Shown piece by piece: positions 1 through 64,000 of a stretch of 64,000 nt of DNA (its first letter is position 1; every line of letters starts with the position of its first letter). The notes under the pieces are model-generated. The model had not been told where the DNA came from, ran no database searches, and was given only the letters and a program-made list of their open reading frames with translations. The translations under genes were made by a program, and so were the position numbers. Origin of the DNA: Arenicola marina (Eukaryota; Annelida; Polychaeta; Arenicolidae); the NCBI GenBank assembly GCA_964019135.1, contig OZ025250.1:46159174-46223173 (forward strand), read 5' to 3'.

Positions 1-126
1 GTAGAAAACTAGAAGTACCCAACAAACCAACAGAGAAAAATGTGAGGTACGGGTCACTCAGATCGCCTTCTCCTTGGTTTCGCCTTTCGGACTTGTTTGG
101 GCCGCAATTGCAATGTCTGGCGTGGT

Positions 127-145
127 GGGGGGGGGGGGGGGGGGG
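127..145. repeat. poly(G) run
   Basis: Uninterrupted run of about 19 G, followed by a short G-rich tail. It is one of many long C/G homopolymers in the window. Bases 1-126 hold nothing recognisable. Confidence 0.9.
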
Positions 146-189
146 AGGGGAGGGGCATATGTGTGGCTGTGGGGTCAATATCAATTTCG

Positions 190-880
190 CATTTTTTATC
201 TCAATCTAATACATAACCTATATTTATTTTGACAACATCTCATATGTTTTTATCAAATTTTATAATTTTGTACTCTTATTCATTTTTACCACATCCCACT
301 TTTTGTTCTCCTCTAATATTTCCCCTCTCCCACATTTGGTTACCCATTCTTTATGGCCAATCTCATATATATGTATCTTAGACTTATCCTAATGACATCT
401 CATTGTTGTAATCCCAATTTTATATTCGTTTTGACAACACCACATAATTTTTGCATTCAATAAAACATATTGCATATATTACTTTTGCCACATCCTTCAT
501 TTTTATCTTCTACTAAATTTCCCTATTACATTCTTTTACTCATTGTTTACTGCCAATATGATTAAGTCTAATTGTACATCTCACAAGTTTACCCCAATTT
601 AACTCTCTTGTTTACTTACTGAAAATATTTGTCAATACCCTGGCTTACAATTTTGTAGTCAACATGAATTAAGTAGTTGTCAAAATAAATATATAGGCTA
701 TATATTTATTTTGACAACTACTTAATTTACCCCTTATTATCTCATATATCCCATGTATGGGTATTCAGTTCGAACACATCGCACATTTTGCCCATTCCCA
801 CATTTTTTACTCTTTGTTACCCTTACATTACATGTATTCATGTTGACCACAACATTTTAAGCAGTAACATACTGAATTCT
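190..880. repeat. degenerate AT-rich tandem repeat, unit about 210 bp
   Basis: Three diverged copies begin at about 212, 424 and 701. Each starts with a TATATT..TTTTGACAAC motif and passes through a 'CCACATCC..CATTTTTATCTTCTACTAAATTTCCC'-like middle (given here in degenerate form) into a 'TTTACTC..TTTACTGCC'-like end. Divergence and indels are high, so this is an old array. No coding potential is seen. Confidence 0.55.
667..727. repeat. perfect 29-bp inverted repeat with 3-nt loop
   Basis: The arms 667-695 and 699-727 are exact reverse complements around a GGC loop at 696-698. The right arm coincides with the start of the third copy of the surrounding AT-rich tandem repeat, so the left arm is an inverted copy of the unit start. 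A snap-back duplication or replication template switch could explain it; a tiny MITE is the alternative. Confidence 0.9.
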
Positions 881-1487
881 TCTGGATTTATCGAGCTCAA
901 TTTTTGACTGATCTCATGAGATATTACAGCCCAAAAATGGATGAATATTTTCATAATTGCTCCATTACAGGTTAAATATGGTAGTCTTTGACATTTATTT
1001 TATATGTTCCACCTGTAACGGGTTGATATACGTGTACTGGTTGGTATATCATTTTATTTATAGGCATTTTAAGGTCGGATTCGAAGTCCACGAAGAAGAC
1101 TCTTGCAAGCCTTGGAGCAGAAAAAAACTAATACAGGATACAGTACATGCAGGGCAGTCGGTCAGAATGCATATTCAAAACATTATCACTTGCATTAATT
1201 CAGTGGATTTCCCCATATCCCTCATTTGTTCCCGCTAAATTCTTACTTTGCTGAAACATAATTAGAAACAAACCATGTGTGAACCCAATTTAGAGCCTAA
1301 ACAAATTCATTCCCTGCATTTTGTGAAACAAAATTCTCTCTTGTCATGAATATGTGGTTTAAAAAAAATAATCTGGTTTAAACTTTTGTTCAAACTTTTA
1401 ACTTGACAGGACTGCTTAAATTCGATTTCGCTTTATATTTTGTGAAACCCTAATTTTCGGGGGAGAACCAGTTTCCTTATCAACAGA
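881..1487. other. AT-rich stretch, no gene seen
   Basis: Short open frames only (the longest about 93 codons, at 957-1238), with no recognisable domain and no splice context that supports them. No RNA gene or clear repeat is visible. Confidence 0.5.
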
Positions 1488-1585
1488 AATATATATATAT
1501 TAATATATATATAAATATATATATATTAATATATATATTGATATATATTAATATATATATTATTATTATTATTATTATTATTAGA
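1488..1585. repeat. AT and ATT microsatellite
   Basis: Compound simple repeat: (AT)n with ATTAAT interruptions, passing into (ATT)n at 1559-1582, followed shortly by a poly(G) run near 1597-1608. Confidence 0.95.
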
Positions 1586-1608
1586 TAACCTTGAGGGAGG
1601 GGGGGGGG

Positions 1609-3084
1609 CAGGATTTTAAAGGCAATACATGCTCCCATATTGCTGCACTCATGTTATCCATCAAAAATAATCTTGCATCTATTGCAACAAAAACAGCTGA
1701 GAGCCCCCAGGCATGCCCCTGTCACATATGCATGCAAGTGTACTATTTCCCAATTTGTAATATCAAGCTACAGCTTAATAAATATATACAGGCATATCCA
1801 GGGGATCGGGCATTTAATTGGGATGAGGGAGGCCCACAGGAAAACTTTCTTTGGGCCTTGTTACAGATATGCCCATCATTTTTTTCACCGGCTCCTGTGT
1901 CGCGTGTCGGCATTTGCTCCTTTCAGACCCCCATATCTACAGCCGGTTAAGTCTGTTTATTTATAGTAAATTTCCTTAAGACCTTAGTGTTCCTTGTATG
2001 TTGATTTTTAGGAGCACCCTAGACATCGGTACGGCCTAATATGCATATAAGGCAAGATCAGGGCGACCGATAATGAGAGAAATGTAACGCAACGCATGCT
2101 AACAAATGGACCACGTGCGTTTGTTTTCACCTGCGCTTCCCGCGCCGCCTGGCGAGCTTGACGAGCGTAACCGGAAGTCCGTTTCACTCTATTCCTTGAA
2201 TTGGGCGACTTGGGGCTAGACTTGGACTCAATAACTGGTAACTTCCATTTTTAAGACAGTAAGTCACTATCAATAGACTAGTCAAGACATCAATGACAAT
2301 GACGACAATGTAACACTTGACAGGAGTAACCTTTTTGAAATTGTCTTGTCTTGAGCGAACCAATGTCTCATGCGTTACAACCACAGACAGAACATGAAAA
2401 CATGCGCAAAGCTTGTTGAGCGATAATCCAGAACTGTCCCTCGTGAAAACCTCACTGCGGGTCAAGGCCATTGGTCATTTACGAGAGATAGGCTCTTTGC
2501 GGTAAGATACTGTGGTTTAAAATTTCTCCACCAGATGGAAATTAGTTTCATGAATGCAAGTGGTTTATTCGTCAAAGGATGAACTTTACGGGGATTTACT
2601 CATGACGAACTTATCGTACAAGGAACTTTGCTTTTATTTCGTGGCCTTTAACGGGCTGTTTCTGCCCTTCCCATCACCTCTCTCAGTCTCTGGCATGAAT
2701 GGTGTGACGTGAAATACTGCATCCAGTGGCTCATGAGGCGGTAACATCATAATGCGTCCACGGGGAGAAAAATCTAACTGCGTGCAGATTCGCATTTCAC
2801 GCCGGCGTTTTACAGATTGGGAGACAGGATGGCAGAACGTCGAGATGAGACGGGTTCGTTCTGAGAATGGGGGGGGGGGGGTTGTGTTCCCAAATCACGA
2901 AGAAAAAAATCTTTATTCGGCCCAGGTCACGATGACTGGGCGGATACATGATAAGAAATGGCAATTTCCCAATTCACGGTTATTTAGTTTTAAAATTCTC
3001 AGATCACGATTATTGAAAATCATTTATCACGCCAGGCCAGTGCTGATGTGGTATCTGTGTGGTACGGTGTCCATACTTTTGACC
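1609..3084. other. unique sequence, no supported gene
   Basis: Several 60-120-codon open frames on both strands lack domain signatures. A 'CTCCTTTCAGACCCCC' stretch near 1917 resembles the unit junction of the 44-bp array at 17.6 kb. A poly(G) run lies at about 2870-2881. Nothing else stands out. Confidence 0.4.
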
Positions 3085-3135
3085 GCTATATAGCTTTTCG
3101 CGTGCGTTGCTATAGCAACCACAGCGGTGATGTCA
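3085..3135 (+). promoter_or_regulatory. promoter-like cluster: TATA-like, X-box palindrome, CRE-like
   Basis: A TATA-like GCTATATAGC lies at 3085-3094. A perfect 14-bp palindrome GTTGCTATAGCAAC at 3106-3119 fits the RFX X-box pattern (GTNRCC/N-AT-RGYAAC type), and TGATGTCA at 3128-3135 is one base from a CRE. About 215 bp downstream there is an AATAAA. X-box plus CRE-like spacing is known from RFX/CREB-driven promoters; use here is inferred. A short transcription unit or an isolated repeat end are both possible. Confidence 0.35.
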
Positions 3136-3257
3136 CCTCTTGGGTTGAGTTTAGCAGGGAGTTAGCGAGAGAGCAGCGAGCGGGACAGGTTCCGTTTTTT
3201 TAGGAAGTCAGTTAGTTTTGAAGATTTAATTGGATACACCGCCTCGCGGAGCGAGAA

Positions 3258-3288
3258 CCTGGCAGCAGTTGCACCAACTGCTGCCAGG
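3258..3288. repeat. perfect 14-bp-arm hairpin
   Basis: Arm CCTGGCAGCAGTTG (3258-3271), loop CAC, exact complementary arm 3275-3288. It lies between the promoter-like cluster at 3.1 kb and the AATAAA at 3346, so a transcript of this segment would carry a strong GC-rich stem-loop. Confidence 0.9.
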
Positions 3289-3345
3289 TAGGTTACACAC
3301 CGTTATCGGAGTTCGTGACTTGTGTCTTATTGAGTTTAAAGGTTA

Positions 3346-3351
3346 AATAAA
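3346..3351 (+). other. AATAAA polyadenylation-type hexamer
   Basis: AATAAA within an otherwise mixed-composition stretch, downstream of the promoter-like cluster and hairpin. It would define a roughly 250-nt unit if functional. No open frame of note lies between. Confidence 0.3.
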
Positions 3352-3603
3352 TCATTGAAACTTAACCACTGCGTCTCGCCTCATTGCCTTCTTCACCACG
3401 TGTTGAGCTAAGACCGATCTCGGAACGAACACCCAGTTAGGGTTGTCGAAATTAAGCTTTAGAGGAATTAAATTAACACAACAAGAAGTAAATTAAGTGA
3501 GTAAAGACACGCCTTTCGGAAAATATCACACTGAGACTATGGTCTATGCACCTGGGCCCCGACAAAGCCGATGCCGATGCAGCCGACTACCCACCCACCA
3601 GAG

Positions 3604-3949
3604 GGTCTGTAAGTGACGTCACAGACAGCGCGCGTTCACCTCTAGAAACAACCGTTCTGGGTACAACGCGTCAGCGGGTCCCTATACTTTACTATGGGCC
3701 TCGAAATAGACTCACTGATGTTTGAGATATGAATGCAATGTTAGATTTGAAAACCATATGGAATAAATGTTTTGGGGTGTACCTCCATATTCGTACAAGT
3801 TTTAAATCGCAAGACGCTGGTTTTGTGTGCGTTTCACGCCATTACAAAGAGCTCCCTATGCTTTGTATATGGGGCGGTGAAGCGTCATGTACCCAAAACC
3901 GGATTCGCTGGAGGTGAACGCGCGCTGTCTGTGATGTCACTTACAGACC
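3604..3949. mobile_element. non-autonomous DNA transposon (MITE) with long terminal inverted repeats
   Basis: The first and last 39 bp are inverted repeats with one mismatch, beginning GGTCTGTAAGTGAC and containing TGACRTCAC. Weaker inverted similarity continues inward for about 110 bp on each side, so most of the 346-bp element can fold back. No transposase frame is present. No convincing target-site duplication is visible at the chosen ends, so the superfamily is left open. The bases 3352-3603 upstream hold nothing recognisable. Confidence 0.75.
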
Positions 3950-4806
3950 ATATTCCCCCGCTAACGCAGTAAGAGAAACATGGTTTTATACGGCGTCCAC
4001 AATACAACTGATAATATCCCACAAACACTTTCATTTGTTTACTAAATTTTCAGACGCTCATGTTTCCGGACATTGCGGTCGCCTCTTGGTAGTGGTTATT
4101 AATAAAGGTTCAATCAGTTTTCTATGATCATAGAGCACATATGTATTTGTGCATCTAAAGTATACACAATGGGAAACAATTAGGTTTCAGCAATGATAAA
4201 CCATATTCTATTAAGGGTGTGGCGACCCGGGACACAGGCATATTTGAAAAATCGACATTCGACAATGAGAATTTTCAAAAATCGACTGGACCCCCCCCCC
4301 CTCCTTTCAGACCCAGAGTTTTGGCATTGCAAACAATTAATTTTTAAATATGGCTATTCCACATTCCTCCGCCAGAGCGTCCTCGCTACAGATTCCGTGA
4401 CGATGACCACGAGTTTGCAGACGCTACAGTCAAAGGCCGCACGAAATTAACATATTACTGTAACATTTTTTATGTGGAAATATAAGGGTCCATGATTTTG
4501 AAAAGGGAGTAAGCACTTTGGATTGGATGAGCCCTTCGAACAGAAGCACGGGGCTAAATGTTTTCCGAAACAGTCATGGAGGAGGGGGGGGGTCCACAGC
4601 AAAATGGAGACCCCCCGTTCCCCTTCCCGGGATCCTCTAGCGTGAAATTCAGTGTAAAGTACGAATTCAGATTTGCGTGTGAAGCAGATTTAAATGCAAC
4701 AGAAGTACAGATGCATTTTGTAACGTTCCATTGATGGTGCAAAGTTGCCAAGAAAATAAGATAAAAATAAAGAGAATGCAAACAGATCACATATTAAGGA
4801 GATATA
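3950..4806. other. intergenic, with a dispersed repeat related to the 17.5-kb locus
   Basis: Bases 4220-4316 contain GACACAGGCATATTTGAAAA followed by a C-run and CCTTTCAGACCC. The same order (GACACAGGCAT..., then C-run and CCAGACCC) occurs at 17450-17650, at the head of the 44-bp array. The rest shows no gene, only short open frames. Confidence 0.4.
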
Positions 4807-4812
4807 TTTATT
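4807..4812 (-). other. polyadenylation signal for the zinc-finger gene
   Basis: TTTATT on the plus strand reads AATAAA on the minus strand, about 30 bp past the stop codon of the zinc-finger frame. Such a short 3' UTR is compact but plausible. Confidence 0.5.
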
Positions 4813-4841
4813 CCAGATTTATGAAGAAATACCCGTTTAAA

Positions 4842-7406
4842 TTATGTATGAACGGCTACATCGCCGCTCTCAACCAAGTGTGTCTTCACATGTGACTTCA
4901 TGTGGTGTTGCCGACTAAAGCCCAAGCCACATATTGTACACTTGTATGGCTTCTCTCCTGTGTGGATCCGGAGATGTGTGTGTAAGTGGTGCGACAGCCC
5001 GAAGCCCTTTCCACAGACAGGGCAATGGTAAGGCTGGAGGCCGGTATGAGTCCAAACGTGGCTCTTCAGCAAACACACGCGGCTAAACCTCATGCCGCAA
5101 AAGCCACAGATGAAGGGTTTCTCCCCCGTGTGAATTCTCATGTGTCTGTCCAGGTTACCCTTCGTCACGAATCGTTTGCCACACTGTTTACACACAGCCG
5201 GCTTCTCCCCCGTGTGAGAACGCGTATGAATGTTGAGAGACGACGTATGTCTGAACATCTTTTGGCATAGACTGCACTGATATCGCTGCTTCACTGACCC
5301 AGAGGGGAAGCCTCGACCCCGTGTATCCACGGACACACTTTTCGTATCGTGTCCGACCAAACTAGACTCCTCAACACCAAAAAGGACGCTCTCAGTTCTG
5401 TTGCTCTTCGCCTCTTCGTCCCTGGCAGAGACCCGCAGAAAGATATCCAAGGGTAGAGCTTCGTCGTGGGTTTTCCTTCGGTGGAGGTAGAATTGAATGT
5501 CGTACTGATACAGCTTGTTACATTCCCCACATAGGTACCCCAGCACGACATCCCCGTTTGCCAGTGTGACCAAGCCAGGCTTCGCGCTTGTTCTCGGCAT
5601 GGAAGCGGCCATAGCGTTCATCTCCTCAGATGGTATTACATCACCAAGACCGCTATCATTAATCAAACATTCACCTCCTACATTTCCTGACACCAGTCTG
5701 GCGCCAAGTTCAACTTTAGATATCGAACTATTCTCTCTCTCGGAAGAGCCATAGTAGTTCTGCACACCGCGCGTGTCGTCTGTTGTCTCCGTCCTATCGA
5801 TGTTTACCACTACTTTCGCGTTCGAATGGTTTGACTTTTGTGCATCCACTATTTTTCTCCTGCACTTTTTCTTTCTTTTCTTCTGCCCAGAATCGCACGC
5901 GGATACTTCTACATTTGCTTCCATTTCGAGGTTTTCTCCTTCCTCTAAGCGAGCCTCTACCATCTTCTGTGTGTCTTTCGCCAAATTGTGATTCGCCGTT
6001 CCCACCTTTACTGAAACGATAATCAAATCCTGGTCGCTAGAAGAATATCCAGTCGACTTCGTTTTCCAGGCAATGTCCAGTTTATCAGATCTCCTGACAA
6101 CTTGCTGTTTCTTCCTACTCTTCGATTGCCTTCTCGATATTTTGTCACTTTTAGCCGTCCTCTCACGGATTTCGTCCTCGTCGCTGATGACAAGTATTCT
6201 CTCCACCTCATCCTCCTCTGGTTTGTTGGTACCACTGATATGGTTGTTGGAAGGACACTTCTGGTGCGTCTCCTCTGGCCCGTCACAAGGCAAATGCTTT
6301 CCCTTCCTCGAGTGTCCTGGAAGCCCCTGATCCTCTGGAGAAAGCACCATGCTATCCGTAACCGTTACAGTCTTATCGACGACAGTTGCTGAAGTTTGCT
6401 TCTTCTTGCCGGCAGATTTTGAAGCGTGCTTCTTATGGCCGACAGATGCTGAACTTTGCTTTTTATCGCCGACAGATATTAAAGTTTGCTTCCTCTTCTT
6501 GCCGATACATGATGAGGTTTGCTTTTCCTCGCCAACAGATGCGTCATTCTTGCCTACATATGTTTGCTTCCCCCTGACAGATGTTGAAGTTTGCTTCTTA
6601 TCGCGGACAGATGTTGAAGTTTTCTTCTTCTTTCCGACAGATGTAGAAGTTTGCTTTTTATCGCGGACAGATGTTGAAGTTTTCTTCTTCTTGCCGACAG
6701 ATGTAGAAGTTTGCTTTTTATCGCGGACAGATGTTGAAGTTTTCTTCTTCTTGCCGACAGATGTAGAAGTTTGCTTCTTCTCTCTCACAGATGCTGAAGT
6801 TTGCTTCTTCGTACCTACAGATGCTGGGGTTTGCTTCTCGCAGACATATGCCGAGGTGTTCTTGTTATCACCAACTGATGCTAAGGTTTGCTTCTCGCAG
6901 ACAGATGCCGAGGTTTTCTTGTTTTCACCAACAGATGCTGAGATTTGCTTCATCTCACCACCCACAGATGCTGAGGTTTGCTTCCTCGCACCAACTGATC
7001 GTGAACTAAGTCTGTTGCCATCCGCTGTGTGGTTCACCCGAGACCAGGATTCACCCTGACGTCTGGATCGTATTTCCCACTTTTGACTATCAGCATCGTT
7101 CCAATAATACGTGATCCACACATCGCCGTGGAGATTACGACGCCTTCCTTTACAACGCTTTCTTGTAACCTTCCACTTTTGAGAATACACCTCATCCACC
7201 CAGTCATATGTTATATGTCCATTCCGGTTGAATCCACTTGGGAGTAGCGGTCTCCCCACGTCATTGCCCTGGTTGTCAGACTGCTGCTTGTCCATCCCCA
7301 GCTCCGGGGAAGATTTCTTATATCGACGGCGCCGCGCACGCCTTTTTCGTGTTCTGCTTATCGTCTTCTGGACAGCAGTCACAGGAAGATTTCGCTTCTT
7401 GTCCAT
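4842..7406 (-). CDS. C2H2 zinc-finger protein, 854 aa, single exon
   Basis: Likely a nuclear DNA-binding transcription factor; its target is unknown. Residues 709-843 hold five consecutive canonical C2H2 fingers (C-x2-C-x12-H-x3-H) joined by TGEKP-type linkers (one is TGLQP), the pattern typical of sequence-specific DNA binding. A sixth, isolated finger with H-x4-H spacing sits at 624-647. Residues 19-31 are a strongly basic Arg/Lys stretch, a probable nuclear localisation signal. Residues 63-85 and 93-116 are two copies of an ITYxWxxxxSQKW-like motif that I do not recognise. Residues about 133-352 are low-complexity Lys/Thr/Ser repeats of about 10 residues; an acidic segment ([16 protein letters not shown]) follows. 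No KRAB, BTB, SCAN or ZAD domain is seen. The start ATG lies in a strong context (GCCATGG). The frame is intact, with AATAAA 30 bp past the stop. An upstream 5' UTR intron is possible. Family assignment is firm; orthology is not attempted. Confidence 0.9.
6571..6800 (-). repeat. coding minisatellite, 60-bp (2 x 30 bp) units
   Basis: Inside the zinc-finger gene, the stretch from about 6601 repeats with an exact 60-bp period, each unit encoding two 10-residue blocks ([10 protein letters not shown] / [10 protein letters not shown]-like). More diverged 30-45-bp relatives extend over 6349-7010. All indels keep frame. The near-identity of the central copies points to recent expansion within the frame. 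Confidence 0.85.
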
Positions 7407-9193
7407 GGCCAGGCTATGTGATAATGCTCAAGTCTTGATATCACAGCGAAAAGAACAATCTCTTGTAAGTTCAATGCCCATTTAATGGGTCATTAACAGT
7501 AACTTTCAGTTCTCATGTTGCCTGCTTCTATATCCCATCTCACTAATCACCAAGGCAACTCCATGTGATCATCATTTACAGAATTGAAAGCTGCTTATCT
7601 TCATGTGTCTGCATCTGGAAGTAAACAAAGCAACGCACAATTAGGACTCAAATATGGTTTCAAATATAATTATCGTACTGTGAAACACCCAAATTAGCTT
7701 ATACCTAGATGTTAATACAAAAAGCCTGTAAACCTTTCTGAAGAATCAGACGTGTGAAGGGGTCAGGAAATAAGAAAACTATGTATGAAATGGCTTTGTT
7801 TTCCAAATTGTAGCTGAGCTAGATCTATTATCTTTTCTGATCAGACTACTTTGATGCTTGTGTTGTGAGTTACCAAAATATATTGAAAAGTCATGTGCTC
7901 CAACATTTCTTCGCGAAAATAGAGCCAAACAACTGTATTATTGACACACTTTCTTGATGTCAGAAAATAAAACAAGGTATATAGAATACATAAACACTAT
8001 GATTGTAGCATACATATTATGATAAAGGCTACAGCCGATTCCCAACTGGTATTGTAACGACCCTGGGCCTATTGGGCTATCTTGGCCCGAGGATGACATG
8101 GAATTGCCAGTGGTTAGTTGGCAGATAAACAGGCAAATTAGCCTGTGCAGGCAGTTATTAGCTATTCGTTGGTTTTAGATTATACAACTGAAATATCTCA
8201 GGTTGTTGTAATCAACGGCATAGAGATATTGTAACTGGATCAAAGCAATGCATAATAATGCAACTTATGCATAATACAGGGCAAGCGCCGACAGTGATAT
8301 AATATGCAATGAAATGTTCTAGTTAACACCACAGCTAACCAGCATAATTTTATTGGCACAATTACATGGCCATATCCATAAATATATATATATATATAGG
8401 TTGGGACTTGAAATCCCCAAGTAGCAACCCTATAAATGACTATGGTACAGGGGTGACCCGCTAGGGGATGACTGCCCCTATTAAACGCTGGGCGTCAAGA
8501 CCTAAATGTAGGGTGTTATGATGCTTAAAAGTGGGTGTGTCTGCCTAGCGTACATAAACATGACCCATAGAATACTGATCATATATACTGAACCTATAGA
8601 TCTACAGATGAGAAGGGGGGTGACTGAAGGGAAGACTCAGAGGGATGACTCGAAGGGGCGACTCCAGGGGACGACTGGGATAGAGCGAAGGAACGCTTGC
8701 AGTCCTCCCGCTTAATAGAGCCCAACCGAATCAAGGGAGCAAGTAACTTTTTCTACTATTAATCCCATTGTTACTGGTTGATAATAAGCTATTATATTAC
8801 AGGAACCGCCTAACTAACATAAATACTGGTGTATATAAGTCAATGGATTTGACACTTACAGTAAAGACTTGGTAGGCAGAGTGTCTATCTCTTTTGACAG
8901 CTCTCTATTTATAATATTATAAACTATGTTACCTCACTAACATCACTCTGTAAAACTAGCGAATCAGGTTGCAACATTCGCTCACATGACTACACCTTTA
9001 AATAGAGTAAACAAATGCGACTGGGATGAAGTAAGCTCATTTTAACCAAATAACACCTGAAATATGCGATACTATTACTTAGATTACATGTTAAATAATA
9101 TCCAAACCACCCGAGATAACATAGGTTATACCTATTGCCCGTGGCCAGAGAGTTAAACGCTAATAAAATACTAGATAAATGGCTGGTGCAAGT
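7407..9193. other. intergenic and upstream region of the zinc-finger gene; no gene seen
   Basis: The first few hundred bases should hold the 5' UTR and promoter of the minus-strand zinc-finger gene, but no clear TATA or initiator was found. A short (AT)n lies at 8383-8397. Around 8600-8690 are loosely repeated GA(C/A)GACTC..GGGGACGACT motifs. No coding or RNA gene is supported. Confidence 0.4.
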
Positions 9194-9300
9194 GCTAGAG
9201 CGGGCTTGCCTGGGGGCGGTACATCATTATACCAAAACCTACCAAAACCAACCGAAACTGACCAAAACCAGCATAATTATACCAAAACCAAGCCGCTAGC
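9194..9300 (+). repeat. dispersed repeat with ACCAAAACC tandem motif, copy 1
   Basis: Runs GCTAGAGCGGGCTTGCCTGG, then several ACCAAAACC/ACCGAAACT units of 10-11 bp, ending CCGCTAGC. The two ends are partly complementary to each other (GCTAGAGCGG / CCGCTAGC). An inverted relative occurs at 9690-9740 and a direct partial copy at 9859-9906. Confidence 0.5.
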
Positions 9301-9689
9301 ATGTTGAATACACATATTCTCTGGATGTAGCTTTAGTACAGATATAAATATGTTTAATATTAATTTTATTTATTGCCAGTAATAGCAGATATGCCTGTCT
9401 TCTGTCTGCGGAAGTGGCTCAAACTGCGAATGCATGCACCATCTTCTTTGTTTACAAATGGCCACCAGGCGCCCCCAGCTGCCAGCACCTGTTATGTATA
9501 CACAACTGTATAAACTGTAGCGCTGTCTCCTGGTGTTATCAAGTCACCAAAGTATTCCCCTTGTATAGATAAATTATTATAAATAATAAATTGATTCACG
9601 TCAAGATACACTCCACTTGGATGTTTTGCCTTCTGTGTTTACCCGTATTCTACAAGTGGCTCCGCCTCGCAGTTTAGGCGTGGTTTAGG

Positions 9690-9740
9690 CCGGTTTTGGT
9701 CAGTTTTGGTCGGTTTTGGTATAACGATGTACCCTCTGGG
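9690..9740 (-). repeat. dispersed repeat with GGTTTTGGT motif, inverted copy 2
   Basis: GGTTTTGGTCAGTTTTGGTC and the following GATGTACC are the reverse complement of the centre of copy 1 at 9194-9300, with about one 11-bp unit missing. Confidence 0.5.
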
Positions 9741-9858
9741 GGTACATGCGCCAAAATACATGGCTGACACGTGCTTGTCAGCAGACCGAGTGTCACTGTC
9801 AGGCAAAACCTCCACAGGCAGAGTATCTAAAGAATATAGCATGGACACTGTTATGCCC

Positions 9859-9906
9859 CTAGAGAAGCGGGCTTGCCTGGGGGCACTTGCACCAAAAAAA
9901 AAGCTA
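9859..9906 (+). repeat. dispersed repeat, partial direct copy 3
   Basis: CTAGAGAAGCGGGCTTGCCT followed by GGGGGCAC and GCACCAAAA matches the start of copy 1 at 9194 in the same orientation, and ends at GCTAG as copy 1 begins and ends. Copies 2 and 3 share GGGGGYACWTGCRCCAAAA. Confidence 0.5.
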
Positions 9907-10534
9907 GACAAAAATAAAGTGTGGTTGCTGCTGTGCTGTACAATATTATGATAGATACATTAGGGGGGTGGGGGGGGGAGGGGCATCTTCGCATACCATA
10001 CCGGCAAAATATCTGTAGCCGTTCACGGTCAAATATCCACTGCCTACACAAATTACAAATATACCATATTATCGCCTAGGCCCCAGGCCTAGGCCAGGGC
10101 CTAGCTATGGGCCCCGTTACAAGTGCGTGACTTGAAAATGAAAGTCACCAACAACAAAAATACAATCATTACACTCTTACACTTTTCTAAATATACTAAA
10201 CTGACGTAATGACGAAATGTATGGACCAATTAAACAATGAATAAACCATATTCGTTCGTACCAAACAAACATGCTTCAGCAACAACTGAGATGTAAACAC
10301 ACGTTCATGTACATTTAGCAGGAGGCCTAGCTTTTTAAAAAGGTAAATTCGAAATGCAAATTTACTCCACTACACGGAAGGCAATGCTTGGCCAACACAA
10401 TATGTTTGATTTAGATACAGGCGTATATCTGAGTATGTCGTCGAACAAGTATCATATTTCATACACCTTTCCGATTGTATAAATAATAGGGTATATTATA
10501 CTTAAAATTAAGGTGTATGCCCGCTTGGGCCGCT
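9907..10534. other. no gene seen; CCTAGGCC-rich palindromic patch
   Basis: A G-run with interruptions lies at 9961-9980. Bases 10075-10110 are a patch of repeated CCTAGG/GGCC motifs that can fold on itself. Otherwise unique AT-rich sequence. Confidence 0.4.
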
Positions 10535-10594
10535 GGATGTTTCGGCCGCTGAACATTTCGGCCGCTGAGGAGGGGTGGAGGGTAGGGGGCGGGG
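10535..10594 (+). repeat. dispersed G-rich repeat, forward copy
   Basis: An 18-bp motif ending TTTCGGCCGCTGA is tandemly duplicated, then followed by a G-rich tail. The block 10548-10594 matches the reverse complement of 12061-12105. Confidence 0.55.
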
Positions 10595-11570
10595 AGGGGC
10601 AGGGTGAGGGGGTTGCGTTGGTGCCGGGGGTACGGTGTGGGGGGTTTGGTGGTCATGTTTGAAGGGGGGGAGCCCAGGTCGCATGGGGATTACACCTTAT
10701 GGTGTGAACGTTTCAAGTGACACCGAGCATATCGGGATGTATAACACCTGGCTTCTGAGGGTTGGGGCCGTTATGTATGGATTGCAATACGGTGTGAACG
10801 TGTGAACGATGGTACAGGGATACAAACGAACAAAAGGAGGATGGTGCAGCGTTTATTATCATCCATTTGTACATGCTCCGAGAGATTGGTACTTGTTTGA
10901 TCATCGTAGAGTGAATGGAAGTAAAGTTATGCACAAACTTATTTGTAGAGAGGGACCTAAATGAAGACGGACCGCCATTCGGCTGTTGGGCCATGATGCA
11001 AGGAAAGTTTGTGGGGGTGGAGAAATGTCCCGGTGAAGATCGATAGATTAATCGGCCGGGTGTTTTTAATTAAGCTGCTTAAAAGTCCTGCTATCACAAT
11101 AGAATACAATTTTAGGAATAAAATATTATCGTTAACAAGCCCTAAAAACGGCCGATACACATAAAGATCGGTGAAGAAGCAATGCCAAAGGCGCAGCTGG
11201 TTCAGTGTTACTTATTCTAATGCTATATCTCCCCCTGCAAAAACGTTTACTACCGGTTGGCCGATATAAGTACTAGAGGCGGGAGTGCAATAATTGGAAC
11301 AGCCGGCAATGTAATTTGCATTCAATCATATGAAACACATGAAGTGACATGAAACTATACTTCAGTTCGCAACCTCCCACCGTTCCCGTTGGGAATGTCA
11401 TTTACGCCGTTAAGAAAGCATCATCCCACTACCCTATTTATGTGAAACACACTATCGTCTGTCAAAATACTTTGATTTCTAGAGTTGACATAATCATCAG
11501 TCATCGATTACGGTCGATTTCTGCACGATTCTCGCAAAACAGCGCGAAAGCTCAGCCCTGCTTTCAGACA
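10595..11570. other. intergenic, no supported gene
   Basis: Small open frames on both strands have no recognisable domains. No repeats longer than a few units and no RNA gene were seen. Confidence 0.4.
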
Positions 11571-11639
11571 ACAAATTACCCAGCATGCAACGCGAATTCA
11601 AGACGCTTTGGACAAGAAGGCAAGATGGCGACCAGCTCA
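11571..11639 (+). promoter_or_regulatory. promoter/first-exon-like sequence with ZNF143- and YY1-like motifs
   Basis: ACAAATTACCCAGCATGCA at 11571-11589 resembles the ACTACAANTCCCAGNATGC element found at animal core promoters (ZNF143/THAP11 type). CAAGATGGCGACC at 11621-11633 matches the YY1 core (AANATGGCGNC), which often overlaps a start codon. Both lie in a CpG-containing patch, plus orientation. Only similarity is seen; no transcript is shown. Confidence 0.3.
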
Positions 11640-11792
11640 GGGACAGAGGCCTCATTCATAGGCTTTGCGTTTCTATGCGCTCCATATCTCGGGGCTAATC
11701 AAAGTTTGCCTGCACGCTTCAAATATGTCTTAACATCAAGTCACCTCTTTCCAGCTCTTTCCTGCAGCCATTTGCCCACAATCTATTCTTGA
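11625..11792 (+). CDS. possible first coding segment starting MATSSGTEAS
   Basis: A 55-codon open frame starts at the ATG inside the YY1-like site. It contains a hydrophobic stretch (FIGFAFLCAPYLGA). I recognise no family. A larger frame in the same phase starts at 11349, but the ATG at 11625 has the better promoter context. If real, the true exon may end at a splice donor before 11792. This is a weak candidate; chance is the main alternative. Confidence 0.12.
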   Translation: MATSSGTEASFIGFAFLCAPYLGANQSLPARFKYVLTSSHLFPALSCSHLPTIYS

Positions 11793-12060
11793 ACATAGCC
11801 TACTTTTGACTAATCCTGAACCATTTACCATAAATTTTATGCTACAACACTCTGTAACAACCGGTCTTTCCTTTCCGCCATTAATCGTTTAGGAACTCTC
11901 TAATTTAAGGGAGAAAATCAGTTTTCTCCACTGTCCTGTGACACGATCACTGTGTCCAGCCAATTGGCCTGAAGCAACACAATAACCGTTTGATCGGTTC
12001 GCCCTTCAGCCTCCGCTTAATCAATAATCCCCTCTGCCTAATACCACCCCCCCCCCCCCC
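11793..12060. other. no gene; ends in a poly(C) run
   Basis: Unique sequence that passes into an approximately 18-base C run (about 12046-12063). Confidence 0.5.
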
Positions 12061-12105
12061 CCCGCCCCCACCCTCCACCCTCCCTAGCGGCCGAAATGTC
12101 CAGCG
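12061..12105 (-). repeat. dispersed G-rich repeat, inverted copy
   Basis: The reverse complement contains CATTTCGGCCGCT followed by GGGAGGGTGGAGGG, matching 10548-10594. Similarity fades on both sides. The pair is about 1.5 kb apart and inverted, but nothing between them looks like a transposon body. Confidence 0.55.
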
Positions 12106-12856
12106 CATCGATTCAGTATGCGCTGGCGTAAACCAAAATTCAGTGCTATATTGGTCCGGCACATTATGGGGGGGGGGGGGTGGGCAAGGGGTAATCACCT
12201 CCTTCATGATAGGTCTTTTTTCACCTTACGTGATTTAGGAACAGTGGAAGATATTCCCCGTGATTCAAGAATTACCATTCCCTGGACCCTCGTGATTGAC
12301 AAATGTAATTATTGGAGAACTGGGCCAGTCGCGCCTAGAACTAAAATCGGGAATGCGCATTTTTACTGAACAGATTAAATGATATTCGTGAACGGAAAAG
12401 GACTTAGTATTATTCCCCCCCCCCCCAACCCGCATACTTTAAGATGACAAATATAGACAAATACAGCGGTAATATGGTTGGAAATTGGATTTCAATCAAG
12501 CAGAATTATAACATGTTCACCCATCCATCAAACGTTTTGAGGTCTGAATTCGAACGGTTTCCGAGGGTTATTTAGGGTCGTTTTAGGCGTCAAAATAAGC
12601 GCGAAACAATGCATTTGAGTGGAAATAAATAACAAATATACAATGTAAGCTACGACATCAGCAGCAGGTGCAGAGAGGAGTGTGTTGTGCATTAAAGCAC
12701 GAATAATTCTTGAAGGTTACATTTTACGTGAGACCGAGAACGCCCTCTACCGGAAGATCGGTCTCAGGCAACCTGCAGGTTCCATGGCCTGATGATGTAT
12801 GCTTCCTTCCCCACCCCCACCCCCCTTACCTTCCCCGATGATGATTCTACAATTCA
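12106..12856. other. no gene; homopolymer runs and one CTCF-like 15-mer
   Basis: Poly(G) at about 12168-12181 and poly(C) at about 12415-12426. At 12739-12753 the minus strand reads CCGGTAGAGGGCGTT, close to the CTCF core CCRSYAGRKGGCRSY. Confidence 0.4.
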
Positions 12857-13386
12857 GTAAGTAAGTAAGTTTATTTAGTCTAAGAGGCTATCAGGCCCAT
12901 AGTACATACAGGGTATAACATAATTAATACGGTGTAACAGGGTATATACAGGTTAAATTTCAACGTTTGTTTGGTTCAATATCTCTGCCTTGAATAAATA
13001 AATAGATAACTTCAGTATTTCTTGCTTATTGTGGGATTTCATTAATTTTACAAAAAGTTGTGAAGAGTTATTCGATCCGTAAGTTACATCTATATATGAT
13101 TTTCTTAACTTATCATACAATGGGCATTGCCAAATAACATGAAATTCAACTTCTATGGAATGTAAACCTCGACTCACGCAGTATTTACAAAGACGCATCT
13201 CCCTAGGAACATTTTCATATCGACCAGACTCAATAAAAGATTCTTCTTCAATTGCATATCTGTGAGCCGAACACATGAACCTTGCCAGCGCCGATCTATA
13301 CTTAACTACATTTAACACATCTATGTACAATTCAGGTGACAATGTTGATTTAAAGGTTTGATATGTACTTAGTTTACTACTTGAGG
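12857..13386 (-). mobile_element. LINE 3' end, 5'-truncated
   Basis: On the minus strand the last part of a reverse-transcriptase polyprotein is followed by a short 3' UTR and a tail ...AAATAAACTTACTTACTTAC, a (ACTT)n tail typical of CR1/L2-group LINEs. The element starts abruptly near 13386, as expected of a 5'-truncated insertion. No clear target duplication was identified. Confidence 0.7.
12953..13386 (-). pseudogene. LINE ORF2 C-terminal fragment (zinc-knuckle region)
   Basis: About 144 codons are open from the truncation point; a Met-initiated frame of 129 aa starts at 13342 and ends at 12953. The protein contains ...SGRYENVPREMRLCKYC followed by VEFHVIWQCPLY, the C-x2-C...H...C pattern that follows the reverse transcriptase domain in many non-LTR retrotransposons. 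The catalytic parts (endonuclease, RT core) are absent, so this is a dead remnant despite the intact tail frame. Confidence 0.7.
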
Positions 13387-13785
13387 AGACTTACGAGCAC
13401 CAGTTTTGAAAAGCACCGTCTATTAGATTTTGTTTATATTGAGTGAGGAATCGAGTTTCACATGAACGTTAACTCATGCCGTATGTACCAATTTTGGATC
13501 GCCTATTTGTAAATATGTGGGAGATTGAATTTGCAGCTCATTACCAGGGCAAACGTGGTCCAAACAATTTACATCTTCTAAGAAAATTGTTTGTTTCTTT
13601 GACTCCGCTGTTTCGACCTACCTGGGCGTTCTTTAAAAATAAAAATACTTCCGAGCGGCTTTCTGGTGAAAACAGTTTGGATCAAAGGGATCTTCTGCCG
13701 CTCTCGACTGCCAGGAACGCGAAGCTAGTGCAGTTTTTGGCGCGTCTGGAGTATGGTCTTACGCGACAGACACGTGCTCAAGAAT
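13387..13785. other. unique stretch with an unrecognised 111-codon frame
   Basis: An open frame at 13476-13811 (plus) starts MPYVPILDRLFVNMW. Its last codons run into the 41-bp tandem array and no domain is recognised. It could be an exon or a repeat-derived remnant; evidence is weak. Confidence 0.25.
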
Positions 13786-14950
13786 CTACCTACCCGAGCC
13801 AGCTTCACTAGATCAGGATCCGCATCCTACCAGCCCGAGCCAGCTTCACTAGATCAGAATCCGCATCCTACCTGCCCGAGCCAGCTTCACTAGATCAGGA
13901 TCCGCATCCAACCTGCCAGAACCAGCTTTACTAGATTAGGATCCGCATCCTAACTCCACAAATACGCTTCACTAGATCAGGATCCGTATCCTACCTACCC
14001 GAGCCAGCTTCACTAGATCGGGATCCGCATCCTACCTCCCCGAGCCAGCTTCACTAGCTCTAGATCCGCATCCTACCTGTCCGAGCCAGCTTCATTAGAT
14101 CAGGATCCGCATCCTACCTAACCAAGCCAGTTACACTAGATCAGGATTCGCATTTTACCTGCCTGATCCAGCTCACTAAATCAGAATCCGCATCCTACCT
14201 GCCCGAGCCAGTTTCACTAGATCAGGATCCGCATCCTACCTGCCAGAACCAGCTTCTCTAGATCAGGATCCGCATCCTACCTACCCAAGCCAGCTTTACT
14301 AGATCAGGATCCGCATCCTACCTACCCAAGCCAGCTTCACTAGATCAGGATCCGCATCCTACCTACCCAAGCCAGCTTCACTAGATCAGGATCCGCATCC
14401 TACCTACCCAAGCCAGCTTCACTAGATAAGGATCCGCATCCTACCTACCCAAGCCAGCTTCAGTAGATCAGGATCCGCATCCAACCTGCCAGAACCAGCT
14501 TCCCTAGATCAGGATCCGCATCCTACCTGCCCGAGCCACCTTCACTAGATCAGGATCCGCATCCTACCTGCCAGAACCAACTTCTCCAGATCAGGATCCT
14601 CACCCTACCTGTCCGAGCGAGCTTCACTAGATCAGGATCCGCATCCAACCTGCCAGAACCAGCTTCCCTAGATCAGGGTCCGCATCCTACCTGCCCGAGC
14701 GAGCTTCAGTAGATCAGGATCCGCATCCAACCTGCCAGAACCAGCTTCCCTAGATCAGGATCCGCATCCTACCTGCCCGAGCCACCTTCACTAGATCAGG
14801 ATCCGCATCCTACCTGCCAGAACCAACTTCTCCAGATCAGGATCCGCACCCTACCTGTCCGAGCGAGCTTCACTAGATCAGGATCCGCATCCAACCTGCC
14901 AGAACCAGCTTCACTAGATTAGGATCCGCATCCTACCTGTCAGAGCCAAT
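13786..14950. repeat. minisatellite, 41-bp unit, about 28 copies
   Basis: The unit reads CACTAGATCAGGATCCGCAT, CCTACCTGCCCGAGCC, AGCTT (41 bp). Almost every unit carries a GGATCC site. Variants (CCAGAACCAGCTTCCC, CGAGCGAGCTT) recur in order with a 246-bp period (6 units) around 14480-14890, showing block duplication. Confidence 0.95.
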
Positions 14951-15235
14951 TAGAAGAAGAACGAAATTCAGCCCGATGCATCGCATAATCTTTAACATGG
15001 CGACGGTGGCAAAAGAAGTTGGCCGCCGCGCGTCGAATCGCGTCCAGTGGGCTTAGGCAACCGCGTCCTTGTAACGTGTAAGAAGCGAAACCTCTGATCG
15101 ATGCGTTGTCATATGCGTTACCATGAATTACGCTGCGTTGCCATGCGTTTCCATGCGTTGCTATGCGTTACCATGCGTAGACAGTGTGACGCGGCAAACG
15201 TGTCGACAGACGATTGCTCTGGACTGTTTTGAAAG
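14951..15235. other. CpG-rich stretch with short 11-bp tandem repeat
   Basis: Bases 15097-15180 contain about seven loosely spaced copies of a (C)ATGCGTTNC motif. An ATG in AACATGGCGACGG context (14997) opens only 19 codons. No gene is supported. Confidence 0.4.
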
Positions 15236-15375
15236 AAAGCTTTTAAAGGCTCTTCGAAAAGTCTCGCTCTGCGTGGATTGATCTACGCTCTGCCTTCGAT
15301 TCACCCCGCTAGGGCTCCATTATATATATAAGCGGAGCTTGCGTAGCGCCACCTATTGAATGGAAGCTTGGGATT
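15236..15375. repeat. repeat family with paired CTCF-like motifs, copy A
   Basis: CTCTGCCTTCG, then CCGCTAGGGCTC (15306-15317), an (AT)n spacer, GGAGCTTGCG and AGCGCCACCTATTG (15345-15358). The order matches copies at 15.96 and 21.75 kb, but both CTCF-like motifs are more diverged here. Confidence 0.5.
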
Positions 15376-15555
15376 GATGGTGACATTGACACGGCAGGTC
15401 AAGGTCAAGTCAGAGAACCGGATGAGAATTCTGCCCGCGGGAAGTTCATCCACTCCTGGAGTCATCAGCTATTGCGCTGAATATCCGGGAAATAGGGCTG
15501 GGGAGAAACCTTCGGGAAAAGGAGAGATGCCATCGTGTACCAAAGCACTGCAATA

Positions 15556-15830
15556 GAGGGAGGTTGGGTGGGAGGGGGTGGGAGTGAGAGTGGGTGTGGG
15601 TGCGGGTGGTGGCTGGACGGAGTGAGGGCGAGAGGGGCTGTGGGTGGAATAGGGAGGGTGTGGGGTTAGATATGGGCTGTGGGTGCGGGTGGGACGGGGT
15701 AAGTGCCGCTTTAAAACAATCTGGGTTGATAAGGAAACGGAAAGGGTAGCAGAGTAGGGTGGGGGTGGGGTAGAATACGTTGATGGGGGACGCGGTAGGG
15801 ATAGGCTGAGGAGGTCGGGGCTTGGCGTTT
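15556..15830 (+). repeat. G-rich tract with G-quadruplex potential
   Basis: Dense GGG runs separated by 1-7 bases (GGGTGGGAGGGGGTGGGAG and similar). There is no strict period and no coding signature. Confidence 0.7.
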
Positions 15831-15954
15831 AGGTTACGCTGAAATAGAATAACATTGAAACGAGTCTACAGCTTGAGGTTTTACGGTTAGCAAATGATCG
15901 CTATTTACCTGTTTATAACACACGGTTCGGTTTGGAATTACAAGATAATTGAGA

Positions 15955-16065
15955 TTTCACGCAGCGCTCTCTGCCTTCGGCCCCCTCCGCCAGGGGGTCA
16001 GACGCGTTGGTATTTTCAATGGAGCTTGCGGAGCGCCACCTTGCGGCGAACTTCGTTCACCAGGA
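15955..16065. repeat. repeat family with paired CTCF-like motifs, copy B
   Basis: CTCTCTGCCTTCGG, then CCGCCAGGGGGTCAG (15987-16001, forward), then GGAGCTTGCGG and AGCGCCACCTTGCGG (16032-16046, reverse). The two motifs face each other over 60 bp. Each matches the CTCF core closely. Confidence 0.6.
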
Positions 16066-16657
16066 AGTGGTTCAGATTTCCCTCTTGAGGTTGCTTCTGA
16101 AAACAAATAGACTTCTGCATGGATAAGGAAAAGGGGACCGGCCGCTGCCGATTGATCCGCACATTATATCAGATGCGCGAATGCTGTGGGTAACTCACCT
16201 TCACAGGGTGCCGAATCCTTCTGGCACTCAACAGGCGCGGGAAAATAACAAATTCACCGGACGCTGTAAATGTGTTGTATATGGAGAAAATAGACAAAAA
16301 TTGTCAAACGAAATGTATTAATATCTACATTTTATTTAATGGAATTCATTCGACTGTTTTTTTCTCTAATAGTCTTGAATCATAAAAAAGCACGACACCG
16401 CTTGTTTCACTTTGTTTTTAATAATCAATGTTCGTCATTCATGTTTATTAAGTCACATTGACTGATAGACTTAAAGAGGTAAAAATTCCATGTGTAGGGT
16501 GTATCACATGGAATTACTATTTTCATGCTCCAAGCAGTGGGCGATGGACAGAGAAAACAAATAAACATTTGACAGTGCGACATAGCTTACACACTAACAA
16601 CACTTACAACAGTTGCATCGCTTTAAAAAAGATGTGTTGTTTGTGTAAAAAAATTTG
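16066..16657. other. no gene seen
   Basis: AT-rich unique sequence with frames under 70 codons and no domain, RNA gene or repeat recognised. Confidence 0.5.
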
Positions 16658-16949
16658 ACTGGACCATAATGGCTGGACTAATGGCTGGACTAATGGCTGG
16701 ACTAATGGCTGGACTAATGGCTGGACTAATGGCTGGAATATAATGGCTGGACTAATGGCTGGACTAATGGCAGGACTATAATGGCTGGACTAATGGCTGG
16801 ACTAATGGCAGGACTATAATGGCTGGACTAATGGCTGGACCATAATGGCTGGACTAATGGCTGGACTAATGGCAGGACTATAATGGCTGGACTAATGGCT
16901 GGACCATAATGGCTGGACTAATGGCTGGACTAATGGCTGGACTATAATG
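16658..16949. repeat. 12-bp minisatellite GGCTGGACTAAT
   Basis: About 24 units of GGCTGGACTAAT with variants GGACCATAAT and GGCAGGACTATAAT that recur in groups, showing small higher-order blocks. Confidence 0.95.
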
Positions 16950-17040
16950 TGAGCCAACGATGTCTGATGGCGTGTTAGACCGGGTTGCGCAGCCAGGACT
17001 AGCATGGACGACTCCCGTCGGGGTCTATATTACGTTCATA

Positions 17041-17128
17041 GTTTAGCCGGCTACGGGGCTTAGCCGGCTAAAATCGCCCATCGTTTACATGGTGCCTTTA
17101 GTCCACTAAGCCCCGTAGCCGGCTAAAC
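17041..17128. repeat. hairpin with perfect 23-bp arms (small MITE-like)
   Basis: GTTTAGCCGGCTACGGGGCT at 17041 onward is matched exactly in inverse at 17106-17128 (23 bp). The GCCGGCTA block occurs again just inside the left arm. Both flanks contain CGTTC(A/G)T..-like sequence, so arms may extend with mismatches. No coding content; 88 bp in total. Confidence 0.85.
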
Positions 17129-17628
17129 TGCGTTCGTGAACTCCCCCATCGGCCTGAATGCTTTGAATAATATAAAGATGATATCGGACAGTGTCCGATT
17201 TAAGAACAGAGTATAGAAGTAACCAAAGTTCATGGTTACTCCACAAGATATTAAACTCTACCATTGTTGTTGATCTCATGTATAATATTCGCCAGTCGGT
17301 GATTCATTCAATGCATTAAATTTACCATTTTATCGCGGGACAAAAATGTCCATGTACTTCTGCCAGCATAGAAAATCAGAGAAATTCTCTGTCCAGTATG
17401 TGATTCATATTAAACTGCCTACCGGAGAGCAAGGTCCGGAACGGGTAAATGGCGACAGGCGACACAGGCATGTTTTAAAAATCGCCATGTGACGTTGACC
17501 ACCAAATTCCGACACTGAGGATCTGAAAAAGCAGACACAGATAGTGACATTTTAGAAAACACGACACAGACCGTCGTGAAATATAGGCATTTGACACAGA
17601 GAATTTGCTTAAATCGATACTGGACACT
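17129..17628. other. leader of the 44-bp array; dispersed repeat
   Basis: Contains GACACAGGCATGTTTTAAAA at 17461, related to 4231-4256, then several GACACAG-spaced motifs leading into the array. No gene supported. Confidence 0.45.
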
Positions 17629-20600
17629 GGGCCCCCCATTCCAGACCCCTGACAGCGGCTCATAACGTGTCCGGGCCCCCAATTCCAGACCCCTGACAGC
17701 GGCTCATAGCGTGTCCGGGCCCCCCCTTCCAGACCCCTGACAGCGGCTCATAACGTGTCCGGGTCCCCCATTCCAGACCCCTGACAGCGGCTCATAACGT
17801 GTCCGGGCCCCCCCATTCCAGACCCCTGACAGCGGCTCATAGCGTGTCCGGGACCCCCATTCCAGACCCCTGACAGCGGCTCATAGCGTGTCCGGTCCCC
17901 CATTCCAGACCTTTGACAGCGGCTCATAGCGTGTCCGGGCCCCCCATTCCAGACCCCTGACAGCGGCTCATAACGTGTCCGGGCCCCCCATTCCAGACCC
18001 CTGACAGCGGCTCATAGCGTGTCCGAGCCCCCCCTTCTAGACCCCTGACAGCGGCTCATAGCGTGTCCTGGCCCCCCATTCTAGACCCCTGACAGCGGCT
18101 CATAGCGTGTCCTGGCCCCCCATTCCAGACCCCTGACAGCGGCTCATAGCGTGTCCGGGCCCCCCATTCCAGACCCCTGACAGCCGCTCATAGCGTGTCC
18201 GAGCCCTTTATTCCAGACCCCTGACAGCGGCTCATAGCGTGTCCGGGCCCCCCATTCCAGACCCCTGATAGCTGTTCATAGCGTGTCCGGGACCCCCATT
18301 TCAGACCCCTGACAGCGGCTCATAGCGTGTCCAGACCCCCCATTCCAGACCCCTGACAGCGGCTCATAGCGTGTCCGAGCCCCTTATTCCAGACCCCTGA
18401 CAGCGGCTCATAGCGTGTCCGGGCCCCCCATTCCAGACCCCTGATAGCTGCTCATAGCGTGTCCAGACCCCCCATTCCAGACCCCTGACAGCGGCTCATA
18501 GCGTGTCCGGGCCCCCCATTCCAGACCCCTGACAGCGGCTCATAGCGTGTCCGGGCCCCCCATTCCAGACCCCTGATAGCGGCTCATAGCGTGTCCAGGC
18601 CCCCCATTCCAGACCCCTGACAGCGGCTCATAGCGTGTCCAAGCCCCCCATTCCAGACCCCTGACAGCGGTTCATAACGTGTCCGGGCCCCCCATTCCAG
18701 ACCCCTGATAGCTGCTCATAGCGTGTCCAGGCCCCCCATTCCAGACCCCTGACAGCCGCTCATAGCGTGTCCGAGCCCCTTATTCCAGACCCCTGACAGC
18801 GGCTCATAGCGTGTCCGGGCCCCCCATTCCAGACCCCTGATAGCTGCTCATAGCGTGTCCAGGCCCCCCATTCCAGACCCCTGATAGCGGCTCATAGCGT
18901 GTCCTGGCCCCCCATTCCAGACCCCTGACAGCGGCTCATAGCGTGTCCAGGCCCCCCATTCCAGACCCCTGACAGCGGTTCATAACGTGTCCGGGCCCCC
19001 CATTCCAGACCCCTGATAGCTGTTCATAGCGTGTCCGGGACCCCCATTTCAGACCCCTGACAGCGGCTCATAGCGTGTCCAGACCCCCCATTCCAGACCC
19101 CTGACAGCGGCTCATAGCGTGTCCGAGCCCCTTATTCCAGACCCCTGACAGCGGCTCATAGCGTGTCCGGGCCCCCCATTCCAGACCCCTGATAGCTGCT
19201 CATAGCGTGTCCAGACCCCCCATTCCAGACCCCTGACAGCGGCTCATAGCGTGTCCGGGCCCCCCATTCCAGACCCCTGACAGCGGCTCATAGCGTGTCC
19301 GGGCCCCCCATTCCAGACCCCTGATAGCGGCTCATAGCGTGTCCAGGCCCCCCCATTCCAGACCCCTGACAGCGGCTCATAGCGTGTCCAAGCCCCCCAT
19401 TCCAGACCCCTGACAGCGGTTCATAACGTGTCCGGGCCCCCCATTCCAGACCCCTGATAGCTGCTCATAGCGTGTCCAGGCCCCCCATTCCAGACCCCTG
19501 ACAGCCGCTCATAGCGTGTCCGAGCCCCTTATTCCAGACCCCTGACAGCGGCTCATAGCGTGTCCGGGCCCCCCATTCCAGACCCCTGATAGCTGCTCAT
19601 AGCGTGTCCAGGCCCCCCATTCCAGACCCCTGATAGCGGCTCATAGCGTGTCCTGGCCCCCCATTCCAGACCCCTGACAGCGGCTCATAGCGTGTCCAGG
19701 CCCCCCATTCCAGACCCCTGACAGCGGTTCATAACGTGTCCGGGCCCCCCATTCCAGACCCTTGACAGCGGCTCATAGCGTGTCCAGGCCCCCCATTCCA
19801 GACCCCTGACAGCGGCTCATAGCGTGTCCAGGCCCCCCATTCCAGACCCCTGACAGCGGCTCATAGCGTGTCCGGGCCCCCCATTCCAGACCCCTGATAG
19901 CTGTTCATAGCGTGTCCGAGCCCCCCATTCCAGACTCCTGACAGCGGCTCATAGCGTGTCCGGGCCCCCCATTCCAGACCCCTGACAGCGGCTCATAGCG
20001 TGTCCAGGCCCCCCATTCCAGACCCCTGACAGCGGCTCATAGCGTGTCCAGGCCCCCCATTCCAGACCCCTGACAGCGGCTCATATCGTGTCCTGGCCCC
20101 CCATTCCAGACCCCTGACAGCGGCTCATAGCGTGTCCAGGCCCCCCATTCCAGACCCCTGACAGCGGCTCATAGCGTGTCCGGGCCCCCCATTCCAGACC
20201 CCTGATAGCTGCTCATAGCGTGTCCAGGCCCCCCATTCCAGACCCCTGACAGCGGCTCATATCGTGTCCTGGCCCCCCATTCCAGACCCCTGACAGCGGC
20301 TCATAGCGTTTCCTAGCCCCCCATTCTAGACCCATGACAGCGGCTCATAGCGTGTCCGGGCCCCCCATTCCAGACCCCTGACAGCGGCTCATAGCGTGTC
20401 CGGGCCCCCCATTCCAGACCCCTGAGAGCGGCTCATAGCGTGTCCGGGCCCCCCATTCCAGACCCCTGATAGCTGCTCATAGCGTGTCCAGGCCCCCCAT
20501 TCCAGAGCCCTGACAGCGGCTCATATTGTGTCCTGGCCCCCCATGCCAGACCCCTGACAGCGGGTCATAGCGTGTCCTGGCCCCACATTCCAGACCCCTG

Positions 20601-21155
20601 ACAGCGGCTGATAGCGTGTCCTGGCCTCCCATTCCAGACCCCTGACAGCGGCTGATAGCGTGTCCTGGCCCCCCATTCCAGACCCCTGACAGCGGCTCAT
20701 AGCGTGTCCGGGCCCCCCATTCCAGACCCCTGATAGCTGCTCATAGCGTGTCCAGGCCCCCCATTCTAGACCCCTGACAGCGGCTCATAGCGTGTCCGGG
20801 CCCCCCATTCCAGACCCCTGACAACGGCTCATAGCGTGTCCGGGCCCCCCATTCCAGACCCCTGATAGCTGCTCATAGCGTGTCCAGGCCCCCCATTCCA
20901 GACCCCTGACAGCGGCTCATAGCGTGTCCAGGCCCCCCATTCCAGACCCCTGACAGCGGCTCATAGCGTGTCCAGGTCCCCCATTCTAGACCCCTGACAG
21001 CGGCTCATAGCGTGTCCGGGCCCCCCATTCCAGACCCCTGACAACGGCTCATAGCGTGTCCGGGCCCCCCATTCCAGACCCCTGACAGCGGCTCATAACG
21101 TGTCCGGGCCCCCCATTCCAAACCCCTGACAGCGGCTCATAACGTGTCCTGGCCC
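17629..21155. repeat. satellite-like array, 44-bp unit, about 80 copies
   Basis: The unit contains CCATTCCAGACCCCTGACAG, CGGCTCATAGCGTGTCC and a 3-6 base GGGC/C-run junction. Variants (GATAGCTGCTC, CCTTATTCC, CATTTCAG, CATAACG) recur in the same order at an offset of 748 bp (17 units), so blocks have been duplicated. No frame is kept because 44 is not a multiple of 3. Confidence 0.97.
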
Positions 21156-21410
21156 AAGCAAGTGTTATTTGATAGGAAACTCAAATAAAAAAACACCGGC
21201 ATTGGTAACAACGACCCAGGGATTTAGTGGGACTGACTTCTGTCAAAGTGATGTGTTTGGGTAACATGTCATAATCACCGCCTCGTCCTCACTGACAGGA
21301 GACGACGGGGATTCGGTCCCCTGGAGTGGCATACAACGGGCACCCTGGGCCTTCTGTTCGCTCCCCTGCGGGCTGGGTTGTCCACGTTCTCAATACATCA
21401 GTACCTCACC

Positions 21411-21487
21411 CCGGGATGCCACAGTGGCCGAGTCGGGGAACGCTGGACTGCAGGTCAATAGGTCTGAGGTTCGGTCCCCGGTCCCGG
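21411..21487 (+). repeat. tRNA-like sequence (SINE head or tRNA pseudogene)
   Basis: CCGGGA (21411) can pair with TCCCGG (21482-21487) as an acceptor-like stem. GTGGCCGAGTCGG fits a pol III A box, GGACTGCAGGTCA resembles the tRNA-Cys anticodon arm (GCA), and GGTTCGGTCCC is a B box with one off-consensus base. D and T arms are imperfect. The GGACTGCAGGTCAATAGGTC stretch is close to the unit of the 54-bp array at 31.9 kb. Confidence 0.45.
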
Positions 21488-21741
21488 CGATCTAATAATC
21501 CGGGGCATATTTCGCCCTAATCCTTTTTTGTACCTTGGTCTCTTTTAATATGCGTGTGCACAGGAGCGGCCTGAAACAACAATCCTGGCTTTTTGCAATC
21601 TCACCAATCAGGGCGGCGCTGCGCAAATCGACCCGACAACTGCGCCGCGGGGTTGTACCAATGTCTCGCTGGGACCCAGCGTGTGACATGTAACGTGTCC
21701 GTATTAGGCGAACGAAACGATGAAAAATACGTCAATTGTGT

Positions 21742-21830
21742 TTCTAATTCAATCTCTGCATCCGTCAAGCTCCGCCAGGGGGCCAGCTAAGCCGGGCTCG
21801 CCGAGCGCCACCTTGCGGAGAGCTGGACAA
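21742..21830. repeat. repeat family with paired CTCF-like motifs, copy C
   Basis: TCTCTGCATCCG, CCGCCAGGGGGCCAG (21772-21786, forward) and AGCGCCACCTTGCGG (21804-21818, reverse). Same order as copies A and B, with a shorter 17-bp gap between motifs. Confidence 0.6.
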
Positions 21831-22895
21831 CTAATGTGATTTTGTAGCTCCTTCTAAACTAATTCTAGCGACGACCGCACACAGCAAGGGATCTCTTTAG
21901 AGCTATAGAACCAAATATATAATAAGTCTGTTGCACTAAAAGGTCCTAGGCTCATGGTACAAATCTCCGGTACGATCCGCGGTCGACATCACACACAAAG
22001 TAGCGAACAGCGAACAGGCGCGCAGGGATATAAAGCCGGCCGCCAACTTCTGCTCCAGTGACCAAATTGCTTTTCTCCGGATAACCCACAGGCTTTCAGG
22101 CTTTAAATCCAAGACAGAATATACTTATTTGACATGGAGAAGAGGTTGCTAATACAAAAAAATACGGAATATATTGCTTTAAACAGGGCAAAAAGCCGTA
22201 GTTTACTGCCGCATTTAACATCACTGCTTCAATATATTTGGGCACAATCTTTCAATTCATTTAAAGTTGCATGTGGAGTTGTTTTGCTGTTTTTTAATGC
22301 CAAATTTGCGTATAAGAACACAAAGGCCTTAAGGTTCATAACAGACAATAAACACCTACCATATCGCTCACCAATTATCTGCCAATGAGCAAAACATTTC
22401 AAATTCATGAATTGTCCGCCACAAAAATGAAAACTTGTGCTGATTTGAAACGTCATAAACGTGTGTACTCAAGTCGTTTACCGGTGCCACCGACATGGGG
22501 CCCAAGCGCTAAATTATATGAGACAATAGAAGCGTCCGGAGCGCCACTTTTTCTTTGGCGGTGGCCGTTGACACTGCTTGTGGTCAAAGGTAACATTTCC
22601 TGTTTATGTTTATTTTGGTACAGCCGTTGCAACGGTCAGCTCCACATGTAACTTTAATCAACTCTTTTAAAACATTAAAAAGGTTAAACAACTGTAAACC
22701 TTTGCTCCAATTAAGTCTAAGAAGAAAATGATTCTTAAATACTTGCAATAACAATTTGGCCACCTTCAAAGAGCCATTTTTCATCTTTCCTTTGTGCAAC
22801 ACTTTTTTGGTCATTTCAAGATTAATTTTCACAGAGCCAACTGTGTGCATACATGGGCCATCCAGGGCCATCAATTTAAATTACATATTAGTTGG
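21831..22895. other. no supported gene; several unrecognised short frames
   Basis: Open frames of 75-96 codons occur on both strands (for instance minus 22229-22456 and 22584-22874). The latter has a Lys/Leu-rich run (LKVAKLLLQVF) that could be a transposase remnant, but no conserved residue pattern is firm enough to name it. Confidence 0.3.
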
Positions 22896-22945
22896 GAAAT
22901 TCTCAGTTCACGATTAACAGGAAATTCTCAATTCACGATTAACAG
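22896..22945. repeat. 25-bp direct tandem duplication
   Basis: GAAATTCTCAGTTCACGATT plus AACAG is repeated once with a single difference. A related CCCAGTTCACGA lies just beyond the far end of the adjacent transposon (24070), suggesting the transposon inserted into this local repeat. Confidence 0.8.
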
Positions 22946-23122
22946 GAAATCCTTGAGCGCGGCGTTCGGCTAATACCCACAAAGATTGTCTAGAGTAAGA
23001 TCTCCAACTCGCGCGTTCACTGCGTGCACATTCGTGCAAGGCGCCATCTAGCGGTCGGGATGCTACTTCAGGCTCTATCGCAAAGGCCGCCGGCGTAACT
23101 GACGCAAGAAACTGGCGCTGCC

Positions 23123-23215
23123 ATGGACTTTTGTACGGCCATTAACTGTACAAACTGCATGAAGAACAATCCAAATACGTTTTTTTTCAAGTTTCCTAAA
23201 GATCAGAAAATGTAA
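23123..23215 (+). pseudogene. THAP-domain N-terminal fragment of a P-type transposase
   Basis: Thirty codons, starting at an ATG 143 bp inside the transposon end. The peptide reads MDFCTAINCTNC..., then FFFKFPKDQKM. C-x4-C at residues 4 and 9 and the F-K-F-P-K-D block match the start of the C2CH zinc-binding THAP domain, the site-specific DNA-binding module of P-element and THAP9 transposases. The frame then stops, and the later Cys and His ligands and the rest of the transposase are missing. Confidence 0.65.
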
Positions 23216-23511
23216 AGCAAGTTCGGACAAGTCTTTGTCTACTTTTACAGTTCCAGCTTTGTCAACAAAAGTGACATTGTCATTGGACCATTGAACCAAG
23301 GAGGGCAGATCGACTAACTTATCAGTCCGAATATAATGGGTTTGCGAGGTTTCCATGGAAAAAAAGAAGTATTTCACCTGCAAATCCCCTCTGTCAGGCT
23401 CTGAAATAGATGTTTCTGCTAACACAGATGAGCAGGGTAGATAGAAATGGTTCATGGATTGAGAAGCATGCGTATTCAAACTATTGTTCCATCACGTGAA
23501 GACGTCGTGAA

Positions 23512-23577
23512 GCCCACTAGCGCAGTTGGTAAGACGTTTGTCTTTTGATCGCAAGGTTGTGCGTTCCCGACGAAGGC
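23512..23577 (+). repeat. tRNA-like sequence inside the P-like element, followed by T run
   Basis: TAGCGCAGTTGGTAAGACG is a good D arm/A box; GTCTTTTGATCGCAAGG resembles an anticodon arm with TTG (Gln-like) in the loop; GTGCGTTCCCGACG looks like a T arm lacking about four bases of the B box. A run of eight to nine T at 23586 could end pol III transcription. It is probably a decayed tRNA or SINE head rather than a working tRNA gene. Confidence 0.4.
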
Positions 23578-24060
23578 GAACACAGTTTTTTTTACCTTTA
23601 TTGGTCGGAAAACCTGCTATTTTCTCTGAACAAAGGTGGTCGTTCCCCCGGTTGTCACGATTTTAAAGGGATTATCGATCCTAATTTTTGATTCTTACTA
23701 AGTTTCGATCTAAGTTAGATCTAAAAGTCAGAGGACTAAAGTCAGAACACTCACATTATGTGACATGTCTGCCCCGCGGCTGTGAGTTCGTTTCACTGTT
23801 GACATTAGACTTGATAACTTTCAATAAGGAAACTAGAGGGGTAGAATGTGTGTTTTTGTCAATATTATGCAGGTAACTTAATTCTCGATCGATAAGTTAA
23901 CATGTTTTTTACGTGTTTTTCGCTCGTCTGGTACCAGCGCGTATCAGTTATCCGACTGGAATGTAGCATCCCCACCGCTAGGGCGGCGCCACAACTCGTT
24001 TGTAACATTTCGGCCACAGGCAGACGCGCGAGTTGGAGATCTTACTCTAGACAATCTTTG

Positions 24061-25530
24061 ATACCCATTCCCAGTTCACGACGAATTACTTTCCTCATTT
24101 CCAGTTCATGGTGAAATGAAAAGGGGGGGGGGCACTGAAAACCTGCGACCGGGGGGGTGGACTCCTTGCTCTCGGAAAACCTGAAACCTGCAACTTATTT
24201 ATCTATTACCTTGAAAGGCATTTGAAGCAAGTACGGTTTAGTTAATCACATTATTGCATTATATAGATTATATAGATTATATAGGATTGGACAGTTGCAA
24301 CGGGTTCACAAAAATAAACCTTTTATATTTCAGTATCTAAATGGGTGTTTGTCGTAAGTGAAACATTGCTCGACGTGGCAAACGATTAAGAGACACAGTG
24401 GAACCGGTATACAACATGTGAACACACGTTTTTCACAACAGGCACTTTTTCTTTCTCAGAATTTACATTCGTTTTGGCGCCTATTCGAGGCTTGTCCCCT
24501 TTCACGAGCCACATTTGTTCCCACTGTGCGAGAGGATAATCGATGCGAACAGAATGTTAGCACAGCCTGCCCATTCCATAATTGTATACCAGCCAGCCTA
24601 ACCCAATTCATGTGTACTGGCGCGCGTGCGTCGGTTTGGGGCATTCTGTTTAGCATGTGCAGTAGGCCAAGTGCTTTGTGCACATGATTGTATAGCTGCA
24701 TTTCGGGAAGGCCATCATTCATCAATATTCATGAAGGCGGGAATGGTTACAAGACCCACTGGTCCAGGGTCTCGGCACTAACACTCGACCGACCAGTTGC
24801 ACACTCGCCTCGGACCGCCGGTCGAGCGTTAGTGTCGCACTCTGCCATGAGTCATAGCTGTTGATCAAATATATTGCTTGTTATAGTGTTATTTCACAAA
24901 GGACAGGGCTGTCTAACTTACTGAGTAGTGAGATGTATCAGATGCGGCCAGCTATCCCCTCCGGCTATGAGATAATCCACTTGTGAAACAACCCTGAATG
25001 ACGTATCGGGTGGAAACTCAACCCAGCGGCGATCAGTATATCTGCTTCAGGCTCCGTAACTGTCCTTGACTGCCCCCCCCCCCCTACTTTTATGCTCGAG
25101 CAGTTTGTTACTATGTCTTTGCCCTGTTATCTCTGTCCAGATCACCGTAACAGCTCCCCCAGCTGCCAGCCGACTTTGAGGCTCAGTCTCGTATTTCTCA
25201 TATGCACAGATGCGAAACTAAAAATAAGTATCGATAATCGAACCACTCCTCCATCGTCAGTGCTTTTGTTATTGTAGCCATACAGATACACCCTTAACGT
25301 CCAGCTCCTAGGTCCAAAGGGACTTCGAACACATTAATACCAATATATTTCTCCATCAGTATAGAATACCTGTTAATTTTATTCGGGAGCACCATTTGAA
25401 ATATTTGCCGTTATCTCATATGGCGCGTTAAAACACCAAGCAATAGTCAGAGGCGATCATTCGGCGTTTCGTGACATAAATGTAGGCTCCTGTGTAAAGA
25501 GACCGCGCGCTGTACACATGAGACTGGCAG
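24061..25530. other. no gene; G/C runs and one hairpin
   Basis: Contains G-rich runs at about 24123-24160, a TTATATAGA triplicate near 24260, the hairpin at 24776-24834, and a C run at about 25073-25085. Open frames below 110 codons have no domain. Confidence 0.4.
24776..24834. repeat. inverted repeat, 16-bp arms, 27-nt loop
   Basis: CACTAACACTCGACCG (24776-24791) and its complement at 24819-24834 differ at one position. The loop contains a further CGGACCGCCG. Confidence 0.75.
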
Positions 25531-25932
25531 TCATATTGTTCCGCTTGTAACTACAATCTGAAGAAAATGAAACTAAGAGAAAATGACTATTGTCCTTACT
25601 GTCGCGATTCTCATACCATACCTCACATGTTATTCTGGTGTGATCATATCAATAACATTTGGAAAGCTGTTTCATTCGTAATGTGTAGAACTGTTACACC
25701 AGCCGACATCGTAACTGGTTGCAACAGCTATATAGATAACTTTGGAATAACTGTATGCAGCTATATAATATACAACATCTACCAAAGAGAAACTAGCTGT
25801 ATTCACTCCGATATCAGTAAATTATTTCTGGCTGAATTAAAACAAAACATTAACATATACAGGGTAACCAGGGTAACAAAAATTAAAAATATATGTAACT
25901 GGCTTGAGAAACTAAATATTGCATTGACGTAA
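25531..25932 (+). pseudogene. L1/Tx1-like LINE ORF2 C-terminal fragment
   Basis: An open stretch of 133 codons up to a stop at 25930-25932; a Met-initiated frame starts at 25567. It contains ENDYCPYCRDSHTIPHMLFWC and HINNIWKAV, the C-x2-C...H-x-L-FW-x-C pattern that follows the reverse transcriptase in L1-clade LINEs. The RT and endonuclease domains are absent, so this is a 5'-truncated remnant. Confidence 0.6.
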
Positions 25933-26678
25933 ACAATGTCTTTTCTTTCTTCATCATGTTTTATTGTTGTTGTGAATAGGTCAATTGGACTTGATGTACC
26001 TATGTACTGCACTTTTATTTTGAAATGACCACTGACCCACCGTATTCTAGCCCCAACTATTTCCACAGCCCCGTTGTAGATTTATGGATATCTAGGCTGC
26101 GTAATAGCCGTGAGGATATACACACTCCCGACAGGTGAAATGCAGACAAGAACCCATATGGCACAGTGCCCCCGAGCGGCAGTTCTAGGTACTCCGTCCG
26201 CGGCAGACCAACAAACTCGATTTCAGGTTTCAGTGAGGAATGATGTCCGAGAATAAAAATATCGACGCTCGCACGTAATCGGCCAAAACGACTCGTTTAT
26301 CTGAGCCGAGCTATGGCCTTGAGTCCCCTACCCCCGCCCTACTACGCCCCCTCCCCCAATGCCAGTTCCCACCCTGTTCTCTCTCGGCCTGGCGCTGGTG
26401 AGTGAGGGGACCAGCCTGGGGCAGCCCGACGACAAGGCACAAGTAAACGTCCGAAAGTTGTTAAACCACGACGTCATTGCCCTGGGAGAAGGGAGGCGGA
26501 GGAGGGGGGGGGGTGGATATGTCATTCCCGTCTTTCCATGTGGCAGATGTGATAAAATGGACCAAATGAAGGTGGTGCCAAAGAAAGGACCTTGACCTTT
26601 CATACTAGCCAGCTCGTTCTTCCTGGTCCAACTGAATCCGGATGATGAAGAACACGTGTCCAGGCTGGGAGGCGGTCG
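25933..26678. other. LINE 3' flank and unique sequence
   Basis: The first bases may be LINE 3' UTR, but no A-rich or simple tail was identified. A 78-codon frame at 26359-26595 (plus; MPVPTLFSLGLALVSEGTSL...) contains a consensus donor CTG-GTGAGTGAG at about 26398, so part of it could be an exon. It encodes FPCGRCDKMDQM near its end; no family is recognised. Confidence 0.3.
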
Positions 26679-27967
26679 TCATCATCAGCGTCCCCCCATC
26701 TGCGTCCCTTATCATCGTCCCCCCATCAGCCCCCCATCAGCGTCCCCCATCAGCGTCTCCCATCAGCGTCCCCCATCAACCCCCCCCCATCAGTCCCCCC
26801 ATCAGCGTCTGCCATCAGCGTCCCCCATCAGCATCCTCCATCAGCGTCCCCCATCAGCGTCCCCTATCATCGTCCCCCCATCAGCGTCTCCCATCAGCGT
26901 CCCCCATCTGCGTCCCCTATCATCGTCCCCCCATCAGCGTCCCCCATCAGCGTCTCCCATCAGCGTCCCCCATCTGCGTCCCCTATCATCGTCCCCCCAT
27001 CAGCGTCTCCCTTCAGCGTGCCCCATCTGCGTCCCCTATCATCGTCCCCGCATCAGCGTCCCCCATCAGCGTCTCCCGTCAGCGTCCCCCATCAACCCCC
27101 CCCCATCAGTCCCCCCATCAGCGTCCCCCATCAGCGTCCCCTATCATCGTCCCCCCATCAGCGTCTCCAATCAGCGTCCCCCATCTGCGTCCCCTATAAT
27201 CGTCCCCCCATCAGCGTCCCCCATCAGCGTCTCCCATCAGCGTCCCCCATCTGCGTCCCCTATCATCGTCCCCCCATCAGCGTCTCCCTTCAGCGTCCCC
27301 CATCTGCGTCCCCTATCATCGTCCCCCCATCAGCGTCCCCCATCAGCGTCCCCATCAGCGTCCCCCATCAGCGTCCCTCATCAGCGTCCCCCGTCAGCGT
27401 CCCCCATCAGCGTCCCCCATCAGCGTCCCTCATCAGCGTCCCTCATCAGCGTCCCTCATCAGCGTCCCTCATCAGCGTCCCCCATCACCCCCCCCCCATC
27501 AGCGTCCCCCATCAGCCCCCCCCATCAGCGTCCCTCATCAGCGTCCCCCATTACCCCCCCCCTCATCAGCGTCCCCCATCACCCCCCCCCCCCTCATCAG
27601 CGTCCCCCATCAGCCCCCTCCCCCATCAGCGTCCCTCATCAGCGTCCCCCATTACCCCCCCCCCCTCATCAGCGTCCCCCATTACTCTCCCCCACCTCAT
27701 CAGCGTCCCCATCAGCCCCCCCCCATCAGCGTCCCCCATCACCCCCCCCCCTCATCAGCGTCCCCCATCAGCCCCCCCCCATCAGCGTCCCCCATCAGCC
27801 CCCCCCATCAGCGTCCCCCATCACCCCCCCCCCCTCATCAGCGTCCCCCATCAGCCCCCCCCCATCAGCGTCCCCCATCAGCGTCCCTCATCAGCGTCCC
27901 CCATCACCCCCCCCCCTCATCAGCGTCCCCCATCAGCCCGCCCCCATCAGCGTCCCTCATCAGCGTC
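26679..27967. repeat. C-rich minisatellite, about 12-bp unit CCCCATCAGCGT
   Basis: Roughly 100 units of CCCCATCAGCGT/CCCCATCTGCGT/CTCATCAGCGT with frequent C-run length changes. Longer blocks (with TATCATCGTC inserts) recur in the first 700 bp; the last 500 bp is richer in C runs. Long frames cross it only because the unit is 12 bp and lacks stops in some phases. Confidence 0.95.
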
Positions 27968-28030
27968 TCTATACTGAGCAACTTTTGACCTGTTCGAACG
28001 AGACAATTGATGAATGCGATTACGTTCATT

Positions 28031-30011
28031 ATCAATCCAGTGTGCCTAATCCCGTTGTCCTAGGACATCAATCCAGTGTGCCTAATCCCGTTGTCCTAGG
28101 ACATCAATCCAGTGTGCCTAATCCCGTTGTCCTAGGACATCAATCCAGTGTGCCTAATCCTGTTGTCCTAGGACATCAATCCAGTGTGCCTAACCCCCGT
28201 TGTCCTAGGACATCAATCCAGTGTGCCTAATCCCGTTGTCCTAGGACATCAATCCAGTGTGCCTAATCCCGTTGTCCTAGGACATCAATCCAGTGTGCCT
28301 AATCCCGTTGTCCTAGGACATCAATCCAGTGTGCCTAACCCCGTTGTCCTAGGACATCAATCCAGTGTGCCTAATCCCGTTGTCCTAGGACATCAATCCA
28401 GTGTGCCTAATCCCGTTGTCCTAGGACATCAATCCAGTGTGCCTAATCCCGTTGTCCTAGGACATCAATCCAGTGTGCCTAACCCCGTTGTCCTAGGACA
28501 TCAATCCAGTGTGCCTAACCCCGTTGTCCTAGGACATCAATCCAGTGTGCCTAATCCCGTTGTCCTAGGACATCAATCCAGTGTGCCTAATCCCGTTGTC
28601 CTAGGACATCAATCCAGTGTGCCTAATCCCGTTGTCCTAGGACATCAATCCAGTGTGCCTAACCCCGTTGTCCTAGGACATCAATCCAGTGTGCCTAATC
28701 CCGTTGTCCTAGGACATCAATCCAGTGTGCCTAATCCCGTTGTCCTAGGACATCAATCCAGTGTGCCTAATCCCGTTGTCCTAGGACATCAATCCAGTGT
28801 GCCTAACCCCGTTGTCCTAGGACATCAATCCAGTGTGCCTAACCCCGTTGTCCTAGGACATCAATCCAGTGTGCCTAACCCCGTTGTCCTAGGACATCAA
28901 TCCAGTGTGCCTAATCCCGTTGTCCTAGGACATCAATCCAGTGTGCCTAATCCCGTTGTCCTAGGACATCAATCCAGTGTGCCTAACCCCGTTGTCCTAG
29001 GACATCAATCCAGTGTGCCTAACCCCGTTGTCCTAGGACATCAATCCAGTGTGCCTAACCCCGTTGTCCTAGGACATCAATCCAGTGTGCCTAACCCCGT
29101 TGTCCTAGGACATCAATCCAGTGTGCCTAATCCCGTTGTCCTAGGACATCAATCCAGTGTGCCTAACCCCGTTGTCCTAGGACATCAATCCAGTGTGCCT
29201 AACCCCGTTGTCCTAGGACATCAATCCAGTGTGCCTAATCCTGTTGTCCTAGGACATCAATCCAGTGTGCCTAATCCCGTTGTCCTAGGACATCAATCCA
29301 GTGTGCCTAATCCCGTTGTCCTAGGACATCAATCCAGTGTGCCTAATCCTGTTGTCCTAGGACATCAATCCAGTGTGCCTAATCCCGTTGTCCTAGGACA
29401 TCAATCCAGTGTGCCTAATCCTGTTGTCCTAGGACATCAATCCAGTGTGCCTAATCCCGTTGTCCTAGGACATCAATCCAGTGTGCCTAATCCCGTTGTC
29501 CTAGGACATCAATCCAGTGTGCCTAACCCCGTTGTCCTAGGACATCAATCCAGTGTGCCTAATCCCGTTGTCCTAGGACATCAATCCAGTGTGCCTAATC
29601 CCGTTGTCCTAGGACATCAATCCAGTGTGCCTAATCCTGTTGTCCTAGGACATCAATCCAGTGTGCCTAATCCCGTTGTCCTAGGACATCAATCCAGTGT
29701 GCCTAATCCCGTTGTCCTAGGACATCAATCCAGTGTGCCTAATCCCGTTGTCCTAGGACATCAATCCAGTGTGCCTAATCCCGTTGTCCTAGGACATCAA
29801 TCCAGTGTGCCTAATCCCGTTGTCCTAGGACATCAATCCAGTGTGCCTAATCCCGTTGTCCTAGGACATCAATCCAGTGTGCCTAATCCCGTTGTCCTAG
29901 GACATCAATCCAGTGTGCCTAATCCCGTTGTCCTAGGACATCAATCCAGTGTGCCTAATCCCGTTGTCCTAGGACATCAATCCAGTGTGCCTAATCCCGT
30001 TGTCCTAGGAC
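28031..30011. repeat. very homogeneous 36-bp minisatellite, 55 copies
   Basis: The unit contains ATCAATCCAGTGTGCCTAAT then CCCGTTGTCCTAGGAC. Copies differ almost only at two positions (AATCCCG, AACCCCG, AATCCTG) and one unit carries an extra C (about 28195). Each unit has the 10-bp palindrome GTCCTAGGAC. Because 36 is a multiple of 3, a frame reads HQSSVPNPVVLG repeatedly, but nothing else suggests coding. Confidence 0.98.
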
Positions 30012-31916
30012 CTGTACAATGATTGTGTCCTCACTTTGATTATGGAGATGATACGACTTATTTATTACGTGAAATTCATTGCAATCTGTATTTAGTTTAG
30101 CTTAATGTGCAATGTGCAATCTCCGCAGACGCCTCGAGAAGGGAAGTCACCGCGATTTCGAGCAGTTTTTGCAAGTGACAAGCTCACATCCACAAGTTAG
30201 TGGCAGCCAGGCCCAAAGAGAAGTGGATTGCAGACATTTTGACAAATACCTTTTTTTATAGGAAATAGTCTAAATAATTATTATTTGAATTTGTTGATAT
30301 TGTATTATATAAGCCTAGTACATGTAGTCCGTTCTCACCCGTCAAACGTCGCCAACTTGGTTAATCGTAACAATTTTGCTGGCAAACAAATGTTGCAATT
30401 AAAGCGGAGTGCACCGTATACATGTATATGTGTTAAGGGTGTCTATATCCCAATTCGTATCTTTGATTCATAGAGGAAGTCAGCTACCATTGTACCCGGG
30501 GCCAAGGGCCCATTTCCGGGGTAGGTCGACACGCTCTGCTGTAAAAGGCTGGTGCCAATATTTTGTTTTTATGGAGTCCCTAAAACATGTCCAGGGGGCG
30601 ACCCCGTTGGGAAACCCACACAGATATTTTTAGAGAACTTTATATAGAAGTACCCATGTTGCGAAAAAAAAGTGAAAAATAAACACAAGAAAATGAGCGG
30701 TTTCGTTACAATTCTGTGTATTCCGTGCTTTTATCGCACAAATTTGTTGCAAGCACCGCTCTGAGCTTATTGCATTAGTGTTTAGACGCGTTTAGCCCAA
30801 AAATTACGACTTTGGGTTTATAATCATAAATATTTCTAAAACACCAAATTGCGTATGAGTCTTTTCGCCAGAAAATCAAGCGTACTGAACTTTCAATTCT
30901 TCTGATTCCAACAGTTAATGCGGCCTACAGCGACTTTCTTCTAATATCCTTCATCCAGGAGTCTGGCTTAGTGACAATCTTATTTCAAACTCAGTCTTTC
31001 GAAGAAAAGTTGTATCATCAAATGCAATGTGTTCGAGGAGAGGCACCCCATGCACATGTACTGTGCAAAAATCCATTGATTTCAAAATCTCTTTAGTCAC
31101 TGCATAGAACATTGTACAAATATGAAACCTATAGTATATATATTGTCAAACAACAACATGACTTTATCGTTGATTATTTATAAATCGTACATCTGCCCAC
31201 AAAATGACAAACATGTAAACTTATAGGCAAAGGCTTGCCATAACGTGTTAACCTGGCACAGACGACCAACCCCCAAACATGAAGCAGGGTGTTTTTACCC
31301 AGTTTACTATGGACACCATTGACAACATAAACTTTGGCTGGCTGCTGCTAACCCTGAAAGTTACGGATATGAAGAAAGGCGGTTACTCGATCGATGTAAA
31401 CCGATGAATTCCTGTCTAGCAATGAAGCTTGGTGTTTAAAATGGTCGCCAATAGGGGGCATGTCCTATAAATCACAGGTTCGGAGAGATGACATGTGTAC
31501 CCAATGTCTCTGTATGTAAAAAAAATTCTTCCAGCCTTTCACAGCCGAGCGTGTCCACCTATCCCTCCTCGGAACGGATACGACGGGTCTCAATCAGCTC
31601 CCAAAGGTATAAAAACATGAAATGCAGACCAGGTACCGGACGTCAACAAGCATGATTCCGTGTTTTCGCACAACTGAAAACATCAGATCAGAAAAACAAT
31701 ATTTGTTCCCCTGAGGAATCTCAAGGCTTTACGGCGTGGTGCCGCCTCCCCTGTGTGAATAACCTGAGAGGGCGGCCGGCCTATCTACGGGCCACAGAGA
31801 TCAGTTACTAAACAAAGGCTGCGATGATAGGTATGTTCTCCACAGATTTCCGCGGTAACTGTCGCCGCCAGCAATCCATCGGGCATCCATTTTATCCATG
31901 TAAAATGGCTAGCGCA
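30012..31916. other. no gene seen
   Basis: Unique AT-leaning sequence. Frames stay below 75 codons, and no RNA gene, TIR or tandem repeat was recognised. Confidence 0.5.
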
Positions 31917-34072
31917 CTACACCTCAGATCAATAGGTCCTGGGGGCCTCCCTGGTCTAATGGTTAGAGCACTGGACCGCAGATCAATAGGTCCTGGGGGC
32001 CTCCCTGGTCTAATGGTTAGAGCACTGGACCGCAGATCAATAGGTCCTGAGGGCCTCCCTGGTCTAATGGTTAGAGCTGGACCGCAGATAAATAGGTCCT
32101 GGGGGCATCCCTGTTGTAGTGGTTAGCGCCCTGGACCGCAGATCAATAGGTCCTGGGGGCTTCCCTGGTCTAATTGTTAGTGCACTAGACCGCAGATCCT
32201 TAGGTCTTGGGGGCCTCCCTGTTGTAGTGGTTAGCGCCCTGGACCGCAGATCCATAGGTCCTGGGGGCCTCCCTGGTCTAATGGTTAGTGCACTAGACCA
32301 CAGATCCTTAGGTCCTGGGGACCTCATTGGTGTAGTGGTTAGCGCAGTAGACCGCAGACCAATAGGTCCTTGGGGCCTCCCTGGTGTAGTGGTTAGCGCA
32401 GTAGACCGCAGACCAATATGTCCTGGGGGCCTCCCTGGTCTAGTGGTTAGAGCACTAGACCACAGATCAATAGATCCTGGGGGCCTCCCTGGTGTAGTGG
32501 TTAGCGCAGTAGAGAGCAGACCAACTGGTGCTGGGACCTCCCTGTTGTAGTGGTTAGCGCAGTAGACCGCAAACCAATAGGTCCTGGGGGCCTCCCTGGT
32601 CTAGTGGTTAGCGCACTAGACCACAGATCAATAGGTCCTGGGGGGCCTCCCTGGTGTAGTGGTTAGCGCAGTAGAGAGCAGACCAACTGGTGCTGGGACC
32701 TCCCTGTTGTAGTGGTTAGCGCAGTAGACCGCAAACCAATAGGTCCTGGGGGCCTCCCTGGTCTAGTGGTTAGCGCACTAGACCACAGATCAATAGGTCC
32801 TGGGGGGCCTCCCTGGTGTAGTGGTTAGCGCAGTAGACCGCAGACCAATAGGTCATGGGGGCGTCCCTGGTCTAGTGGTTAGCGCCACAGATCAATAGGT
32901 CCTGGGGGCCTCCCTGGTGTAGTGGTTAGCGCAGTAGAGCGCAGACCAACTGGTGCTGGGACCTCCCTGTTGTAGTGGTTAGCGCAGTAGACCGTAGACC
33001 AATAGGTCCTGGGGGCCTCCCTGGTGTAGTGGTTAGCGCACTAGACCACAGATCGATAGGTCCTGGGGGCATCCCTGGTGTAGTGGTTAGCGCAGTAGAC
33101 CACAGATCAATAGATCCTGGGGGCCTCCCTGGTGTAGTGGTTAGCGCAGTAGACCGCAGACCAATAGGTCCTGGGGGCCTCCCTGGTGTAGTGGTTAGCG
33201 CAGTAGACCGCAGACCAATAGGTCCTGGGGGCCTCCCTGGTCTAGTGGTTAGCGCACTAGACCACAGATCAATAGATCCTGGGGCCTCCCTGGTGTAGTG
33301 GTTAGCGCAGTAGAGCGCAGACCAACTGGTGCTGGGACCTCCCTGTTGTAGTGGTTAGCGCAGTAGACCGCAAAACCAATAGGTCCTGGGGGCCTCCCTG
33401 GTCTAGTGGTTAGCGCACTAGACCACAGATCAATAGATCCTGGGGGCCTCCCTGGTGTAGTGGTTAGCGCAGTAGAGCGCAGACCAACTGGTGCTGGGAC
33501 CTCCCTGTTGTAGTGGTTAGCGCAGTAGACCGCAAACCAATAGGTCCTGGGGGCCTCCCTGGTCTAGTGGTTAGCGCACTAGACCACAGATCAATAGGTC
33601 CTGGGGGGCCTCCCTGGTGTAGTGGTTAGCGCAGTAGGCCGCAGACCAATAGGTCCTGGGGGCCTCCCTGGTGTAGTGGTTAGCGCAGTAGACCGCAGAC
33701 CAATAGGTCCTGGGGGCCTCCCTGGTGTAGTGGTTAGCGCACTAGACCACAGATCAATAGGTCCTGGGGGCCTCCCTGGTGTAGTGGTTAGCGCAGTAGA
33801 CCGCAGACCAACTGGTGCTGGGACCTCCCTGGTGTAGTGGTTAGCGCGCTATACCGCAGACCAATAGGTCCTTGTGGCCCCCTGGTGTAGTGGTTAGCGC
33901 ACTAGACCACAGATCAATAGGTCATGGAGACCTCCCTGGTGTAGTGGTTAGCGCGCTATACCACAGATCAATAGGTCCTGGGGGCCTCCCTGGTGTAGTA
34001 GTTAGCGCACTAGACCGCAGATCAATAGATCTTGGGGGCCTCCCTGGTGTAGTGGTTAGAGCACTGGACCCC
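31917..34072 (+). repeat. 54-bp minisatellite made of tRNA-Cys-like 5' halves, about 40 copies
   Basis: Each unit contains TGGTCTAATGGTTAGAGCAC (pol III A box and D arm) followed by GGACCGCAGATCAATAGGTC, which resembles the tRNA-Cys anticodon arm (GCA) and variable region. A G-run joins units in place of the T arm/B box. Variants (TGGTGTAGTGGTTAGCGCA, GCAGACCAATAGG, CAACTGGTGCTGGGACC) recur in ordered blocks of several units. The 18-residue open frame (GGLPGVVVSALDHRSIGP) is a by-product of the 54-bp period. Confidence 0.9.
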
Positions 34073-35466
34073 AAACAAACCTACGTGTAAAAAATGCTTG
34101 TTCCTCACAGCCCCTCGTGTATCAAGACTGTCGGTATCTCTTATTTATAACTTCAGCGTGATGTCTTAAATAATTAAATTACAGCCCTTCTTAAGTCAAT
34201 TTCCTGAGTGAATATTTTTTGTTTTCCCCAGGAAAGTTCCGTCCTAACGTAGGGATTATAGGTTCCGATACCCGGGAACATAGACTGGGGCCTGGCTCAC
34301 TTGTAACAGCTACGTCCCATGATGAGTACCCAGGGTGTCGCAAAAGTGACCATTTACGACAGCGAAGCACGTGGTTCTTCTTATGTGGGAAAAAGTGAGC
34401 ACAGGGGTTATGGTTAGACACGTTACTATGAACTGGGGCAAGAAACGACGGTTGGTCCCCCCTCTCTTCCATTATACTCAAGCCCAATGATTATAAGACA
34501 GATCGACTGTTACCACATGAGGTGGTAGCAAGTTAGGCTCCATTTTCAATATCAAAATTAATTTTCATACATATATATCTATATCTACATATTTCACCAT
34601 TAATATTTTAATTCATGATAATTAAGCTTGAGAAAATATTGGTGTTAAATTGCTATGACAATATGTGGATCACTTATTGCTAATTTGGGAACTTCTAACA
34701 GAGGCATTTACTGACACGCTCACTTTTTAAATCTTTGTCGTAGTAAATCCGAACCGAGAAAATATTATTTCAACCATGTCTTCCACAGAAGCGTAAAACA
34801 ATTCTCTATATATTTTTGTATATTTAGCCTCCACTTTACGCAAACAAACCTTCTCGCAGCTTTAAGTTTAAACATTAAACGTGCGGCGCGTCGAGATTTA
34901 GGCCTATGGATGTGGTTTGTCTTATTTTCCTTAAACTTGTGTACATCATGTATGAACTGTTCTGGCGCCTACAGTACTGAAATCGTCTACATTGAATCCT
35001 GAATCCATAGAAGACTTAATTAAATTGTTATCTGGTGATGTAATGCGCTGACAGCCCATTAAGCACAAGCACTCCTGGTGGCTCAAAGGCAACATTAGTT
35101 GGCGGGGTAGTTGGTTTACCCTCTGTAGGTCATATCGCGGCAATGGAAAGGGTCAAGGCAGAGAGGAGCCATAACCCCCCTACTCTTTGCGAAGAAAGGC
35201 ATGGAATCTTTATCCTGCAGAAACATTTGCACAGGTGGGATTCATACCGCACACCGGCCACTTCAGCTGTGACCACAACTCTGTATTTTTGCTATATTTT
35301 TGATTATATCAATTCGGCTAACCAAAGCTTCTTCGGTGTTTAGCTTCACTGATTTCTCTTCAGCACGAGATCATAATATATCGTGTCTTGTATCAACTTC
35401 GGTTTCGTGCGCCACAACTGTTACCCATAGCTTGGTAATCCACAACAGTACGGAGTCCATTCACCC
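34073..35466. other. no gene seen
   Basis: AT-rich unique sequence; frames up to 98 codons lack domain or splice support. Confidence 0.45.
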
Positions 35467-35743
35467 AAGGCCCTTTAGCTCATTGGGTTAGAGCGCTCGC
35501 CTTGAGTGCTCTGGCAACCTGAGAGCCTAATTGCAAGTGGATATAATATTTCGAGCCCCGCGGTGGCCATGCCTGGTTAGTCACAGGGTAAAGATACCAT
35601 GTCTTTCTTCGCAACGAGTCAGGGGTTATCCCCTGGGACATGGCTCCAGTCCGCCCCCCCCCCCCCCTTCGCCCATTGACGCGATATGACTAAAAGTGGT
35701 TAAAGCGTCCTGAATATAAAACAAATCGACCAACCATTCAACA
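35467..35743 (+). mobile_element. tRNA-derived SINE
   Basis: The head 35469-35568 is tRNA-like: GGCC...GGCC acceptor ends, TAGCTCATTGGGTTAGAGC as D arm/A box, and TTCGAGCCCCGC as T arm/B box with an eroded 5' T stem and a long middle insert. A body follows, with a C-run (about 35645-35668) and GTGGTTAAAGCGTCCTGAAT near the end. The head sequence AAGGCCCTTTAGC reappears at 35744-35756, right after the body, as if a second copy began there. Confidence 0.6.
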
Positions 35744-35783
35744 AAGGCCCTTTAGCAATTGAAAATTGCCCCAAGCTTAGTTT

Positions 35784-35873
35784 TCATGAAATCGGACATT
35801 GTAAAGACCCATAAAACCGCATTGGTATCATGACATGCCGTTTTATGGGTCTTTACAATGTCCGATTTCATGA
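35784..35873. repeat. perfect 34-bp-arm hairpin whose loop matches the giant array monomer
   Basis: Arms 35784-35817 and 35840-35873 are exact reverse complements. The arm end plus loop (35814-35836) reads AAACCGCATTGGTATCATGA then CA, differing by one missing C from the core of the 44-bp monomer that fills 36169-57275. No coding content. Confidence 0.95.
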
Positions 35874-36168
35874 TAATTGTCAACGATATTTGTTCTCCGT
35901 CCTAGAACCTTGATGGTCCAATCTGCAGCTTATTGAGCCAGTAGGAATCCCCTCTCACCAACTATTCATCTGTGCACCCGCCACCCACCACCCACCCCCC
36001 ACTGCCCACGCGACCCCCACTTCAGACAAGTCCTGCCTAATGCCTATAACCAGCGCCACTTGCAAGGGTTAACTTGTTCCAGGATTCCACATAGCTGATT
36101 GCCTTCGTTGTCTTCGTTCGAGACAGATCAGAACCCGCGGGTCTTGTTACTTACTACGCCGTCGATGT
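35874..36168. other. spacer between hairpin and giant array
   Basis: Unique sequence with a CCACCCACC-type C-rich patch near 35980-36010. No gene. Confidence 0.5.
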
Positions 36169-39100
36169 ACCCAGGGAGGAAGACAAACCGCCGTTGGTAT
36201 CATGACAACAGAGACCAGGGAGGAAGACAAACCGCCATTGGTATCATGACAACAGAGACCAGGGAGGAAGATAAACCGCCATTGGTATCATGACAACAGA
36301 AACCACGGAGGTGGACAAACCGCCATTGGTATCATGACAACAGAGACCAGGGAGGAAGACAAACCGCCATTGGTATCATGACAACAGAAACCACGGAGGT
36401 GGACAAACCGCCATTGGTATCATGACAACAGAGACCAGGGAGGTGGACAAACCGCCATTGGTATCATGACAACAGAGACCAGGAAGGAAGACAAACCGCC
36501 AGTGGTATCATGACAACAGAGACCAGGGAGGAAAACAAACCGCCATTGGTATTATGTCAACAGAGACCAGGAAGGAAGACAAACCGCCAGTGGTATCATG
36601 ACAACATAGACCAGGGAGGTGGACAAACCGCCATTGGTATCATGACAACAGAGACCAGGGAGGAAGACAAACCGCCAATGGTATCATGACAACAGAGACC
36701 AGGGAGGAAGACAAACCGCCATTGGTATCATGACAACATAGACCAGGAAGGAAGACAAACCGCCATTGGTATCATGACAACAGAGACCAGGGAGGAAGAC
36801 AAACCGCCATTGGTATCATGACAACATAGACCAGGGAGGAAGACAAACCACCATTGGTATCAGGACAACATAGACCAGGAAGGAAGACAAACCGCCATTG
36901 GTGTCATGACAACATAGACCAGGGAGGAAGACAAACCGCCATTGGTAGCATGACAACAGAGTCCAGGGAGGTGGACAAACCGCCATTGGTATCATGACAA
37001 CAGAGACCAGGGAGGAAGCAAACCGACATTGGTATCAAGATAACAGAGACCAGGGAGGAAGACAAACCGCCATTGGTATCATGACAACAGAGACCAGAGA
37101 GGAAGATAAACCGCCATTGGTATCATGACAACAGAGACCAGGGAGGAAGACAAACCGCCATTGGTATCATGACAACAGAGACCAGGGAGGTGGACAAACC
37201 GCCATTGGTATCATGACAACAGAGACCAGGGAGGAAGACAAACCGCCATGGGTATCATGACAACAGAGACCAGGGAGGAAGACAAACCGCCATTGGTATC
37301 AAGACAACAGAGACCAGGGAGGAAGACAAACCGCCATTGGCATCATGACAACAGAGACCAGGGAGGTGGACAAACCGCCATTGGTATCATGACAACAGAG
37401 ACCAGGGAGGAAGACAAACCGCCATTGGTATCATGACAACAGAGACCAGGGAGGAAGACAAACCGCCATTGGTATCATGACAACAGAGTCCAGGGAGGTG
37501 GACAAACCGCCATTGGTAGCATGACAACAGAGACCAGGGAGGAAGACAAACCGCCAATCGTGTCATGACAACAGAGACCAGGGAGAAAGACAAACCGCCA
37601 TTGGTATCATGACAACAGAAACCAGGGAGGAAGACAAACCGCCGTTGGTATCATGACAACAGAGACCAAGGAGGAAGACAAACCGCCATTGATATCATGT
37701 CAACAGAGAACGGGGAGGTGGACAAACCGCCATTGGTATCATGACAACAGAGACCAGGGAGGAAGACAAACCGCCATTGGTATCATGACAACAGAGACCA
37801 GGGAGAAAGACAAACCGCCATTGGTATCATGACAACAGAGACCAGGGAGGAAGACAAACCGCCATTGGTATCATGACAACAGAGACCAGGGAGGAAGACA
37901 AACCGCCATTGGTATCATGACAACAGAGACCAGGGAGAAAGACAAACCGCCATTGGTATCATGACAACAGAGACCAGGGAGGAAGACAAACCGCCATTGG
38001 TATCAGGACAACATAGACCAGGAAGGAAGACAAACCGCCATTGGTATCATGACAACATAGACCAGGGAGGTGGACAAACCGCCATTGGTATCATGACAAC
38101 AGAGACGAGGGAGGAAGATAAACCGCCATTGGTATCATGACAACAGAGACCAGGGAGAAAGACAAAAAGCCATTGGTATCATGACAACATAGACCAGGAA
38201 GGAAGACATACCACCATTGGTATCAGGACAACATAGACCAGGAAGGAAGACAAACCGCCATTGGTATCATGACAACAGAGACCAGGGAGGAAGACAAACC
38301 GCCATTGGTATCATGACAACAGAGACCAGGGAGGAAGACAAACCGCCATTGGTATCATGACAACAGAGACCAGGGAGGAAGACAAACCGCCATTGGTATC
38401 ATGACAACATAGACCAGGAAGGAAGACAAACCGCCATTGGTATCATGACAACAGAGACCAGGGAGGAAGACAAACCGCCATTGGTATCATGACAACAGAG
38501 ACCAGGGAGGAAGACAAACCGCCATTGGTATCATGACAACAGAGACCAGGGAGGAAGACAAACCGCCATTGGTATCATGACAACATAGACCAGGAAGGAA
38601 GACAAACCGCCATTGGTATCATGACAACAGACACCAGGGAGGAAGACAAACCGCCATTGGTATCATGACAACAGAGACCAGGGAAGAAGACAAACCGCCA
38701 TTGGTATCATGACAACAGACACCAGGGAGGATAACAAACCGCCATTGGTATCATGACAATATAGACCAGGAAGGAAGACAAACCGCCATTGGTATCATGG
38801 CAACATAGACCAGGGAAGAAGACAAACCGCCCTTGGTATCATGACAACAGAGACCAGGGAGGAAGACAAACCGCCATTGGTATCATGACAACAGAGACCA
38901 GGGAGGAAGACAAACCGCCATTGGTATCATGACAACAGAGACCAGGGAGGAAGACAAACCGCCATTGGTATCATGACAACAGAGACCAGGGAGGAAGACA
39001 AACCGCCATTGGTATCATGACAACATAGACCAGGAAGGAAGACAAACCGCCATTGGTATCATGACAACAGAGACCAGGGAGGAAGACAAACCGCCATTGG

Positions 39101-42100
39101 TATCATGACAACAGAGACCAGGGAAGAAGACAAACCGCCATTGGTATCATGACAACAGAGACCAGAGAGGAAGACAAACCGCCATTGGTATCATGACAAC
39201 AGAGACCAGGGAGGAAGACAAACCGCCATTGGTATCATGACAACAGAGACCAGTGAGGAAGACAAACCGCCATTGGTATCATGACAACAGAGACCAGGGA
39301 GGAAGACAAACCGCCATTGGTCTCATGACAACAGAGACCAGAGAGGAAGACAAACCGCCATTGGTATCATGACAACAGAGACCAGGGAGGAAGACAAACC
39401 GCCATTGGTATCATGACAACAGAGACCAAGGAGGAAGACAAACCGCCATTGGTATCATGACAACAGAGACCAGGGAGGAAGACAAACCGCCATTGGTCTC
39501 ATGACAACAGAGACCAGAGAGGAAGACAAACCGCCATTGGTATCATGACAACAGAGACCAGTGAGGAAGACAAACCGCCATTGGTATCATGACAACAGAG
39601 ACCAGGGAGGAAGACAAACCGCCATTGGTATCATGACAACAGAGACCAGGGAGGAAGACAAACCGCCATTGGTATCATGACAACAGAGACCAGGGAGGAA
39701 GACAAACCGCCATTGGTATCATGACAACATAGACCAGGAAGGAAGACATACCACCATTGGTATCAGGACAACATAGACCAGGAAGGAAGACAAACCGCCA
39801 TTGGTATCATGACAACATAGAGCAGGAAGGAAGACCTACCGCCATTGGTATCATGACAACAGAGACCAGGGAGGAAGACAAAACGCCATTGGTATCATGA
39901 CAACAGACACCAGGGAGGAAAACAAACCGCCATTGGTATCATGACAATATAGACCAGGAAGGAAGACAAACCGCCATTGGTATCATGACAACAGACACCA
40001 GGGAGGAAAACAAACCGCCATTGGTATCATGACAATATAGACCAGGAAGGAAGACAAACCGCCATTGGTATCATGGCAACATAGACCAGGGAAGAAGACA
40101 AACCGCCCTTGGTATCATGACAACAGAGACCAGGGAGGAAGACAAACCGCCATTGGTATCATGACAACAGAGACCAGGGAGGAAGACAAACCGCCATTGG
40201 TATCATGACAACAGAGACCAGGGAGGAAGACAAACCGCCTTTGGTATCATGACAACATAGGCCAGGAAGGAAGACATACCACCATTGGTATCAGGACAAC
40301 ATAGACCAGGAAGGAAGACAAACCGCCATTGGTATCATGACAACAGAGACCAGGGAGGAAGACAAACCGCCATTGGTATCATGACAACAGAGACCAGGGA
40401 GGAAGACAAACCGCCATTGGTATCATGACAACAGAGACCAGGGAGGAAGACAAACCGCCATTGGTATCATGACAACATAGACCAGGAAGGAAGACAAACC
40501 GCCATTGGTATCATGACAACAGAGACCAGGGAGGAAGACAAACCGCCATTGGTATCATGACAACAGAGACCAGGGAAGAAGACAAACCGCCATTGGTATC
40601 ATGACAACAGAGACCAGAGAGGAAGACAAACCGCCATTGGTATCATGACAACAGAGACCAGGGAGGAAGACAAACCGCCATTGGTATCATGACAACAGAG
40701 ACCAGTGAGGAAGACAAACCGCCATTGGTATCATGACAACAGAGACCAGGGAGGAAGACAAACCGCCATTGGTCTCATGACAACAGAGACCAGAGAGGAA
40801 GACAAACCGCCATTGGTATCATGACAACAGAGACCAGGGAGGAAGACAAACCGCCATTGGTATCATGACAACAGAGACCAAGGAGGAAGACAAACCGCCA
40901 TTGGTATCATGACAACAGAGACCAGGGAGGAAGACAAACCGCCATTGGTCTCATGACAACAGAGACCAGAGAGGAAGACAAACCGCCATTGGTATCATGA
41001 CAACAGAGACCAGTGAGGAAGACAAACCGCCATTGGTATCATGACAACAGAGACCAGGGAGGAAGACAAACCGCCATTGGTATCATGACAACAGAGACCA
41101 GAGAGGAAGACAAACCGCCATTGGGCTCATGACAACAGAGACCAGAGAGGAAGACAAACCGCCATTGGTATCATGACAACAGAGACCAGAGAGGAAGACA
41201 AACCGCCATTGGTATCATGACAACAGAGACCAGGGAGGAAGACAAACCGCCATTGGTATCATGACAACAGAGACCAGAGAGGAAGACAAACCGCCATTGG
41301 TATCATGACAACAGAGACCAGAGAGGAAGACAAACCGCCATTGGTATCATGACAACAGAGACCAGGGAGGAAGACAAACCGCCATTGGTATCATGACAAC
41401 AGAGACCAGGGAGGAAGACAAACCGCCATTGGTATCATGACAACAGAGACCAGAGAGGAAGACAAACCGCCATTGGTATCATGACAACAGAGACCAGGGA
41501 GGAAGACAAACCGCCATTGGTATCATGACAACAGAGACCAGGGAGGAAGACAAACCGCCATTGGTATCATGACAACAGAGACCAGAGAGGAAGACAAACC
41601 GCCATTGGTATCATGACAACATAGACCAGGGAGGAAGACAAACCGCCATTGGTATCATGACAACATAGACCAGGGAGGAAGACAAACCGCCATTGGTATC
41701 ATGACAACAGAGACCAGAGAGGAAGACAAACCGCCATTGGTATCATGACAACAGAGACCAGGGAGGAAGACAAACCGCCATTGGTATCATGACAACAGAG
41801 ACCAGAGAGGAAGACAAACCGCCATTGGTATCATGACAACAGAGACCAGAGAGGAAGACAAACCGCCATTGGTATCATGACAACATAGACCAGGGAGGAA
41901 GACAAACTGCCATTGGTATCATGACAACAGAGACCAGGGAGGAAGACAAACCGCCATTGGTATCATGACAACAGAGACCAGGGAGGAAGACAAACCGCCA
42001 TTGGTATCATGACAACAGAGACCAGGGAGGAAGACAAACCGCCATTGGTATCATGACAACAGAGACCAGAGAGGAAGACAAACCGCCATTGGTATCATGA

Positions 42101-45100
42101 CAACATAGACCAGGGAGGAAGACAAACCGCCATTGGTATCATGACAACAGAGACCAGAGAGGAAGACAAACCGCCATTGGGCTCATGACAACATAGACCA
42201 GAGAGGAAGACAAACCGCCATTGGTATCATGACAACAGAGACCAGGGAGGAAGACAAACCGCCATTGGTATCATGACAACAGAGACCAGAGAGGAAGACA
42301 AACCGCCATTGGTATCATGACAACAGAGACCAGGGAGGAAGACAAACCGCCATTGGTATCATGACAACAGAGACCAGGGAGGAAGACAAACCGCCATTGG
42401 TATCATGACAACAGAGACCAGAGAGGAAGACAAACCGCCATTGGTATCATGACAACAGAGACCAGGGAGGAAGACAAACCGCCATTGGTATCATGACAAC
42501 AGAGACCAGGGAGGAAGACAAACCGCCATTGGTATCATGACAACAGAGACCAGAGAGGAAGACAAACCGCCATTGGTATCATGACAACAGAGACCAGGGA
42601 GGAAGACAAACCGCCATTGGTATCATGACAACAGAGACCAGAGAGGAAGACAAACCGCCATTGGTATCATGACAACAGAGACCAGGGAGGAAGACAAACC
42701 GCCATTGGTATCATGACAACAGAGACCAGAGAGGAAGACAAACCGCCATTGGTATCATGACAACATAGACCAGGGAGGAAGACAAACCGCCATTGGTATC
42801 ATGACAACATAGAACAGAGAGGAAGACAAACCGCCATTGGTATCATGACAACATAGACCAGGGAGGAAGACAAACCGAGATTGGTATCATGACAACATAG
42901 ACCAGGGAGGAAGACAAACCGCCATTTGTGTCATGACAACAGAGACCAGGGAGGAAGACAAACCGCCATTGGTATCATGACAACAGAGACCAGGGAGGAA
43001 GACAAACCGCCATTGGTATCATGACAACAGAGACCAGAGAGGAAGACAAACCGCCATTGGTATCATGACAACAGAGACCAGAGAGGAAGACAAACCGCCA
43101 TTGGTATCATGACAACAGAGACCAGAGAGGAAGACAAACCGCCATTGGTATCATGACAACAGAGACCAGAGAGGAAGACAAACCGCCATTGGTATCATGA
43201 CAACATAGACCAGGGAGGAAGACAAACCGCCATTGGTATCATGACAACATAGACCAGAGAGGAAGACAAACCGCCATTGGTATCATGACAACATAGACCA
43301 GGGAGGAAGACAAACCGCCATTGGTATCATGACAACAGAGACCAGAGAGGAAGACAAACCGCCATTGGTATCATGACAACAGAGACCAGAGAGGAAGACA
43401 AACCGCCATTGGTATCATGACAACAGAGACCAGAGAGGAAGACAAACCGCCATTGGTATCATGACAACAGAGACCAGAGAGGAAGACAAACCGCCATTGG
43501 TATCATGACAACATAGACCAGGGAGGAAGACAAACCGCCATTGGTATCATGACAACAGAGACCAGAGAGGAAGACAAACCGCCATTGGTATCATGACAAC
43601 AGAGACCAGGGAGGAAGACAAACCGCCATTGGTATCATGACAACAGAGACCAGGGACGAAGACAAACCGCCATTGGTATCATGACAACAGAGACCAGAGA
43701 GGAAGACAAACCGCCATTGGTATCATGACAACAGAGACCAGAGAGGAAGACAAACCGCCATTGGTATCATGACAACAGAGACCAGGGAGGAAGACAAACC
43801 GCCATTGGTATCATGACAACAGAGACCAGGGAGGAAGACAAACCGCCATTGGTATCATGACAACAGAGACCAGAGAGGAAGACAAACCGCCATTGGTATC
43901 ATGACAACAGAGACCAGGGAGGAAGACAAACCGCCATTGGTATCATGACAACAGAGACCAGGGAGGAAGACAAACCGCCATTGGTATCATGACAACAGAG
44001 ACCAGAGAGGAAGACAAACCGCCATTGGTATCATGACAACAGAGACCAGAGAGGAAGACAAACCGCCATTGGTATCATGACAACAGAGACCAGAGAGGAA
44101 GACAAACCGCCATTGGTATCATGACAACAGAGACCAGGGAGGAAGACAAACCGCCATTGGTATCATGACAACAGAGACCAGAGAGGAAGACAAACCGCCA
44201 TTGGTATCATGACAACAGAGACCAGGGAGGAAGACAAACCGCCATTGGTATCATGACAACAGAGACCAGAGAGGAAGACAAACCGCCATTGGTATCATGA
44301 CAACAGAGACCAGGGAGGAAGACAAACCGCCATTGGTATCATGACAACAGAGACCAGAGAGGAAGACAAACCGCCATTGGTATCATGACAACATAGACCA
44401 GGGAGGAAGACAAACCGCCATTGGTATCATGACAACATAGACCAGAGAGGAAGACAAACCGCCATTGGGCTCATGACAACAGAGACCAGAGAGGAAGACA
44501 AACCGCCATTGGTATCATGACAACAGAGACCAGGGAGGAAGACAAACCGCCATTGGTATCATGACAACAGAGACCAGAGAGGAAGACAAACCGCCATTGG
44601 TATCATGACAACAGAGACCAGAGAGGAAGACAAACCGCCATTGGTATCATGACAACAGAGACCAGAGAGGAAGACAAACCGCCATTGGTATCATGACAAC
44701 AGAGACCAGAGAGGAAGACAAACCGCCATTGGTATCATGACAACATAGACCAGGGAGGAAGACAAACCGCCATTGGTATCATGACAACATAGACCAGAGA
44801 GGAAGACAAACCGCCATTGTTATCATGACAACATAGACCAGGGAGGAAGACAAACCGCCATTGGTATCATGACAACATAGACCAGGGAGGAAGACAAACC
44901 GCCATTGGTATCATGACAACAGAGACCAGGGAGGAAGACAAACCGCCATTGGTATCATGACAACAGAGACCAGAGAGGAAGACAAACCGCCATTGGTGTC
45001 ATGACAACAGAGACCAGAGAGGAAGACAAACCGCCATTGGTATCATGACAACAGAGACCAGGGAGGAAGACAAACCGCCATTGGTATCATGACAACAGAG

Positions 45101-48100
45101 ACCAGAGAGGAAGACAAACCGCCATTGGTATCATGACAACAGAGACCAGAGAGGAAGACAAACCGCCATTGGTATCATGACAACAGAGACCAGAGAGGAA
45201 GACAAACCGCCATTGGTATCATGACAACATAGACCAGGGAGGAAGACAAACCGCCATTGGTATCATGACAACATAGACCAGAGAGGAAGACAAACCGCCA
45301 TTGGTATCATGACAACATAGACCAGAGAGGAAGACAAACCGAGATTGGTATCATGACAACATAGACCAGGGAGGAAGACAAACCGCCATTGGTGTCATGA
45401 CAACAGAGACCAGGGAGGAAGACAAACCGCCATTGGTATCATGACAACAGAGACCAGGGAGGAAGACAAACCGCCATTGGTATCATGACAACAGAGACCA
45501 GAGAGGAAGACAAACCGCCATTGGTATCATGACAACAGAGACCAGGGAGGAAGACAAACCGCCATTGGTATCATGACAACAGAGACCAGGGAAGAAGACA
45601 AACCGCCATTGGTATCATGACAACAGAGACCAGAGAGGAAGACAAACCGCCATTGGTATCATGACAACAGAGACCAGGGAGGAAGACAAACCGCCATTGG
45701 TATCATGACAACAGAGACCAGTGAGGAAGACAAACCGCCATTGGTATCATGACAACAGAGACCAGGGAGGAAGACAAACCGCCATTGGTCTCATGACAAC
45801 ATAGACCAGGGAGGAAGACAAACCGCCATTGGTATCATGACAACATAGAACAGAGAGGAAGACAAACCGCCATTGGTATCATGACAACATAGACCAGGGA
45901 GGAAGACAAACCGAGATTGGTATCATGACAACATAGACCAGGGAGGAAGACAAACCGCCATTTGTGTCATGACAACAGAGACCAGGGAGGAAGACAAACC
46001 GCCATTGGTATCATGACAACAGAGACCAGGGAGGAAGACAAACCGCCATTGGTATCATGACAACAGAGACCAGAGAGGAAGACAAACCGCCATTGGTATC
46101 ATGACAACAGAGACCAGAGAGGAAGACAAACCGCCATTGGTGTCATGACAACAGAGACCAGAGAGGAAGACAAACCGCCATTGGTATCATGACAACAGAG
46201 ACCAGAGAGGAAGACAAACCGCCATTGGTATCATGACAACATAGACCAGGGAGGAAGACAAACCGCCATTGGTATCATGACAACATAGACCAGAGAGGAA
46301 GACAAACCGCCATTGGTATCATGACAACATAGACCAGGGAGGAAGACAAACCGCCATTGGTATCATGACAACAGAGACCAGAGAGGAAGACAAACCGCCA
46401 TTGGTATCATGACAACAGAGACCAGAGAGGAAGACAAACCGCCATTGGTATCATGACAACAGAGACCAGAGAGGAAGACAAACCGCCATTGGTATCATGA
46501 CAACAGAGACCAGAGAGGAAGACAAACCGCCATTGGTATCATGACAACATAGACCAGGGAGGAAGACAAACCGCCATTGGTATCATGACAACAGAGACCA
46601 GAGAGGAAGACAAACCGCCATTGGTATCATGACAACAGAGACCAGGGAGGAAGACAAACCGCCATTGGTATCATGACAACAGAGACCAGGGAGGAAGACA
46701 AACCGCCATTGGTATCATGACAACAGAGACCAGAGAGGAAGACAAACCGCCATTGGTATCATGACAACAGAGACCAGAGAGGAAGACAAACCGCCATTGG
46801 TATCATGACAACAGAGACCAGGGAGGAAGACAAACCGCCATTGGTATCATGACAACAGAGACCAGGGAGGAAGACAAACCGCCATTGGTATCATGACAAC
46901 AGAGACCAGAGAGGAAGACAAACCGCCATTGGTATCATGACAACAGAGACCAGGGAGGAAGACAAACCGCCATTGGTATCATGACAACAGAGACCAGGGA
47001 GGAAGACAAACCGCCATTGGTATCATGACAACAGAGACCAGAGAGGAAGACAAACCGCCATTGGTATCATGACAACAGAGACCAGAGAGGAAGACAAACC
47101 GCCATTGGTATCATGACAACAGAGACCAGAGAGGAAGACAAACCGCCATTGGTATCATGACAACAGAGACCAGGGAGGAAGACAAACCGCCATTGGTATC
47201 ATGACAACAGAGACCAGAGAGGAAGACAAACCGCCATCGGTATCATGACAACAGAGACCAGGGAGGAAGACAAACCGCCATTGGTATCATGACAACAGAG
47301 ACCAGAGAGGAAGACAAACCGCCATTGGTATCATGACAACAGAGACCAGGGAGGAAGACAAACCGCCATTGGTATCATGACAACAGAGACCAGAGAGGAA
47401 GACAAACCGCCATTGGTATCATGACAACATAGACCAGGGAGGAAGACAAACCGCCATTGGTATCATGACAACATAGACCAGAGAGGAAGACAAACCGCCA
47501 TTGGGCTCATGACAACAGAGACCAGAGAGGAAGACAAACCGCCATTGGTATCATGACAACAGAGACCAGGGAGGAAGACAAACCGCCATTGGTATCATGA
47601 CAACAGAGACCAGAGAGGAAGACAAACCGCCATTGGTATCATGACAACAGAGACCAGAGAGGAAGACAAACCGCCATTGGTATCATGACAACAGAGACCA
47701 GAGAGGAAGACAAACCGCCATTGGTATCATGACAACAGAGACCAGAGAGGAAGACAAACCGCCATTGGTATCATGACAACATAGACCAGGGAGGAAGACA
47801 AACCGCCATTGGTATCATGACAACATAGACCAGAGAGGAAGACAAACCGCCATTGTTATCATGACAACATAGACCAGGGAGGAAGACAAACCGCCATTGG
47901 TATCATGACAACATAGACCAGGGAGGAAGACAAACCGCCATTGGTATCATGACAACAGAGACCAGGGAGGAAGACAAACCGCCATTGGTATCATGACAAC
48001 AGAGACCAGAGAGGAAGACAAACCGCCATTGGTGTCATGACAACAGAGACCAGAGAGGAAGACAAACCGCCATTGGTATCATGACAACAGAGACCAGGGA

Positions 48101-51100
48101 GGAAGACAAACCGCCATTGGTATCATGACAACAGAGACCAGAGAGGAAGACAAACCGCCATTGGTATCATGACAACAGAGACCAGAGAGGAAGACAAACC
48201 GCCATTGGTATCATGACAACAGAGACCAGAGAGGAAGACAAACCGCCATTGGTATCATGACAACATAGACCAGGGAGGAAGACAAACCGCCATTGGTATC
48301 ATGACAACATAGACCAGAGAGGAAGACAAACCGCCATTGGTATCATGACAACATAGACCAGAGAGGAAGACAAACCGAGATTGGTATCATGACAACATAG
48401 ACCAGGGAGGAAGACAAACCGCCATTGGTGTCATGACAACAGAGACCAGGGAGGAAGACAAACCGCCATTGGTATCATGACAACAGAGACCAGGGAGGAA
48501 GACAAACCGCCATTGGTATCATGACAACAGAGACCAGAGAGGAAGACAAACCGCCATTGGTATCATGACAACAGAGACCAGGGAGGAAGACAAACCGCCA
48601 TTGGTATCATGACAACAGAGACCAGGGAAGAAGACAAACCGCCATTGGTATCATGACAACAGAGACCAGAGAGGAAGACAAACCGCCATTGGTATCATGA
48701 CAACAGAGACCAGGGAGGAAGACAAACCGCCATTGGTATCATGACAACAGAGACCAGTGAGGAAGACAAACCGCCATTGGTATCATGACAACAGAGACCA
48801 GGGAGGAAGACAAACCGCCATTGGTCTCATGACAACAGAGACCAGAGAGGAAGACAAACCGCCATTGGTATCATGACAACAGAGACCAGGGAGGAAGACA
48901 AACCGCCATTGGTATCATGACAACAGAGACCAAGGAGGAAGACAAACCGCCATTGGTATCATGACAACAGAGACCAGGGAGGAAGACAAACCGCCATTGG
49001 TCTCATGACAACAGAGACCAGAGAGGAAGACAAACCGCCATTGGTATCATGACAACAGAGACCAGTGAGGAAGACAAACCGCCATTGGTATCATGACAAC
49101 AGAGACCAGGGAGGAAGACAAACCGCCATTGGTATCATGACAACAGAGACCAGGGAGGAAGACAAACCGCCATTGGTATCATGACAACAGAGACCAGGGA
49201 GGAAGACAAACCGCCATTGGTATCATGACAACATAGACCAGGAAGGAAGACATACCACCATTGGTATCAGGACAACATAGACCAGGAAGGAAGACAAACC
49301 GCCATTGGTATCATGACAACATAGAGCAGGAAGGAAGACCTACCGCCATTGGTATCATGACAACAGAGACCAGGGAGGAAGACAAACCGCCATTGGTATC
49401 ATGACAACAGACACCAGGGAGGAAAACAAACCGCCATTGGTATCATGACAATATAGACCAGGAAGGAAGACAAACCGCCATTGGTATCATGACAACAGAC
49501 ACCAGGGAGGAAAACAAACCGCCATTGGTATCATGACAATATAGACCAGGAAGGAAGACAAACCGCCATTGGTATCATGGCAACATAGACCAGGGAAGAA
49601 GACAAACCGCCCTTGGTATCATGACAACAGAGACCAGGGAGGAAGACAAACCGCCATTGGTATCATGACAACAGAGACCAGGGAGGAAGACAAACCGCCA
49701 TTGGTATCATGACAACAGAGACCAGGGAGGAAGACAAACCGCCTTTGGTATCATGACAACATAGGCCAGGAAGGAAGACATACCGCCATTGGTATCATGA
49801 CAACAGAGACCAGGGAGGAAGACAAACCGCCATTGGTATCATGACAACAGAGACCAGGGAGGAAAACAAACCGCCATTGGTATCATGACAACAGAGACCA
49901 AGGAGGAAGACAAACCGCCATTGGTATCATGACAACAGAGACCAGGAAGGAAGACATACCGCCATTGGTATCATGACAACAGAGACCAGGGAGGAAGACA
50001 AACCGCCTTTGGTATCATGACAACATAGGCCAGGAAGGAAGACATACCACCATTGGTATCAGGACAACATAGACCAGGAAGGAAGACAAACCGCCATTGG
50101 TATCATGACAACAGAGACCAGGGAGGAAGACAAACCGCCATTGGTATCATGACAACAGAGACCAGGGAAGAAGACAAACCGCCATTGGTATCATGACAAC
50201 AGAGACCAGGGAGGAAGACAAACCGCCATTGGTATCATGACAACATAGACCAGGAAGGAAGACAAACCGCCATTGGTATCATGACAACAGAGACCAGGGA
50301 GGAAGACAAACCGCCATTGGTATCATGACAACAGAGACCAGGGAAGAAGACAAACCGCCATTGGTATCATGACAACAGAGACCAGAGAGGAAGACAAACC
50401 GCCATTGGTATCATGACAACAGAGACCAGGGAGGAAGACAAACCGCCATTGGTATCATGACAACAGAGACCAGTGAGGAAGACAAACCGCCATTGGTATC
50501 ATGACAACAGAGACCAGGGAGGAAGACAAACCGCCATTGGTCTCATGACAACAGAGACCAGAGAGGAAGACAAACCGCCATTGGTATCATGACAACAGAG
50601 ACCAGGGAGGAAGACAAACCGCCATTGGTATCATGACAACAGAGACCAAGGAGGAAGACAAACCGCCATTGGTATCATGACAACAGAGACCAGGGAGGAA
50701 GACAAACCGCCATTGGTCTCATGACAACAGAGACCAGAGAGGAAGACAAACCGCCATTGGTATCATGACAACAGAGACCAGTGAGGAAGACAAACCGCCA
50801 TTGGTATCATGACAACAGAGACCAGGGAGGAAGACAAACCGCCATTGGTATCATGACAACAGAGACCAGAGAGGAAGACAAACCGCCATTGGGCTCATGA
50901 CAACAGAGACCAGAGAGGAAGACAAACCGCCATTGGTATCATGACAACAGAGACCAGAGAGGAAGACAAACCGCCATTGGTATCATGACAACAGAGACCA
51001 GGGAGGAAGACAAACCGCCATTGGTATCATGACAACAGAGACCAGAGAGGAAGACAAACCGCCATTGGTATCATGACAACATAGACCAGGGAGGAAGACA

Positions 51101-54100
51101 AACCGCCATTGGTATCATGACAACATAGACCAGGGAGGAAGACAAACCGCCATTGGTATCATGACAACAGAGACCAGAGAGGAAGACAAACCGCCATTGG
51201 TATCATGACAACAGAGACCAGGGAGGAAGACAAACCGCCATTGGTATCATGACAACAGAGACCAGAGAGGAAGACAAACCGCCATTGGTATCATGACAAC
51301 AGAGACCAGAGAGGAAGACAAACCGCCATTGGTATCATGACAACATAGACCAGGGAGGAAGACAAACCGCCATTGGTGTCATGACAACAGAGACCAGGGA
51401 GGAAGACAAACCGCCATTGGTATCATGACAACAGAGACCAGGGAGGAAGACAAACCGCCATTGGTATCATGACAACAGAGACCAGGGAGGAAGACAAACC
51501 GCCATTGGTATCATGACAACAGAGACCAGAGAGGAAGACAAACCGCCATTGGTATCATGACAACATAGACCAGGGAGGAAGACAAACCGCCATTGGTATC
51601 ATGACAACAGAGACCAGAGAGGAAGACAAACCGCCATTGGGCTCATGACAACAGAGACCAGAGAGGAAGACAAACCGCCATTGGTATCATGACAACAGAG
51701 ACCAGGGAGGAAGACAAACCGCCATTGGTATCATGACAACAGAGACCAGAGAGGAAGACAAACCGCCATTGGTATCATGACAACAGAGACCAGGGAGGAA
51801 GACAAACCGCCATTGGTATCATGACAACAGAGACCAGGGAGGAAGACAAACCGCCATTGGTATCATGACAACAGAGACCAGAGAGGAAGACAAACCGCCA
51901 TTGGTATCATGACAACAGAGACCAGGGAGGAAGACAAACCGCCATTGGTATCATGACAACAGAGACCAGGGAGGAAGACAAACCGCCATTGGTATCATGA
52001 CAACAGAGACCAGAGAGGAAGACAAACCGCCATTGGTATCATGACAACAGAGACCAGGGAGGAAGACAAACCGCCATTGGTATCATGACAACAGAGACCA
52101 GAGAGGAAGACAAACCGCCATTGGTATCATGACAACAGAGACCAGGGAGGAAGACAAACCGCCATTGGTATCATGACAACAGAGACCAGAGAGGAAGACA
52201 AACCGCCATTGGTATCATGACAACATAGACCAGGGAGGAAGACAAACCGCCATTGGTATCATGACAACAGAGACCAGAGAGGAAGACAAACCGCCATTGG
52301 TATCATGACAACAGAGACCAGGGAGGAAGACAAACCGCCATTGGTATCATGACAACAGAGACCAGGGAGGAAGACAAACCGCCATTGGTATCATGACAAC
52401 AGAGACCAGAGAGGAAGACAAACCGCCATTGGTATCATGACAACAGAGACCAGAGAGGAAGACAAACCGCCATTGGTATCATGACAACAGAGACCAGGGA
52501 GGAAGACAAACCGCCATTGGTATCATGACAACAGAGACCAGGGAGGAAGACAAACCGCCATTGGTATCATGACAACAGAGACCAGAGAGGAAGACAAACC
52601 GCCATTGGTATCATGACAACAGAGACCAGGGAGGAAGACAAACCGCCATTGGTATCATGACAACAGAGACCAGGGAGGAAGACAAACCGCCATTGGTATC
52701 ATGACAACAGAGACCAGGGAGGAAGACAAACCGCCATTGGTATCATGACAACAGAGACCAGAGAGGAAGACAAACCGCCATTGGTATCATGACAACATAG
52801 ACCAGGGAGGAAGACAAACCGCCATTGGTATCATGACAACATAGACCAGGGAGGAAGACAAACCGCCATTGGTATCATGACAACAGAGACCAGAGAGGAA
52901 GACAAACCGCCATTGGTATCATGACAACAGAGACCAGGGAGGAAGACAAACCGCCATTGGTATCATGACAACAGAGACCAGAGAGGAAGACAAACCGCCA
53001 TTGGTATCATGACAACAGAGACCAGAGAGGAAGACAAACCGCCATTGGTATCATGACAACATAGACCAGGGAGGAAGACAAACCGCCATTGGTATCATGA
53101 CAACAGAGACCAGGGAGGAAGACAAACCGCCATTGGTATCATGACAACAGAGACCAGGGAGGAAGACAAACCGCCATTGGTATCATGACAACAGAGACCA
53201 GGGAGGAAGACAAACCGCCATTGGTATCATGACAACAGAGACCAGAGAGGAAGACAAACCGCCATTGGTATCATGACAACATAGACCAGGGAGGAAGACA
53301 AACCGCCATTGGTATCATGACAACAGAGACCAGAGAGGAAGACAAACCGCCATTGGGCTCATGACAACATAGACCAGAGAGGAAGACAAACCGCCATTGG
53401 TATCATGACAACAGAGACCAGGGAGGAAGACAAACCGCCATTGGTATCATGACAACAGAGACCAGAGAGGAAGACAAACCGCCATTGGTATCATGACAAC
53501 AGAGACCAGGGAGGAAGACAAACCGCCATTGGTATCATGACAACAGAGACCAGGGAGGAAGACAAACCGCCATTGGTATCATGACAACAGAGACCAGAGA
53601 GGAAGACAAACCGCCATTGGTATCATGACAACAGAGACCAGGGAGGAAGACAAACCGCCATTGGTATCATGACAACAGAGACCAGGGAGGAAGACAAACC
53701 GCCACTGGTATCATGACAACAGAGACCAGAGAGGAAGACAAACCGCCATTGGTATCATGACAACAGAGACCAGGGAGGAAGACAAACCGCCATTGGTATC
53801 ATGACAACAGAGACCAGAGAGGAAGACAAACCGCCAATGGTATCATGACAACAGAGACCAGGGAGGAAGACAAACCGCCATTGGTATCATGACAACAGAG
53901 ACCAGAGAGGAAGACAAACCGCCATTGGTATCATGACAACATAGACCAGGGAGGAAGACAAACCGCCATTGGTATCATGACAACATAGAACAGAGAGGAA
54001 GACAAACCGCCATTGGTATCATGACAACATAGACCAGGGAGGAAGACAAACCGAGATTGGTATCATGACAACATAGACCAGGGAGGAAGACAAACCGCCA

Positions 54101-57100
54101 TTTGTGTCATGACAACAGAGACCAGGGAGGAAGACAAACCGCCATTGGTATCATGACAACAGAGACCAGGGAGGAAGACAAACCGCCATTGGTATCATGA
54201 CAACAGAGACCAGAGAGGAAGACAAACCGCCATTGGTATCATGACAACAGAGACCAGAGAGGAAGACAAACCGCCATTGGTATCATGACAACAGAGACCA
54301 GAGAGGAAGACAAACCGCCATTGGTATCATGACAACAGAGACCAGAGAGGAAGACAAACCGCCATTGGTATCATGACAACATAGACCAGGGAGGAAGACA
54401 AACCGCCATTGGTATCATGACAACATAGACCAGAGAGGAAGACAAACCGCCATTGGTATCATGACAACATAGACCAGGGAGGAAGACAAACCGCCATTGG
54501 TATCATGACAACAGAGACCAGAGAGGAAGACAAACCGCCATTGGTATCATGACAACAGAGACCAGAGAGGAAGACAAACCGCCATTGGTATCATGACAAC
54601 AGAGACCAGAGAGGAAGACAAACCGCCATTGGTATCATGACAACAGAGACCAGAGAGGAAGACAAACCGCCATTGGTATCATGACAACATAGACCAGGGA
54701 GGAAGACAAACCGCCATTGGTATCATGACAACAGAGACCAGAGAGGAAGACAAACCGCCATTGGTATCATGACAACAGAGACCAGGGAGGAAGACAAACC
54801 GCCATTGGTATCATGACAACAGAGACCAGGGAGGAAGACAAACCGCCATTGGTATCATGACAACAGAGACCAGAGAGGAAGACAAACCGCCATTGGTATC
54901 ATGACAACAGAGACCAGAGAGGAAGACAAACCGCCATTGGTATCATGACAACAGAGACCAGGGAGGAAGACAAACCGCCATTGGTATCATGACAACAGAG
55001 ACCAGGGAGGAAGACAAACCGCCATTGGTATCATGACAACAGAGACCAGAGAGGAAGACAAACCGCCATTGGTATCATGACAACAGAGACCAGGGAGGAA
55101 GACAAACCGCCATTGGTATCATGACAACAGAGACCAGGGAGGAAGACAAACCGCCATTGGTATCATGACAACAGAGACCAGAGAGGAAGACAAACCGCCA
55201 TTGGTATCATGACAACAGAGACCAGAGAGGAAGACAAACCGCCATTGGTATCATGACAACAGAGACCAGAGAGGAAGACAAACCGCCATTGGTATCATGA
55301 CAACAGAGACCAGGGAGGAAGACAAACCGCCATTGGTATCATGACAACAGAGACCAGAGAGGAAGACAAACCGCCATTGGTATCATGACAACAGAGACCA
55401 GGGAGGAAGACAAACCGCCATTGGTATCATGACAACAGAGACCAGAGAGGAAGACAAACCGCCATTGGTATCATGACAACAGAGACCAGGGAGGAAGACA
55501 AACCGCCATTGGTATCATGACAACAGAGACCAGAGAGGAAGACAAACCGCCATTGGTATCATGACAACATAGACCAGGGAGGAAGACAAACCGCCATTGG
55601 TATCATGACAACATAGACCAGAGAGGAAGACAAACCGCCATTGGGCTCATGACAACAGAGACCAGAGAGGAAGACAAACCGCCATTGGTATCATGACAAC
55701 AGAGACCAGGGAGGAAGACAAACCGCCATTGGTATCATGACAACAGAGACCAGAGAGGAAGACAAACCGCCATTGGTATCATGACAACAGAGACCAGAGA
55801 GGAAGACAAACCGCCATTGGTATCATGACAACAGAGACCAGAGAGGAAGACAAACCGCCATTGGTATCATGACAACAGAGACCAGAGAGGAAGACAAACC
55901 GCCATTGGTATCATGACAACATAGACCAGGGAGGAAGACAAACCGCCATTGGTATCATGACAACATAGACCAGAGAGGAAGACAAACCGCCATTGTTATC
56001 ATGACAACATAGACCAGGGAGGAAGACAAACCGCCATTGGTATCATGACAACATAGACCAGGGAGGAAGACAAACCGCCATTGGTATCATGACAACAGAG
56101 ACCAGGGAGGAAGACAAACCGCCATTGGTATCATGACAACAGAGACCAGAGAGGAAGACAAACCGCCATTGGTGTCATGACAACAGAGACCAGAGAGGAA
56201 GACAAACCGCCATTGGTATCATGACAACAGAGACCAGGGAGGAAGACAAACCGCCATTGGTATCATGACAACAGAGACCAGAGAGGAAGACAAACCGCCA
56301 TTGGTATCATGACAACAGAGACCAGAGAGGAAGACAAACCGCCATTGGTATCATGACAACAGAGACCAGAGAGGAAGACAAACCGCCATTGGTATCATGA
56401 CAACATAGACCAGGGAGGAGGACAAACCGCCATTGGTATCATGACAACATAGACCAGAGAGGAAGACAAACCGCCATTGGTATCATGACAACATAGACCA
56501 GAGAGAAAGACAAACCGAGATTGGTATCATGACAACATAGACCAGGGAGGAAGACAAACCGCCATTGGTGTCATGACAACAGAGACCAGGGAGGAAGACA
56601 AACCGCCATTGGTATCATGACAACAGAGACCAGGGAGGAAGACAAACCGCCATTGGTATCATGACAACAGAGACCAGAGAGGAAGACAAACCGCCATTGG
56701 TATCATGACAACAGAGACCAGAGAGGAAGACAAACCGCCATTGGTATCATGACAACAGAGACCAGAGAGGAAGACAAACCGCCATTGGTATCATGACAAC
56801 ATAGACCAGGGAGGAAGACAAACCGCCATTGGTATCATGACAACATAGACCAGAGAGGAAGACAAACCGCCATTGGTATCATGACAACATAGACCAGGGA
56901 GGAAGACAAACCGCCATTGGTATCATGACAACAGAGACCAGGGAGGAAGACAAACCGCCATTGGTATCATGACAACAGAGACCAGGGAGGAAGACAAACC
57001 GCCATTGGTATCATGACAACAGAGACCAGAGAGGAAGACAAACCGCCATTGGTATCATGACAACAGAGACCAGAGAGGAAGACAAACCGCCATTGGTATC

Positions 57101-57275
57101 ATGACAACATAGACCAGGGAGGAAGACAAACCGCCATTGGTATCATGACAACAGAGACCAGAGAGGAAGACAAACCGCCATTGGTATCATGACAACATAG
57201 ACCAGGGAGGAAGACAAACCGCCATTGGTATCATGACAACATAGACCAGGGAGGAAGACAAACCGCCGTTGGTAT
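36169..57275. repeat. 21.1-kb satellite array, 44-bp monomer, about 480 copies
   Basis: The monomer runs ACCAGGGAGGAAGACAAACC then GCCATTGGTATCATGACAAC and AGAG. Main variants are GGGAGG/GAGAGG, ACAGAG/ACATAG, TTGGTA/TTGGGC, GAGGAA/GGTGGA and GGAAGG. Rare variants recur at exact multiples of 44 bp (1276, 3036, 8140, 9504, 9768), showing nested higher-order duplications. The first 500 bp has most divergence, as expected at an array edge; the last unit shares a GCCGTTGG variant with the first. Not coding. Confidence 0.99.
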
Positions 57276-57397
57276 TGACATATATGCCACACTTTCCTTC
57301 TGGTTATTGCAAGCCCATACAGATACCGAGCGCGTGGTCAGCCTGGCTGTGATTGGACGCTGTTGGGGCGAAGCCAGGGCAGTTCACTGAAGGTCCG

Positions 57398-57412
57398 AGC
57401 GCCCTCTGCCGG
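57398..57412 (-). promoter_or_regulatory. CTCF-core-like site at the array edge
   Basis: The minus strand reads CCGGCAGAGGGCGCT, an exact fit to CCRSYAGRKGGCRSY. It lies 122 bp beyond the end of the giant array and upstream of the TRPV-like gene. Occupancy is not shown. Confidence 0.35.
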
Positions 57413-57539
57413 CCGAGCATGAAGGTCCGGGCCATGCTGACAGACGGCTCCCGCGCTGCCCTGCGAGCCGGGCGATCTAAAGGGAGCGTGTGGGGCGAGC
57501 CAGGCAGCTCGGCGTGGAGCAGAGTAGAGTGTGGGACAG

Positions 57540-57610
57540 AAGAATCGAGAGAGACACATAGAGAGAAGGAGAGAGAGAGGGAGAGAAAGAGAGAGAGGCA
57601 GAGGCAGTGA
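57540..57610 (+). repeat. GA-rich purine tract
   Basis: Mostly GAGA/GAGG simple sequence, continuing less densely to about 57740. Confidence 0.9.
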
Positions 57611-57739
57611 AAACGAAAAATGGGTAGATGAAGTTGATATCAAAGGCAGAGATAAATCAAGGCCGAGAACCCGAAGAAAGACAAGACAGAGAAACTGAGA
57701 GAGCAAACGAGAGAATGAACAAGACAGAGAAAAAAAAGG

Positions 57740-57813
57740 CCGTGGCTATTCGCACAGAGAGAGCTACGGATGCCTCCAAGGGACACGAGGCTAGCGCTGC
57801 GTGGCTATTCGCA
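57740..57813 (+). repeat. 44-bp insert flanked by 15-bp direct repeats
   Basis: CGTGGCTATTCGCAC occurs at 57740-57754 and 57799-57813. The enclosed segment contains AGAGCTACGGATGCCTCCAA (57759 onward), which recurs at 60733-60772. The flanks behave like a target-site duplication. Confidence 0.7.
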
Positions 57814-58299
57814 CGGGCCTAGTGAAGCTGATTTGCTATTCGTCAGGCAGCGACGTGACGTACAAATAGCACATCAGACTATTCATGTGACACTCATTGG
57901 GCTCTATAAACCAAGGAGAATAATTCCTCACGTACGGATATTACGGTAGTTTAATTATGCGGCACTCACTCGGCTCTAAAAGAGAATTATTGCGAGAATC
58001 TGTAGGTCAGGTGACCATGTGCCCGTACGAATAGTTGCATGTTTTATCGACACTACGAATACGAAGGAGAGCGGTGAGAATGAAAGGCAGGGAAACTGAA
58101 AAAAAGACCAACGAAACCGGAAAAGAGATGCGATAAGGGAGATTCACAAGCTCAGCGAGGTGACGGCGATAGCTGGTTGACCAGCCGGGGGGCCGTGCGC
58201 CATAACCTGGACATAAACGGACCGGGCGGCAGCGAGGAGACCTTGAGGCCCGTCCCAGGGGAGGAACATCAACAGCGCGTGCCTCTGGGATAGTTGGGA
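57814..58299. other. upstream region of the TRPV-like gene; no coding seen
   Basis: Contains two loose copies of a CACTC.TTGGGCTCTA..A motif (about 57890 and 57965). Possible promoter and 5' UTR territory, but no core promoter element was identified. Confidence 0.35.
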
Positions 58300-58539
58300 C
58301 ATCTACCCCCTGTCTGCCCACATCAGCGGCCACTCACTCTGCCCCTGCAGCAAGCATCAGGACGTCCTGCAGCAGCCCGCGCCGCCTGGCAGGGTCATCT
58401 CCATAACACGGTCAGTGGTAACCGGCTCGTGGCATTGACAGGCCAGTCACGGCGCACCGCTGGGGCGAACAACCCGCAGCAGACCATCAGCACCGAAGGA
58501 GAGAAGCTGTTAAAGAAGTAATCCCCGGACAAATCACAA

Positions 58540-58542
58540 ATG
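58540..58542 (+). CDS. proposed first coding exon end of the TRPV-like gene (ATG only)
   Basis: ATG at 58540-58542 is directly followed by a consensus donor (CAAATG|GTAAGAG). Joining it to the acceptor at 62120 keeps phase 0 and gives a protein starting M-ATNVTVEEEP. An in-frame TAA at 58519 closes the frame upstream. The -3 base is C, so the start context is moderate; +4 would be G after splicing. The preceding 5' UTR exon probably extends back towards 58300. The alternative is an exon not visible here. Confidence 0.4.
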
Positions 58543-59339
58543 GTAAGAGCCAAACACATTGCATGAATTCATGGCTTATTTCATTGACTTTATTAAGTGG
58601 ATGGCACTGCGTCGCATGTAGCATATCCAGTCTTGTTATCGAAGCTCCCTTGTGCGTACTTAGCAAGTGGTGAATGTGAAATTTCTTTTTCTTTTGATAG
58701 TACCAGTAATTACTTATTAGTAACAATATACTAAAATTTGAAGAGGCATGCATGCTTCAATGATATATATTTATCTTTCTATTTACTCATGATGTGCCAC
58801 TGGGGTATCAACAATGAAACACCTGGTATATTTCCTCTAAATAAGCATTGTTTATAGGTAAAGTAAATCATGCGTCATTTAACATAAAATAAAAAGTGGT
58901 CGCAAGATTTGTTCCCAAAAAACTGTCTGTTTATGCCTGGCATTATGTTGATTACAAAAGTGTATTACAGAACCAATTGTTGCTTTAAAACATCGGATAG
59001 AACCCAAATATGGTATAACATGGGCCAAACATGTTTGCTTCTCAGCATGACATTGCTAAATATTGGGTTCCATTGAAATACATGACACATTTGCAGAGAC
59101 AATACTAGTTGATACTGGCTCAAAAGATGAATGAATATTTCCGGACCCATTTGCTGCAATCACGCCCATATCCCACCTTCTCCTCCAATCTCACTCCCAG
59201 CACCATCGTACACAAACCGCAATAAATACATCCATGCACATATACGAATATAACACCTTCAATATGCAGTGACCCCACTCTTCTCTCGTGCGCTTAGCTC
59301 ATTTCCTGGTTGTGTTTCTCTTTAAATCGCAGTCTCATT

Positions 59340-59590
59340 ATCTTAACAATATCGATGTCTCTTTCTCCTTATCTCTCCCACGTTATATCTCTGTCTCTTT
59401 CTCTTTCTCCATCTCTCTCACGTTCTCTATGCCTCTCGGTCTCTTTCTTTCTGTGCCCCCCCCCCCCCCCACCCACTTCTCTCCTTGTGTGTCTTAATAT
59501 GTCTCAGTCACGCTCTCCATGTCGGTCTCTCTCTTTCTCGCCCTCGCCCGTGCTTTTTTTTCTCTCTCTCTCTTTCTGTAGCTCTGTATT
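59340..59590 (+). repeat. CT-rich pyrimidine tract with C run
   Basis: TCTCTTTCTC-type simple sequence broken by a run of about 15 C near 59456-59470. It lies within the proposed intron. Confidence 0.9.
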
Positions 59591-60732
59591 TCCCTTAGAA
59601 TAATAACCCAATATGGTCATTTCCGGTTCAGGCCACAATAGTGAAAATGATACGTACGTGATACAAACTGCATTCCATATTCACAATAGATTCCCACAAT
59701 AAACCTGACACCACCAAGCTGGAATTAGGTGCCAGTAGGTGACATTGGGTGACAATGTCAATCCGCTGGGTGACATTTATCAATCTGCCTCATGACATTG
59801 TGTAACCCTGGGTGATATTGAATGGCGTTGGACCCACGTCCTAGGAGTAGGTATGAGTCGCCCTGTAGAGGCACCTAGTTTGGTCCGCTATAGCGTTGCT
59901 CCCTTGACAGGGACACGTCATCAATTTTAGAAGTCGCCACCGACATGTCACGTGGCTCTGAGGGTCAAGGTCATGGGGCCCTCATGTCGGTCTTTATGCT
60001 TGCCACGCATTTAACGCCCCACTTCTGTAAAGGGTCCTAGTATCCCAGGAGATACTTGTCCTAATTTGGGGATATCAACTCCTAATCAAGAGATATGCAG
60101 TTTCTCATTCAATAGCTAGCAGGATATAATGTAACTGTATATTTCTAACGTATCCATAATAAATTGACAAAAAACAATACCGGCCCCCGCCCCCTCTTAA
60201 ATTAGCCTCTTGATATAATTGTTTCAAATTGTTTGCTTACTGTTGGCGACAACTGGTTAAAATTACTTCAACCCAATTGGCGGAAAATGCAGGGACGTCC
60301 ACACAAAAAAGTGCTCTGTAACATGAGAACATCAAGTTTTCTCCGCTTCCCTCCCGTCCCCTCCCATCCCACCCCCTCTTATCCCACCCCACCCCCTCCC
60401 TCCCCCTTCAAGCAGCAAAACATTTTATCCATCCCATTATAGCAGTAATTCTAGCCACATTCCATAAAAGCAATATCATCCTCCATAACATTAATTCTCC
60501 ACCGCCGAGACCGATACAGTAATGGCGAGGTCTTCCCCTGTCAGACACTGGACCCGACTTCTTACGGGACCCCTCTGACCTTCGTTTCATTGTAACTGGA
60601 CATGTATTCCCCGCGAGGAATATGAGGAGTCCCAGGGCAGCAACAGGGCCCGGTGGGTGGCGGCAATGGTCGACATGGAACCGTTAGCTCAGGTTTGGCC
60701 TTCATAAAACGGCCATAAACGTTAATACGGGA

Positions 60733-60772
60733 AGAGCTACGGATGCCTCCAAGGGACACGAGGCCAGCGCTG
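60733..60772 (+). repeat. second copy of the 40-bp dispersed repeat
   Basis: Matches 57759-57798 with a single difference (GAGGCCAGCG here, GAGGCTAGCG there). The flanks are unlike those of the first copy. Confidence 0.85.
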
Positions 60773-61837
60773 GAGAGCTATGTGCGAACGGACGTTGCGC
60801 ACGGTGGGACAGAAGGGTGATAGTACTTGAGAAGAGGAAACTGGTAATTTAGTTGGATGTAAACTGTCCCAACAACGTCACTTCCTGTCTGACAGGATTG
60901 CGAATCACGGGTTTGCCCCATAAATCCCAATTTTAAAGCATATGAGCACATTCTCATATATATATAAACTGACATTTATATATATGCTCTTCATGACCTA
61001 TATATATTTATATGGTTTTCTAATATATACACGTCACCGGTTGGCCTGTCACGCCCATAGTAAGCTCAACGTTAGCACTCGTGGTCATGTTTGCACTGTT
61101 CTGCCTGTCTTGTTAATGTTTCAGCCTTTAAGCGGGATTCCACACCGCATGACACCAATGATCATTACTTTAATAATGTGTAATAAATAGCCCTGCGCGC
61201 GCAACTTCCCTTTGATGAAATCTCCATTGATTCTTCGATAAAGTTTTCATTCACAAGATCTTCGCGTTGCGTCGAAACAAAATCATATTGAAATGTGTCT
61301 TGTCCCTTTATTACAACGTTGGCCTTTGTTGACTCACCAGTCAGTCATGGCAGACTTTGTGACTGTTTGGCATGGGAGTTTCCTTCACAACATAGCACCA
61401 CTGCATGCGGCCATGAAATGCAAATCTTGACCATTCTCCTTTGGCATATATTCTCAACGTGAGATAATTAAATGGGCTTCATTTGTTATTTCCTAAGATG
61501 GTTCAGTTTCTCTAAAAATAAATTTAACAAATGATCAATAGACTGTTATTTTCCATGCCATGATATGATGATATTCGTACATGCCCTGCCCCAAATGATA
61601 ACACCCGAGCGGAATCTATCCTTTTATTAAGGTTCGAGTTTGCCAGCTTAATATAGAGCCGGTTACTCCAGGACAGACCGGAAACGGTAGGAGGCAATGA
61701 AAGATGATGCACCTAAAAGTCGCATAAATCCTAATTGGTAGCTCACTTTTTACGGACCGGCGCTGCAAATGTTATTTAGTATTTTATTCGGTTGCTTTCT
61801 ACTGAAGATATTCCATTATCGTGTGTCGTCTGCGTCT

Positions 61838-61999
61838 AGGGGCGGATCCATGGGTGGGGGCGACCCGGCCCCGGCCCCCCTTTCAGGGCCGAAATTTATA
61901 CCATTTACCATGAAAACCGAAACCGGTCCCCCTTTCCAGCATATCTGGATCTGACGCTGAAACCGGCCCCCCCTATCCAAATTTTCTGGATCCGCCCCT
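61838..61999. mobile_element. short MITE with AGGGGCGGATCCA termini
   Basis: Terminal 13-bp perfect inverted repeats AGGGGCGGATCCA (61838-61850) and its complement (61987-61999) enclose C-rich internal repeats with CCGGNCCCCCTTTCA-type motifs. No frame is present. Elements with (G)GCGGATCCA ends are common in invertebrate genomes from general knowledge; the exact family is not assigned. Confidence 0.65.
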
Positions 62000-62120
62000 G
62001 GCCTCTATACAATGAATTCATTTGTTATCTGCATACTTGTGATGCAAATTATCGGCGCCATTACATATCTTAAGACGTGCATTGTCTTACTTCGTACCCT
62101 TTGTTCTCTCTGTTTCCCAG

Positions 62121-64000
62121 GCAACCAACGTGACGGTGGAAGAGGAACCCGCCTCGTGTGACCTCAGCTCATTCACCGATCTGGTTATACGTGACATTCA
62201 CCAGCATCTGAATCGTCATCAAGGTCGTTACCATGACATTCCCAAGGCCGAGACGCTCTTCTTCCAGCTCGTGCAGGGTGGCAACGAGGTCATGGTGCGC
62301 CATCTTCTCCTGCGTTTCAAGGTCAAAGGGTTGCGTGCAGAACTGGATTGGGCTCTCGGGACAGACTGGGAGCAGTATCGCGCTAACTGGCCAGGCGGCG
62401 CCCTGGTCGCAGCTCCGTGGCAGAAGTCATTACGTCTTGTCAGACGGTCAATTGTTTTTGTTCTCGTACTCGCGGTATTCGCGCTTCTGACGCCAGCGTT
62501 TTACGCCCTACACTCCTTGGTTCTCGGAGTAGCCGGCAGGTGGCCCAAATCGCCTTTGCTGTCGCCGGATTTACCGCTAATCTTCGCGGTGCTGTCGGAA
62601 TGTCCGGCGATGGTGCGGCTGTTCCTGAGCCAGGGCATGACCCTGCAGAGCGTGGACAGCCGTGGCAACAACGTGTATCACTACTTAGCCGAGCTGTCCG
62701 ACGAGGACCCGGACAAGGTGAAGCGTTGTCACGCCATGCTCAAATCTCTGCTGCAGGAGGAGGAATACCAAACACTTCATGACGTCATCGTCAACAGCGA
62801 AAACGAGGCTGGCTTGAGTCCCCTGGAGGTACTCGTGGCGCGTGGTTCTGTGGCGATCTTCCGGGATATGACCTTGGAGCCGTACTGCTTAGGACGCGTG
62901 AAGCTGGCTGTGACGACAGACGCCGTGTTCACCCACGCGGGGAACGATGTGTTTCAGTTCACCACCGTCAACGGCATCGACAAGTGCTCAGACAACGCGG
63001 AATTCCCCAATTCCAGGTCGTTTTCATGCGCGGTTCAGCAGCAATCGAGCCTTACAGCCGATAAAATGCGGACTCGGCCTCGCCACCGCGCGGAGAGAGC
63101 GCCACCGGAGCGGGCACCGCAGCCGACTTCCTTCAAGTTGACGTCGTGGGAGTTTGACGTGGGTAAGTACGAACGCCAGGACATCTACGGGAAACAGTCG
63201 CTGTTACTGCAGCTCATCGTGGCCCGCAACGTGGAGGCAATGGCCGCCTCTGACGTCACGGCCTTGATGACGTCACGCGTGCTCCGCGGGTGGATGAGGC
63301 GGAAGCGCCGCGCCTTGCTGCGGTACGTCGCGCTGGGTCACGTGATCCACACGGCCTTGACCTTGATCCTGCTGAGGTGCATGATCGCGGAAGGGGGCGA
63401 CATGAACGCTTACCCGCTCTTCCCGAAGTTCCTCAGAGGCTACGTCACCATGGTGGAGGACATCATCAAGGGGGGCGACCAGCAGACGGAGGTGCCCGGC
63501 AACCAAGGAGGAGGAGGTGGGGGCACCAGCTTACGAGACGTCTTCCTGACCGTGGGGCATGGAGAACTTAACACCACGTGCGTGGACTACCAGCAGTACT
63601 TCGGCCACTTCCGCCTTACCGGGTGCATGATGGGAGTTCTGCAGCGCCTGAACGAAACCTGCGGCGGCATGGATTCCGAGTCCTTACTCCAGGCCTGCGG
63701 TTTCCATAGCAACCAGTATCGCGCCAGCCTTCACCTCAACGACCGGACGGGTGTCTACATCCTGAATACCATCATGTGGTTTATCTGCTTCCACTGCGTC
63801 TCGGACTTCCTCCAGAGGGCGCTGTTCGTCGGGCGAATCCTGTTTTCCCGGAAATCCATCGCATCCGGGTTATTATCGTTGCTAAGGACGCGCTTCCCTG
63901 GATCGTACACGGAGCGGATCCTGAACTTCCTGATGTACTCCCTCTTCCTCGTCTTCTACTTCTTCTACGTGGAGCTGTACGTCACCAACCAATCAATGGC
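62121..64000 (+). CDS. TRPV-like ankyrin-repeat cation channel, 5' part (continues past the window)
   Basis: Exon of 626 open codons, from a clear acceptor to the window end. Probably a plasma-membrane TRP cation channel subunit. With the proposed ATG as residue 1, about 45-90 and 150-235 look like ankyrin-type repeats: PLIFAVLSECPAMVRLFLSQ, VDSRGNNVYHYLAEL and NEAGLSPLEVLVARGSVAIF align by eye with TRPV ankyrin fingers (DSRGNTVLHALV, NNDGLSPLMMAAK). About 355-400 fits the TRPV linker into S1 (ASDVTALMTSRVLRGWMRRK). Hydrophobic spans follow at about 403-422 (S1), 547-572 (S2) and 599-622 (S3). S4-S6, pore and C-terminus lie outside. Oddities: an extra hydrophobic span at about 111-140 inside the ankyrin region, and a 125-residue S1-S2 loop with four Cys, two N-glycosylation sequons and a Gly run. 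Superfamily likely; the TRPV subfamily is inferred. A polycystin-like or novel TRP is possible. Confidence 0.65.

Follow-up and report, generated by a model that had tools for sequence, protein, structure and literature searches.

A foldback hairpin with perfect arms lies beside a large 44-bp tandem array and holds, in its arm end and loop, one half of the array unit. We read this hairpin as the scar of one complex template-switch and foldback repair event, in the course of which half an array unit was captured, and assign this reading a probability of roughly 0.58. It is based on five observations: the perfect arms, the inverted microhomology inside them, the half-unit match, the uniqueness of that match in the window (the whole 64-kb stretch of DNA that was analysed) and its coincidence with the hairpin. 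The hairpin is a real feature that did not arise by chance. Its kind is ordinary: a repair scar is the most likely reading, and there is a slight possibility that it is a relic of how the array began.

A perfect hairpin with half an array unit in its arm end and loop

The two arms match as exact reverse complements over 34 of 34 positions and are separated by a spacer of 22 nt (Table 1), in agreement with the initial annotation. When the repeat is extended inward and outward across two mismatches it reaches 42 nt at 95% identity, leaving 12 nt between the arms, and a GCAT/ATGC inverted microhomology with a C/C mismatch beside it then lies inside the arms at the base of the loop. DNA folding of positions 35775-35882 gave -41.1 kcal/mol against a shuffle mean of -9 (z = -13.66), a value equalled by 0 of 200 shuffles. 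Outside the arrays, the hairpin is the longest perfect short-spacer inverted repeat in the window, and it accounts for 0.28% of the ~31.7 kb of non-array bases. The gap between hairpin and array, in which a short C-rich stretch can be seen by eye, measures 297 bp; the closeness described earlier therefore stands, and its figure of 295 bp does not. The hairpin arm and the array core were also scanned against viral and prokaryote collections and, as expected, found no match.

The terminal AAAC of the left arm begins a match to the core of the 44-bp monomer, and the loop continues it. As had been proposed, arm end and loop together read as the monomer core minus one base, with 22 of 23 core bases present and one C deleted. 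In the 42-nt version of the hairpin, the arms contribute ten of the 22 matched bases (the mismatched C among them) and the loop contributes 12. The local score of this orphan, 39, compares with a null mean of 24.4 and a maximum of 32, so that none of 60 Markov sequences of the non-array length was as good, and the observed score against the monomer was not reached once when the hairpin itself was resampled 2000 times under a Markov model. These controls contradict the idea, which the initial annotation had raised against its own proposal, that the loop resembles the monomer no better than chance; hairpin and array are genuinely linked.

The next best matches to the core outside the array, on either strand, are 6 edits away, leaving a single orphan core in the ~31.7 kb of non-array sequence in the window, and it sits on the hairpin. 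Because this sole orphan coincides with the longest perfect short-spacer inverted repeat, hairpin and orphan were probably formed in one event. For the remaining 21 bp of the unit, no sequence outside the array in the window matches better than expected by chance (20 of 60 null sequences were as good), with scores of just 11 and 12 within positions 35600-36165.

Table 1. Coordinates of the hairpin, the 44-bp array and related features in the window
Feature	Position	Strand	Remarks
Left arm of perfect inverted repeat, 34 bp	35784..35817	+	Exact reverse complement of 35840-35873
Spacer, 22 nt, CGCATTGGTATCATGACATGCC	35818..35839	+	Inner GCAT/ATGC pairing possible, giving a 12-nt loop
Right arm, 34 bp	35840..35873	+	Putative snap-back copy of the left arm; direction of copying inferred
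Orphan half-monomer AAACCG-CATTGGTATCATGACA	35814..35835	+	22/23 array-core bases, one C missing; local score 39
Direct copy of 35457-35479, 23 bp	35734..35756	+	21/23 identical; local score 36; 27 bases before left arm
44-bp tandem array, ~480 units	36171..57280	+	TRF and wrap-around alignment
First full array unit	36185..36228	+	Rare G at position 9
Last partial array unit	57260..57280	+	Rare G at position 9; 2-bp deletion
Four foldbacks	667-727, 3257-3289, 17040-17129, 35784-35873		Perfect arms of at least 14 bp, spacer of at most 100

A template-switch repair event as the proposed origin

Those features of foldback and template-switch synthesis that a single sequence can show are present, namely a perfect inverted repeat with a short spacer, an inverted microhomology and a donor array 297 bp away. 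In the proposed event, an end left by a break or a stall, with ...CATAAAAC as its last bases, would anneal via AAAC to an array unit and copy ~18 nt of it (CGC-ATTGGTATCATGACA), dropping one C. Snapping back through ATGC/GCAT, the released end would then use 34 bp on its left as a template, giving rise to the right arm, and joining of this product to the other end would follow at ...TCATGA/TAATTG. As the donor of the loop sequence, the array would have existed beforehand, rather than having been born from the hairpin. We infer the order of these steps, the direction from array to hairpin and the enzymes involved from the arrangement of the sequence. Of the two origins that the initial annotation had left side by side, capture of a monomer by a hairpin is the one towards which we lean, with capture taking place while the hairpin formed, and the hairpin as seed of the satellite is the less likely one. 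The repair reading suggests how arrays may shed half-unit orphans into their flanks through repair accidents, and it cautions against taking a monomer fragment found in a nearby hairpin for the ancestor of the array.

A second short copy lies just left of the hairpin, at 35734-35756, and its source at 35457-35479 is 277 bp upstream. None of 500 Markov sequences gave as good a match, whether compared with the 1.6 kb upstream or with the near stretch alone, in a test made after the copy had first been seen by eye. This copy suggests that the spot collects short local copies, which fits repair with short local templates; it may also be older than the hairpin event or unrelated to it. By eye, the source at 35457-35479 belongs to a tRNA-like-looking stretch, in which ARAGORN calls no tRNA; neither tRNA nor Rfam matches were found in the window.

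The proposed event has counterparts in several known systems, as far as the available portions of the cited papers describe them. Foldback insertions at yeast breaks range from 2 to about 150 bp, the majority being shorter than 14 bp, and repetitive DNA is a frequent source of the templated insertions seen in rad27 mutants (PMC11724301). The hairpin resembles these foldback and templated insertions in being a short perfect inverted duplication that would be primed by inverted microhomology, and in the combination of pieces that is seen in complex events; its 34-bp arm lies at the upper end of the range given for most of them, ~5-34 bp (PMC11724301). In contrast to the yeast insertions, which were observed directly in repair products, the event proposed here is read from one sequence (PMC11724301). 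Pol theta is described as carrying out stem-loop synthesis in vitro from 2 terminal base pairs (PMC11292364), and the hairpin shares with theta-mediated end joining a snap-back from few terminal base pairs that yields inverted repeats (PMC11292364). The 34-bp arm slightly exceeds the usual upper length of POLQ insertions, about 30 nt in the portion of the source at hand (PMC11724301), and the enzyme in the present case is only conjectural. Template switching, in turn, is described as creating perfect stems and as a route to the birth of hairpin genes (PMC8794818). Our hairpin likewise would have acquired its perfect stem in a single event; unlike the template-switch hairpins, which are supported by phylogeny, it is known from one sequence, and its loop also holds a piece of the neighbouring array (PMC8794818).

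Growth of the array and polarity of the loop variants

TRF delimits the array at 36171 to 57275, with 479.7 copies of 44 bp, and wrap-around alignment places its right end at 57280. Its most diverged tracts are 36185-40583, on the hairpin side, and 49384-50263, and the internal one of the two contains part of a copy of the hairpin-side tract. A substructure of the monomer of 22+22, with GACAA at the half period, appeared possible by eye and was judged too weak. Several blocks of units are duplicated within the array: 92 units at 41464-45511 recur at 52640-56687 (distance 11.2 kb, 86/92 identical), 68 units at 42784-45775 recur at 45820-48811 (3.0 kb, 65/68 identical), 28 units at 39044-40275 recur at 48548-49779 (9.5 kb, 27/28 identical), and a 20-unit block is repeated at a distance of 9.8 kb with all 20 units identical. 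The detected duplications measure 0.9-4 kb each and all start at 39044 or later, about 3.2 kb or more past the hairpin. They mark where recent growth of the array happened and do not indicate its birthplace.

The loop form AAACCGCATTGG is present in 0 array units, compared with 436 occurrences of AAACCGCCATTGG. At position 9 of the unit, A is found in 471 of 480 units and G, C and T in 3 each. The G units are the first full unit, one unit at 37636 and the last unit, and the chance under random placement that two of three G units lie at the array ends is 2.6e-5 in a post hoc test. The loop has A at this position and both terminal units have G. Array ends tend to escape homogenisation and both end units carry G, which suggests that G is probably ancestral at position 9 and A derived. 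This polarity rests on one site, at which a parallel change is plausible because the G form is a CpG.

These data bear most directly on the reading in which the hairpin segment is the source and the array arose there by slippage or amplification, which we consider unlikely. It draws on the position of the orphan core, 297 bp from the array and on the side with the long tract of diverged, older-looking units, and on TGCC, which follows TGACA in the loop and recurs at the right junction of the array, TGACATATATGCC. This echo is weak: its chance by hand estimate is ~5%, and a standard alignment favours an interior array unit (17 vs 9). Against a birth of the satellite from the hairpin, as the initial annotation had suggested, stand the fact that the hairpin contains just 22 of the unit's 44 bases, the other 21 bp being at chance outside the array, and the absence from every array unit of the form with the deletion. 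The G of the terminal units also differs from the A of the loop, and the two flanks of the array, the left including the hairpin, share nothing above chance (direct comparison 24 against a null mean of 24.2, inverted comparison 24 against 24.4). The detected block duplications are interior, although they concern growth and not birth. Furthermore, the arms have no mismatch where the pairwise divergence of the left tract, 6.3%, predicts 2.15 in 34 (P of none 0.12); arm identity is weak evidence of age, given that arms can correct each other. Should the hairpin nevertheless prove to be the source, the birth of a satellite would have left a rare fossil here.

The other foldbacks and arrays of the window were compared in the same respect. 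Outside arrays, the window holds four inverted repeats with perfect arms of at least 14 bp and spacers of at most 100, as against none in 40 simulations. The foldback at 17040-17129 was tried as a second case of a hairpin related to an array and rejected: against the neighbouring 44-bp monomer (17629, 500 bp on), 493 and 480 of 500 resamplings were as good. Since this foldback is unlike the unit adjacent to it, and spacers of just 1 and 3 nt separate the arms of those at 667-727 and 3257-3289, foldbacks in this window do not generally carry or start arrays. Seven other arrays were tested for orphans, the AT-rich array at 1487-1587 being masked and left out; the best orphan of each lies outside the foldbacks, which also argues against the hairpin as source, and five of these orphans are at chance. 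For the 13-bp array, a C-rich orphan match lies at 15777-15817 (equalled by 0 of 60 null sequences), and the 54-bp array (31906-34070) resembles 21443-21464 (score 29, 3 of 60 as good), both outside the listed foldbacks. By eye, the stretch at 21443-21464 resembles a tRNA, a hint that the 54-bp array may derive from a SINE. The foldback at 667-727, which looks recent, is a perfect palindrome of 30 bp whose spacer is 1 nt.

Descent from a shared ancestor, or a donor at the right end, would predict the TGCC echo, which, weak as it is, is the main reason to keep a common ancestor under consideration alongside the hairpin as source. Under the former, hairpin and array each keep a fragment of an older dispersed repeat and neither is the source of the other, which would account for a half-unit match whose neighbours differ on both sides. 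We regard this as distinctly unlikely: the rest of the window contains no further copy of the core or the arm, and the position of the fragment exactly on a foldback, 297 bp from the array, would have to be a coincidence. It is tempting to speculate that the hairpin preserves pre-array sequence, with core and TGCC as the single-copy progenitor and foldback instability as the start of tandem amplification; we hold this to be decidedly improbable.

Mobile elements and chance resemblance

A repair scar is also to be preferred over a mobile element of the MITE type in which a piece of the monomer is carried or was captured; we think this very unlikely. Long perfect terminal inverted repeats would suit such an element, and AATTG occurs on both sides of the hairpin, although unevenly, at 35757-35761 and 35764-35768 on the left and at 35875-35879 on the right. 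Other inverted-repeat elements exist in the window, one of them with a target duplication: the element at 22980-24060 has perfect terminal inverted repeats of 37 bp and is flanked by a perfect 7-bp duplication, ATACCCA. In contrast, the ~14 bases next to the hairpin arms contain no flanking direct repeats of 4-6 bases. There is no second copy of the arm in the 64-kb window, where the next best match has 11 edits in 34, and at 90-96 bp the element would consist almost entirely of arm.

A related comparison concerns HINE/Helentron elements with satellite-like arrays, in which, in the part of the source available, an array lies between flanks able to hold a palindrome (PMC7492417). The present locus has this arrangement as well, and the C-rich stretch between hairpin and array is a further likeness by eye; unlike in those elements, the hairpin lies in the left flank and is far longer, and it has no second copy in the window (PMC7492417). 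For a right-flank 3' palindrome of the HINE type, 57281-57480 was covered for inverted repeats of 16 nt or more and yielded none, and a search for subterminal inverted repeats of that type (11-12 bp) between 35600-36170 and 57281-57480 gave a longest exact match of 8 bp, with 129 of 200 shuffles reaching at least 8. Other stretches of the flanks, compared by local alignment, were likewise at chance.

A chance resemblance of the loop to the monomer, in favour of which the short length of the match (23 columns) can be cited, is refuted, as far as Markov nulls go, since none of the 60 Markov sequences and none of the 2000 resampled hairpins reaches its score; its probability is negligible.

Other features of the window

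An ORF at 62043-63998, running off the window end, is weakly similar to the ankyrin part of TRPV channels among PDB sequences (best E 0.0016) and gave no match against Pfam. The CpG ratio of the window is 0.85. On the minus strand, 4842-7406 holds an 854-aa C2H2 zinc-finger frame, in which an internal short peptide repeat corresponds to the 30-bp tandem array at 6371-6999.
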